A stretch of 64,000 bases of DNA from Haematococcus lacustris (lineage: Eukaryota > Chlorophyta > Chlorophyceae > Chlamydomonadales > Haematococcaceae). Both the position numbers and the translations under genes were made by a program. The notes beneath the pieces were generated by a model that was given only the letters and a program-made list of their open reading frames with translations, did no database searches and was not told the origin of the DNA. This document shows positions 1-64,000 of this stretch, piece by piece (the first letter of the stretch is position 1; each line of letters opens with the position of its first letter). The stretch lies in NCBI GenBank assembly GCA_030144725.1, contig JASKMD010000020.1:5412703-5476702 (forward strand), written 5' to 3'.

Positions 1-3000
1 ATGGTGTGTGCCAATTTCTTATGTTGATTCAGGGCCTTGTCCAGTTGCTCCATCCACCTCGAGTCCGCACAGTATTTGATTTCTACGATGGTGATCCTTT
101 TAATGGCTTTGCCTCGTTTGCCCGTCTTCTTTTGTGGCGCCACCACGAGTATGTCTGGTCTGGTAGTGTTTTTGGTCGCTGTTGGTTTCAGGCCGAGTGC
201 CCGTAGTATGGTGTGTAGTGAGTCGTTAGGGAGGTCAAGGTTTTCTCTTGCGCCCTTCTCCCAGCTGCCGGTGTCCGCAAACCGGATGCACCCGCCCAGG
301 GTTCCTTTGCTGATGGCTTTGGCGATGAGGCGGCCAGCACCGTTATGCCTTTCTTGCACGAGTGGCAGGGTCTCGCTGCAGCCCGAGAGGAGGTGTGTGG
401 CACTGTCGGCCTCCCCACAGAGTGGGCAGCGGTCGTCTGTCACCTGCTTCCAACGCATAGCTAGCTTTTGGTTGTAGAGCCCTCCAGTACGGTAGAGTAG
501 GGCGGTCCTTTGCGCAGGGGTGGAGATGGTCGCATCGGTCATCACTCTTTCGCCCGCTCCTTTGGCCGCGGCTTTGGTGATATCTTGGTCATCTGGTAGT
601 AGATGCTGTCGACAAGATCTTGGTTGGCGAGACCTAACTTGTGCTTGCTGTGCATGTGTGCTCGCACGCTTTGTCGGCAGTCCGGCAGCGGGGCGAGGGT
701 TTTGCTATCGGTCCCGTGGTTGAGCCAGATGCCCCTCTCTTTAGGTATGGTCGGGTGGTACCCTAGAGTGTTTGCCTGCTCCGGGTGTAGCGCTGCGTGT
801 TTAGCAAGGGCATCTGCGCCTTCGTTGCCGATGATGCCCGAGTGTGCCTGGACTTTGTAGAACTGGATCGTGTCGGGGCTGTCGATGATGAGGGTGGCAA
901 TGTCCGTCAGGATGTCGTTGTGTCTATGATTGATAAGGGACATCGGGTTAGCGAGAGCTCGACGGATCTGGTAGAGAGAGCAGAGGCTGTCGGTGGCGAT
1001 GCGTCTGGCCCCCGCTTTGAGTGCCGCTTGTATCGCTGTGAGTTCTGCCTTGTTGATGGTGTTGCTTTCTAGGTCGTTCATCGCAATGGTAAGTAGGGCG
1101 TTGCTTTCCGGGATATAGACCCCCGCCCCGACGCGCGCCGGGTCTGGCTCGGATGTCTTAATGCAACTACCGTCAGTGTACGCTACGGTGGTCCATTCGG
1201 TGATGGCCATCCGTGGTAGCGTGGTGGAGTGGTGTGTGAGTTGGTGTTGGCTGCGTGTGTGCCCCAGCGTGGGTAGAGTCCTGTCGAGCGGGAGGCGGAG
1301 GTGCTGTTTGTGGCCACTGGGGAGAGTGGCTGGCTGTTTTTGATTGTGGGGTCTGCGAAGGAGAGGGTGTGTCTCCCTGTCCGGGTGTAGGGCAGTGGCT
1401 GTGCCAGCCATCCATCCTTGTGGGTTGCCTTTCGTGGTGAGTAGTTGCCCTGCCTCATTCCATATGACGTAGACGAGGAGGGTGGCGTGTTTGCCAAGTT
1501 TGGAGCCGTTGGTATTGTTGAGGGGTATGCTGGCCAGGTGCTGGCAGTACTCTGGGTACCGTCTCAAGGTGTCAATGTGCTTGGGGTAAGAGATGCCCTT
1601 TTTACCAGGGATTAACATGATGGCGGCCATGGCCTCCTCCTGGTGTGCCGAGTGTATAGCATGGTTGACGCATTTCAGGGCCACCGCATCATTGGTTGGT
1701 ACATTCCATGTGGATAGCCCAGTGTGACGTACAAGTAGGCAGTTGTGGTGTGCCCCAAAGGCCGTGTCATTGATGTCGGGGCTCCAGTAGGTAGTGGTTT
1801 CCGGTCTGACTGTGAGTGGATCAGCCCACCTTTGGACGGTACTGGGAAAGCGTCGTGTGGTGTGTAGAGTGGCAAGGGCTTTGTCTTGTGCCGCTCTCAT
1901 GGGGTGGTGGTTGCTCTGTGTGTCGTGTCTCCTTAGGAGGGCCACCAGTTCTGTGGCCAGGTTGCGTGTGTGTGGTGTGTGTTGTAGCCAAGCGTGTAGG
2001 TGTTGGTGTTGCTGTTTGGTTAGAAGGCCTATTGTGCGGCCCGACTCATCGTGAACCGTTACATGTTGCACTAGGTCGTGCTTGGGCATGATGGGCTCTC
2101 CCGTGCTGAGGTTCATCGCGGGGGTGGTCATGTGGGGGTGCAGTTGGAGGAAGGTTTCGCATTTGCCCGTCCCGACGATGTCCGTCTGCGGGTTGATGGG
2201 GTACGTGTGGAAGGTGGCCTTCGAGTGAAGGTTGGTGCACCGGGGTAGCCAGGTGTGCGGGTCCGGCAGTCCCTGTCGGGTGTGTGTTGGCAGCTGTGTG
2301 TCAGGCCGCGCGTATCTAGCTTCTTGTATCCTCTTATTTTCCTCTTCATAGTCGCTGCGTCGCGCCAGGTAGTCCAGGTGTGCCGTGATGAGAGGTGCCG
2401 GTTCGAGGGTGGGGCGCCAGTGAACTCGTATGAGGTCCGAGTGCGCTGACATACGCATAGTCGTTTTGAACTCGTTGCTGCCAAACTTGCATATTGGGCA
2501 CAGCCAGTGGCCTGGTTCTTTGTGTCCCGACATGAGGGCTTCCTCAAGGCAGGCTGGATGGTAGGCCCTCTTGCAGTTGTGGCACATTGGGTTGTCTCCT
2601 CTTGGTAGCCAGCATAGCTCACATGTGCATACGTCTTTAGCCTCTTCCCTGCTGATGGGTTTTATGTGTGTGGGTGTATAGCCTTCTTCTGCACATAGTG
2701 GTAATGCCCATCTATCTATGACTGTGGGCTTCCAATGCACCTTGTAGTAGCTTTCTTTGTTGATGCCGTCCCATTGCCATCCATCTATGCTGGTGATGGC
2801 CTCTTGGTGGCCGTACATGGCCCCTAGTATGCTGCCTAGGTCCTTGGGTTTACAACGGCAGGCTTTATCCACCTTCCAGCTGGAGAGCCCTGGAAGGTCA
2901 AGGCCAACTGTGCGCACTATATCCTTCGGGATAGTCTGGATCTGTCTGCCCTCAGTGTTCCGTTTCGTGCCCGCCTTGGGTCGGGCGGGTTTCGTTGGGG

Positions 3001-3345
3001 GCGATTGGGTTTCCCTGTTCTCTCGCCTTAGCAGCCGGGAGCTACTCTTGATGGCCTCCTGGGCTGCGGGTGGTTGTGTTGCATGTTCGGTCACGTGCGT
3101 CGCTTCGGTCGGTGTGGGCTTCTTGGCAGTCACGTACGCCCTAATATCAGCGTAGCGGTGTTTTGTGTCTTCCTCGACGTCGGTTGGTGCAAGCTCCGTC
3201 AGACCCGCGCCCATGGTTTAACTAGTCTTTGCGCAGCGGGCAGGTCTAGGGTGGTGTCTCGTTTGGCTGCGATGTCTTTCGCTTCTGTTGTGGTTGGGCA
3301 TCTGTCCTGGGTCGCCATGGTCGTTAGTCTGTTGAGAGCGATGTA
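1..3345 (-). mobile_element. Dualen/RandI-like non-LTR retrotransposon A2, 5'-truncated, 3' end outside the window
   Basis: This is the C-terminal third of a dual-endonuclease LINE, related to but clearly different from the complete element A1 at 5941-22246. Homology to A1 ends abruptly at 3345, in the codons for a YIALN segment that lies about 700 residues before the RNase H domain in A1. That is a typical 5' truncation. The next base, 3346, is the 3' terminus of an L1-like element (B copy 1), so the two insertions abut with no spacer. The 3' end, tail and target-site duplication lie left of position 1. The copy is dead because of two single-base frameshifts. Confidence 0.9.
1..3345 (-). pseudogene. 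A2 ORF2 remnant: PHD finger, RNase H, CCHC and restriction-like endonuclease
   Basis: The longest open frame runs 3214-542 (890 residues). It has a C4HC3 PHD finger near 2640-2490 (CELC, CHNC, H-PAC, CPIC) and an RNase HI domain (YTDGS, NKAEL, ATDSL, GNEGADAL) near 1180-800. Upstream of 3208 homology continues in another frame (LDLPAAQR), which fits a one-base deletion. A second one-base deletion near 570 moves the reading into a frame open to position 1. That frame carries the CPLCGEADSATHLLSGC zinc motif and the endonuclease core RPDI followed by EIKYCADSRW. At the codon where A1 has an amber stop (7815-7817), this copy reads TAC. Confidence 0.9.
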
Positions 3346-3637
3346 AGCACTACGCCCAAACACAGCGGTCCACACACCCCAAGCAAAGGTCCACACACCC
3401 CAAGCAAAGGTCCACACCACCCAAGCAACCCCCTCCCTAGGACAACGTCAAGACACTCCCCCACACCAACGCCCTCCACCCTAGCTCTAAACACCTCCCC
3501 AGACCCTTGCTCTACTCACCTCCCCACACAAGCCTAAGCCCAACCCCTCGACCTGAAGCCTTGAACCCTTCCCCCAACACTCAAACCAAGACCACCTAAG
3601 CCCCCGGTCCCCTGACACCCAGATAAACCCCCGAGGC

Positions 3638-4744
3638 CTAGCCCTCCCCACCCACAGAACGCACGAAGCCCCCACCAGCAACCCTGCAGCTCAGGCTGGC
3701 TCGACGGGGAAGGGGACGGGCCACTGCAAGGAGAGGCGAACAAACAGCTCTCCCCCCCCACCGCGCCCTGCCCTCCCCCTGCCTAGGCCTCCCTGCTGCC
3801 CTCTCCTCCTCCACTCCTCCTGCCCCAACCCTCCCCTCTGCCCCCTCCTGCCCTCCCCTCCGCTCCCTCTCAGGCTGCTTGGCAAACCAGCCCCCCAACG
3901 CCTCGGGCCACAGCTGGTCAAAGTGGGCAGCGTCCAGCTCCGGGTCCTTTCCCTTGAACCAGGTGGAGGGCACAGCGCCGCAGAGGCCCACGCGGATGTC
4001 CCTCCCCACCCGATGCCAGTCCCGCTTGACGGCCGTGGTGAGGGTGGAGATGACCTCCTCCACAACCCGCCTCGCCACCTGTTGTGGCTGCAGGGCTGTA
4101 GCGGCTCCCGAGCTGCGGAGGCGCCACACTGCGCCCAGGTAGGCAACGCGCAGCCGCAGCCACAGCAGGCTGTCAGGGGGCTGAAAGGGGGGGGCCTCGC
4201 CGCAGGTGGGGCGCCCACTATGGAGCAGCATGGCGTCGCCTGAGGGGGGGCGGGTGCCTGTGAGGCGGCCGTACACGTCCAACACCCACTCCCTGGCTGG
4301 GACCACGGCGGGGCAGGTCAGGAAGGCGTGGGTGAGGGTCTCCAAGTGCCCCGGCTGGCAGAAGCGGCAGGCGGAAGAGCCCGGGGCAGCCGTACCCTTG
4401 AGGATGTGGCCCCACAAGGCCCCCACCATGAGGCTGGCGTGAAGCACCCGCCAGGCCACGATGACATGCTCCCGACGGAGGGTGGGGTCTAGCAGCTCCT
4501 TCCACACCTTCGCACACGGCTGGCCCGCCTGAACACCCACAGCCAGCTGGTCCACGGTGTCGGCCCGGGGGGCGGGCTGAGCAAGTGGCTGCCTGCCCCC
4601 ACGCCGCTGCTGGGCCTCCAGCTGCCGCTCAGCCTGCTGGGCCGCCCTCATCTGCGGCGAGGGTCGCTGGTGCGCCCTGGCGGAGGTGTCAAGCCAGCGA
4701 GGCGGTTGGCTTCCATGCACCTCCTCGGGGAGCCGCTCCTCCAC
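3638..4744 (-). pseudogene. L1-like ORF2 C-terminal fragment with zf-RVT zinc motif (B copy 1)
   Basis: This 368-codon frame has the hallmarks of the C-terminal zinc-binding region of plant and algal L1 ORF2 proteins. WRVLHASLMVGALWGHI is followed by C-x2-C-x-H-type spacing (CRFCQPGHLETLTHAFLTC), then LWLRLRVAYLGAVWRLR and a DW-x-RVGRDIRVGLCGAVPSTW segment. It is cut off from the reverse-transcriptase part by frame breaks. The same frame occurs at 25065-26171. The last 80 or so codons are Gly/Arg-rich low complexity and may be out of frame. Confidence 0.8.
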
Positions 4745-4858
4745 ATCCCTGCCCTGCTGCTCCCGCTCCCCCGCTGCACCCCTGCTAACCCCCCCGCTGC
4801 CCCGCTAACCCCCCCGCTGCCCCCCGCTAACCCCCCCTGCCCCCCCGCTGCCCCCCCG

Positions 4859-5747
4859 CTAACACCCCCGCTGCCCCCCCTGTTGCCCCGCTAACCCCCC
4901 CGCTGCCCCCTGGTCTGCCACCTGCTGCGCGCTGGCCTCCCACTTGAGCTCCAGCTCCCTCAGGGCTCCATCAGCCACCGCTGCCACCTCCGGTTCGCCC
5001 GCTGCCCGGGGGGGGCGCACACCCCACATCGCAGGCCACAGGCCCCCACAGGGTGGGTAGAGGGGGTCGGCACTGACGCGCTGGAGCTGGTGGAGGCGCA
5101 CCCTGGCATGCTTGACAGAGAAGTCCAGCAGGGTGGTGGTGCCCATGCCCCACACCTGAGGGACCAGCTGCAGGTGAGCCCAGGGGCCCAAGAGCCACTC
5201 CTCCTTAGGCCAGGTGCCTGGCCCCTCGTTAGCTGGGTCGGCATCCTGCCCTCACGCCCCGCCCCCTGCTCCCTTACGCCCTCCACCTCCTCCACGCCCT
5301 CGCCCCCTGCCCCCGCCCGGCCCCCTTGCCCACCCCCCTCCCCTGCCAACCGCCCTGGCCCCTCCTTGCTCCAGCCCTTGAGCCTGCTCCTGCGCCACGT
5401 GACGCTGGGCGGGTAGAGGGCGGAGGTGGGTGGCTCGCTCCCCCGGGGTCAGCCTGTAGCTGGGCTTGTTGAGCCGGGCCACCACAGCTGGCTCCCAGGC
5501 CGCCCCCTCCTCCACCCAGAAAGCCCCGAGGGGCCCTTGCCCTGTGGGGTCTAGGGCGTAGAGGCGGCCGTTGGGGCCCACCCAGTGGGAGGGCTGGAGC
5601 AGGGGGGTGCGCCGCATCACAAACCCCACCACTGGCCCAACCCTCAGGCACTCCCACTCCGGCTGTGGAGGCTGCAGGCGGTCCACCATGCCCTGCCAGG
5701 GCTCGGGGAGGCAAGCCCTCACCAGTTCCGCAGCCCAGCAGTGCCAC
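4859..5747 (-). pseudogene. L1-like ORF2 middle segment, frame-broken (B copy 1)
   Basis: Two overlapping minus-strand frames (5722-5252 and 5191-4859) match those of copy 2 (27116-26679 and 26618-26286). They contain conserved-looking text such as ECLRVGPVVGFVMRRTPLLQPSHWVGPNGRLYALDP and MGPWAHLQLVPQVWGMGTTTLLDFSVKHARVRLHQLQ. This is the region between the RT thumb and the terminal zinc motif of L1 proteins. A C-rich run (4770-4910, CCCCCCGCTAA units) and a Gly/Arg-rich run separate the frames. Confidence 0.6.
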
Positions 5748-5929
5748 CCCCTGCTAAGGTGCGCTGGTGGGGGGTGGCGGCAACCTGGGGCTGACTAGCT
5801 GTGATAGCCTTGCCGTCCAGCGACTCTGCCCCTCCACATCCGGGCCAAGAGGGCTGGTCTTGGGTAGAAGCGGGCGAGGCGGAGGGGGAGGAGCGGAAAA
5901 CTGATAGCAGCTCCGGCTTAGGGTCTTGG

Positions 5930-5940
5930 GTGCTCCTACC
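5930..5940. repeat. Target-site duplication of element A1, left copy
   Basis: The 11-mer GTGCTCCTACC here is repeated at 22247-22257. The base before it differs (G here, T on the right), so the match stops at 11 bp. The uninterrupted target is preserved in B copy 2 (27358-27369, one mismatch), where L1 sequence runs straight through. Confidence 0.92.
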
Positions 5941-5967
5941 GAAGAAGAAGAAGAAGAAGAAGAAGAA
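5941..5967 (-). repeat. (TTC)9 3' tail of element A1
   Basis: Nine GAA units on the plus strand are (TTC)9 on the element's sense strand. They lie directly against the target-site duplication, so A1 ends in a trinucleotide tail and not poly(A). Confidence 0.85.
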
Positions 5968-6062
5968 GACTACTCCGGCGGAGCCGGCGTGTATTAAGGG
6001 AGGAGCTTCCGCCTGGGGCGCGGCCTGCTCCCACCACCTAACCTTAGAAGTGGAGAACCCCT

Positions 6063-9000
6063 TCAGCCCCCATCCTTGACACCTGCCCTGAGTCTGTAGC
6101 TGGTTCTGGCTATGCTATGTGAGCTTATGACCGCATGTCTAGTCAGTTTATTTAGCAGTTTAGTGGTGTTAATTTGCGTGATGCCTATGGCTTCCATGTG
6201 TAGCTTGGTATGTGTGTTGTAAGTAATGCCGCCTATTCCCAGCAGAATGGGTCTGATTGTGACAGTGTGTCCTGCTGCTATGATGGCTTCTGCCATGGCA
6301 GCGTGTTGCGTGGTAGCGTTGTCTAGCTGTTCGGCCCATCTTGAGTCAGCACAGTATTTGATTTCCAGCAGGGTGACGTGTTTGGTTGACGCGTTCGATC
6401 CTTGCTTCCTTTTCTTCGTGTTGTTGATCATGATGATGTCCGGGCGGGTGGTCGTGTTGGTGTCCCTGGCTGATAGGCTCAGATCTTCTAGAGCCTTGCG
6501 TAGCGTGGCGCTGGGTAGCTCGATGCCTTCCGTCTCGCCTCGTTCGTGGCTGCCGATGTCCGCGAACTTGATGCACCCTCCTTGGGCTCCCTTGCTGATA
6601 GCTTTCACGATTAGGCGCCCCGCCCCGTTGTGTCGTTCCTGTACTAGTCCTGCGGTGCGGCTGCAGCCTGAGAGTAGGTGTGTCGCGCTGTCGGCCTCCC
6701 CGCATAGCGGGCACCGGTCATCCGCCGCCTTTCCCCAGCGCATGGCCAGTTTCTGGTTGTAGAGCCCACCCGTCCGATAGAGTAGGGCGGTCCTCTGCGC
6801 CTCTGTTGGAATGCCCGCGTCGGTCATCACTCTTTCGCAGGAGCCTTTCGCCGCTGCCTTGGTGATTTCCCGTGTCATCTGGTAGTAAGTGCTCTCTTGA
6901 TTGGCGAGGCCGAGTTTGTGTTTGTTGCTCATGTGCGCGCGCACGCTGTGGCGGCAGTCCGGCAACGGGGTGGTGACGTTGAGATCGCTTGTTGTGCTCA
7001 GCCATGCGTGTTGCTCGGTGTGCCTGGGGTTGCAGGGGCCCCGCGTTGTGGCTTGCTCTGGGTGCCTCGCCGCGTGCTTGGCCAGTGCATCAGCTCCCTC
7101 GTTCCCGATGATGCCGGAGTGGGCGCGGACTTTGAAGAAGTGTACCGTGTCCTGGCTGTTAGTCAGGATAGACGCTATCTCTGCCAGTATGTCTTTGTGG
7201 CGGTGCGTGCGGAGCGACATCGGGTTGGCGAGCGCCCTGCGTATCTGGTAGAGTGAGCAGAGGCTGTCGGTGGCGATGCGCTTGGCTCCCACCTGCAGCG
7301 CTGAGAGAATAGCTATGAGCTCTGCTCTATTAATGGTGGTGTCGCCGCTTAGGGCAATGGTGTTCCGATCGTCGCTGGCCGGCGTGTATACGCCTGCTCC
7401 CACTGATGCTCCCTCGGTGCCTTTGATGCAGCTTCCGTCCGTGTATGTCACCTTCTTCCACTCTGGTATTGCTCTCTGTGCGTGGGTGGTGGGCTGGGAG
7501 GCAGGCTGGTTAGTTTGGCGTGTATGCCCCGTGGAGGGGAGCTCATGGTCTGCTGGTAGGCCTCGGTGTTTGTGGTGGCCGCTTGGTAGCGGGGTGGGCT
7601 GGTTGTGTTGTGAGGGCTTTGCCAGAGCCGGATGTGTCCTTATTCGTGGGTGGAGTGCAGTGGCTGTGTTGGCCAGCCAGCCCTGTGGGTTCCCATGTGT
7701 GACGAGCTGTTGCCCAGCTCGGTTCCAGACAATGTAGATGGTGAGCTTGGCATGCTTGTCAGACTTGACGGCGGCGTTGGGTTTGTTGAGAGGGATGGTG
7801 GCTATGTGTTGGCACTACTCTGGGTAGCTTCTCAGCATGTCTATGTGTTTGGGGTACGAGATGCCTTTCTTGCCAGGAATGAGCAGGATGGTGGCCATAG
7901 CCTCCTCTTGTGTGGCAGAGTGTATGGCATGTCTGATGCATTTCAGGGCTATGGCTTCCTCTGCTGGCACGTTCCATGTGGAGAGCCCTGTGTGTCTGAC
8001 AAGGAGACAGTTGTGGTGTGCCCCATAGGCTGTGTCATTGATGTCTGGGCTCCAGTAGGTTGTGGTCTCAGCCCTGACTGTGAGTGGGTTAGCCCATCTC
8101 TGGACCGTGCTGGGGAAGTGGTGAGTGGTGTAGAGGGTAGAGATGGCTAGGTCTTGTGCTGCTTGGATGGGTTGGGGGGTGTTGTGCGTGTCGTGCCTTC
8201 GTAAGAGGGCCACCAGCTCGGTGGCATGATCCCTTGGGTGTGGGGTGTGTTGCAGCCAAGTGGCGAGGTCTTGCTGTTTGCTTTTAGTGATCAGGCCCAC
8301 TGTGCGCCCTGCCTCGTCGTGGGCTACCAAATGTGTGGGGAGGCTGTATTGGGGCAGGGTGAGACCCTGGCTCCCTTCACTCGTGGCTGGTGTGATGATG
8401 TGGGCGTGCTGCTGGATGGTGGTTTCGCATCTCCCCGTTCCTACGATGTCAGTCTGCGGGTTGACGGGCGAGACTTGGAAGATGGCCTTTGAGTGTAGGT
8501 CGATACAGCGGGGCAGCCATGTGTGGGGGTCGGGTAGGCCCTGTCGGGTGTGACCTGGGAGGCCCGCGTCGGGTGGTGGGCGTCCCGTCCCTTGCCTCCT
8601 ATTGTTCTCCGCGTCGTACTCCTTCTGCTTGGCGGTGTAGTCTATGTGCGCTTGGATGAGCGCCTTGGGTTCGGTTGTGGGGTGCCAGTGGACCTGCAAC
8701 AGGTCAGTTGCCGCTGATTGTCTCATGTCGCCTTTGAGGTCGTCCGAGCCGTAAGCGCAGACTGGGCAGAGCCAATGGTTATTGGCAGTCTTCCCAGCTA
8801 GGCCTGTCTGAGCTAGGCAGGCTGGGTGGTAGGCTCTCATGCAGCTGTTGCACATTGGGCTCTCCCCTATAGGTTCCCAGCATAGTTCGCATGTGCAGGC
8901 GTGTTTGGCATCTGCTCTGCTAATGTCTTCTGTGTGCATGGGCGTATATCCTTCTTCCTTGCACATCTGGAGTGCCCACTTCTCTATAATGGTGGGTCCC

Positions 9001-12000
9001 CAATGCACGTTGTAGTAGCTTTCTTTGTTAATGCCGTTCCAGTGCCATCCATCGATCTTGGTGATGGATTCTTGGTGATCATACATGGCTCCTAGCGTGA
9101 TCCCTAGTTCCTTGGCATTGCGTTCGCACGCGGCATTAGCTTTCCAGCTGGGGAGGCTATCTAGGGTCATGATGGGTATGTGTATCACATCCTCTGGTAT
9201 GGTCTGGATGTGTCTGTCGTCTGCTTGTCTCTTACTGCCGATCTTGGGCGGTGGTTTAGGTTGTGGGGTCGCGGGTGGTGGGTTGAGGGCTTTGTTCCTG
9301 AGCCGAGAGCTGCGCCGTCGGGTGTCGTCGGGTTGATGGGCACATTCCGCAGTGGGTTCTTGTGCGGGTGGCTGTGTGGGAGGCTGCTTGGCTACCGCGT
9401 AGGACCTGATGTCAGCGTAGCGGTGTTTACTGTCCTCCTCGGCTATGATGGGTGCGAGTTCTGTCAGGCCCGCGGCCCAATGCTTGATCTTTCTTTGTGC
9501 AGCGGGCAGGTTTAAGGTGGTGTCGCGTGTGTCTGCAATGGCTTTCGCTTCTATCGCGGTCGGGCACTTATCCTGGGACGCCATGGCCGCCAGCTTGTTG
9601 AGGGCGATGTAGTGTTTTTGCTTGACCTTGTTGCCGAAGCGATCCTTCAGCATCTTTCCCGATATGATGTATGTGTCTTCGGCAATGGCTTGTTGGAGCT
9701 CATACGCATGCTTGATACCAAGGCTCTTGAGGCATGTGATGCTTGCGTTGACTATGTCATGTGGGAGGGGGCTGTTGTCCTGTGTGATGAGCTGCCCAAG
9801 TAGTTTGGTTTCCTTAGGGTACAGTTCTTCTCCTTGGTGTGTGGCCTTGAGCTGGGCTGTGGTCGCATGGAGGAGTTGCCTGGCACGAAGGGTGTGTTGC
9901 AGCATATTGATCATGCGGTGTCCGTGCTTGGCAGCTTGAGCGTAGAGCCAAGTGATCTGTTTGTGGAGCATGCTCCTGGTTATGTGGGCATGTGTGTCAT
10001 CCGCAGATTGGAGGCTATGCATGAGGGCTGTGGTGTTCCTTGCATGATACTCCTGGGCTGTGGAGCTGATGCCCAGGCCGAGCTTGTCTATGTCCTCCCT
10101 GATGACGGCATTAGTTGTGCCTAACGGTAGCCTCAGCTTTTTCTTGATGCATTGGTTGACTGCTCTGTCGTATAGGTCTAGGTCTCCTGGTGTGCACGGG
10201 ACTACGCAGAAGCTGTAGGCCAGGCTGGGAATGATGGCTGTCTTGATGATGTGGATGGCTTGTCTGGCGCTGGCGAAGGAGCGCCGTAGTCTCTCCAACT
10301 TTTGTTTGAGTTGTGCCGCCATGGCCATGTGTTGTGGTTTCCAGTTGAGTGTCATGGTGAGCAGGACTCCTAGGTAGGCGAAGGGTGCGGTTGGGGGGAG
10401 GTAGGTGACCGGCTTTCCTTGCAGCCGCACGTGTTGCAATTCCCTGCGGGCTTGCTTCTCCGCGTCTGCTAGTGTGCTGCACCTGCCGGACTGGTGTGCC
10501 TTGTGGAGTGCGGCTGTGGCGAGGGTTTTACTGTGTGATATGATGAGGTGGCCCCAATCGGAGTCGGCGGAGAGCTTGTCTGCCTGGCAGCGTAGATTGC
10601 TGATCGAGTTGCATAGGATGGCGATGTCATCCGCGTAGTCGATGCTACCAATTGTAAATCGTCCGGCGCTGTCGGTTGTCTCTGATGTAAACTTGTACCC
10701 CCTCGCTCCTACTTGGAGCCAGCGTAGGAGGGGTTCGATATAGATGAGGAACAGGAAGGGTGAAAGCGAGTCTCCCTGGATGGTGCCCCGGTCGACGGGT
10801 ACGGGGTCGGTGTGGCCGTAGGGAGTTTTGAAGCGCGTTGTGGCGCCCGTGTATAGGTCCTTTACAGCGTCGGTAGCGTCCGTGGGGAAGCCTAGGTCGT
10901 GCATGATCCATAGTAGTTTGTCCTGGCAGGTGGTGTTGAACGCGCTGGTAAAGTCGACAAGGAGCGCGTAGATATCTGTCTTGGCCAGTTTGGCATCTTC
11001 GAGAGCCATGACTAGCATCTGTAGCTGCTGGGTGGTGTCTCTGTGGGACCGGAAACCAGCTTGGCAGTTGCTGAGCATCCCGTTGGCTTCTGCATATTCG
11101 TACAGTGACTTGGTGATGAGACTGGTCCAGAGCTTGTAGATAGTGTTTGCCAGCCCTACAGGTCTGTAGGCATTGAGATCTGTTTCCTGGCCCTTGTCCT
11201 TGTAAAGCAGGCAGGTGTCACTGGTTTTCCATGCTGTGGGTGTGCAGCCAGTGGCCCACATGATGATGAACAGCTGGTGGATAGTGTCCCTCATCTCCCA
11301 TGGCAGCATCTTGATGATCTCGTTCTCAATGCCGTCTGGCCCTGGTGCTTTGCCTCCTGCCAGCCTGCTGAGGCATTCTTGAAAGCCTGCTTTGTCCATG
11401 ATGGCTGTGTGCAGCCAGTGTATATTTTTGCAGGTGTGCATTGAGAAGGGGTCGTCCGCTTTGGCGCGGGCCCAGGGATAGTTTCTGGTCAGCGTGTTGG
11501 TGTAATGGCCGGTCTTCGGGTTTGGCGGCGTCAGCTTCTGTCCGTAGGCGGCGGTGATAATCCGGTTGAGGTCGGCCGGGGCTGTGCAGGTTTTCTTGGT
11601 GTCGGGATCCGATAGCGCCTGCAGGCCCTTGTGGTCGGTGCGGGACGGGCGGAGAATGTGTTTGTTAGCTTTCTTAGGCTGGTTGCTGATGAGTTGTTGC
11701 ATTCTGACTCGGGCTTGCGCGATGGCGAGAGCGGAGTCGTCGTCGTCCAGCTGGTGTATTTGGTCGCGGTAGGAGTTGGTTAGCTTGGCGAGTGCGGCCG
11801 GCACGTGATCCTCGGTTGGGTCATCTCCCTGGCGCGCTTGTATCGCCTCCCTCACCTCTGCGTTGGTCGTGTCCGTCTCTGGGATGAGATCTCCAATCGT
11901 CGGGTGGGAGCCGTTTTGTTTGAATAGCAGTCTTGCCTGCCGGCAGAGGTTCCTAGTAGTCTTGAGCTTTTCCCCTAGTGCCAGTCTGATCCTGCACATG

Positions 12001-13247
12001 GTTCTGCGTTGGTAGTGTTGCCCTCCTCTGGTTAGGGTCTTAGTGTTGCATGTCTGCATGGCAGTCCTCCTGCAGGTTTCCAGGAGGGTAGTGAGCATAG
12101 TAGATGCGGTGTCCACAGCCTCCCTGGCTGTGAGACCTGCCACTTGTGCTAGACGTTGTGGCTGGTGTGGGTTTGCCTTGTCTAGCGTGGCCAGGAAGTG
12201 GGTGGCTTCTGTGTACATGGGTGCCAGGTAGGCTGTCAGTCGTGCATGTAGCTGTGGGGCGCCTGAGCTGGGCTGTTGCACAGCTAGGCGGTAGGCTTCC
12301 CTGTCGTTGTTGGTAATGGGGGTGGTGAGGACGGTATGGCATTGCTGCTGGGGTTTGCGTATGGCTGCTAGGTTTATGCCCAGTCTGGCTGTGGTTAGGG
12401 TGGCGGTGAGTGGTCTGTGGTCACTGAGGTACGCGTGCGTGTCGACGTGGGTGCGGTGCTCTGATCCGTGTCGAGCATCGCGCGTCAGGATGGCGTCGAT
12501 GCGGCTGTTGCAGTGTGGTTGTTGGTAGGTCCAGGCCCGGTCGCCGGGGTCGGCCTCAAACAGGAGCAGCTTGTCAGCGAACTTCCTCATCATGCGGTCT
12601 TGTGTATACTCGGTGTGTCCATATCGATCTTCTTTTCTCATCGTGGCGTTGATGTCTCCCGCCAGAATGAGTGATCCGGGAGCGCGTTCTGTGGTTGTTC
12701 GTATGTGTTCCTGCATTTTCTCTCGCAGCGGGATCGCGTCGTCGTTGTCTCCTGAGGGCCAGTACGTGGCTACGATGGTAAGCTCTTCACATTTGTGCTG
12801 GCGTAGGGTCAGGATCACGCATCGAGTGTTTACTTCCGCGTCTGTGCACGGCGGTAGCATAGTGGCGTGCGTCTGGATAGCAAGATCGTGCTTGATGCCT
12901 ATGAGTACCTCGCTGTGACCTCGGTGGCGGTGGACAATATAGTTGGGCATAACTCGTTTTAGCCATCCGCAGCTGGGGTTATTGCTCTTTGGTTGGGTCA
13001 TAGTCTCAGTGAGAATCAGAATGTCCGGGCTCTGCGTGTGCACTAAGTGTAGGACATCTTTTCTGGACCTGTGGAGGCCTCTGACGTTGAAGGTAGTGAG
13101 GGTGATGGTTGTCCGGCCAGGTGTGGGCTGTGGCATCTGGCTTGGGAGGGTATTGCGTTGGCTTTGGGCTGTTGTGTCTTCAGGTGGGTTAGCTGTTTGG
13201 TAGGCGGTAGGGGGCAGGGTGGGGGCTACATTGAGGTATTGGTACAT
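6063..13247 (-). CDS. A1 ORF2: APE, reverse transcriptase, PHD, RNase H, CCHC, RLE polyprotein with one internal TAG
   Basis: From ATG 13247 this frame is 2395 codons, interrupted only by TAG at 7815-7817; the same frame stays open to 6063. Domains with approximate residues: AP-type endonuclease 50-275 (NVRGL, LTET, GDINAT, RIDAIL, SDHRPL); reverse transcriptase 630-900 (GKAPGPDG, YRPVGLAN, QAGFR, DFTSAFN, QGDSLSP, YADD); PHD finger 1449-1500 (CELC, CNSC, H-PAC, CPVC); RNase HI 1933-2070 (YTDGS, NRAEL, ATDSL, GNEGADAL); zinc motif CPLCGEADSATHLLSGC near 2165; restriction-like endonuclease near 2250 (RPDI, then EIKYCADSRW). It copies and inserts the element by target-primed reverse transcription. 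The amber codon would separate RNase H and RLE from the rest; A2 has a tyrosine codon there. Confidence 0.93.
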
Positions 13248-16200
13248 TGAAGTCTGCGTGTGCGTGTCTCTAGGCAGAGCCCTGGGTTTAGGTCGCCGTA
13301 TGGTGCTGCAACTGGTGGGACGTGATGATGCGGGCCGTGTAGTGTTGCGTTGCGTGGTAGGAAGGGTAACCGTGTGTGCTGCTTGGCGGTTTGGCGGCTG
13401 CTGGGTGGGCTTAGCCGGTGGGTGGGCATCCTCTTGTGGCGTGTCTTTGCGCTTGGTGCTCGTTTGTTGTGAGTGTCGGTTCTGGGTGTTGGCCGATCTG
13501 CATGGGGGCTGTGTGCGGGTGTATCCCGGCCTAAGTTCGTGAGGTCCACATAGGTGGTGCGTAGGTGTTGTTCCAGTTGCTCCGTTGTGGCGCGGGTGGT
13601 AGGGTCAGCCAGCCAGCATAAGGGCTCAATGAGGTTGGTGTTTTGCGCGGTCCCTTTTCTGATTTGGACAAGCCTGCCATGCAGCTGACTCCAGGCTGCC
13701 GGGGTGTCCAGCCGCTGTGGGTGGCCCCGTTCCGAGTCCAGCCAGTGCCAGGCGTTGTCCATGTGGCGGATGGTGGTGGCGTGGTTGTCGGTGAAAAGGA
13801 TGGCAGCTACTGTGTTGGTGTGGCTGTCCGGCTTGCCGGTGGTCCCAGTGAGGAGCTCTCGAGTGATGCTGCCGTAGGGTAGTTCCTGTGTTGTTGGGCA
13901 TAGGTGTAGGTCTTTATGGTAGTGGTATAGGTAGTGGTTGATGGTGGATATGGTAAAGTTGCCTTGGTCGTGGTAGATGTGTGGGAGATTGTTGTGTAGT
14001 GGGATTTGCCTATGTTCTTGCCTTGCCTTGGTGGCCAGGTCTTGGATGTGCGTGTCTAGTGTTTTGCAGTGGGTGATGACGTCTTCGGGGTTAATCATTG
14101 GTTCTCCCATGGCCATGTTAATGGCGTGCACCAAGCAACACTTCTTGTGTTGGCTTTCCCAGTAGGGCATATGCGTTTTCCGGGGGTTGGTGGGCCCTGG
14201 CCTTGCCCCGATGCATACCGCTGCCGCTGTGAAGGTGTGACGTGTGGTGCTGATGATAGGCCCAAGCCTGGCCCTGGTGCGTGCCGCTGTCATAGCTGCT
14301 GTGGGGTGCGAGATAGTGGTAATAGTTTGTATCTCGCAGGCTGCATGGTACGCGCGATTGCCGGTAACCTGCAGCGGTGTAGGGGTCGTCGCTTCGGAGT
14401 CAAGGAGGTACCATGTATCGTTGTGTTTCCTGATCGCCATGCTATGGGCAGGGGCTTTGCATAGGAAGGCGGTGATGCCATGGGCTTCGGCCAGGGCGTC
14501 GAGGTGGCGGGTCGACCAGTCCCTTCCAGTTTTAAGGTGCGCCACTGTGTGTGTGCTGAGGCCGTAGTGTGATGTCAGGTAGAGATTAACGACTGTGTCG
14601 TTGCACGCGCCTTCTTCGTCTCTAGCTAGCGCCCACATCTGGTCGCCTTGTCGCGCGTTGAGTTCCGAGGTGTGGAAGTTGGCCAGGTCTTGGTTACTTA
14701 GCCATGGGTGACCTACTACCATGTTCAGGGCATGGATTTGGCAATGGTGGGCTACTTGTTTCTCAAAGTAGGGTCCCTCAGGGCCAGGGTTTGGTTCTAT
14801 GTCACCTGCTGCCAAGAGCAGCCAGCCGATGTGTGTGAGGTAGTTAATGGCTCCCATGGTCAGCCTCTTAATGTTGTCGATGGTGTAGGTCGTGTGTGGG
14901 TTAATACTGTAGGTGACGTATGCCTGGATGGTTGTGTTGTACTGGTTTATGGTGTAAGTTTTGTTGTTAGTCCTTCCCATTAGGTAGGTGTGGGTCTGGT
15001 GGACCAGGTGTCCTATGGTTACCCACCCGCTGCTGGTACCGTCTATATTGTGTAGCCAGTTGTAGGCAGTGGTGTGGGTCGTTGCTTGTAGTTTAGTGAG
15101 TTTCTTGCGTTGTTTTCTCATGCATTTGTGTGACTCTATTTTGGTGGGTAGCTGGGGGTGGTGACGCCCAGTTCGTATCATTATCCACATGATGATGCCC
15201 ATGGTGACGATGTCTATCAAAGGGCATGTCTGGGTGTTGTGCAGGGGTTCCCACTCCGCATGTCCCATGGGGGGTCGCAGATTGGCAACAATGTGGCGGG
15301 CCCCCTTACAGTTCACAGGTTCACTGTGCATGGGTCGTCTGCTACGTCTGGCGAAGACTACCGCCAGTGCATGATTATCACTACAGCATTCTGGTTGTCT
15401 ACGGGCTGTGCGGCTCTGAAGCATTGTGGGGGCTGCCGGGGCTAGTGCATGTGGTTGGTGTGGGCTGGTACTGTGGCTGGTAGTATGCGCACTGTGGTTT
15501 CCAGTTCTGCTTGGGCACCAGTCCTCCCTTGTGGTGCTGGCCTTGCTGTGTAAGCTGAGGTCCCTCGAGTGGGCCTTTAACAAGTCCTGCGGGCCATGGC
15601 CCCTATGGGTCGATGCCGTGTCATTGCAACCATAGTCTGTGTGGCCTTGTCCCCTTAGCTGCTGCCGGTCTCCCCATTCTCCTGGGTAACCTGTGGTCAG
15701 GCAGGTGGCAGTGTACAGTGTCGTGTTCCGCATGGTGGTTGTTGCCATGGGGGTGTGTCGTGGTTGCTGTGGTCTAGTGTGGTTGTATGTGCAACTGTGC
15801 ATGGGTGTAGGGAGGGCGTGGCTCACCTCCCCGTCCGCCATCTTAGCGTCCTCTGACGCTGGGAGGGGTCCGGTCTCCAGGCGGGGTGTTCCTGCCGCGG
15901 TGAGCTGCTGCTCTAGACTGCGGCTGCTGGCCAGGTGCACTGTACTCATGCGAGGTCGCTGTGCCGCTCTCTCGGCACTGAGTGGTGCGGCCAGGGGGTC
16001 TCGAGCATCTGCTGCCACCCTCCGAGCACCCCACACCAGGCCTCCAGTAGTGCCTGCGGCACATTGCGTGTGTCGTCGTGGCATGTTGCGTTTGATAGCA
16101 GTGTCGTGTAGTGGTTTGTCTCGGCCCACCTGGCAGGGAAGGTGTGTGGCTAGGAAGGGGTGGGTACCCCTCCCCTGTTCCAGCCTGGTCCCTTGTTGTG

Positions 16201-18951
16201 AATGGGGTAAAGACCTGTGCGGGGGATGGCAGCCAGCGGCATTGTCCCATTGGGTGCCTGCTTTGGGTAGATGCTCAGCTCTGGTATGATTGTGCATGGT
16301 AACTAGAGGGTTGAGGTTGGGGTGGGGTTGTGTGTTAGCACCCTGGTCCCTTACCGGGTTGATGGCGCCGCCAGCCATGGTCTGTGGCAGGTTATCTTCG
16401 CTAGCACCTGCAGCCCATGGCGTGTAGCATAGGGGTATCGAAGAGGTAGTGTTGTGGTTTTGTGTATAGTGTGTTCTCATCCTAACCCATGCATGCATAT
16501 CTGCTTGGGCAGCCGTACGCACCAGGCATAGTGCGTCCTGGGAGGTTCGAGAGCTCCTCCCCAGGCAGGTGCGCGGTGCCCGTGGTACCGCCTGCTTGGG
16601 GTGGGTCCTGTGCATCAGATGGCAGCGGTTGGGAGCATTGTAGTTGAGTAGGGGGGCAGAGAGTTGCTGAGCATTGCTAGTGGTGGATCCAAAGGTGTGC
16701 TTAGGGCGGCTGGCTGGTGTGCCCTTGCCTGCTCTACTAGGGTGGGTGTTTGGTAGTGGCGCACTTCTACTACATACCATGATAGTTGCCCCTAGCTGGT
16801 AGCTCGTAGCCTGGGCTGTAGGGTTCGCATCCATCGCGCCAGGGGCTACTAGCCGTCCTGCGCACAGGATATTTGTATATTTATGGCATGGGGTGCTGGT
16901 GGGTAGGGTGGGTGTGCAGCGGCCATTCTCATTACGCCTCACCTCCATTGAGCCCTTCTGGCTGAGGGATGGGTGCAGGTGGGGGTCGGGATGCCTGTGG
17001 TCAGGTGAGGGGTCATTGTGGGTATGGCACAGTAGGATGTTATGGTGGTGGGCATAATGGCCTAATGGGATAGTCCTCGGATGGGGCTGTCCTGAGTGTG
17101 GGTGAGTTGCGGGTTCTGTCCCGCTTACCTGTCGCAAGAGCTCACCCATGGTACCAAGGTGGTCTTCGTCCTCAGGCGCGTGGCCTGCAGGGTTCCCTTC
17201 ATGCCTAGCCCATGCGACCTGAGTCGGCTGTTGGGGCTGGCGGGCATTGCCGCTGGCTGATGCCCTTCCTCTGCCCTTGCTGCTGACGCCCCTGCCTGGT
17301 CCCCTGCCCATGTCTCTGCCGGAGCCGGCTGCAGGCGCACTGCTTGGCAGGGCCTGCTGCACGGCTGCATCGATGGTGGAGTCATCCAGAGTGCTGAGGC
17401 CCTCAAGGAGATCAGCGTAGGTGCTGTCCTGCTCGGCCACCACAAGAGCATGGCGTGTTGGGGTGGCACCTGGCAGGCTGAGGGCTGTTGGTATGGTGTG
17501 CTTGAAGATATGCACCAGGTTGGGGAGGAGGGTTGCGGTGGGTAGCTCAGTGATCTTTACTAGGGAGAGGGGCCTAGTGTGTATGCCCTCACAGCCTGCG
17601 GGGGGGGGCAGGGTGATGCCGGACTGCACCGCGCCAGCTGCTGTAGCTAGGATGGAGGCTGCCGTAGAGCGGTCAGGTGGAGGTGACCGACGGGAGCCCA
17701 CTGAGATGCTGAGGGTCATTCCCTCGGCTTTGATGGTGCCTACCTCTGGTGTGCAGGCCAGGGACAGAGATACTAGGGCAAGGGAGGCATTGTCAGCCAT
17801 GAGCAGCTGGTTTTCGCGTGGCCTAGTGCCTCGCAGCTCCGCTGTCGTGGCATGAGCTAGAGCCTGCCCTGAGGCTGTGGTGAAGACATGGGTGGGGTTG
17901 GTGATGGCCGCGTGGAATCCCACTTCTGCTCCGGTGAAGGCCAGAAACCTGATGCTGTCTACTAGGCTGTTGCGTAGGCCCGGGTTCTGTGATACCACTG
18001 GCGCAAGAGCTGGGGCCTTCAAAAGCTTGCCTATGCCCACTCCTATGTTGGTGTGTATGGCAATGAGCACAGTGCTGAGGGCTGCAGTATCCTGGCGCCG
18101 CTCGGGGGGAATGCCGTCCACGTTGAGGCTGTACTGCTGACCTGGCTGTCGCTCGGGGCGAAGTGTGATGCAGAAGAGGTTGGGCACGAGGAGCTGGATG
18201 TGCCCCTTCAACTCCCCATTGCTGTTGACCAGGCTGGCATTGGCCTGCTGTATGGCCTGGCTGTTGCTCTGGATCAGCACCTTGTTGTCACCAGCTGATC
18301 GCACTCGCACAGCTAGGCAGTCCAGCCGGGCAGCTTCCAGGCTGGCGCGGGACAGGAAGGTTGCTGTCTCCGCAGGTGTGGTGAGGTTGCCTGCATGAGT
18401 CTTGGTAAGGCTTGTCCCTGTCAGCTGCATCAGGGTCTGCACCTGCTCTGCAAGGGGGGCGTGCCGTAGGTCTGGGATTCCCTGTGACTGCCACAGCGGG
18501 CCATACTCGACTCGCGGCTATGCACACTATGCTGCTGCTGTCCGGGGTCCTGCCTGTCACCTGGCAGGCTGCTGCCCCCCCGTAGCGCACTGTGCCTCCC
18601 TTAAGAAGGTGGGTGAAGTTGTGCACCTTGCGGCCAAGCATGAGAGCCTGCTGCATGGCCTCCCGGTACTGCTCAGCTGGTGCTGAGCATGTGAAGGTGA
18701 CTGCGCATCTGGTGGCTGTGAGGTTGCGGGATGGTGTGTAGCGGGAGGTAGAGTGACTAGTGTTGATGATGGTTAGGGCTGGGGCTGCGTCCTTTGCCAG
18801 CGTGGTAAGAGATAGCACTAACGCCTCCGGTGTGGTGCACCGGTGGAGGTTGGGGCTAAGGGCTGACCGGCCTGCTGAGTCTAGCACATTCAGGCAATGG
18901 CCTGCAATGCTGATGTCGAATGTTGCCCCTGGGGCGATGCAGCTGTCCAGC
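13226..18951 (-). CDS. A1 ORF1: gag-like region, 2A peptide, two Josephin-like protease modules (one frameshift, 5' end in gap)
   Basis: The main frame (to 13226) is open from just downstream of a TAG near 18525. N-terminal coding continues in another frame from about 18515 up to the gap edge at 18951, which implies a one-base frameshift or a recoding site. Visible parts: a gag-like region without zinc knuckles (18950-17350), a Gly/Arg stretch (GRDMGRGPGRG) near 17310, a long His/Pro/Thr-rich linker, a hydrophobic segment then GDIEPNPGP (14806-14780), and two modules beginning EKQVAHHCQIHALN and SQHKKCCLVHAIN. Both keep the Josephin layout Q-x4-C-x2-H-x2-N and a later H-x3-I-R...W-x2-L-D-S. 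The last 22 bases overlap ORF2 in the -1 frame. Function of the modules (ubiquitin or polyprotein cleavage) is inferred. Confidence 0.85.
14780..14806 (-). other. 2A ribosome-skipping peptide in ORF1
   Basis: The codons read G-D-I-E-P-N-P-G-P, an exact match to the 2A consensus D-(V/I)-E-x-N-P-G-P, preceded by the hydrophobic run GWLLLAA usual for active 2A sequences. Separation would fall between the Gly at 14783-14785 and the Pro at 14780-14782. The gag-like part would be released from the Josephin-like part, which would begin with P-E-G-P-Y-F-E-K-Q. 2A peptides are known in some trypanosome and animal non-LTR elements. Confidence 0.9.
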
Positions 18952-19451
18952 NNNNNNNNNNNNNNNNNNNNNNNNNNNNNNNNNNNNNNNNNNNNNNNNN
19001 NNNNNNNNNNNNNNNNNNNNNNNNNNNNNNNNNNNNNNNNNNNNNNNNNNNNNNNNNNNNNNNNNNNNNNNNNNNNNNNNNNNNNNNNNNNNNNNNNNNN
19101 NNNNNNNNNNNNNNNNNNNNNNNNNNNNNNNNNNNNNNNNNNNNNNNNNNNNNNNNNNNNNNNNNNNNNNNNNNNNNNNNNNNNNNNNNNNNNNNNNNNN
19201 NNNNNNNNNNNNNNNNNNNNNNNNNNNNNNNNNNNNNNNNNNNNNNNNNNNNNNNNNNNNNNNNNNNNNNNNNNNNNNNNNNNNNNNNNNNNNNNNNNNN
19301 NNNNNNNNNNNNNNNNNNNNNNNNNNNNNNNNNNNNNNNNNNNNNNNNNNNNNNNNNNNNNNNNNNNNNNNNNNNNNNNNNNNNNNNNNNNNNNNNNNNN
19401 NNNNNNNNNNNNNNNNNNNNNNNNNNNNNNNNNNNNNNNNNNNNNNNNNNN
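18952..19451. other. Assembly gap of 500 N
   Basis: This is exactly 500 undetermined bases, a conventional placeholder length. It falls at the edge of the 114-bp tandem array, so missing repeat copies are likely. The frame relation between the repeat ORF and the gag-like ORF cannot be read. Confidence 1.
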
Positions 19452-21345
19452 TGGAGCTGGGCGTCATGTCTATTGTTAGCCTGCATGTCAGCATGGTTAG
19501 GTGGCATCTCTGTGACAGCCAGCTGGCCATGCAAGTCTGTAGCGGTCAGGGCTGGCAGGTGGTGGTGGGGCTGGGCGCCATGTCTACTGTCAGCCTGCAT
19601 GTCAGCATGGTTAGGTGGCATCTCTGTGACAGCCAGCTGGTCCTGCAAGGCTGTAGCGGTCAGGGCTGGCAGGTGGTGGTGGGGCTGGGCGCCATGTCTA
19701 TTGTCAGCCTGCATGTCAGCATGGTTAGGTGGCATCTCTGTGACAGCCAGCTGGCCAAGCAAGTCTGTAGCGGTCAGGGCTGGCAGGTGGTGGTGGGGTT
19801 GGGCGTCATGTCTATTGTTAGCCTGCATGTCAGCATGGTCAGTTGGCATCTCTGTGACAGCCAGCTGGTCATGCAGGTCTGTAGCGGTCAGGGCTGGCAG
19901 GTGGTGGTGGGGCTGGGCGCCATGTCTACTGTCAGCCTGCATGTCAGCATGGTTAGGTGGCATCTCTGTGACAGCCAGCTGGCCATGCAAGTCTGTAGCG
20001 GTCAGGGCTGGCAGGTGGTGGTGGGGCTGGGCGCCATGTCTATTGTCAGCCTGCATGTCAGCATGGTCAGTTGGCATCTCTGTGACAGCCAGCTGGTCCT
20101 GCAAGGCTGTAGCGGGCAGGGCTGGCAGGTGGTGGTGGGGCTGGGCGCCATGTCTATTGTCAGCCTGCATGTCAGCATGGTTAGGTGGCATCTCTGTGAC
20201 AGCCAGCTGGCCATGCAAGGCTGTAGCGGGCAGGGCTGGCAGGTGGTGGTGGGGCTGGGCGCCATGTCTATTGTCAGCCTGCATGTCAGCATGGTTAGGT
20301 GGCATCTCTGTGACAGCCAGCTGGCCAAGCAAGTCTGTAGCGGTCAGGGCTGGCAGGTGGTGGTGGGGCTGGGCGCCATGTCTACTGTCAGCCTGCATGT
20401 CAGCATGGTTAGGTGGCATCTCTGTGACAGCCAGCTGGCCATGCAAGTCTGTAGCGGTCAGGGCTGGCAGGTGGTGGTGGGGCTGGGCGCCATGTCTATT
20501 GTCAGCCTGCATGTCATCATGGTCAGTTGGCATTTCTGTGACAGCCAGCTGGCCCTGCAAGTCTGTAGCGGTCAGGGCTGGCAGGTGGTGGTGGGGCTGG
20601 GCGCCATGTCTATTGTCAGCCTGCATGTCAGCATGGTCAGTTGGCATCTCTGTGACAGCCAGCTGGTCCTGCAAGGCTGTAGCGGGCAGGGCTGGCAGGT
20701 GGTGGTGGGGCTGGGCGCCATGTCTATTGTCAGCCTGCATGTCAGCATGGTTAGGTGGCATCTCTGTGACAGCCAGCTGGCCATGCAAGTCTGTAGCGGT
20801 CAGGGCTGGCAGGTGGTGGTGGGGCTGGGCGCCATGTCTATTGTCAGCCTGCATGTCATCATGGTCAGTTGGCATTTCTGTGACAGCCAGCTGGCCCTGC
20901 AAGTCTGTAGCGGTCAGGGCTGGCAGGTGGTGGTGGGGCTGGGCGCCATGTCTATTGTCAGCCTGCATGTCAGCATGGTCAGTTGGCATCTCTGTGACAG
21001 CCAGCTGGTCCTGCAAGGCTGTAGCGGGCAGGGCTGGCAGGTGGTGGTGGGGCTGGGCGCCATGTCTATTGTCAGCCTGCATGTCAGCATGGTTAGGTGG
21101 CATCTCTGTGACAGCCAGCTGGCCATGCAAGTCTGTAGCGGTCAGGGCTGGCAGGTGGTGGTGGGGCTGGGCGCCATGTCTATTGTCAGCCTGCATGTCA
21201 GCATGGTCAGTTGGCATCTCTGTGACAGCCAGCTGGTCCTGCAAGGCTGTAGCGGGCAGGGCTGGCAGGTGGTGGTGGGGCTGGGCGCCATGTTTATTGT
21301 CATCCTGCATGTCAGCATGGTCAGTTGGCATCTCTGTGACGTGCA
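19452..21345 (-). repeat. Tandem array of a 114-bp coding repeat, about 17 copies
   Basis: The motif CATGTCT(A/G)(T/C)TG recurs every 114 bp, at 19465, 19579, 19693 and so on to 21289. Copies differ by a few substitutions in higher-order combinations (for example LHGQ versus LQDQ, and PPNHAD versus PTDHAD). 114 is 38 codons, so the array stays in frame. The last copy diverges after about 21340 and the first is cut by the gap. The plus strand also lacks stops here, which is a by-product of the repeat. Confidence 0.97.
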
Positions 21346-22081
21346 ACTCTGTGAGGGGCAGCAGGTCAGCATGGGAAGCATGTAAGGGTGTCCCCCGCAG
21401 CGGCCTGGGCTGGTCATGGGGCTGTTCATCCTCTGTTTGGTTGCTGTGGGTGTGTGGGTGCCTGGTGCGGGGCAGCAGGTCAGCATGTAAAGCATGCAAG
21501 GTAGGCTCCCGCGGCGGCCTGGGCTGGTCATTGGGCAGTTCGTCCTCTGGTTGGTTGCTGTGGGTGTGTGGGTGCTTGGTGCTGGTAGCTAGCCAGTTGC
21601 TGCTCCTTGTAGTGTAGCGCTGGGCACAGGTGCACGGACCTCTGTCGATGCAGCAGATACCTTTCTTGGCGAGCTGGGGAATAGCGTTCCTGTGCCTTCT
21701 GTCTGGTTGTCTTATGGCGTCCTGCAGAGCTTGCGTCTCCTGGGTTTTGTTGTCGACCTGGTGGTGGCATACAGACATTGGCATTTCCGCGTCTCGTCCA
21801 TTTAGGCTCGAGCGGGAGTACGTAATGGGAAACCAGGCCATTTGAGGCGTTCGAGTCATTTGAGGCCGATTGCATACTTGTAAATGTGCGAACTCAGTTG
21901 GGAATGATCCTATCATGTCACGCTCGACCCACGCAGGGCCGGTCACCGCCCCCAAGGGGTCCTGTCCTGTTGCCACTGTCGTGTCGGCCACGTTTATGAG
22001 TCGGTCCCAAAAGGTTGCAGCATTTCCCGGGAGAAGCACAATCAGGCAAGCAAACACAAACACCGTAGCCGTCTTCACCAT
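19452..22081 (-). CDS. A1 5' ORF: signal-peptide-like N terminus plus 38-residue tandem repeats (3' end in gap)
   Basis: I start it at ATG 22081; the frame is open somewhat further upstream but without another ATG seen. The N terminus M-V-K-T-A-T-V-F-V-F-A-C-L-I-V-L-L-P-G-N-A-A resembles a cleavable signal peptide. It is followed by about 90 residues of non-repetitive sequence, two imperfect HPHTHSNQ(P/T)EDE units, and then the 38-residue repeat (core LAVTEMPPNHADMQADNRHGAQ... PHHHLPAL). The repeats are His-, Asp- and Gln-rich with no recognised domain. The frame enters the gap at 19452. It may be a separate ORF or the N-terminal part of ORF1. I recognise no family. Confidence 0.7.
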
Positions 22082-22246
22082 CGTCCTGTACCGCCGACCT
22101 TGGACGTTGACCAACTTCACTATGCTCTTTCGACTCGTCGCGTTGCGCCGAGCACGATGTAGCTAGTGGCTTGGGGAGACCTGTAAGCACGCAGGAGAGA
22201 AATCGCTTAGAAAGTTAGGTAGGACAGTTATGCATCGCAGCATTTT

Positions 22247-22257
22247 GTGCTCCTACC
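22247..22257. repeat. Target-site duplication of element A1, right copy
   Basis: GTGCTCCTACC, identical to 5930-5940. Immediately to the right, L1-like sequence resumes (GGCTCGGAGGGCCCTGC), exactly where it left off at 5940. Copy 2 at 27370 confirms this continuity. Confidence 0.92.
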
Positions 22258-23028
22258 GGCTCGGAGGGCCCTGCTTGCGGCGGAATACACGGCGGCTAGG
22301 GCTTTGCCCCGCAAATCCCCCGACTTACCTCCTGTGGACCTGGTCATGTCCATGCGGGAAAGAAGGGACCTCCTGCCTCGTGTTGGCGCAGCTGGACCGC
22401 CAAGCAGGAAAGGTTGACTCGCGGGCCCCTGACCAGTGGAGGGGGCAGCTGAGCTGCTCGGCCACAGACCCTGCGTCTCCCGCTCCCCCGGCTGCGCTGA
22501 CTCACCCCTTGCACACACCTGGGCAGCCCAGGACAGGCCCAGCCACGGACTCCCTCCAGAACGCTCTGCTGTAGCTGGACCCCAGGAGCTATCGAATCGG
22601 GAAGGCCTTTCACGGGGCAGGGCAGACGGGTGGATCCCAGACGGGTGGATCCCTTGAGCCCAAGCCCTCTAGCCCCCGATTCATCCCCTGCACCCGCCAC
22701 AGCCTCCGCCCCCGCCGAGCACGATGCACCAGTAGATCGGGAAGGCCCCGCTGCCCTGCAGCAGCCCCGACGCGAGGGGAAAGCTGTCGGTAAGGTGGCC
22801 GTCGACCATCACCTGGCTCTTGGCACCCCGGTGCAGCAGCTGGGCCCAGCGCACATGCCCCTCCCGGCAGAACCCCATGGCCTCCATTGTGTCCTGGAGC
22901 AAGCCTCACGACACGTTGTCATAGGCCCCCGCCAGGTCCAGGACAACAACCAGGCTGGGCTGCCCCAGCTGCTGCAGGTACTCCAGCAGGCCTAGGTGGA
23001 ACTGCACGCTGTAGCTGATTCCCTGCCC
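22258..23028 (-). mobile_element. L1-like LINE B copy 1, 5' part (RT fragment, 5'-truncated)
   Basis: This is the other half of copy 1. It carries part of the reverse transcriptase (LDLAGAYDNVS, then LLQDTMEAMGFCREGHVRW, SQVMVDGHLTDSFPLASGLLQG) but no polymerase YADD/FADD box. A TGA near 22906 replaces the Trp codon that copy 2 has in the DNVSW motif. Homology to copy 2 ends near 23028 (copy 2 equivalent near 28130), which is the 5' truncation point. The 23029-23130 stretch that follows is unrelated AT-richer sequence in which I see nothing. Confidence 0.82.
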
Positions 23029-23130
23029 AGGGTTCCTTTCATATGAGGAGCATTACAAGAGAGAGTGAGACTAAAGAAATAAAGAATAGAGAAGACTACA
23101 ACGAACAAGATTCCCCGTACACGATCCCCA

Positions 23131-23397
23131 AGCACTACGCCCAAACACAGCGGTCCACACACCCCAAGCAAAGGTCCACACACCCCAAGCAAAGGTCCAC
23201 ACCACCCAAGCAACCCCCTCCCTAGGACAACGTCAAGACACTCCCCCACACCAACGCCCTCCACCCTAGCTCTACACACCTCCCCAGACCCTAGCTCTAC
23301 TCACCTCCCCACACAAGCCTAAGCCCAGCCCCTCGACCTGAAGCCTTGAACCCTTCCCCCAACACTCAAACCAAGACCACCTAAGCCCCGGTCCCCT
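23131..23397 (-). mobile_element. L1-like LINE B copy 2, 3'-terminal part
   Basis: Nearly identical to 3346-3615. It contains the same GGTCCACACACCCCAAGC tandem units and stops at GGTCCCCTT, where element C is inserted. The rest of copy 2 resumes at 25045 with CACCCAGATAAACCCCCGAGG, the text that in copy 1 follows directly (3615-3640). Confidence 0.85.
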
Positions 23398-24637
23398 TAC
23401 GTAGTAGATAATGGTGTCGCGGGTCGTTTTAGGCGGTTTAAACTGCGAGGCCGAGGCCCTGGAGCGTAACAGCTCGAGACCAAAGCCAGCGGTCGCGGAG
23501 CGTAGCGATATGTGTCTCAATGTTCAGATGTGATTTTACAGGTCCTTTACAGGTCCTTTACAGGTCCTCTTGCTGTGCAACATCGGCCGAACCGTGTTGT
23601 GCCCTCAAACGCTGGCCCTACTTCTTCCACAGGTGATTTACCGCTGCGGCTGTACTTTACGTCTCTGCTGTGTACTTCATCGCATGTTGCAATGCTGTAG
23701 GTGTTTAACCCTTCGAGGTGTTGTTGGAGGACCTGTCTATTACATAGGGTTAGGGTTGCCTGAAGCGCACAGGGACTACAGCTCTTGCTGAGGATGAGTC
23801 CTTCACTGACGAGTACCAGGCTCCATGGCTGCGTATGCCCATCACGGTGCGGCAAAGCGTGGCAAGGTGTCTGCCATGATGTCTGACAAAGTCTCCACTG
23901 CTCTTCCTGTTGCCAAGGAAGTTGCTGATGTGTGGGCACCAGCAGCAACAGTAGCTGTGCCGGCTGATGCTGCACCAGTGGCAGCTCCTGCAACACTTGC
24001 TGCTCCATGTGTGGCTTTATCGCATTATGCTGTTGGTGTTGTGGCCTCTCCTGCGTTGTCCCAGCAAGAGTCAGCTGTGTTGGCTATCAGCACGATTGTG
24101 CCACCAGCTCAAGCTGCTGGCAGCCCTTGCATGGGCTCTTCATCTTGCCCACCACCTTCCAGTCCTGCGGTCCCGTCTTTTGCAGCTATGTGGCCCGGTA
24201 ATTGTGGCCAGCTTGCTGGGCAGCTGAGCATGATGTCTCAGCAAATGTCAGCCTTCCAGCTGCAAATGCAAATGTCCAGCATCCAGCTGCAAATGCAGTC
24301 TATGCAGAAGCTAATGGAGAGCAGCAAGGAGATCAGCAAGGAGTAAGGGGCTCTCTGCTGCAAGGGTCTTATGCGATTGTGAGATTGTCGTGTGTTCTAG
24401 ACGTTAAGTGGTCATGTTAGGGGTGAGGGGTTCATAGATGTACGAGTTGCTGTTTTGCCTTGCATAGCTACTTTTATTGATGTTTGAAGTTGAGTTTAGG
24501 GCTGGAACACGCCTTGGACACTTTCCTTAATAGTCGTGCACTTTTTGATAACTGCGGCGCCCTGTCCAATTAACAGCGTACTAACGATTCTTAAAACGAG
24601 GTCAATTAACGATTACAACTGAGTAAAACTCAATTAC
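23398..24637. mobile_element. Element C: unclassified non-autonomous DNA element inserted in B copy 2
   Basis: This interrupts the L1-like 3' end. Its left end (ACGTAGTAGATAATGG, then a GAGCGTAGCGA apex at 23493-23505) matches the left arm of the foldback at 24631-24852, but the complementary right arm is not conserved here. Its right end carries GAGTAAAACTCAATTAC, repeated at 25028-25044. Three tandem AGGTCCTTTAC units lie at 23539-23574. No transposase is visible. The boundaries come from comparison with uninterrupted B copy 1. Confidence 0.6.
23825..24346 (+). CDS. Hypothetical Ala-rich protein with Met/Gln helical C terminus, within element C
   Basis: A 173-codon frame from ATG to TAA. 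The first two thirds are Ala/Pro/Val-rich without a recognisable domain. The last 45 residues (QLAGQLSMMSQQMSAFQLQM and onward to KLMESSKEISKE) look like an amphipathic or coiled-coil helix. Being inside a mobile insertion it may be a captured host exon or an element-encoded protein. The upstream part of a longer gene could be missing. I assign no function. Confidence 0.4.
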   Translation: MAAYAHHGAAKRGKVSAMMSDKVSTALPVAKEVADVWAPAATVAVPADAAPVAAPATLAAPCVALSHYAVGVVASPALSQQESAVLAISTIVPPAQAAGSPCMGSSSCPPPSSPAVPSFAAMWPGNCGQLAGQLSMMSQQMSAFQLQMQMSSIQLQMQSMQKLMESSKEISKE

Positions 24638-24852
24638 GTAGTAGATAATGGTGTCGCGGGTCGTTTTAGGCGGTTTAAAAAGGCGAGGTCGAGGCCCTGG
24701 CGCGGGGCAGCTCGAGACCGAAGCCAGCGGACACGGAGCGTAGCGACGTGGCCGCTGGCTGAGGTCGAGAGCTGTCCCGCGCCAGGGCCGAGACCGAGCC
24801 TTTTTCAACCACCTGAAACGACCCTAGCGACTCCATTATCTAGTGTAATTGA
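24631..24852. mobile_element. Foldback MITE with about 100-bp inverted arms and GCGTAGC apex
   Basis: The left arm starts CAATTACGTAGTAGATAATGG and the right arm ends CCATTATCTAGTGTAATTG. The arms pair along nearly their whole length with scattered mismatches. The tip is GAGCGTAGCGA (24736-24746). No coding capacity. It shares its terminal GTAGTAGATAAT with the foldback at 61075-61235. Confidence 0.8.
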
Positions 24853-25044
24853 GTTTTACGTAGACGAAGCTCTATAGGCGCGGCGAAGCCGCGCAATGTG
24901 ATGCTTCTTGTCACCTGCGATGGTGTTGGCCGGCTGTTACGTGTTCGTTGGCAACCACTTTTTGTTAATACACCAGGTCGCTGCAGTTAACGATTCTTAA
25001 AACGAGGTCTATTAACGATTACAATCGAGTAAAACTCAATTACA
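24843..25044. mobile_element. Short TIR element with GTAATTGAGTTTTAC ends
   Basis: GTAATTGAGTTTTAC (about 24846-24860) and its reverse complement GTAAAACTCAATTAC (25030-25044) bound this segment. It contains a perfect hairpin GCGCG-GCGAAGC-CGCGC at 24878-24894. The block TAACGATTCTTAAAACGAGGTC is shared with 24580-24605, so the ends of element C and of this element are related. Confidence 0.55.
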
Positions 25045-25064
25045 CCCAGATAAACCCCCGAGGC

Positions 25065-26171
25065 CTAGCCCTCCCCACCCACAGAACGCACGAAGCCCCC
25101 ACCAGCAACCCTGCAGCTCAGGCTGGCTCGACGGGGAAGGGGACGGGCCACTGCAAGGAGAGGCGAACAAACAGCTCTCCCCCCACACCGCGCCCTGCCC
25201 TCCCCCTGCCTAAGCCTCCCTGCTGCCCTCTCCTCCTCCACTCCTCCTGCCCCAACCCTCCCCTCTGCCCCCTCCTGCCCTCCCCTCCGCTCCCTCTCAG
25301 GCTGCTTGGCAAACCAGCCCCCCAACGCCTCGGGCCACAGCTGGTCAAAGTGGGCAGCGTCCAGCTCCGGGTCCTTTCCCTTGAACCAGGTGGAGGGCAC
25401 AGCGCCGCAGAGGCCCACGCGGATGTCCCTCCCCACCCGATGCCAGTCCCGCTTGACGGCCGTGGTGAGGGTGGAGATGACCTCCTCCACAACCCGCCTC
25501 GCCACCTGTTGTGGCTGCAGGGCTGTAGCGGCTCCTGAGCTGCGGAGGCGCCACACTGCGCCCAGGTAGGCAACGCGCAGCCGCAGCCACAGCAGGCTGT
25601 CAGGGGGCTGAAAGGGGGGGGCCTCGCCGCAGGTGGGGCGCCCACTATGGAGCAGCATGGCGTCGCCTGAGGGGGGGCGGGTGCCTGTGAGGCGGCCGTA
25701 CACGTCCAGCACCCACTCCCTGGCTGGGACCACGGCGGGGCAGGTCAGGAAGGCGTGGGTGAGCGTCTCCAAGTGCCCCGGCTGGCAGAAGCGGCAGGCG
25801 GACGAGCCCGGGGCAGCCGCCCCCTTGAGGATGTGACCCCACAAGGCCCCGATCATGAGGCTGGCGTGAAGCACCCGCCAGGCCACGATGACATGCTCCC
25901 AACGGAGGGTGGGGTCTAGCAGCTCCTTCCACACCTTTGCACACGGCTGGCCCGCCTGATCACCCACAGCCAGCTGGTCCACGGTGTCAGCCCGGGGTGC
26001 GGGCTGAGCAAGTGGCTGCCTGCCCCCACGCCGCTGCTGGGCCTCCAGCTGCCGCTCAGCCTGCTGGTCCGCTCTTATCTGCGGCGAGGGTCGCTGGTGC
26101 GCCCTGGCGGAGGTGTCAAGCCAGCGAGGCGGTTGGCTTCCATGCACCTCCTCGGGGAGCCGCTCCTCCAC
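25065..26171 (-). pseudogene. L1-like ORF2 C-terminal fragment with zf-RVT zinc motif (B copy 2)
   Basis: Same 368-codon frame as 3638-4744, with a handful of substitutions (for example VGVQAG to VGDQAG and RREHVIV to RWEHVIV). It keeps the WRVLHASLM, GALWGHI and CRFCQPGHLETLTHAFLTC blocks. It is not joined in frame to the RT domain. Confidence 0.8.
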
Positions 26172-26285
26172 ATCCCTGCCCTGCTGCTCCCGCTCCCCCG
26201 CTGCACCCCTGCTAACACCCCCGCTGCCCCGCTAACCCCCCCGCTGCCCCCCGCTAACCCCCCCTGCCCCCCCGCTGCCCCCCCG

Positions 26286-27628
26286 CTAACACCCCCGCTG
26301 CCCCCCCTGTTGCCCCGCTAACCCCCCCGCTGCCCCCTGGTCTGCCACCTGCTGCGCGCTGGCCTCCCACTTGAGCTCCAGCTCCCTCAGGGCTCCATCA
26401 GCCACCGCTGCCACCTCCGGTTCGCCCGCTGCCCGGGGGGGGCGCACACCCCACATCGCAGGCCACAGGCCCCCACAGGGTGGGTAGAGGGGGTCGGCAC
26501 TGACGCGCTGGAGCTGGTGGAGGCGCACCCTGGCATGCTTGACAGAGAAGTCCAGCAGGGTGGTGGTGCCCATGCCCCACACGTGAGGGACCAGCTGCAG
26601 GTGAGCCCAGGGGCCCAAGAGCCACTCCTCCTTAGGCCAGGTGCCAGGCCCCTCGTTAGCTGGGTCGGCAGCCTGCCCTCACGCCCCGCCCCCTGCTCCC
26701 TTACGCCCTCCACCTCCTCCACGCCCTCGCCCCCTGCCCCCGCCCGGCCCCCTTGCCCACCCCCCTCCCCTGCCAACCGCCCTGGCCCCTCCTTGCTCCA
26801 GCCCTTGAGCCTGCTCCTGCGCCACGTGACGCTGGGCGGGTAGAGGGCGGAGGTGGGTGGCTCGCTCCCCCGGGGTCAGCCTGTAGCTGGGCTTGTTGAG
26901 CCGGGCCACCGCAGCTGGCTCATAGGCCGCCCCCTCCTCCACCCAGAAAGCCCCGAGGGGCCCTTGCCCTGTGGGGTCTAGGGCGTAGAGGCGGCCGTTG
27001 GGGCCCACCCAGTGGGAGGGCTGGAGCAGGGGGGTGCGCCGCATCACAAACCCCACCACTGGCCCAACCCTCAGGCACTCCCACTCCGGCTGTGGAGGCT
27101 GCAGGCGGTCCACCATGCCCTGCCAGGGCTCGGGGAGGCAAGCCCTGACCAGATCCGCAGCCTAGCAGTGCCACCCCCTGCTAAGGTGCGCTGGTGGGGG
27201 TGGGCGGCAACCTGGGGCTGACTAGCTGTGATAGCCTTGCCGTCCAGCGACTCTGCCCCTCCACATCCGGGCCAAGAGGGCTGGTCTTGGGTAGAAGCGG
27301 GCGAGGCGGAGGGGGAGGAGCGGATAACTGATAGCAGCTCCGGCTTAGGGTCTTGGGTGCTCCTACTGGCTCGGAGGGCCCTGCTTGCGGCGGAATAAAC
27401 GGCGGCTAGGGCTTTGCCCCGCAAATCCCCCGACTTACCTCCTGTGGACCTGGTCATGTCCATGCGGGGAAGAAGGGACCTCCTGCCTCGTGTTGGCGCA
27501 GCTGGACCGCCAAGCGGGAAAGGTTGACTCGCGGGCCCCTGACCAGTGGAGGGGGCAGCTGAGCTGCTCGGCCACAGACCCTGCGTCTCCCGCTCCCCCG
27601 GCTGCGCTGACTCACCCCTTGCACACAC
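26286..27628 (-). pseudogene. L1-like ORF2 middle region, several broken frames (B copy 2)
   Basis: Frames 26618-26286, 27116-26679 and 27628-27071 overlap and are mutually shifted. The order and the breakpoints are the same as in copy 1. The stretch just downstream of the RT palm (27450-27830) contains no FADD-type catalytic box in any minus frame that I can recognise, so polymerase activity is lost. Confidence 0.6.
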
Positions 27629-27782
27629 CTGGGCAGCCTAGGACAGGCCCAACCACGGACTCCCTCCAGAACGCTCTGCTGTAGCTGGACCCCAGGAGCT
27701 ATCGAACCGGGAAGGCCTTTCACGGGGCAGGGCAGACGGGCGGATCCAAGGACCCTTGAGCTCAAGCCCTCTAGCCCCCGAC

Positions 27783-29000
27783 TCATCCCCTGCACCCGCC
27801 ACAGCCTCCGCCCCCGCCGAGCACGATGCACCAGTAGATCGGGGAGGCCCCGGTGCCCTGCAGCAGCCCTGACGCGAGGGGAAAGCTGTCGGTGAGGTGG
27901 CCGTTGACCATCACTTGGCTCTTGGCACCCCGGTGCAGCAGCGGGGCCCAGCGCACATGCCCCTCCCGGCAGAACCCCATGGCCTCCATTGTGTCCTGGA
28001 GCAAGCCCCAGGACACGTTGTCATAGGCACCCGCCAGGTCCAGCAACAACAGCCAGGCTGGGCTGCCCCGCTGCTGCAGGTACTCCAGCAGGCCTAGGTG
28101 GAACTGCACGTTGTCGTTGATGTCCCTGCCCCGGATGAAAGCGGACTGAGAGGGGGACACCATCAGGTCCAAGGGCAGCTGCAGCCGGTCCTCCACTGCC
28201 CTAGCCACCAGATGCACATCGCAGTTGAGGAGCGTGATGGGCCGGTAGCCGGCCACCTGGTCCCTCGGCTTGCCAGCCTTGGGCACGAGATGGATGATGC
28301 CGGTCAGGAACTCAGCCAGGGGGGCAGGGTCAGCGGTGTCTTCAAGGGCCTCTTGCAACATGGCCCGCAGCGGCCGCCTTAGCGGCCGGTCATAGACCTC
28401 CATGGGTAGCCCATCTAGCCCCCAGGCCTTGCTGTGCGCCCAACCCTGCGGAGCCCGGCCCAGCTCCTCCTCTGACAGCATAGGGTTGCCATCGGGGCCC
28501 TCGGCAGCTCGGGCCTGGGTGGGGGTGAGGTGGGAGGCGAGGCTGCCCAGCAGGGTGGCGCGCGTAGCTGTGTCCACCGGCTTGGCTGCGTAGACTCCGG
28601 TAGGCTCTGTGTCTGAGTAGTGCTGCTGGAAAGCCCTGCACGTTGCCTTCACCCCGGCCGGGGTGGTGAGGTCTGCTGGCTGACCTGGCTGTCCGGGGAG
28701 CTGGAGAGAGGAGATGAGGGTGGGGGTGTGCGCGGGCTGGTCGCGATGGTAGAAGTGGATGGAGGAGCGGTCGCCGTAGACTAGCAAGGACTGTTTGGCG
28801 CCCTGCTCCCTCGCCCCCACCCCAGCCATAGCTGCGGCCTCTCCCAGGTGTTGCGCTGCTTGCAGGGCAGCACGCTGCTTGCCGGCTTGCCTTTGCCAGT
28901 GCTGAGCCTCTAGCTGGTGTCCTGCCCGCCGTGCCCCCCTCGCCTCAGAGCTGGAGCTGGTTAAGGGGATGCCAAAATGGCGCCCGCGAGGCCTCGCCAT
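27783..29000 (-). pseudogene. L1-clade reverse transcriptase fragment (B copy 2)
   Basis: A 405-residue frame with clear RT blocks in order: KAWGLDGLPMEVY, FLTGIIHLVPKAGKP, YRPITLLNCDVHLVARAVEDRL, SPSQSAFIRGRDINDNV, LLLLDLAGAYDNVSW, and DSFPLASGLLQGTGASPIYW. Palm strands carrying the first Asp (LDLAGAYD) are present. The frame then ends in a Gly/Cys run instead of the second catalytic Asp pair. The QSAFIRGR and LDLAGAYDNVSW forms place it in the L1 clade. Confidence 0.85.
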
Positions 29001-29659
29001 GGCTGGCTGGGCAGCTGGCTGAGCGCTGCCTCTCCTCGCCTACGCTGAGCCTCCCGCTGCCTCTCCTCTTGCCCGGCCCACCTGTCATCCGAAGAGGGGC
29101 GCGAAGGAGCTTTCGCGGCGGCGTTTAGGCAGCGGGGAGGCTGACTGCCCTGCAACTCAAATGACCCAATCCACACTGTGACGAACCGGCTGCCCAGCCC
29201 GGTGGAGGGACCAAGCTCCTGGGCTTGGAGAGGGGCAACTGCGCCAGGCCCCGTGACCTCCGTGAGGCAATGGGCGGTGGGGACAGCTGCCTCGGCATCC
29301 ATGGGGTCAAGGGATGGAGGCCTGGCGCAAGGTTTCCCATGCACTCAATGCCCGGCTGCTGCTAGGCCCCTGGCTGTGGCAGCTCTCAGCTTCAGGGCCG
29401 CGACCTCGCCCTTGGAGGCCAGCACCGCGCCCTTGGTGACGGCCTTACCCAACAGCCCCAAGTGCCCCGGGAAGCGTGGAGAGGCTGGTGAGGGAAAACC
29501 GGCAAGGGAGCTCGTAGCAAGAGACACCTCGAGAGGCCCGGGATGAACAACGGGAGATTCAACAAGGGGGGGAGGGGCGGCCCAAGGGGGGTCTAGGGGG
29601 GCTGCAGAGTGGGAAGAGGGATATGGGGGGACAGCACTCAGCGGGGCGGGACAGAACAA
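28961..29659 (-). pseudogene. N-terminal extension of L1-like ORF2 (B copy 2), one internal stop
   Basis: Two contiguous same-frame segments are separated by a single TGA at 29345-29347. It is Pro/Ala-rich, then VWIGSFELQGSQPPRCLNAAAKA and a charged QEERQREAQRRR stretch that probably runs into the RT frame by a shift near 28980. No endonuclease residues are recognised. Confidence 0.5.
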
Positions 29660-29699
29660 GGCGCATGAGCCCTCAACACAAAAGCTCCACGGGCGCTAG

Positions 29700-30054
29700 G
29701 CTGGAAGGTGGTGGGCGTTGGGAAAAGGGTAGTGAGCAAGAGGCTACATAAAGAAAGAAAAAACAACCGACGGCGTCTTGTCACAACTTCGCCTCCGGCA
29801 TTATATCATACGTTCTTTAGGCAATTGTGGTGTCATTGAACTTGTTGCAATAGCCAACAATGTATGCAGTTAGCATCATTTTTGGCACATTTGATGTCAC
29901 AATTGATGACTGTGCTGTTAGTAACAGTGTTACGGTGCTGTTAGTAACGGCGTTGTCAGTTACCAATTTCATGTCGAGAGCACCATTGTGTAAGAGCATC
30001 AACCATAGAGCCGCGGTGCTTAATGAAGAGACGGCTGATAAATAAGACTCCACT
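29700..30054. other. Spacer between L1-like copy 2 and the ATAD3 3' region
   Basis: Contains a GAAAGAAAAAAC run near 29750 and near-repeats of GCTGTTAGTAAC (29917-29960). I recognise no gene here. Confidence 0.5.
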
Positions 30055-30149
30055 TTGTGCACCTTGCTTTGAAGTGCGTTACAAAAAGTCCCGAACCCCT
30101 AGGGCGGCCAAGCAGCCTAACGGCTGACGCCTTAAGCGGTGTAAGCCAC
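30055..30149. repeat. Dispersed 95-bp repeat, copy 1
   Basis: TTGTGCACCTTGCTTTGAAG through GGTGTAAGCCAC is repeated at 49802-49905 with a small indel. It looks like a short SINE or MITE fragment; the class is not determined. Confidence 0.75.
30079..30083 (-). terminator. Candidate TGTAA poly(A) signal of the ATAD3 gene
   Basis: TTACA on the plus strand is TGTAA on the minus strand, the usual chlorophyte poly(A) signal. It lies 276 bases past the ATAD3 stop and is the only one I found in that stretch. It is inside the dispersed repeat. Confidence 0.4.
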
Positions 30150-30358
30150 CTATCTCGATAGATACAACACCACTCTCAAGTCACACGAGGTTGGATGCTG
30201 GCGCGCAATTGCTGCTCCAACATCGCGGTGGATGCACTGTCGCCCGTCCCATGGTGCCCTAACCTGTAGACAATAACGGGTGCAAGAGGTGCACAAGAAG
30301 TTGCAGGAAGCTTGTGGGCATCATCACTGGTGCACTAAACTATTCTGTGCACTGTACT

Positions 30359-33300
30359 TTATGTTGCGATGAGGTGTGCGAGTGGCATGTCATCCTTGCC
30401 CTCCCACCTGAAAGCTTTGCGCTCGCTGTGCTCATGTAGTTTGCGGGCTAGCACACTGTCCCAAAGCTCTGCTGTCAACAAGGGTTGTGCACTGCCATAG
30501 ACCGCTGCTTGTACAGCTGCCAAGAACTTGGCAATCTCTCTCCCTTCAAACCACGAGAAGGCAACACAACAATGCACGGTTCTGGACTTAAACAATACAC
30601 TTCTTGTACACATGTAAGAAGTACAACATTGACAATCAAGAGGCTCCCAAGCTATGAATGAGTATGCATGTTGTGGCACCGCCAAAGACTAATGCATTGT
30701 ATGCTGCTATTTATAATGTTGATGATTACTAAGAGGGCCTCCAACAACTTGTGGACGTCAATGTTTCATTGGGTGTTTTGTGTACAAAGCGTGTACAAGG
30801 CATGAAGAACCCACATCCCTTGTGCGGAGGGATGAGGGAAGGCCCGTCATGCATGTTGCCTTACCAGAAAAACCTTCCATGGCAGCAGCAGCTGCAGGCA
30901 GCTTAGCTTCTACTCCGGCTAGGATCTCAATGCGATCTGAGCTAGCTTTGCGTCCTCGCACCAATGCCTGCATATAAGCATGCACATGTGCGCCAAGTTG
31001 TGTTAGAGTGTTACCATATTGATCGACCTGGCGCCATACTTACTTGCATTAGTAAATAGATGCTACAAAGAGTGCATTGGTGTGCCAAACGATGTTTTGT
31101 CGTACCTCCTACTACCCAACTCTCTCATTTCACTCATCAAGAACAGCATGTGCGACCAAGTGGGTCACAGCTTTATACAGTTACTGCCAGGTTCAACCCT
31201 AGGTGCCACGCCCATGCTCTTGTCTGCCTTTGTAGCGAGAAACATGAACGGAGCTGCAGCAACCACAATAGGTAATGGATAAGCGGCGGGCCGAGTACAT
31301 TATGCGAAAGTAATGGACGAGTCCGAGTCGACGAGAGACGAGGACGAGTCCATTAGATTCGCGTAATGAGCGAGGTAGAGGCGAGTATCAAGTATCCCTG
31401 AGGTCCGCAGCCTGTCAATTATACAAAAGCGTACCCCGCGGCCCGGCAATTATGCAAAAGCTTACACCGCGGCCTGGCAATTATACAAAAGTGCAGTCAA
31501 CGCCGGGCCTATCATGTCGAGTTTTATACATCCAAACGGCTTAGCGGCTAATGCGGTACGCTTGCCTTGTTCATCCCGAGCTAACCAAGCCTGCCCGGAG
31601 CCCAAAGCTCGGTGTTTACATGCCAGCCTGGCATATGTATAGTATAATGTCGGAGGCCGAGCTGTTACGGGAAAATAACGGTCGAGGCTGAGTCGAGAGT
31701 TGCGGTAAACGTCGAGGCGCAGCCGAGACGTTTACGCAACTCGAGACCTGGCCGAGACTGTTATTTGGACGTGAACAGCGCGATATCCCTTTACATTACG
31801 GGTACCTTCTTTCTAACTTGCTAGCTGTCGCAGCTAGCCTTGCCGTTGCCTAAGCATCGCGCTGCTACCGCGGACACCTTTGACTTGCAAGACACTTTTC
31901 CAGTAATTGGGGTCAAGGCGCGCACTTTTCCCACTTCTCACTCCTGCCTGAGTTTGGTTCGAGTCCCAAGCTCTTGTCCCAGTCTTCATCGTAGTCTCAG
32001 CCATCATACCCGATAGCACATACACGACCGGCAGCAAGAACAGTGGACGACGATGTTGAGCACGAGTCCCTCGATTTAACTTGCCGCCCCCTCCGCTGGA
32101 GATTGCAGCACGTCGTGCAGCAGCAAGACTGTCAGGTGAGAACAGTAGAATAACCGCGTTGACCATGGTAACCGCCTTGACCAACATTGACCTTACTTTG
32201 CTGCCAACATTGACGACAACGACTACCGCCTAAATGACCACCCCAAGTAAGCTAACTCAATTCACCACAACAGCTTGCGGACGCGACAACCAAGTCAAGC
32301 CAAGCTTTGCTGATGCGACAATGGAGCTCTTGGACTCCGCGGTTTGGGCCCTTTTCAACGGGTGGGCCTTGCAAAGCCACGCGAGCAATATGCGGATGCT
32401 GCCGCTTAGCCTGACTTCTACCATTATTCAGCTTTGTGCGATAGTTGTATACCTTGCATAGCAGGAACTTGCATATTGCCGCTACCTGCAGTCACGCATA
32501 TCATATTCTGCTGCCCTTGCTTCACCCTATGTAGTTGCCCGCATCCTGCCCCTGGCTGCTGCCTGCTGTTGACCCTGTTGCTGTCCCTGCGGCCTACTGC
32601 CCTCATTGCCTAGGTAGTAGTGCATATGGTTGCTGCCAGACGCGTCATGTTGCCATTGCTACCGCCCATGCCGCATGCTACGCCTAGCTGCTGCTGACCT
32701 TGCTACCCCTGGCTGCTGCCCTTCCGTGCGGCCTACTGTCCCTCATTGCCTAGGTAGTAGTGCATATGGTTGCTGCCAGACGCGTCATGTTGCCATTGCT
32801 ACCGCCCATGCCGCGTGCTACGCCTAGCTGCTGCTGACCTTGCTACCCCTGGCTGCTGCCCTTCCGTGCGGCCTACTGCCCTCATTGCCTAGGTTGTAAT
32901 GCATATGGCTGCTGCCGGACGCGTCAAGTTGCCATTGCTGCCGCCCATGCGGCGTGCTTCGCCCAGCTGCTGCTGACTGCTGACCTTGCTACCCCTGGCT
33001 GCTGCCCTTCCCTGCGGCCTGCTGCCCCTCATTGCCTAGGTAGTAGTGCATATGGCTGCTGCCGGACGCGTCATGTTGCCATTGCTACCCCCCATGCCGC
33101 GTGCTACGCCCAGCTGCTACCGACTGCTGACCTTGTTACCCTTGGCTGTTGCCCTTCCGTGTGGCATACTGCCCCTCATTGCCTAGGTGCATGTGGCTTC
33201 TGCAGGACGCGTTGTGTAGCTATAGCTGCCGCCCATGCCTCAACATTCTTAACCCTAGCTGCCCGACCTACTCCCTGGTGTTTTGCTCGACGCTCAATCG

Positions 33301-36300
33301 CCCTGGGCAGACTGCTCCAAACTGCCGTATTGCCCTCGCCAATGTTGTCGCCAATCGCGCGTTTTGTGCAGATTGTTACAACTGGACGAAGTATGTTTTT
33401 ATTTGTGTGGCAGGGTTAGCGCATTGCGTCGTAACTTGTAGGGTGCTGGTCGGTTGAGTTCAGTGTGGTGCACGTTTTTCGTCTTTCCTGCAAAAGCTGT
33501 AATTGTGGTAATCGACCCCGTAATAGCCCTCTCACGTCCCGACGTCTGTATAATGTCAACTTTACGACTACATAACGATTTGTGATTTTCTCGTAATGGA
33601 AAGGGATATAAGCATACTTGCCAGCGTGGCATCACCTCTAAGCTAAGCTTCCGCGCTTAGTCGTGTTGGTGAGGTGCTATCGCGCAAGTCGTTTGACTCG
33701 TGACTTGCAACTTGCAACGTGCAAGCCATACTTGCAAGTTTCGAAAAGCTGCAGAGTACGCGTAGCTAGCTATCGGAGGGGTCCTCATGGCTGGAGTGCG
33801 ACTGAGATCGGTAGAATAGTGGCTCCGTTCATCCCCGAGTTATGGTGTATTATTTGGACCTGTATTTTGCATACACCTCAGATATGTAATGGATAATCGG
33901 CGGGCCGAGTACATTATGCGAAAATAATGGACGAGTCCGAGGCGAGGCGGCCATATACACCGAGGCGCAGCCGAGGTGTATATGGCCGCGGAGACGAGGA
34001 CGAGTCCATTAGATTCGCGTAATGTGCGAGGTAGAGGCGATTATCTGGTATATCTGACGTCCGCGGCCCGTCAATTATACAAAAGCGTACCCCGCGGCCC
34101 GTCAATTATACAAAAGCGTACCCCGCGGCCCGGCAATTATACAAAAGCGCGGTCAACGTTAGGTCAAATATCTGAAGTTTTTGACAACGAAGTAGCTTAG
34201 CAGCAACGACAAAGCGTTCCCTTTGTCTTTCCGCGATGAGCGCGGCCTGCCCAAAGCCCGAAGCTTCTAGTCAACATGCCAGCCTGGCAAATATAAGTAT
34301 ACATGCCAGCCTGGCAACATGTCCGCTAAGCTACCGCGCTTTGCTGCAACTGCCGCGTTGAGGTTGCAATAGTTGCGTAGGCGAGCTCTTTCGGGAAACT
34401 CGCGACTTGCAGGTTTCGACGTGCAAGCCTTACATGCAACAAGCACACTCGCGACTTGCGGTACACTTGCGGAACACGCGGAGCTAGCTGCTCGCCCTTT
34501 GCAGCCTTGATATACTCATCCGAGTTATGGAAAATTATTTGATCCTGTATTTTGCATACACTTCAGATATGCAATCATATTGCAAACTAGCAACTGCAAT
34601 GTGATGATGATGACGACGACGACGACGAATACAAGCACACAACATAACTATACTTTACTTGCTGCATTGAACCTATACTGCCTGCTTTGTACCCCATCTT
34701 AATGAGCTTCACTTCAAAGGCCGCACTCCAATACAGTGACTGTGCTCCCCTCATACCTGCATCTTTTGGACCAGCCCAACAGCAGCTTGGGCACCTGCCT
34801 CGCCCTCCACGGTGCCTGCTTTGCATATGTACCTGCTCACAATTTGCGGATGCAAAACAATTGTGACTTTCTACTCATCATCACCTTCGCAAGGAGCTGA
34901 CAAATCTTAGTTATGGAGCCAAAAAGGTATCCCCAACCTCCTTCCATCCCCTGCCCCCCTCTTGCTCTGCCTACAACTCTCCCCCATGCGCAGCATCTAC
35001 CTCCTATCCCACCATCTACCATCACCTAGCTCCAGTGACCACACAGAGCAATCACCGTTCTGCCAACTGCCCACCACCCAGCTACCCGTCAGGCACCATA
35101 CTACCCCATCAAGGGCTCACTTGTCAAGGTACAAGCGCAGCAGCTGCAACCGCTCCTCCTCCCGCGGCAGAGCAAACTCAAGTGCTTCATCCATACGGTC
35201 CAGCACTGCATCGTCCAAATCGCCTGGGGCGTTGGGAGGCAACCGGGGAAAAACACAGAGGTAAAGCAAAGGCAAAGTGGGAGCTGGGGCAAAACATTCC
35301 TTAGATCACGGTAAGAAGGCCCTTGCTGATGAAAGGCCAAAGGGGAGAGGGAGGATTAGGGTTGAGGCGCCATGAGGTGTTAGCTGGGAGACTTTTGTAG
35401 CTAATCAGTGGCTGCACACGCCAGTGAGACATCAGGGAATGCGTAGGCATGACCCACACAGCAGAGTGACACAAGATAGGGTGTGAGCAAAGTAGAAATA
35501 CCCAATTATTACAACCAGCATGCATGCAATGAAGAGAGTAGCCAAGGTGGGGTTGCACCCTCCTTGCTAGTTTCCACCCTCCGCTCCATGCGACTTCACC
35601 CTCTGTCCACCCGTGTCTCCCACACCTCTGCGCTTCTGCCCACGGTCTCCTCTGGCTGCCTGCCCACCTGCCTCTTTGCCAGTCCTGCACCTCTTACTCA
35701 CCTGGCCGGTTGGTGGCGATGACGACCATGAAATCCTTGCTCTGGTCCCCGGTGCGGAACAGCAGGGCGTTGAGAGCACCGCGCAGCCCTTCACTCATGG
35801 CGTCGCTACACCCACACGGCAGGCAGGCAGTTCACACAGCAGCCAGGCAGACAGGAGGCCAGATAACGATGACAACGATGAGTCAGACAAGCAGGAAGGC
35901 AGGCAGCCGGTTTGATGAGTGGGATGCCGGTGAGTTGGATAGCAGACACGGTAGAAAGCTGGCAGCGTACCTACGGCGGCCCAGGAAGGCGTCCGCCTCA
36001 TCAATGAATAGCAGTAGCCCCTTGCTGGACCTCTCCGCCCAATCAAACGCCTGGCAGCAGCACGTCCAGCAGCACATGCCCACCAGAGCACATCAGCCAC
36101 AATTGCTGCAACAGTGGGCCCCATAGATTCACACAGTACTCATGCAATCCGGCTGTTCTTTATGGTTGACTGTGCAGGCTACACACCTTCACTCCATGGC
36201 AGCCATACAGCCTGCCTATTGACGGCTTGCACGGTCAGCATCACACCCACCGTGTCCTATTCAGACATTGGGTCTCTGAGGCAGCTCAATGCAGGAACGC

Positions 36301-38224
36301 TGACAGGCGGGTGTCATGTAAAGATGATGACATTGATGCTGATGAGTGAGGCCAGGTTCACACCTGGTGCAGTTGAGTGACGGCCTTGCCCTCCAAAGGC
36401 GCCACATCACCACCGCTCATGATGGCGTAGTCCAGGCCGCTGGTGCGGGCCAAGCGCTTGGCCGCCATAGTTTTGCCAGTGCCGGGTGGCCCTGCCACCC
36501 CCCAGGTCCACCCCAACATCCATCATCACCACCACCATCACAACATGGCATCCATCTGCCGGCATTGCTACAGCACACAGCCTGAGTACCCCTAGACTCA
36601 TTGTGTGATGTTTCACACTCACATGATGCACGCATTCATTGTTTTGGTGCAGGGAAAGCAGGTCAGGGCAGGCCAGGCCAGGCCGAGTGGTGCTAAACAG
36701 GGTGGACTGGGCCTTGAAGAAGCAAGGCGCCTAGGCTAGCTAGGCAGGGCTGGGCGGGAGGGGGTGAGGTGGAGGGGGTGGATGGTGAAGGATGAGATTT
36801 GAGGGGCAAAGAGGGAGTGGGTGGTGGTGGATGGGATGACCCTCCTCCTCACCTCGACCCCCTGACTGACAGCATGACTAAGGCCACCAAACTGGACAAG
36901 TTGGCAAACAAATGCGATACATGGATAGAAACTTTCTGGCCATGAAAGGTGGGCGTGCTGGGCTTGGCTCTGTGTGTGGCGCACCGTAGAAGAGCATGTG
37001 TCTAAAGGGGGCTCCATGCTTGCGTGTGTTGGCTGCTGAGGCGGCCAGCATGCGCACGTTGTTGTGCAGGCCCCCAGGCAGGATGATGTCACTGCAGCCG
37101 AGTCACAGCCAAGGACAGCGCAGCAAGACACCTTGCTGTGTTGGTAGAGGTGCTGACCCCTGCACTGATTCCCACTGCACTGATGCATGAGTTTTCATGC
37201 GCTGATGTTAGCAGAGGAGTGGGTCAAGGTTCCCATGCGCATATGTTAGCAGAGCCAGGTCATGGGCCGGTCACAACATGAAGTACAGCATGCTGTTTGC
37301 GTCATGAGCAAGGGGTGTGGAGTACAGCAGCATTCTGCACAAGTTAAGAGCAGCATTGTGACACTCCTGTGCCCTCCAGCCCTTGAGGGCACCCACCCTA
37401 CACCTTGACTTCTACGGTGATGTGACAATGCCACTTTGTCACACCTCACACATCCCTCTTCACACATGCAGCAGCATACAAGATGGCATGACCAGCCATG
37501 CATGCAGGGGCCGGTCGCACACCTGAAGTCTTTTTTGATTTCCTCAGTGCCCTTGGCAGGGGTGGAGCGCCAGGAGCTGGGCTTCCACACGTTGAAGCGG
37601 GACGTCTCCCGCACCTGGCAGCCACACCCAGGCAGGCAGGGAAGGGCAGGGGCAAGCATGGCCGTACCAGCACAGCATCAAAGGAAGGTCCAACAACCTG
37701 CCTCACCAGGCCTACCCTAGGCCTTGGCCCGCTACCTCTCCGTCCCGCAAGCCGCACAGCGCTCAGGCAACTTTGCACCCAGACACACCCCGTCCCTGCA
37801 TAAATCTGTGTAGGCCACTTCAGGCACTGCTGGAGAACAGGTTGCCTGGTCACGGGCCAGCAAAACTCTATTAAGCTCCTTATAATGCAGTCTTTCTACC
37901 ATACCCACCCACCAGCACCAGCCCTCCTCCCACACCGCCCTGCCAATGGCACCCTCACTTCCCCAGGTTCCCACCGCACCCCACCCACCCAAGCCTACCC
38001 TGAGCCACCCCTACCCACACTCACCAGCTTAGGCGTGCCCAGCCACCTCTCCACCGCTCCACCCACGACCCTGGCCCCCTCCCGAGTACCAAACAGCAGA
38101 GCAAACAGCGCCCCTGTCGCCCCCAAGGTGGTGGCCAGCTTGTTGCTGTCTGTCAGCAGCTCGACAGCAGCGGACCCCAGGTTGGCCATCAGGGCATTCA
38201 GGTACTCAATAGCTGCCCTGCCCT

Positions 38225-38255
<31 letters not shown>

Positions 38256-41200
38256 CTCATCGTCCTGCTCGCACTTACACCTTGCCTCCTCCTTCCCACA
38301 TCCCCTTGCCTGTGACCCACCCACCCACCACTTTGCCTCCTCCCTGGGGGCTCCCTTCCACTGCACCGCACCTCTTCCTGGTACTTTAGCAGGGCTGCAC
38401 GCCGGTTGATGTCTTCGTTCTCGCGCGCCTCCTTGGCCCTCCCCTCAGCCTCGGCTAGCGCCCTCTCACGCTGGATCTGCTTCTGCATGTCGGCTGCGTA
38501 TGCCTCAGCTGCGCGACGCTCCGCCTGCACCGGGCAGGACACGGCAGGTGAGGTGAGGGGCCAGGCAGTGGCAAGCTCTTTAGGAGGGCAGGCAGGTGGG
38601 GCTGGACAGGTGGCAGCACAATGCAAGGGCTAGGCGGGCAGCAGGAGCCAGTGGTGGAGGTGGCCAGGCAGCAGCAGGAGGGGCACAACAGAGATGTGAT
38701 GGTGGGTGGGTGGGCGTGAGGAGCGGTGGGCCCAGGAAGTAAGGGGAGGGGAAGAGCAACTGAGCAGCAACTCCATGCCAGAACGCATTGTGTGACGGCA
38801 AGGCAGAAGGTGTGATCATCATAGCAGCACTATGACAGGGTTTAACAAGCTACATGGCACAGGTGGGTGACTGGGCTAGAGACTGAAGGAGCAGGGGGCA
38901 AGGAGCAGTGAGGCTGACAGACCCCTATTAAGGTTAGGGGTAATGTTAGGTCTCCATATTTAAAAGTGGGTGACAGATATGGTTGGATGAGCTGTGGAAG
39001 GGGGGCAGCAGGGGTTGGGTGCAAAGAATGCGAGGAAGGAGCAACGAGGCAGCTGCTCCCTCAGCATGGCAGGGCATGCGAAGGCAATCAGGTTGATCAT
39101 TAGAGCCAGAGCAGTTGTTCGATGGAGCCTTGTACATAGTTGAGAGGCCCACTTAGTTATGGGAAGTGGCATACACATCAGTGCGCCAGTGGTCAGGAGC
39201 AAGTGCTGATGGGGTCAAGTTGGTAGTAATGCCCCACTGAACCTTACTCGACCTTTGTACCGACCTCACAGCACTTCTACCGGTATACCTTCCGGCGCGA
39301 GCAATCGACCAATCGAATTGACCGGCGGAGCGTTGCGGAGACAATGAGGAAGCTGACTCAGCTGGGGGGTCAGCAATTGAAGTTACGCTGGGTGAAAAAG
39401 CTGCGCAGTTGATTTGGCGTGAACATTTGGCACTAAAACTTGCACTAAGGTTTGCTATGGCGCACAAGTTTGAATATGCTGTCGGCTTGGACTGAGCTTC
39501 CCAAGTAACCGCATACATTAACAATCCAGCCTGGTTGGCAAATCCATCGGTCAACCCTTGACCCCATCGCCAGACTATACGCATGGTGTTTCAAGTCACT
39601 TAAGGGTTCCAGCAGCTCTGCACTGCCATCCATGACAGTGGTGATGTGTGCCATGCTGTGCTGTGTTGTTTGAAAGGTGACATGGGGCCGGGGTCTGCTG
39701 CAGCTTAGCGTTGCTTGCCTGGATCTGCTGCTCAATACGCAGCCGCTCCGCCTCCTGCCGGGCTGATGCCTCCTCCTGCAGCTTGACCAGTTCTGCATTG
39801 CGCTGCAAGGCAGGGAGGCAAGGCAAGGCAAGGCATGGGGGACACAGGCGCACACAAGTGACAGGTAGGCAGCGGACAGGGCAGAGGAGTGGGTAGTGGA
39901 AATAGGCATTAAAAGAGCAGGTGTGAATGTGAGTGCGAGAGTGAGTGAGTGTGATGTGAGGCTGGGTCTACCTAACCTGCAATGGCCTCCTGCACTCCAG
40001 CTGTCCATCCTGGCTCACCTGCCTTTGCAGCTCATGCTCAGCCATCATGCGCTTGCGAGTCAGCTCATCCTCGTACTGCTTCATGCGGGCGCCAACCTAG
40101 GGATATGACAAAGCAATGTAGGATGCAGTGAGTCCTTTGACCTTGCTGGGCTACGTTGCTTGAGTGTGTGGTGTTAAGTGCCTGGACCACGCACGGGTTG
40201 AACATGACACAACGCGTACAATGAGCGCAGCTCAAACACGCTGGCGCAAAATCTTGTACCCGTGGCCCGTGGCAGGGCAGGGTGGGACCTCAAGAGGCCA
40301 GACCCTGCTATGGCTGTGCTTGGCTCATGCCACGCAAGCCGACCAGCCCTGATGAGGCGGCCATGGCTACCAATGCTCAAGCTGTTGCCTGTTCATGAAG
40401 ATGGACTAGGCAAACATTTGCACACGCCACCCCTACCATGCCTCCCATCGCGCTAGAAGGGTTCGGGCCATGGCAGGATGGGACGGGCCCAGAGCCAGCT
40501 CAGAGTCGGGCACCAGCTTTATGCAGAGCTTTGCAGCAGCTGTTAGCAGAGCCCTGTGTCAGACAGGCCCCCTCCTGTAAGTCTGACTGTTGGCCTGCTA
40601 GTTTAGTGCCTCCCATACAACTAGCTTAGTGCAGGCCATGGCAGGATGGGGACGGCCTTAAGGCCAGCCCAGACTTGACATCTGCTCTGTACAGAGCCTT
40701 GCGCCAGACTGCCCCCCTCCTGTAACTCTGACTGTGGGCAAGTCAACCTTGGCAGCTCTGGGCACTGGTAAAGGCAAGCCAGTTTAGGCAACTCCAGCTA
40801 CAAAGTGCCAATCGAGCCAAAGGGAGTTGTAGCTCTGGCAGCAATGGCTGGCAGGACAGGGCCCCTGGCCCCCCCACCTCCCCCCACTCTCTCCTGTTGG
40901 CCACAAGGCGATGGCAGCGGACGTAGTGAGGCACAGCGCTGCACAGAGCCTGCCTGCCCCCTCATTTCCCTACGCATGCTGCCATCTTCAGCCTGCCTGC
41001 TCCTGTGTGGAGCAGCCAGCAAGACCAGGCCCACCAGGCCTGTTGCACCTGCTGTGGGGGTGGCGCTGCCCAGCTCCGCTGGAAGGCTGCTGTTAGGCCA
41101 CATGAGAGGCCCTATCACCCCTAGCCACGACCACCAGCACTTGGCTGGGCATGAGGTGCAGTACCAGCTCGACACAGTACTGGCTGTGTCCTTGGACCCA

Positions 41201-42070
41201 CTTTGCTGCTGCTGCACCTCCAAGGCGCCGGCCTGAGGTCGGCCTGTTTCTCTAGTTCTGCTGCTGCTAGTGCTGTCTTTGCTGCCTTGCCTGCTTGGAA
41301 TTCGCTTGCCAGGCTGACCTTGCGTCCTGGCCTTCATCTCACCTGCGCCCTCTGCTCCTCCAGCTGCCTCTCCTCCTGGTACCGCACTTGCTCACGCTCC
41401 TGCACCCACCCCATAAAGCAAGCAGCTCAGCTGCATATCTCCAGCCTCATGGCCACAGCTGATGAATGAATATGTCTGCTACATGTAACATGTGGTATGG
41501 CCTGCTCTCTGCTCCACTGCAGCATCACTCATGGCTGTTGCACACCTTGACCTATGTTTGCTGTTTTGAATGTAGAACATCCATGTCCATGCAGCTAGCC
41601 ATACAGCACACCTTGGCCATCTGGGCAGCATGAGCTTGGGCTTGTGCCTCTTTTTCTCTGTGTTCAGACTGCTTAGTCCGTTCCTGCTCCCTAGTCAACT
41701 CGATGACCTGCAGCAACCGTGGGTGCGGGTCGCATTCAAGCAGCGCGGCTTGTTTTTCCACAACACCCTCGAGTGCGGCGGGGACTGCGATTCAGCCGCC
41801 GTTTGCGAGCGGATACTTCGCAGGTCTACATCGTCGATATGCTCGACGTGCCTGCTTTGCATACGGTGACTGATTGATCTCCCGCAGTGCTTTAGCTCCC
41901 CGCTCCAGAGCCTCAGGGTCGAACATGGGTCTGCTGCTATCCCGCTCTTTCTTTTCTCTATCCTTCTCCTTGTCCTTCTCCGCAAGTACTGCGGTGGGGA
42001 GCGCCAAGCCAGCCGCAAGCCCCAAGGCGCCCGCCAAAGCTTTGTGCGCTGCCAGCCTGCGCAACGCCAT
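30359..42070 (-). CDS. ATAD3: ATAD3-type mitochondrial AAA+ ATPase, 16 exons, 620 residues
   Basis: Exons: 42070-41852, 41707-41612, 41399-41343, 40096-40019, 39802-39719, 38524-38372, 38222-38025, 37614-37523, 37091-36985, 36491-36364, 36050-35971, 35805-35702, 35223-35121, 34832-34757, 30967-30865, 30543-30359. All phases join. Features: ATAD3 signature [16 protein letters not shown] (50-65), long coiled coil (75-230), membrane segment [17 protein letters not shown] (258-274), Walker A GPPGTGKT (362-369), Walker [12 protein letters not shown] (416-426), TNRPG (462-466), arginine finger region DRMDE (474-478), and C-terminal GFSGREIAK with [13 protein letters not shown]3 is an inner-mitochondrial-membrane ATPase tied to nucleoid and cristae organisation. 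The start is chosen for its GGCCATGG context. Introns 1 and 5 need GC donors; intron 14 is 3.8 kb and repeat-filled. Confidence 0.93.
31271..31385. mobile_element. Foldback repeat copy a (in ATAD3 intron 14)
   Basis: Begins GGATAAGCGGCGGGCCGAGT and ends with the imperfect inverse around CGAGGTAGAGGCGAGTATC. It pairs ACATTATGCGAAAGTAATGG with a downstream TAGATTCGCGTAATG arm. It is closely related to the copy at 33891-34054 but lacks its GCGCAGC apex. It is followed by three (C/T)GGCAATTATACAAAAG units (to 31500). Confidence 0.65.
31670..31770. repeat. Foldback hairpin with GCGCAGC apex (in ATAD3 intron 14)
   Basis: The inner arms GAGTTGCGGTAAACGTC and GACGTTTACGCAACTC (31697-31742) pair apart from one extra G. 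The tip is GAGGCGCAGCCGA. Outer arms around AAATAACGGTCGAGGC and GCCGAGACTGTTATTT extend the pairing. Confidence 0.8.
32608..33190. repeat. Tandem array of a roughly 140-bp unit, about 4-5 copies (in ATAD3 intron 14)
   Basis: GCCTAGGTAGTAGTGCATATGG recurs at about 32608, 32748, 32888, 33036 and 33180 (the last shortened). Units are 140-148 bp, share CTGCCAGACGCGTCATGTTG, and drift towards the right end. No coding signal. Confidence 0.85.
33660..34570. repeat. Dispersed repeat D with foldback copy b (in ATAD3 intron 14)
   Basis: Two diverged copies of a segment ending GAGTTATGG...ATTATTTG...CCTGTATTTTGCATACAC (33838-33890 and 34520-34575) flank a foldback (33891-34054). The foldback has a perfect 14-bp stem around GAGGCGCAGCCGA at 33948-33988. 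Two (C)GGCCCGTCAATTATACAAAAGCG units follow. Further on, TGCCAGCCTGGCA occurs at 34277 and 34304 on either side of ATATAAGTAT. The same block is found inverted at 60470-60720. Confidence 0.7.
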
Positions 42071-42326
42071 GGCCGCTTGCCACCCCTGAACTGTGCAACT
42101 GCGCACGTACTAACCTCGGATTCTAACAAACGTAACGAACTGGCCATATCTTGCGGGCGCCATTTCTCGCAGTATTCGTCAGTCTCAGCCCAATCCTGTC
42201 GGCGAATTGATTGCCATCAAGCTGCATGCTTTGACCATCGTAAGCGCTTACCCAGCCCAGCCCTGTGAGGTCACCTTCGCTGAATCACTTCGCTGTGCTA
42301 ACTAGCCCTCCTCTCGTAAATCAGGA
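42071..42326. promoter_or_regulatory. Shared divergent promoter region of ATAD3 and the SirB1-like gene
   Basis: Only 256 bp separate the two start codons, which point away from each other. Both 5' leaders and promoters must lie here or overlap. I see no convincing TATA box or other named element. Confidence 0.55.
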
Positions 42327-45300
42327 ATGAGCCTCGCGCAACATCACCGCTGCTGCACGCACGGCGCACCTAGGACTCGCGTCTCCGAAATCCGCCTGGT
42401 CCGGCCCTTGCGCGTCTCTCGTCACATCCGCCCAGCAGCCATCGGGGGCCCAGGGCCAGGTAACTCCCGCCACGCCGAGCTCCTGGGGGGCCAAGGCAGG
42501 CCGGGAGCAACTTCAGCTGGGCAACGACCTGATGTAGAGGCGGACGACCGCTTTGCCAGGTGGGCGAGGTGTATCGGTTTCGCTGAACAGTGCCCTTGCT
42601 GCTGTTGCGTTGCCTGCGTCAATGACAAGTGGGGCTGTACCGCTGCTGCCTGGGTGGGCCTGGTACCTCAATTACCTGGTGGCATGCCCATCTGCTACCG
42701 CCACCCACCCACCCTGCCACCTCCCATGTGCACGTGCAGGAGTGACATGAGCATTGCGCATGCGTTCGCGGCGCGCCAAGCCTTTGCCAAGGCCATACGT
42801 GGGGGTGAGCCTGCCCTGACCCGGTCCTAACTGTTCGCCTCTACATTGATCACCACCCTGCACCTTAACCTGTGCAACAAGGAGCCCCAGCTGCCATGTT
42901 GGTGGCTGTGTGTCTGCCTGGCAGCTCTATAGCATGGATGCGTTGCAGTGCTTGCACTAGCGCGGACCCCGAGGCATTGACCTCGCTTCACTTACACCTG
43001 TCGGCAAGGGTGTGCTCTTCCTTACTTTCTTTTTTGCATTGATGCGGCTGCTCTGCAAGTGAAGCTTGATGACCATTGTGGTGCAGATGCACGCTGATAC
43101 GGTGTTAAGTGAGAGTGCTGCATTAGCACAGATGGAGTGAGGTGGTCAGAATGCGTGCTGGACACAAGTGGCATGCCAGGAATTCCGCAGGACTGCACAT
43201 TGAGCCTTTGCACCTTGGAGCCTTTGGCTTCACACTTGCCCCTGCATCACCCTTCTTTGCCTCTGAACCTGTCCAGTGCCCCTATGTTTCATAGTGCCTT
43301 GTTTTGTATTTGTTTTCCTGGTTATTAGGACATTTATTGTGTCCTGAATTTGCGCCAACTTGCATGACGGCCCTTGTGCTGCCTGGGTGCAGGTGAGCCG
43401 GCCATGAACCTTGCACAGGCAGCGCTGTGGGCAAGCGCTGAGGATGATGCGCTGTGTGAGTCGCCGTTCCCTCACTGCCGTGCATAAGCCACACTTCTGC
43501 CACTCATTCTGTCATGCACCCGCCGCGCCTTGCATCAATGCGCTAAACTTGCAATGCATGGGCCAATTCTGCCGCATGATCCTCTCCATCACTTAGCGCC
43601 TTTCATTACTACATACACAAACCTCTCCCTCTCACCACAACTACCCACCCTTGCGACCCCTCCTTCTCCCCTTCCCATGAGCCCCCCACCTCACCTCTTG
43701 GGCTTGCAGCCTCGCACTCAACTATTGAGCTGCCGGTGCCCTCCTTCCTGGAGCGCCTGGATGCCGTGGCACAACACGTCAAGCAGCAGCTGGCGCAGGC
43801 CCTGCCTCCGACCAGCCCCGCTGCCAGCCCCACAGGCAAAGGTGAGCGCCTGCTTTGTCTCAGCTACAGGCAGGATATACTAGACTACTCCTTAGCCCTG
43901 CGCTAAACATCAACACGAAGCGGGGCCATGAAATGCATGCTGTGCCATACAAATGCTGAAAATGGTTGTTGCATGGGTGACATGCTGCCAGCTGCACCTG
44001 CCATATCTTGGCTGCTCGCATGGGATAACAACACGGGAGAGCTGGAAACAGTGCCTGATGCCGCTTTCTCAATGTGTTTGAGCAGATGCGGGGAAGGAGG
44101 CAGCGCCATCCGCTAAGCAGCCTGCTCCCTCCGGTGGCAAGCTCAGTTTCCTGACCTCCTCACCTCGCCAGGTCAACGACATTCAGCTGGTGAGTAGAGC
44201 TGGAGGTGTTTGCCTGACGCACCTTGACATGCGGCACAAAGTATCAGAAGTTCATGCTTTGCTTGGCGGGTGACGTCAAGCTGTGACGTCCTGGCCTCCT
44301 GCCTGTGTGCCGGGTGTTTATAGGAGAACCAAAACCTGCGCTCAATGCCCGCTGCTGAGGGCGCAGGCCCAGCTGGGTCATACAGTATTGCCCAGGCTGA
44401 GGAGGTGCTCAAGGTGGTGGAGGCAGCGCTGTTTGTGAAGCCTGCTCCTCGCCCCTTCCCTGGCGCTGCTCCTGGCTCTGCTGCTGCTGGCAACGCTGCG
44501 GAGCGAGGCAACCAGGGCCGGCCTCAGGCGGGGGCTGCCATGGCTGCGGCTGCCGCTGGATCCGCTGCCGCACCCGCCCCTCGCACCATGAGAGCGCGCT
44601 GGCAGCAGTGGCAGGAGCAGCACAAGGGCGTGAACTGCCTGGGGTTCAAGGTCCCAGAGCATGGCCGGAGCGCCCTGCCCAACAAGTGAGTCCAATAGAT
44701 GGTGTGGTGTCAGGGTGGTGGTGCTATGTGCCATGTGGACCATCCTTCCCTCACTCACACCCCACCACCAGGTTGGTGTGAGTGAGGGAAGGATGGAGGG
44801 GGTGGAAGGAAGCAGGGGGAAAGGTGAGATGGTACGTCACTCATGCATTTCAAGGTGGGTGTGTGATGGATGTGGATGAGGTGACACGGCATCCCCTGTC
44901 TTCTTGCACACTAGCTTTTCATGTCGTTATAGGTGACTGAGCACAATTGTGAAGCTATTGTCAAATGGCAAACCAGCAAAGCTGCAGATGTAGTGAGGCA
45001 GGGAGGGGTGGAGCCCTTGCATCATTTGCTGTGATGGTTGCTTGCCATGGCAGTAGCTGTGTGTAATGGGTGATGCTGGTCTGCAGCACTGTGGTACACC
45101 ACGCCGGGGCGTGGGAGGACAGTCGTGACGGGTACCTCCATGAGACCCTGATCAGGCGCCAGGGCCACCCAGCTGCCCTGGCCATCATCTATGCCGAGGT
45201 AAGAGGTCACGAGGACGGCAAGCTATTGCATTAAAAATGTTGACATAGCACTGCCCGCTTAACGATGGGCTGCGGGTGCTGTGCGACATTGGTGTGTGCC

Positions 45301-48300
45301 ACTAAACGCTGAGCTGCAAGGGAGTGTATGGGAGGAAATATGGTGTGCTTAGACTTTTAGAATGGAAGAAAGTGTTTTGACGACAGGAAGTGTTGGGAGT
45401 GTTTTGTCTTGAGACCATCTCGTTCCTTTCAGTGCCGGCAAGATGAGCAGTATGGGGTGATAGTGTGTTAACGCAAATGTGACTTGCGTAGTCCTGACCT
45501 TCCAGCAGTGCAGGTGTGCTGTCCAGACCTGTCCAGTCATGACCCCCTCTGCTTTGTCTGCCAGGTGATGCGGCGGCTGCTAGAGGAGGGGGTGGTGGAC
45601 TTTGCCGTGCGCATGGAGCTGAATGAGTATGATGGTGAGGCGCCGGGTTGGCTGGGTGGGAGTGGAGATAGGCGCCATTAGGATAGGGAGGATGGGTTGG
45701 GCCTGGGTGGCATGGGATGAGGTGGGGTGGGGTGCGGTCAAAATTGAAATGAGTAGTGTTTATCCTGCATGCTACTGCTACATTCACCATCAAAGGTAGT
45801 GTAAGGTAGGGTGAGGGTAAGCTGAAAGGCCAACTGATTAACGAAGACAGCGCATGAGTAGCTGATGCTAACAAAACCTGCATGCAGTGCTGCCACGACC
45901 CATGTGGCCACCACCCTTGCTCTTTGTACATCACTCATTTGCCTCCCTCTCACTCCACAGACCCCCCTACTGGCGTGCCGCTCCCTGGCGTGACCCGGGC
46001 CAGCCTGCAGCAGCAGCAGGGCCTGCCCTCCCCCATCACCGCCGCCAAGGGGGTCATTGGCGGGCTGCTGGGGGTGCTGGACCCTTACGCCCGCAATGCA
46101 GCAACTGCTGGGGCAGGCAGCAGCAGCAGCAGCAGCAGCAGTGGAGGGACTGGGGACGCTCCCATGCGCCATCTGAACAGCTGCAGCGGGGATGTGGTCT
46201 GTGAGCTACAGCGTCACCTCAAGCGCAGCTACTGGCCTTGGGTGCGTGTGCGGGTGCAAGTGGTGGCGGTGAATTAGGGGTGGATGTGGCAAGGTGTGCC
46301 CTGCAGTGGTGACTCAGCCTAGGTGTGTGTTTATGTGTGCGTGTTTGCCCCATACCTACAAGCTCAATACTGCATACTTGATACCCAGCATGTGGTTCCT
46401 CCCTTCCTCCCTCCTATGCCTGTTATGTGGTCATGGAGCTGGCCCCTTACCCAGCACTGTCTCTGTGGGGGGTTGATCTTTCCTCTTCCTATTGTTTAAC
46501 ACCCCACTGCTGCGCGTCACAACTCACCTCGTCACCATGATTACACATCCTTCAACTGCTCATGTATGCAGGAATGGGATAACAGCAGTGCGGATAGCTA
46601 TGAGGACGGTGGCAACAACAGTTGGGGTGGGTTCAGGTGAGGAGCAGCTGACAAGCTCCCAAGCCAGATTAGGGAAAAGAGAGTCATGTAGATCTCCTGC
46701 CTGTGTGCCAGCTTTGCCTCATGCTGCCACTCCATCATCGCTTGTTTGTCATTGGACTGAGTCCGCCCATTGCTGCTGTTCACAATGCCTCTCGCTCCCC
46801 CGTTGCAGGGCTGCGGCCAAGGCTGCGTTGGGCCAGGGAGTGAGCGCTACAGTGCAGGCTGTGTCCAAGGCTGCTGCTTCACGCATTGAGCGTGGTGTCT
46901 CAACCTCACCAGGTGCGGCCTAGCCTGGCTTGAGGGCACCAGCACCAGTCACGTTGTGTGAATGCGTGCGTAAGATACCATGCAAGCAAAGGCACCATGA
47001 GGGCGTGTGCGTGGCCTTACCTCCAGCTTCTCAGCTCCCAGCTCCAGCCACAATAGGACAGGGGGCAGCAGCAGGAGTACAAGGGAGGCTGCGTCGTGGC
47101 AGTGAGGTGGTGTTCCAGCTAGATGCAGGCGCAAATGGGGCAGCAGCCCCTTGCAGCGCTGTTGAGCTCACCAAGCCATGCCGTGCACGGACAGGTCTTG
47201 TGAGGGCTGGTCGTGTTTGTCGGTCTGGAGGTCTGGAGGACAGGAGGGTGGAGTGTGCTTATTGGTCTGGAGGGATGGGCAGATGGTCAGCATCAGGGCC
47301 CATGCTCAAGCAGATAATGGTTGGTGGATTGGGTGAAAAGTATGATGCCTGCCTTGCCTTGTGCTGCCCAGGCGCTGGGGACATTCGCCGGGCCACCGCT
47401 GCCACCGAGCGACTGGTGCTGCTGAGTGAGGCATGCCACGCTGATGAAAAGACATGCATGAATGAGAGGTGCGATGCCTGGTGGTGGCCTGGTGGTGGGA
47501 GCAGACTGCGCCCCCAGGCACAACCTGCTCCTTTATTGCCCGCTGGTGAACACTTGCATACTCTTGTTCTTCTTCTCCAGGTCACACACCACCTGCCTGT
47601 GTGAGCCTGATCGGGAACCACCCCTTCATCCGCCTCGCCCACATGCTGAGCAGTTAACACAGTGCACTAGCACCTGCACTCGCTCCCCTTGCATTGCTGC
47701 TCCATGTTCCTCGTGGCCGTGCTCCTTGTGGCCTTTATTGGCACAGCATACACATACCAAGCCTACTCATGCAGTCCCTTTAACTTGGTTCCGACCAGTT
47801 CCCATCCCCTACTTGGCGCATCACCACCCAACCATTGACAAATGACCACACCGCTGCGAGCAGGGAGCTGTGCTTGTGCATGGCACGGCACTGAACATTT
47901 GATGCTCATGCAGGATGCAGGGCACCATCATTGCAGGGAAGGTTTGCACCCGGCCCTTTACAAGGGGTGGAGAGCACTGTTAGCAGCGGTGTAAGGGGTT
48001 GAGTGTCAAGTGTGAGTACGAAGAGCCAGGTGCAAGGACGCTTCAGTCCAGGGTGCCAAACACGGGCAGCTTACCAGCTTTGTAAGGAATGGGGTTGCTG
48101 CCATGTATGAACCCTGGCTGAAGCTGAGGGGTTGAACTGAGTTGTGGCATGTAATGTGTTGCTGGTTGCTGCTGCATGCACTATATGCTGCCAGATGCTT
48201 GCATGTGGTATGTGTGTTACCCGTGATGTTGCAGGCGTGACCTGGCTGTGTTGCGGCTGCACCAAGGGGACTTGGCGGGCGCACGAGCTGAGCTGCAGAC

Positions 48301-48798
48301 CGTCATGCACAGCCGTTATTTCCGAGTAGGCATGGAGCAACAAGATCGGGTGGGTTTATTTTGATAGTACGCTGCCTTTAGCCCCATGTATAGACATCTT
48401 GAGTATGCCTATGCCTATGCGTCAGCACCAGAAGCCCATGCATCAATATGTTGAGCTGCATGCATCGGCACTGCAGGTTCGTGCACCAACATCTTAAGCC
48501 ACACAATGCCGTGAGTCCCACACTACAAAACCGTGGGAGCTACAGCATAGCCAACCACATCATCACAGGATGAAACACTGGATTGGTATGTATCATGGTG
48601 CATGTTGTGAAATGCTGAGCAGGGAGCTTTGCCACAAGCCGGCATAGCTCATGTCTTGTTGTGACGGGCAGCTGAGAGTGTACTGCGGCACACAATGTGG
48701 TTGTGTGATTGTGACGTGTGGAGCAGGAGTTGTGCTACAAGCTGGCGGAGTTGGTGAAGGATGTGAAAGTGCCAAAGGGGGAGCCAGAGCCTCAGTGA
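42327..48798 (+). CDS. SirB1/transglutaminase-like protein with C-terminal TPR-like region, 16 exons, 661 residues
   Basis: Exons: 42327-42459, 42517-42559, 42740-42804, 43393-43455, 43710-43841, 44086-44189, 44324-44685, 45087-45198, 45565-45634, 45961-46241, 46572-46636, 46809-46912, 47027-47194, 47372-47468, 48235-48349, 48727-48798. All phases join and all introns are GT-AG. The Arg-rich N terminus could be an organellar transit peptide. Residues 84-130 (NLAQAALWASAEDD, SFLERLDAVAQHV) and 316-345 (GYLHETLIRRQGHPAALAIIYAEVMRRL) match the SirB1/Transglut_core2 pattern. The C-terminal part (ERLVLLSEAC, RRDLAVLRLHQGDLAGARAEL) fits its helical-repeat tail. Gly/Ala/Ser/Gln inserts (180-290, 380-440) are unusual. 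Biochemical role is unknown; the E. coli name is historical. The first two exons are least certain. Confidence 0.82.
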
Positions 48799-49801
48799 GT
48801 GCACATCCCTCCGGCAAGAGGGAAATAGAGGGAGTTGGAGGGAGGGCAACATCTTCCATTGCACGACCTCTCTCCCATGCCTGTGACCTCATCCTTGCAC
48901 TATAGGTATTGATGCTGCATCACAGATTGCTGTACTTGCATATATGCTTGCTACAGGCCTTTGACCATGCAACGAGTATTGACGGCATCGCTGCCTGCCC
49001 AGAGTTCCCGACGCCTGCCCCTTACTTGGTGACGTGGTCGTATAGTGCATGAAGCAGGAGAGGCGTGGTCGTATAGTGCATGAAGCAGGAGAGGCGGGCT
49101 GCAAGATCGTTGCGGGTGAGGGGCATGAACGTCATGGTGTGCTGCCAATTTTGCTGGTTGAGTAGTTGTTGTTTACTCGGAACATCAATTTTGCAGGAAG
49201 ATTTGTTGGTGGTCAACAGTATGAAATTGAGGGGAGCGTGGCGTTGCAGTATTGCATGTACTGTAGTTGTGAGGTGCAGTATGATGCAAATTGTGAGCAT
49301 TTGTGTACTATGTCGTCGTACTGTTGCAACTAAATCACCAGCATGCTGATTCATCTATGTTGAACAAGGCAATGTCCTCATAATCCTTCAAGCGCCGCCG
49401 AATTGAAACTGGTTCTAGTGCCTGCGAGGGGTATAGATGACGTGCACCCGACGTACCAGAACGTTATCATGCAAGCTCGAACCATAATGGTACTTGCGAT
49501 CTATATGCTTGGCATGGTCACTACACACCTCACCCAGTGTACAGCTTTTGACAGATGCCTCCCTTCTTTGCGCACATGTAAGCGCACATCACGACGGTAC
49601 CTGAAGGCATGCAATCCAGCAGCTTGATATGTCTGCCATGAGTCCAGGAGGTACCCTCAGCCAGCCAGTGGCGCTTAATAGGTGTCAGCCCCACTTGCTA
49701 TACCTGAACGCCTGTCATGCATTTCATGCGTGCATGCCATGACTCTACAGAACAATAATGAGAATTTGCATGACTTCATGTTGAGCCCATGTGCACCTTT
49801 G
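48799..49801. other. Intergenic stretch after the SirB1-like gene
   Basis: Probably begins with the 3' untranslated region; a TGTAA occurs at 49577-49581. A 31-bp direct duplication (GTGGTCGTATAGTGCATGAA...) lies at about 49029-49090. No other gene recognised. Confidence 0.5.
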
Positions 49802-49905
49802 TTTGTGCACCTTGCTTTGAAGTGCGTTACAGAAAGTCCCGAACCCCTAGAGGGGGAGGGCGGCCTAGCAGCCTAACGGCTGACGGCTTAAGCGGTGTAA
49901 GCCAC
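49802..49905. repeat. Dispersed repeat, copy 2, followed by (ATC)n
   Basis: Matches 30055-30149. It is followed by CATCATCATCATCATG, which could be a simple-sequence tail of a SINE-like element in this orientation. Confidence 0.75.
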
Positions 49906-51100
49906 ATCATCATCATCATGCGTGCATGCCGGCAGCAGGTTTGCTAACCCAGCAAACAGTTATGTCCTCACTAGTATGGGACGTGCACCTCATCATTGCC
50001 CATTGGCGGCCCAGATCGATGGCCATGTGCTGCACCTAAGGCCCAAGGGCCCATAGGCCTGTGCGTGCGGACGTGACTAGGCTGATTAGCAACTGACAAG
50101 TGACGTGGCCGGCTGAGTGGGTTAACCTGAGCGTAATGTCAACCCAGAGGCCAGGTGTAGGGTTGGGGCTGGAGTGTGGCCCTATCCTCCAGCTTGACAC
50201 CTCTGCTTTACCGTGCCCACAGCCTGCCCGGGGCTCAAGACATTGCTCTGGCCAGGGAGCCTGGCAGCTGACGACTTAACAGGTGTAAGCTAGCTGCCCT
50301 GCGCTTATGACATACCTCGCCCATTTAGAATACCCTCATTGAATCACACATGGCACAATAGCCGACTACCGAATGTAACACACAGCCATATCATCGGCGC
50401 ACACAATTTTGCATTGCCATGTATACATCCTAATAGTCCCACCAATACAGTAGAAGGGACCAAATCCTTCACCTTCGAGAGAGCTCTGTCTTGTACCATG
50501 CAAGCCCTTCCTCCTCACTGGCACAACAGGCTTGTGCACCCCAGGACGCAACAGTCACTTCGCAGCGAACAGCCACGTGCAGCAAAGCATGACCCACAGG
50601 CCCCAGCCCTCCATCTGGCCCTTAGTTGGAGCGACAGCAAGAACCCAGCCTTTCCCTGACGTACCCAAACAAAAACATTAACTCAAATGCTGTGGCTGTG
50701 ACTGTGACACAGATCGCATCTGGCTGGGGCCTGTACCCAGCTGTCGCCTCTCCACTCCTTCTCTCGAGTCGGCTGTTTGCAGCACACGGACTGACATCGA
50801 GGCAACACTTTAGTCTTGATGCATGCGGCTGGCAATGGCAGGCTCAGCCACAGCCCACCAAGTGCTTGTTGTGCCCACACCAGGGACAGTGCCTAAGCTA
50901 GGCAAGACAAGCTAGGCAAGACAAACCAGGCAAGACAGTGCCTAAGCTAGTCAGCTGTGCTAGCCTCCCAATGCCAGGGGCTTGCGCTTACTTGGCAACT
51001 TGGCAAGGCACGCCCTCCATGCCCTTGTCCTACCTACCTCCTTCCCATCCTGGTCACTCGGCCTCCTCACCACTCTCCACCCCACCCAGCTGCCCTGCCC
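49906..51100. other. Intergenic stretch without recognised gene
   Basis: Holds a weak second echo of the dispersed repeat (GACTTAACAGGTGTAAGC near 50272) and a GGCAAGACA tandem (50900-50940). No supported coding sequence. Confidence 0.45.
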
Positions 51101-51101
51101 C

Positions 51102-51106
51102 TTACA
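51102..51106 (-). terminator. TGTAA poly(A) signal of the amino-acid transporter gene
   Basis: TTACA on the plus strand reads TGTAA on the minus strand, 110 bases after the transporter stop codon. That is the usual chlorophyte signal at a plausible distance. Confidence 0.5.
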
Positions 51107-51215
51107 CACTGCATCGGTCAAATCCAGAAGTCTGGCCTGTATTGGCCTGAGATAAGTCCTGGGTTCGACTGAGACTTGCTGGGCCAGCAGCAGCAGGCAC
51201 GTCAAGCCAGGCGCC

Positions 51216-54200
51216 CTACAAGACTCTCCCAAATCCTTCCCCTCCACCCTGCAGATCGTTGACCAGGGCGCTGATGGAGCCCCACAGCCCCACCCCGCTG
51301 AACAGCAGCGCGGTCGGGATGAGCAGCCACAGCAGCAGCCGCTCTCCCCAGCTGATGTTGGGCAGCAGGCGCAGGCAGAACCAGGCAGGCAGGGCGTAGG
51401 CGCACACCAGGTAGGTCACGCTGGTGACCAGGCCCACCAGGCTGGACTGCGGGCGGAGGGGTGAGGAGGGGTGAGGTGGAGGGGCAGGTGGGTGGGATGA
51501 GCAAGTGGGTGGGTGAAGGGCGACGCGGGCAGGAAGGGGCCAGCAGGCAGGTGGGTGGCACGAGTGGGTGGGTGGGTGGGTGGGTTGGTGGGTGGGTGGG
51601 CGACGCGGGCTAGTGGGTGGGCGACGCGGTGAGGGGCGACGAGGGGTGACGCGGGCAGGAAGGGGCCAGCAGGCAGGTGGGTGGCATGAGTGGGTGGGTG
51701 GGTGGGACGCGGTGGGTGGGTGAGCAGGCATGTAGGTGGGCAGTCAGGCCTGGCTGGCCAGGTGATATCTGCCATGTCATGTAGTATTGTCACAGCATGC
51801 ATGTTGGCCTACTCAACCATCACCTCTGCTCCCACCACAGTGGCTGCTGCTCTTTGGCAACTGACGCCAACCCAGTGCTGCGACTGCTGCTGCCTTCCCT
51901 GCCTTGGCTGCTGCCCCATCCAGGTCACTACTCACAAAGAAGGGCAGAGAGATGGAGATGACGCAGGAGTAGGCCACCACAAACAGGCTGATGACCAGCC
52001 AGCGCCAGCCACAGTGCTCACAAGCACGGGCCGGGAGGTTTTGGCCTGGGCGGGCCTGGCAGCGTGCCAGCAGCACCAGCAGGTTGTGTGTCCACACGTT
52101 GACGTTGATCAGGTACTGGGCCAGCGCCTGCAAGCAAAGGAACAGATGTGATTTCATAGTTCGTTTGCTCTGTTCAGAGGCAAGGAGGCAGGGAGGCAGG
52201 GAGGCAGGAAGGCAATAAGGCAGGATGTCAGGGAGGGAGGCAGGCAGGCAGCGAGGCAGGCAGGCGGGGAGGGCAGGGGGCAAAGGGTGGGGGATGGAGA
52301 CAGGGAGCAGAAGGAAGAGGACACAAGCAATCACCCTCACCCTCGCCACACCCCACTCACCCCTGCCCCCTCGTCCCTGCCCCTGCCCCCTGACCTGCAG
52401 GAGGATGCATGCTGCCGCCAGTCTGGCCCTGGGGCTGTCAGGCAGGGAAAAGATGACGATGTCGTGGATGTCGCTGCCGCGGCTCCAGTACCCCACAGCC
52501 CCCAGGCCCCCATATAGCACTGTCATCACACTTGTACACACCTGTCACACACCCATGTGCATGCAGGAGTGAGAGGGAAGAGGAGCAGGAGGGAAAAGCA
52601 GGAAGGGGGAGGATGGCAGGGGAGTGGGGGCCGGAGGGATGAGGGACGCAGTTAGGGAGGGAGTTGGATGTGATGTGGTCCTTGCTGACGCAAACATGCA
52701 GCATGCAGTGTTCCAGGCTCTTTTCGCACAGCTCAATTTGTGCAGATAGGATCACCATCGACAAGTGTAAGCAGATCCACACAACAGCCATGCTCTGTTC
52801 AGAACTTTATGAATACCACTGCCAGCAGTTCAGTACAGTGCAGTGCGGTGCGGTGCGGTGCAGTGCGGTGCGGTGCAGCAAGGGTCAAACACACCGACAG
52901 GGACGTCCAAGTGACCACGCTTGAGCAATGCAGTGAGGATGCTCTGAGTGCTGTGTGGGACTCTGTGCACCACAAGGCAGCACGTGTTTGACAGCATCAT
53001 ATCAGGTGCAGCTGCTCCCGCTGCTGCTGCTGCTGCTACTGCTACTCCTGCCGCCGCTGCCGCTGCTGCTGCTGCCACTGCTGCTGCTGCTGCTGCCACT
53101 GCTGCTGCTGCTGCCACTGCTGCTGCCACTGCTGCCGTTGCTGCTAGTTACCGCTGCCCGCTACACCCACCCAGTGCTGCTGCTGCCGCTGCTGCTAGCC
53201 TGCTCCTCAACAGCGAGTATAGAAGGCAAGGGGCTGCATGGCTACTCAAGGGGCCAGCGGGGCACGTGATGTTGGCCATGGGACACCCCAGGTGTGGGCA
53301 CGCACCAGTATCGCTCGAGGGAAGTGCGCAGGCTGCCGCATGGTCCCTAGCAGCTCTGTGAACGCAAACTGCGCAACAGGCAGCACGGCCCAGTGGCACA
53401 ACACGACACAACGCCTCCTAGCTGCCAGCGACACCAGGCTTTGACTGCTGTGGCATTTGTGCCGGGCGGGAGGCTGGTTGTGAAGTGAGGGGCTGCAGCT
53501 GGGGCATCTACCTCAGAGCAGCCCTGCAACACCCCTACATACCATTCGGCTACAGCCTTTCCATTATCTCATTCTCATTCCTTTCTCATTCAACATTCCT
53601 TCATCCTTCTCATTCATATCCTGATTCTCTAGCCATGTCTCAAGGTGTCTTGACCCTGCCCTGGCCCCTTCCACAACGAGTGTGTCACCCTCTGTGTCAG
53701 GGCAGCAAGGTCAGGCTCCACCCTGTGCCGGCCACACAGCCCCACCTGCCCACCAAACGCGAAGATCATGTTCATCAGCGCCACCACCGCTGCCACCCTG
53801 CTGGTCAGAGGGTCGTCCTGTGAACTCCACTCTGTGTGCGCCTGAGGCTCGGGGTGGCTGTGGGCAGCACAACAACAGCGTGGGCTCAAGAACAGGAGGG
53901 GCAGGCGTCAAGCAGGGCTCTGGCCTCTGGCAGCAGGTCCAGGGTTCAAATCCTGGTGGATGCACCTGGCAATCCCATCAGGAGCGTCCCATATCAAAGG
54001 CATTGTACAGCCCACCTGATGAGCTCCCACACCACGATGCCCACTGCCACAAGCTGACTGGCTGTGCCCGCCATGAACACTGAGCTCATCTCTGCCAGAC
54101 CACGCACCTGCGAGCACGATGGTGAACATCAGAAGGATGGGGAGAGAGAGGGAGGGGAGAGAGACAGGAAGGAAGGGGAAGCAAGCCAGGGAGCAATGCT

Positions 54201-55423
54201 GTTGTGTGGCTGCTGCACTATGCTACCACCTGCACCCGGCATGATGCAGTCACCCTCTCCGTTCAGACCCCTACTCACCCACCCACCCTCACCACCCTCC
54301 CACCCTGACTACCCCACCCTCACCATCCTTGAAACCTGCTTATGCCTGCCTGCAAGCTGCTAGACAAGTTGGTGGGTACTGCAGCAAACCATCACCTGCA
54401 CGAGAATGCCGGCCAGTACAAGCACCGCCGCGCCGCACTGCCACAGCGGCGGTTGGTCCGGCCCGGGCGAGAACACGTGACGCAACGACTGCGCAGCAGC
54501 CAGGTGCAGGATGACGCAGCGCGTGGCGTCCAGGCTGTAGATGATGAGGCTGACCAAGCCACGGCCCCATCGACCGGCCGCTGCGGCGCCGACGTCGGAG
54601 AAGAGCACGGTCGAGGGCACGGCTGCACACAAAGGAATGGGTGGGCTGGGAGCGTGGAGCTCACGTGCGCGTGCGGCTGGAATGGTGTCGGGCCAAGCGT
54701 TGCCTCATGTCCTGCTGCACACGGTTTGGCTATTGCTGCCTCAACTGTACTGTTGGTGGTGATGGTGCTACAGCTTCCTATGTGTACTCTGCGTGCTGTC
54801 TCGGTGGGGGCTGAACGTCGTCTTTCTGGCAGCAGTCAAGGCGTTACCCTGGTACAGACGAGTGAACAGCGTGCCAGAGTACGCGGTGAGAGCGGCCAGG
54901 ACCACCAGGACCACTGCAGTGGGAAGCACAGGCAAGGCAAGGCATGGCAGTGCAGTCAGTATGTGTGGCAGCATGGGAGGTGTGGAACCAGACTTGAGTT
55001 CAGCTTGGGCATGGAAAACCCACATGCCTGGCCTGACATGTACCACTGCTATTCTGCTCCTGCTGCTGCTGCTGCTCCTGCTGCCCCTACCCCTGCTGCT
55101 GCCCCTGCTGCTGCTGTCAATGCCGCTACTGCTGCTGCCTTTTTTTTCAGGCCTCTGCTGCCTCTGCTGTTGATACCACTAATGACGCTGCTCTTGCCAG
55201 CCACCACCGCCTTCGTCGCCCTGCTCCCTGTTCTGCTGGTGCTGCCAACCCACCCCGCTCCTGCTGCTAGCCGCTACCCCTGCTGCTGCTGTAGCTCGCA
55301 ACCTCCCTTGATGTGTGTCGTGCTGACATGCCCAGACCGCACCGTTAGCACACCATCCCAGGCGGGCGTAGTCGCTGGGCATGAGCCACAGACCCCAGCC
55401 CAGCTGCAGGCTCAGCAGCGCGG
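51216..55423 (-). CDS. AAAP-family amino-acid transporter, 8 exons found, N terminus missing
   Basis: Exons found: 55423-55343, 54913-54848, 54622-54396, 54107-54009, 53817-53746, 52541-52395, 52127-51936, 51446-51216. They join in phase (about 370 residues). Membrane text in order: ALLSLQLGWGLWLMPSDYARLGW, VLVVLAALTAYSG, LVSLIIYSLDATRCVILHLAAA, GTASQLVAVGIVVWELI, VVALMNMIFAFGGQ, VCTSVMTVLYGGLGAVGYWSRG, YLINVNVWTHN, WLVISLFVVAYSCVISISLPFF, LVGLVTSVTYLVCAYALPAWF, ERLLLWLLIPTALLFSGVGLW. This is the AAAP secondary-transporter fold, importing amino acids with protons or sodium. The first exon is not identified. About 20 residues normally following FAFGGQ are also missing, and the 0.9-kb intron where they should lie contains a CTG array. 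The donor at 54008 is the least certain. Confidence 0.82.
51460..51740. repeat. GGGT-type minisatellite with an internal duplication (in transporter intron)
   Basis: Runs of GTGGGTGG alternate with GGGCGACGCGGGCAGGAAGG. The block with GGGCCAGCAGGCAGGTGGGTGG occurs twice, near 51535 and 51663. G-rich on the plus strand. Confidence 0.8.
53010..53150. repeat. CTG/CCG microsatellite (in transporter intron)
   Basis: Interrupted (CTG)n with CCG, CCA and CTA variants. It falls in the intron where the missing transporter exon is expected. A second CTG-rich run lies at 55056-55150. Confidence 0.9.
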
Positions 55424-56636
55424 CTGCAAGGCAGCAGAGCAGGATGAGGCACATGATTTTGAGGGATGACCAGCTGCCTCACGCTCTTCCCATGATGAGT
55501 GTGAATTATAGCACCTCACTCGACATATCTGATGTGATCTAATCAGAACGTGAACAGGAGGCAAGGGTAGGCGGTATGGGGCTGGGGCTGGGAACTGGCT
55601 CATGGGGCTGTGGCTGCGAAATGCTGGGAGCTCTGTATCTGGTGATTGTGATGATGGGTTCAAATCACAGTCGTTATAATGTGGCATTGGCCTTCCTGCC
55701 TTGCTGCCCTCCCACCAGCAGAAACAAGCCACTATGTTGAAGCAGGACTGTGCCACACAGCGAGCGACTGATGCAGCAGCAGCCTCTGCTCCTCACCTGT
55801 GTACTAGTCATTCCTGAACCATGCAGACCATCCTGAGACATGCATCCCAGCACTTGAGCAAAAGAAACTGATATACACCACAAGGTGCACCATGGAGCCA
55901 CACAGCTGACACAGCCCTGCACTGCTAGGTTGCAAGTTGCTGGCAGTTTGTGGGGCAGTGTGTGGGGCTGTGCAGGGAAGTAACCACTCAATTTATCACT
56001 CCATGAATCTTGGGGGAACCCCAAGTTGCTTGAAAAGGCTGGGCAGGCAGCTAAGCCCACCTAGCCCACAAAGGCCAAGGGCAAGCCAGCACCACAGCCA
56101 GGCAGATGGCTGGACAGGGACTGCAATGCAGCGCTGAACATGCAGCGCACTGGGGAGAGCAGGTGGCAGCCGCTGGAGCTGTGCCGGTGGCCAGACCAGG
56201 CAACTCTGCCCGCCAAGGGCAAGGAGTACCCTGGCCTGGGCTACAAGCAGCTGTGAGACAAGCCACCCAAGGCCCAGCAGCAGCAGCCAGCAGCAGCAGC
56301 ATGTTGAGGCACGGTAGCCTCCCCCACTTCAGCTGTCATCAGCTCACAGTTGGTGCGGGCCAGTCATGCCGACTTCAGACTGTAGCCCTCAAGGGCCAGG
56401 CAATGGTATAGGTGGCAGGCGTCGTTGCACATGTGCATGTGCCATGTGCATGTGCCATGTGTAGGGTAACACTCCACACACCATCTTGAGTAGTCCCGCT
56501 GGTGGTCCCTAGTGGTCCCTGGTGGTCCAATGTAAGTGGAGGCCCTATTGAGGGACGAGGGGGCTGCTAGGTTGTTGTGGATGTTGTAGCAGGGCGCACT
56601 TTGCTTACACTGGCATGCCCTCCTTCGTCATAGGTT
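55424..56636. other. Region upstream of the transporter, N-terminal exon not resolved
   Basis: Should contain the transporter's first exon and promoter. I found no open segment in the right phase with a convincing start. Repeats of GTGCATGTGCCAT (56436-56462) and of GGTGGTCC (56500-56530) are present. Confidence 0.4.
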
Positions 56637-57563
56637 ATGACAGCTTTGGCGCTAATGTGTTGGGACATTGGGGTGATTGAGACATGGCCAGCCCATGTGC
56701 CCTCGCAAAAAATGGGCCAACTTTTACTGTACCCAGATGCTTATGATAACAGCTGTAGCGCGAGCGTGCAAACCGGGTGTCTCACAGACTGTATAACACG
56801 ACATAGGGCTTTGCATGGCAGTGAATATGCATGGTGCACTCTCGCCAGTGGCATTCCTCTCTGCTTACCAGCCCACCAAGGCTCAGCATCCCATCAGATC
56901 CGGCAAGCACTAAAACTACTTGGCCAGCCCTTAAGTAGACCGTGCAGCAGCGCATGGCTGTGCCACATACATGTGCAGTACATGGCCTCCTTAATCTACC
57001 ACTCCATCGAAGTTAGGACGGGTGCCAATACATCGTCAACACCCACTTGTGACTTGCTGCCATGTGCCCTCGTGCCGGCGAGTCAGTACTGGGGGTGCCT
57101 GCGCGACGACAGGTACATTACTTGCTGGCATTGGCGATGCAACACCTCACGAACCGCACCTCTTCGACAATACATGCGTGCGTCGCATCTGTCTTGTCAT
57201 ACTGCACCAGTGGCTCATTTAGCGGAGACATCACGAGGACAAACAAGGCTAGAAATCCTTTTCGTCACAAACTCCGTTCTTGTAACCTGCGCCACCAACG
57301 ACGCTGCCAGCGCGGCAATCGGAACTTGGAAACCACAGGAAGCTGCAGCACATGGACCCAACCCGCTCACCTCCACTCACTGGCTGGTGGGCGGTCAAGG
57401 CAGTGAATGTACTAGCTTTGACGGACATGGTGGAGGCCAGGAAGGACAACGCCACCTGCACAAGGCAGGAGATCATTTTCACATGTACATGCTTTCTATA
57501 CATGCTTTCCTGAACAAACCAAGCTTGTGCACCCCAGACCAGCCCTGCTTTAGAACTCCGTAG
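56637..57563 (+). CDS. Unrecognised 308-codon open frame, doubtful gene
   Basis: Open from ATG 56637 to TAG. Composition is Cys-, His- and Ser-rich with no domain, motif or repeat that I recognise, and no intron signals forced by homology. The complementary strand at 57370-57480 reads VALSFLASTMSVKASTFTAL between plausible AG and GT splice sites, an alternative hint of a minus-strand exon. Either may be chance. Confidence 0.2.
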   Translation: MTALALMCWDIGVIETWPAHVPSQKMGQLLLYPDAYDNSCSASVQTGCLTDCITRHRALHGSEYAWCTLASGIPLCLPAHQGSASHQIRQALKLLGQPLSRPCSSAWLCHIHVQYMASLIYHSIEVRTGANTSSTPTCDLLPCALVPASQYWGCLRDDRYITCWHWRCNTSRTAPLRQYMRASHLSCHTAPVAHLAETSRGQTRLEILFVTNSVLVTCATNDAASAAIGTWKPQEAAAHGPNPLTSTHWLVGGQGSECTSFDGHGGGQEGQRHLHKAGDHFHMYMLSIHAFLNKPSLCTPDQPCFRTP

Positions 57564-58340
57564 CCCTACCATTTCCAATCCACCACCTCCCAACCCTCAC
57601 ATCTAGCCAGGTTTCAGCGGGTGCGGTTACACAACAGTCACAAAGCCATGGGAAGGTGTTGTGTAACAGTCACTGCCTGATGCTGTTTAGTAACATTGCA
57701 CTATTCGAGGTATAGGGAAAAATATAGGCCTCAATATTTTTCCATAACTGGGCAATAAACCGGATGTTTGCACGGGGTGTGACCCCCCACCGAGATGGTT
57801 TGCACGGACTTTTTGCACGGCCGCGGTGCAAAACATCTTTTAACCAAAGGCCGGGGGGGTTATTTTCTGGGTTCTCCGATGGGCGGGCCAGGCAGTGGTG
57901 GTCAGCGCAAAGACAAGAGGCCCGCTGGCTTTAATAGCAAGAAAGCGTTCTGTCACGACCCAACCTGATAGCGATGTCGACGACGAAGTAGTGGAGCCAG
58001 TGCAGTTGGCGAGACAGCCCGCTGGGTGGTTGGAAGCACTGGCACTGGCAATGCACTATGCACTATGCACGAAGTTAACTTTGTCGCGCGATGCTGCACA
58101 GGAGCACTAGAGGAACACTCTCATCTTGAGTAGCTCACCCATTACAGGCGTCAGCAGATGAAGCCAAACACAATGACTTGCGACAGCAACCTCTGGGACT
58201 AGAGCTGTTGGACTATGCCAAGGCTGGCAAGATGGTGCATGCATGATGCATTTACCCCCTATTGACAGCTGATTGAGGGGATGCAAGCTGTGAGCAGCCA
58301 CCAGCCCAGCCAGTTGCCTAACACAACCCAGCCTAGTGTA
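57564..58340. other. Non-coding stretch with short hairpins
   Basis: GGAAAAATAT and ATATTTTTCC form a 10-bp stem near 57714-57741. TTTTGCAC and GTGCAAAA form another near 57808-57832, beside repeated GTTTGCACGG. Nothing else recognised. Confidence 0.5.
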
Positions 58341-58369
58341 GGGGCCCCCTTCCTGCCCAGCCCCAGGGC

Positions 58370-59110
58370 CCCCCTGCTGCCCAGCCCCCGGACAGCCCTG
58401 CTGCCCAGCCCTGGGGCAGCCCTGCTGCCCAGCCCTGCTGCCCAGCCCTGCTGCTCAGCCCTGCTGCCCAGCCCTGCTGCCCAGCCCTGCTGCCCAGCCC
58501 TGCTGCCCAGCCCTGGGGCAGCCCTGCTGCCCAGCCCTGCTGCCCAGCCCTGCTGCCCAGCTCTGCTGCCCAGCCCTGGGGCAGCCCTGCTGCCCAGCCC
58601 TGCTGCCCAGCCCTGCTGCCCAGCCCTGCTGCCCAGCCCTGCTGCCCAGCCCTGGGGCAGCCCTGCTGGACAGCCCTGCTGGACAACCCTGCTGCCCAGC
58701 CCTGCTGCCCAGCCTTGGGCCAGCCCTGCCCTGGGGCAGCCCTACTGCCCAGCCTTGCTGCCCAGCCCTGCTGCCCAGCCCTGCTGCCCAGCCCTGGGGC
58801 AGCCCTGCTGGACAGCCCTGCTGGACAACCCTGCTGGACAGCCCTGCTGCCCAGCCCTGCTGCCCAGCCCTGCTGCCCAGCCCTGCTGCCCAGCCCTGCT
58901 GCCCAGCCCTGCTGCCCAGCCCTGCTGCCCAGCCCTGCTGCCCAGCCCTGCTGCCCAGCCCTGGGGCAGCCCTGCTGCCCAGCCCTGCTGCCCAGCCCTG
59001 CTGCCCAGCCCTGCTGCCCAGCCCTGCTGCCCAGCCCTGCTGCTCAGCCCTGCTGCCCAGCCCTGGCGCAGCCCTGCTGCCCAGCCTTGGGCCAGCCCTG
59101 CCCTGGGGCA
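58370..59110. repeat. 13-bp minisatellite array (CCTGCTGCCCAGC)n
   Basis: Tens of copies of CCTGCTGCCCAGC with interspersed CTGGGGCAG variants. Because 39 bp is 13 codons, frames on both strands stay open over hundreds of codons with a 13-residue periodicity. I treat them as artefacts. Confidence 0.95.
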
Positions 59111-59127
59111 GCCCTACTGCCCAGCCT

Positions 59128-59280
59128 TGCTCCCCTCCCCTCCCCTCCCCTCCCCTCCCCTCGCCTCGCCTCGCCTCGCCTCGCCTCGCCTCGCCTCCCC
59201 TCCCCTCCCCTCCCCTCCCCTCCCCTCCCCTCCCCTTCCCTCCCCTCCCCTCCCCTCCCCTCCCCTCCCCTCCCCTCCCT
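59128..59280. repeat. Pentanucleotide arrays (TCCCC)n and (TCGCC)n
   Basis: About 30 pentamers. A central TCGCC block (about 59160-59200) is flanked by TCCCC blocks. Confidence 0.95.
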
Positions 59281-59649
59281 CGCAGCCTCAGCCAACCTGC
59301 TTGTGACTGAGATGGTCAAGAAGGCGCTTGCCCAAGCCCTGCAGCTTCCTGTGAAGGGTGATGCAGCTGGTAATGAAGTTGTGGCATCAAGCGGGCATTC
59401 TTTGGCAGTCATGCCCTCTCAGGTGCCTGGCAAGGCGCAGCTCGAGATGTGTATGCAGCATTATTGAACAACTTGGAGCAGAAACTAGGCTGCTAACAGC
59501 AGGCACGTACAGCATAGGCAGGTGAGGCTGTACAACTGACTTCAGTGGTTGCAAAATTACCTGCCCTGCTTTTATTCACTTACGTTGTATACAATGTAAG
59601 AAAGACGGGATTTCAACTTGTGCCAAACCTGCCCTGCCAAGTGTCCCCA

Positions 59650-59890
59650 GGCAGCACCACCCTACCCACAAGCTGGAGGGGTGCTGGCAACAACATGAGC
59701 ATAGTAGGCAGCCACACCACCCTACCCACTAGCTGTAGGGGTGCTGGCACCACCAGGAGCACAGCTGGCAGCAACACCACCCTACCCACCAGCTGTAGGG
59801 GTGCTGGCACCACCAGGAGCACAGCTGGCAGCAACACCACCCTACCCACAAGCTGTAGGGGTGCTGGCAACAACATGAGCATAGTAGGCA
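59650..59890. repeat. Tandem array of a 60-bp unit, 4 copies
   Basis: GGCAGC(A/C)ACACCACCCTACCC starts near 59650, 59708, 59768 and 59828. The outer copies share AACAACATGAGCATAGTA, while the inner two share CACCACCAGGAGCACAGCT. Confidence 0.9.
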
Positions 59891-60248
59891 GCAGGATGGA
59901 GCTGATGTGTAGGCATCTTGACCATATGACTTGTATGTATAAGTCCTATCTGGAGGCTGCGCGTGTGCGCACGCTCTTTAGCATATCAATCTTAACATGC
60001 TCATGAATAGATCTGCGTTGAGGCTGGGGCCTGGCAGTGACACGGGAACAAGGCCTGGCAGTCACAGTGACATTGCACATGGAACTCGAGTGTTCTTGCC
60101 CAGGGAGACTGGTGTTCTGTGTGCGGCAATGGCTAGCTCAAACGCAGCGACATCAGTGGACAGTGCGAGTTCTTTGGCCCGGACTGCGGGCTGCGGACTT
60201 TTGCGGACCACTTCGACCGAAACATAGCATCTTACATAGCATCTAGCA

Positions 60249-60486
60249 GAGCTGGTGATGGACTGGCTTGTTTCCTCAAGCAGGTCTCATAGGCTCGGGT
60301 CACACCCTGCAAAGCTACTTCAACGTGAGTTGCGACGCCCATAATGATCAGCGCAACGCGCTGATAGCCGCTGCGAGAAGAACGGCCGTCGGTGCGTGGG
60401 GCGCAAACCTCCTCACTCCCCTCACACCGGCCGTCGCAAACCTCCAGTATAACTCGGGTCAGTTTACCAAGGCCGCAAAGTGCTAG
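60249..60486 (+). CDS. Unrecognised exon-like fragment
   Basis: The frame reads GLIGSGHTLQSYFNVSCDAH and LIAAARRTAVGAWGANLLTPLTPAVANLQYNSGQFTKAAKC before TAG. It begins just after an AG acceptor-like CAAGCAG. Balanced composition suggests real coding descent, perhaps a mobile-element remnant since repeat D starts immediately after. I do not recognise the family. Confidence 0.3.
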
Positions 60487-60720
60487 CAGCCAGATCCGCG
60501 TGTTCCGCAAGTGAGGCGCAAGTCGCGAGTGTGCTATTTGCATGTATGGCTTGCACGTCGCAACTTGCAAGTCGCGTATTTTTCAAAAACAACTTCCTTC
60601 CGCTACTGATGCAACCTCAACGTAGCCATGCGATGCTACGCGATAGCTTATCGAACATGTTGCCAGGCTGGCATGTCTACTTATAAGTGCCAGGCTGGCA
60701 TGTTGACTAGAAGCTACGTC
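60470..60720. repeat. Dispersed repeat D, inverted copy
   Basis: The reverse complement resembles 34265-34500. It has paired TGCCAGGCTGGCA at 60661 and 60688 around TTATAAG, and strings of GCACGTCGCAACTTGCAAGTCGCG. Confidence 0.75.
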
Positions 60721-60789
60721 TTTCGTCGTTTTTCAGGTCGGAGTAAGCCGCTTGGGAGAGGGATGAGGTTATAGGCTAGTTAAGGCAGT

Positions 60790-60930
60790 CGATATGTGTC
60801 GACCGGCAACGCACAATGGTCGAGCGGCAAAGCATAATGGTCGAGCGGCAACGCATAATGGTCGAGCGGCAAAGTGCACTTTTTGATAATGGTCGAGCGG
60901 CAATTGATAATTGTCGAGCGGCAAAGTACG
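60790..60930. repeat. Tandem array of a roughly 21-bp unit GGTCGAGCGGCAA(A/C)GCATAAT
   Basis: Five to six units. The fourth is interrupted by AGTGCACTTTTTGATAATGG; GTGCACTTTTTGATAA also occurs in element C at about 24536. This suggests both belong to related DNA elements. Confidence 0.8.
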
Positions 60931-61074
60931 ATTCTCGCAATCAGTGTCGGGAAGCGTTTATAGAGCGGCTGTGTTGAGAAGGGTTGGTGAAAGCGTTGGT
61001 CAACGGGATGAACGGTGTTGGTCAACGGGGGATGGGGGCGGTTACGGGATTGGGGAACCTCAAATATACTAGAT

Positions 61075-61235
61075 AACCGCCTTGACCTCGCGCATTATGC
61101 GAACTAATGGTCTCGTCCTCGGCTCTGCTACCATACATCCCTCGGCTGCGCCTCGGGATGTATGTCCGCGCCACCTCGGCCTCGGCCATTATTTTCGCAT
61201 AATGCTCTCGGACCGCCAATTATCTACTACCTATG
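61075..61235. mobile_element. Foldback element copy c, inverted, with GCTGCGC apex
   Basis: The reverse complement starts AGGTAGTAGATAATTGGCGG and continues GAGCATTATGCGAAAATAATGG, matching copy b (33891). The apex stem CATACATCCC/GGGATGTATG (61132-61164) is perfect and surrounds the reverse complement of GAGGCGCAGCCGA. Confidence 0.8.
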
Positions 61236-61239
61236 TTTC

Positions 61240-62490
61240 ACTGCCTAGTAAGTCAGTGCTTCGGCAAACGACAGGTACTTTCAAAGGTTGCACAGTACCT
61301 GTACTCCTGGGTGATAGAGCGACTGGCGGGTCGAGAGGCCACGACGGCGCTGCCACTACTCGCAAGTAGTCCACCGTCCACGCCAAGCCCATGTGCATTC
61401 GTTTTTCGAAGCGTGACTTGTCAAGGGCTGGTGCTTTACGACACGAAACCCGACACACTCCCAGCATTCCCTAACCCTTGGAGCTGGGGAACCACAGTTC
61501 TACATGTTTGTTGTCATTGATGACGTACGAGTGCATGACGTGGGCTTGATTTACAGGAAGCAACCTAGCCTGGCCACCCAACAGGCGTCTACCGTACGCA
61601 GAGAAGTCATGCATACTCTACAGATGGCCTTGGCCGCAACGCCCCCGGACTTGACACGACCCCAAAGGCCCCACAAGAGGGTCTGCGATGTACTAGGGCA
61701 GGACATGACATGACCGATGAACACAACACCTTCCCATGGCTGGCGAGATGCGGCCCACCCAGCAAATGCCTGATAATCTGCACCCTCACTAACAAAGCAG
61801 TCATTCTGTGGCACCATGACAGTGCAGAGTGGCCTGATCAATCATCATGTGTCGTGCATGCCGGCACTGCAGCTTACCCTTACAGCAACAAAGCGGAGGG
61901 TGTGATGCAGGCATTGCAACCCCACCACAATGCTTAGCAAACACGCATGGCAACGCGCAATGTGGCGTTGCATGCCTCGGCTAAGTCGACCCACCCCTGC
62001 AACATCAACGCACTGGGCCACAGCCTTGTGTGGAGGGCACGCCTAGCAGACCAGACAGCGTCAAGCAGCTAGATCCTCCTTCCACACAGGTGCAATGGGC
62101 GTGAGACAAGGGCACATGACAGGGGCAGGAGAGGAGGCCTGTATGCAGTGAAGAGTATGATAATGTGCTTATATGGAGAGCACTGTGCTTTGCTGCAGCA
62201 AGTGACGCCACTAATGGCATGCACGAGATGCACAATAGCTGCCACCATGCATAGGCTAGCCAAGTGTGTATGCCTTCCTGCACCAGTGTCCATGCATAGC
62301 AAGCCAGAGCAGCCAAGTGAGTGCATGACAGGGTTGCCTCCTTCCAGTGCTGTACTAGGTGAGCATGCCAGCCCTCAGGCGCGCCGGGGTGCAGGCTCCA
62401 AACCCAGGGTCCAAACCCAGCGCAGGGTCCAAACCCAGGGCTCACACCTGGCTGCCGGCCACAGGGCTGTGTTGGTTGGTTGATTGGTTG
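61240..62490. other. Intergenic stretch without recognised gene
   Basis: Short open frames only. A tandem of GGTCCAAACCCAG (62396-62430) is present. No supported coding sequence. Confidence 0.4.
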
Positions 62491-62494
62491 CTGC

Positions 62495-63603
62495 CTACAA
62501 GCGTGTGGACAGATCCAGGGTGATGGAGATGCCGGACTCAGGCACTGGCAGCTTGGCGTTGTACATGCGCATCACCGCTCTCTGCGCTTGGTTGTACTTT
62601 TCTGCAAAATGCGCCAGCGTGCTGCGAATGCGCTGCAGCTCAGCTGCCACCTCTTCAGACACAGAGCCACAGCCAGTAGTGCTCTCCCCATACCCTGACG
62701 CCAATGCAGCACCAGGCTTACGTGGAGGGCTCAGCCAGGGGCTGGCCTGCTGCTGCTGCTGTGACTGCTGTGACTGCTGTGACTGCTGTTGCTGCTGTGA
62801 CTGCTGTGACTGCTGTTGCTGCTGTGACTGCTGTGACTGTTGCTGCTGTGACTGCTGAGTACTAGGCTGCCAGCCGGGCACTGCCTGCAGGGCCTGTCCT
62901 AACCCCTGGCTGCCCCGTTGCCCTGGGCCAGGGGGTCCAACAGCAGGGCTAGCATCTGGTCCCTGCCCCTGACCACCAGCAGCAGCCAGCAGGCGTTGGC
63001 TGGCAGCCACTCCAGGGAGGCAAGGGGCATGGCCCATGGCACCCTCAGCCTTCCCCCAGGCCGCCCCGCCGCGCTGACCCCCGCTCACTGGCCTGTGAGC
63101 AGGGAGGCGGCCTGCCAAGCCAGGGGTGCGGCCATCCCCTGGCAGGGCGTCAGGCAGGCTGCAGCCAGGCAGGACCAGGGCTGCAGGGGGAGGTGGAGTC
63201 AGTGTAAATGGGGACAGGGTGGGTGCTGGAGGAGCCAGGTGGCAGTCCTGCCCACTGCCTTGAGGTGGCAAATGGCTGGGCAGGGGCGGGGGCAAGGGGG
63301 GCTCTTGAATGCAGGGGGAGGTGGCACGGCGGGAGGTGCTGGTGCTCAGGGCTCCGTGCTGCTGCAGCTGGTCTGCTATGGCGGCAATGTCAGTGTTAGA
63401 GTGCACGTCTATTGCATTGGGGTGCAGGGTCCAGGCGGTCAGGTCACTGGAGGAGGGTCCAGTGCAGGCCTCAGGGCTGTGCTGGCTGTTGCCATGCTGC
63501 GCTGCGTGGGTCGGGCGGCCTGCAGCAGCTGCTGCATCAGCGCCAGAGCTGTGAGAAGCTGACATGGAGGTGGAGTGTGGGGGGCTGGGCCCAAGGTGGG
63601 TAC
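62495..63603 (-). CDS. Terminal exon of an unrecognised Ser/Pro/Gln-rich protein
   Basis: The frame is open upstream to about 63706, but CCTGCCTGCAG followed by GTACCCACC suggests an acceptor with the exon starting at 63603. The body is Ser/Pro/Gly low complexity with a long (SQQQQ)n tract at 62750-62860. The final 60 residues are compositionally normal and probably the conserved part: VSEEVAAELQRIRSTLAHF, then AEKYNQAQRAVMRMYNAKLP and ESGISITLDLSTRL. They suggest a short amphipathic helix. Upstream exons lie beyond 63604, possibly off the window. No family recognised. Confidence 0.45.
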
Positions 63604-64000
63604 CTGCAGGCAGGGCAGGGCAGGGCAGGCAGCTGGCAGGAGCAGGGCAGCGAAGGCTGCTATCGCTGTCATCCCAGTGTCTTGCGCACCGCAACGCAGC
63701 AGACACCCCTGCACCACACTTCCCTCTTCACCACTGATATCCCACCCCCAGGGGCGGCAGCACAGCCCACCCCTCCCTGCCTCTCAGCCTGTTCAGTACA
63801 GCGCAGTGCCACTCCCATCAATGCCAGTGCTTGGGCTGTGCTGGCGGTGCTGGCCAGTCTAAGAATCATTGCTGCGAGGGTGGTCAGGCACCGGGACTAG
63901 CCCCCAGTGGCACCAGCCATGAGGCTCCCTACATCAAACCCCTGCACAGACATTGTCTGGCAGCTATAGTTTGTACTTGCGGATCCTGTACTGTTGCGAC
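63604..64000. other. Window end, upstream of the Gln-rich exon
   Basis: Probably an intron or the 5' region of the preceding minus-strand exon. A pyrimidine-rich run with GGGCAGGGCAGG lies at 63610-63640. No supported feature beyond that. Confidence 0.35.

Follow-up and report, generated by a model that had tools for sequence, protein, structure and literature searches.

The 2005 description of Dualen reportedly lists a cysteine protease, the type of which is left unspecified. What kind of protease would suit a retrotransposon of this sort, and on what would it act? Dualen/RandI elements of Chlamydomonas each pair an apurinic-like endonuclease (APE) with a PD-(D/E)XK-like endonuclease (PMC3636483), encode an RNase H (PMC4640811) and reside in a green-algal host (PMC3747384). 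Other non-LTR elements show parts of a related plan. Those bearing 2A (L1Tc; APE-type, multicellular hosts) contain an in-frame 2A-like sequence; they are APE-type by the title cited, and the accessible part of the source makes no mention of Josephin (PMC4981915). NeSL and Utopia, nematode elements that encode a restriction-like endonuclease (RLE), carry an N-terminal cysteine protease of ubiquitin type in the LINE protein; this protease is Ulp1-like, with 2A unmentioned in the part of that source available (PMC4640811). Among viruses, a survey of nearly 10,000 2A sequences turned up no evidence that plant viruses use 2A in nature, though 2A works in plants (PMC12846837).

The DNA described here (the window) is a stretch of 64,000 nucleotides from the green alga Haematococcus lacustris (assembly GCA_030144725.1, contig JASKMD010000020.1, positions 5,412,703 to 5,476,702), and the features of the element mapped below all lie on its minus strand. 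On balance, we take the element to be a broken copy of a Dualen/RandI-type LINE, with a long frame predictedly split by 2A and a polymerase half that starts with two Josephin modules, likely deubiquitinases. Like Dualen/RandI, it has an APE (12417..13094; Pfam PF03372, E 4.1e-12) and an RNase H (7068..7451; PF00075, E 1e-18), together with a reverse transcriptase (RT; 10368..11177; PF00078, E 4.7e-22). The RLE region, 6120..6713 with an approximate end, was located by translation and motif scan as a zinc knuckle (CPLCGE..HLLSGC) followed by RPDI...LLEIKY; no Pfam model matched there. The co-occurrence of APE (by Pfam), RLE (by the zinc knuckle and RPD...EIK motif only) and RNase H with RT (both by Pfam) in one element assigns it by domain content to Dualen/RandI, as the earlier note had proposed. 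Between RT and RNase H lies a PHD-like zinc finger (8757..8951; PF13771, E 0.0009, and PF00628, E 0.018, both under the curated cut-off), and the PHD of the relative P0054 is above the Pfam cut-off. A (TTC)n tail found by repeat scan at 5941..5969 is a plausible 3' end. The window also contains, at 9..3378, a 3' piece of another member of this family (PHD, RNase H and RLE side; PF00075, E 2.3e-16), and proteins P0005 and P0006 align to it at about 60-66% over 9-3211. Other LINE pieces in the window lie at 3641-4744, 25068-26171 and 27786-29000 (zf-RVT below cut-off; one RT match).

How intact is this copy? Protein models of H. lacustris match the proteins of the window element at up to 98-100%, and comparison with them locates the damage. 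The window copy changes frame near 18.49 and 13.47 kb, and gene model P0050 reads both places in one frame; P0006 also crosses the 13.47 kb site, placed approximately at 13460..13490 between the Josephin frame and the APE-RT frame, in one frame. An in-frame stop at 7815..7817, seen from the end of the open reading frame and from P0005, which aligns through to 6108, leaves RNase H, zinc knuckle and RLE motif all beyond it, followed by the (TTC)n tail. That the RT frame ends in a frameshift had been considered and was rejected, as the same frame end and P0005 alignment place an in-frame stop there instead. These alignments show that frameshifts and a stop interrupt the window copy.

Upstream of the 2A, the 5' part of the element (18890..22120) opens with a hydrophobic N-terminus (Met near 22081, MVKTATVFVFACLIVLLPG), followed by a Cys-containing stretch and His-rich tandem repeats of 114 bp (38 aa) detected by repeat scan inside the same interval, which also contains an assembly gap (a run of N, 18952-19451). 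This N-terminus, called signal-like by hydropathy (peak 2.5), is nearly the same as the start of the longest frame found elsewhere in the genome, that of copy L010. A signal-like stretch with His-rich tandem repeats is unexpected in a LINE. A Gag-like region with an RG-rich end follows at 17129..18950, covered by the P0050 alignment in two frames (18950-18474 and 18511-17129); the label comes from place and composition only, and no Pfam Gag family matched. The spacer at 15275..17128 is weakly constrained and open in the 2A frame, with 0 stops in the window vs 28 and 20 in the other two frames. Its codon usage differs from that of the RT frame, and parts of it are skipped (spliced out) in the P0050 gene model. 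Next comes a conserved leader immediately 5' of the 2A (14807..15274), aligned across subfamilies; the tblastn alignment of P0014 begins at 15274. Between diverged copies, including the window vs L010, dN/dS is 0.26-0.27 in the Gag-like region, 0.36 in the leader and 0.63-0.71 in the spacer, which is free of stops between them despite these high values; for the window vs L010 the Gag-like region has 0.26 and the spacer 0.66-0.68.

The 2A core, GDIEPNPG/P, lies at 14780..14806 (read 14806-14780) inside the minus-strand frame 18442-13226, with the leucine-rich hexapeptide LLLAAG upstream. It agrees with the 2A core (D/G/C/N)(V/I)ExNPGP, and D[IV]E-x-NPGP occurs once in the six frames of the window vs 0 times in 60 mononucleotide shuffles. 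The core was found in 30/30 genomic copies (the best matches among at least 89 rows). Among 33 proteins in which the first module begins at its N-terminus, the window's included, 23 have a 2A within 60 residues upstream; the other ten are seven environmental proteins, two that start within the second module, and P0049, which has a different gene model upstream. The hexapeptide before the 2A is LLLAAG, LLLACG or LLLAGG in 22/23 proteins and VVRIAG in P0027, with LLMAAG and LLMASG additionally present among genomic copies. This upstream context is similar to the LLLLSG-like group in the 2026 survey, a study that found activity in those motif examples it put to the test (PMC12846837). From its motif, the 2A is predicted to make the ribosome skip the Gly-Pro bond. 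None of the seven environmental relatives with a complete Josephin start has a 2A, so the protease does not appear to depend on it; in two of them, P0055 and P0070, the protein starts near the module, and a 2A further upstream could be missed there. A second 2A between the modules (CIGARPGP) was considered and rejected: it lacks the D-x-E-x-N core and falls in an insertion absent from P0001-P0004.

After the 2A come QVAHHCQIHALN and QHKKCCLVHAIN, both of the form Q-x4-C-x2-H-x2-N, with the distal HSMAIRKHNDTWYLLDS and HATTIRHMDNAWHWLDS (His...W-x2-L-D-S). By Pfam and alignment, module 1 lies at 14234..14782 and module 2 at 13598..14173. Gln, Cys, His and Asn/Asp stand in order in both. The proximal motif has 2 matches in the window's six frames, whereas 60 mononucleotide shuffles average 0.017. 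Pfam Josephin (PF02099) matches the frame in two stretches at E 3.6e-19 (69.6 bits vs a curated cut-off of 26), and module 2 alone gives 47.9 bits. These matches, with the motifs from 14806-14780 onward, bear out the proposal in the earlier note that the 2A precedes two modules of Josephin type whose active-site residues are correctly spaced. A profile built from 17 modules of H. lacustris and environmental elements retrieved, among solved chains, ataxin-3 (4.2e-11), Josephin-2 (2.1e-10), bacterial PaJOS (1.5e-8) and a C39-like chain (6e-4); weaker queries (a single sequence, the first profile) reached E 0.07 or worse. Pfam Josephin was matched by 16/17 modules at E up to 1. Could the modules be OTU proteases instead? 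At the same threshold no Pfam OTU family matched the frame or the 17 modules, and no OTU chain matched the 17-module profile, which upholds the earlier preference for Josephin over OTU. A structure model built on five sequences was poor (pLDDT 41); its six best Foldseek rows were Josephin chains (best E 4e-4). VIA-align on the same poor model ranked Josephins no higher than a Yersinia effector, C39 chains and viral DUB chains, so the family is not decided by fold alone; there were no OTU-titled rows among the 50 VIA-align matches listed, which excludes no family. By profile and motif, the modules belong to the Josephin family. Josephin-2 has a Cys-His-Asp triad, as the element modules do (PMC7337049), while ataxin-3 has Asn in place of Asp (PMC7337049, PMC4428445) and its Q9 is the proposed oxyanion residue (PMC4428445).

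Are the active sites maintained? Conservation was scored over 84 module stretches, 38 of H. lacustris module 2, 34 of module 1 and 12 environmental. Counting the stretches that cover each position, the H. lacustris triad is complete in module 1 (Cys 24/24, His 31/31, Asp 32/32) and in module 2 (Cys 34/34, His 37/37, Asp 36/36). Environmental modules keep Cys in 10/10, His in 12/12 and Asp in 11/12, so that retention of Cys and His in relatives, on which the earlier note had staked its reading, holds throughout, with Asp kept as well in every covering H. lacustris module. The Gln is present in 34/34 stretches of module 2 and in only 10/24 of module 1, where the second His is likewise kept in 10/24; since both are changed in 14/24, some subfamilies may possess an altered module 1. 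Two complete Q-x4-C-x2-H-x2-N motifs are present in all 30 genomic copies fetched, one of which has a stop within the modules. Both Josephin modules are under purifying selection. By the Nei-Gojobori method, applied to 10 of the 28 pairs among eight of ten copies read over 16 kb (L008 and L020 left out), dN/dS is 0.12-0.30 in module 1 and 0.16-0.29 in module 2, next to 0.07-0.20 in the APE and 0.31-0.68 in the linker for 9/10 pairs (the tenth has zero nonsynonymous linker changes); dS is near or above 1 in several pairs, where the ratio is rough.

The earlier note had taken the frame with the 2A and the Josephins for a LINE ORF1 from which skipping would release a separate twin-protease protein. 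The first idea does not survive comparison with other copies, and the second finds no support in it: that frame is the middle of a longer one, which in many of them also holds APE, RT and RLE. Copies were sought in the 307.9-Mb H. lacustris genome (597 contigs), where the post-2A protein has at least 89 match rows, six of them with an internal stop; this is a lower bound, since 83 of 1,119 first-look candidates were scored. One scan each of a viral contig and a genome contig collection found no relatives. Among the 30 best-matching copies, in whose choice frame length played no part, 21 can be read without interruption from the 2A through the APE motif SDHRPL; the other nine, the window included, are interrupted before it. 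Upstream of the 2A the frame is open in 28/30 for all of the 500 codons fetched. An open frame of at least 2,880 codons was seen in 42 of the 77 match rows covering both modules in one piece. Ten copies chosen for long open frames were read over 16 kb: nine are open for 2,882-2,906 codons from the 2A proline, with APE, RT and RLE motifs in all nine, and the tenth, L008, stops at +567. The twin protease appears separate in the window because of the frameshift in this copy. The exact RNase H motif YTDGS occurs in four of the nine long-frame copies, and 135-136 codons of the RNase H region could be aligned in the eight copies compared. Between Josephin and APE, the linker measures 155-180 residues in 28/38 proteins.

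The longest frame, that of L010, runs for 5,825 codons; its 2A falls at codon 2,921, and the same hydrophobic stretch as in the window opens with the first Met, at codon 44; upstream of the 2A it contains the signal-like N-terminus, the His-rich repeats and the Gag-like region. A hydrophobic start is present in 4/10 of the chosen copies (L010, L019, L028 and C49:9411639). In L003 and L006 the frame begins after a stop, without the hydrophobic stretch; the upstream frame of L008 reaches the fetched limit, and three of the ten contain runs of N. The signal-like starts differ between subfamilies, and 38-aa His-rich repeats follow them in L010, L019 and the window.

Where did the two modules come from? 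They share 20% identity. The module tree places the first modules of H. lacustris in one group and the second modules in another, with moderate support (78/58 and 81/74). By identity and grouping, the modules are old paralogues; a recent tandem duplication was rejected on the same 20% identity and on the moderately supported grouping of each with its counterparts in other subfamilies. Seven environmental proteins have a complete module start and all seven an RT, with an APE by Pfam in five (P0054, P0055, P0063, P0067, P0070). Two modules are found in P0055, P0067 and P0070, and one in P0054, P0059, P0063 and P0082. The two modules of P0067 and of P0070 group together (94/89), which suggests, at moderate support, more than one duplication. 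The RT of module-carrying environmental elements is 49-55% identical (four proteins). PCIF1 is an mRNA cap methyltransferase, and PCIF1_WW matches appear in the environmental LINE relatives P0054, P0062, P0064, P0065, P0070 and others, with E 5.8e-10 in P0070 and only 0.0045 in P0054. Two proteins filed under Bosea sp. (P0001) and Agrobacterium sp. (P0127) consist of Haematococcus-type retrotransposon pieces and thus probably reflect bacterial assemblies contaminated with algal DNA.

Some subfamilies are far less alike in module 1 than in the RT. Is this an arms race? Fast evolution of that kind was rejected, as dS too is raised where module 1 identity is low; for the same reason, mosaic ancestry explains the low identity better. 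For subfamilies c28 vs c19, dS is 1.33 in module 1 and 0.27 in RT, and this comparison suggests that 5' and 3' parts were exchanged between subfamilies.

What, then, would the 2A and the Josephins do for the element? As judged from its sequence, the most economical function is likely to be that the 2A frees the polymerase half and the Josephins deubiquitinate in its interest. The 2A would split the polyprotein during translation, yielding the upstream half and the polymerase half as separate proteins; the former, made of the hydrophobic N-terminus, the His-rich repeats, the Gag-like region and the leader, would have a different destination from the latter. The Josephins may strip ubiquitin from the element's polymerase, or from host proteins at the site where it works, and this removal would prolong the life of the retrotransposition complex. 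An N-terminal proline left by 2A has potential destabilising effects (PMC12846837). Speculatively, the proline with which the freed polymerase half would begin could be a Pro/N-degron, which would give a reason for a Josephin guard exactly there. A more far-reaching, virus-like plan, in which the structural half of a 2A-split polyprotein of 5,825 codons would be secretory or membrane-targeted and the twin Josephins, paired with the 2A, would erase the Pro/N-degron or other quality-control ubiquitin, seems to us unlikely.

Might the Josephins cut the polyprotein itself? They would then resemble the papain-like proteases of some RNA viruses, the 2A being one of several processing sites, and the frame that encloses the modules, up to 5,825 codons long, may need dividing. 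RLRGG, the tail of ubiquitin, stands twice upstream of the Josephin of P0082 (residues 303-307 and 341-345), a motif that appeared at least once in 38 of 20,000 shuffles of this protein. However, among the proteins scanned RLRGG is confined to P0082; LxGG and RGG are absent from the window Gag-2A-Josephin frame, and the APE-RT frame of the window has a single LAGG (residue 629, immediately ahead of the stretch that matches Pfam RT) and a single RGG (407). Josephins, moreover, are established as ubiquitin-specific enzymes. We regard this reading as doubtful, and polyprotein processing, raised in the earlier note, finds no support in a Gag-2A-Josephin frame free of LxGG. Self-cleavage at ubiquitin-like tails was rejected, as the site is absent from that frame in the window. 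If the target is ubiquitin, are the modules ordinary deubiquitinases? They could bind ubiquitin so as to recruit host factors, or clip ubiquitin tails, as might be expected from the bacterial Josephin relatives PaJOS and BpJOS, titled ubiquitin clippases in the PDB, and from a Gln column changed in 14/24 stretches of module 1. The intact Gln of module 2 (34/34) speaks against this, and Cys, His and Asp are never lost in covering H. lacustris modules, which argues for catalysis; such a role is quite improbable. Still more remote is the idea that the Josephins are functionless host captures, passively carried by copying. Many copies are broken, the window's among them, and single and twin arrangements vary among relatives, but a dN/dS of 0.12-0.30 in both modules, triads without loss in H. 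lacustris, and the recurrence of modules in environmental elements at 49-55% RT identity (four proteins) leave it hardly any room. Release of the polymerase half by the 2A, with deubiquitination in its favour, therefore stays our preferred reading.

How does the element compare with the systems described so far? From Dualen/RandI it is set apart by the twin Josephins, the conserved 2A before them and the PHD-like finger, as well as by a single frame of up to 5,825 codons with a hydrophobic, signal-like start; Dualen itself may share any of these. Among the papers listed by literature searches, none describes a Josephin in a LINE or a 2A in Dualen as far as titles and opening lines of abstracts show, though such a description may exist in print. 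With L1Tc-type elements it has the in-frame 2A-like sequence in common; unlike in them, the 2A here stands at the junction of a Gag-like half with a Josephin-polymerase half. NeSL and Utopia are similar in placing a ubiquitin-type cysteine protease in a LINE protein. With the Josephin/MJD deubiquitinases (ataxin-3, Josephin-2, bacterial JOS) the modules share active-site spacing and a profile match, and they differ in being tandem, only 20% identical to one another and enclosed in a retrotransposon frame. If LINEs do carry deubiquitinases, ubiquitin control of retrotransposition would become testable with an element's own enzyme. Set against the survey of viral 2A, a conserved 2A in a green-algal element is notable (PMC12846837). 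Finally, the union of a signal-like N-terminus, a Gag-like region, 2A, Josephins, two endonucleases and RT in a single frame would make this an unusually complete, virus-like plan for a LINE.
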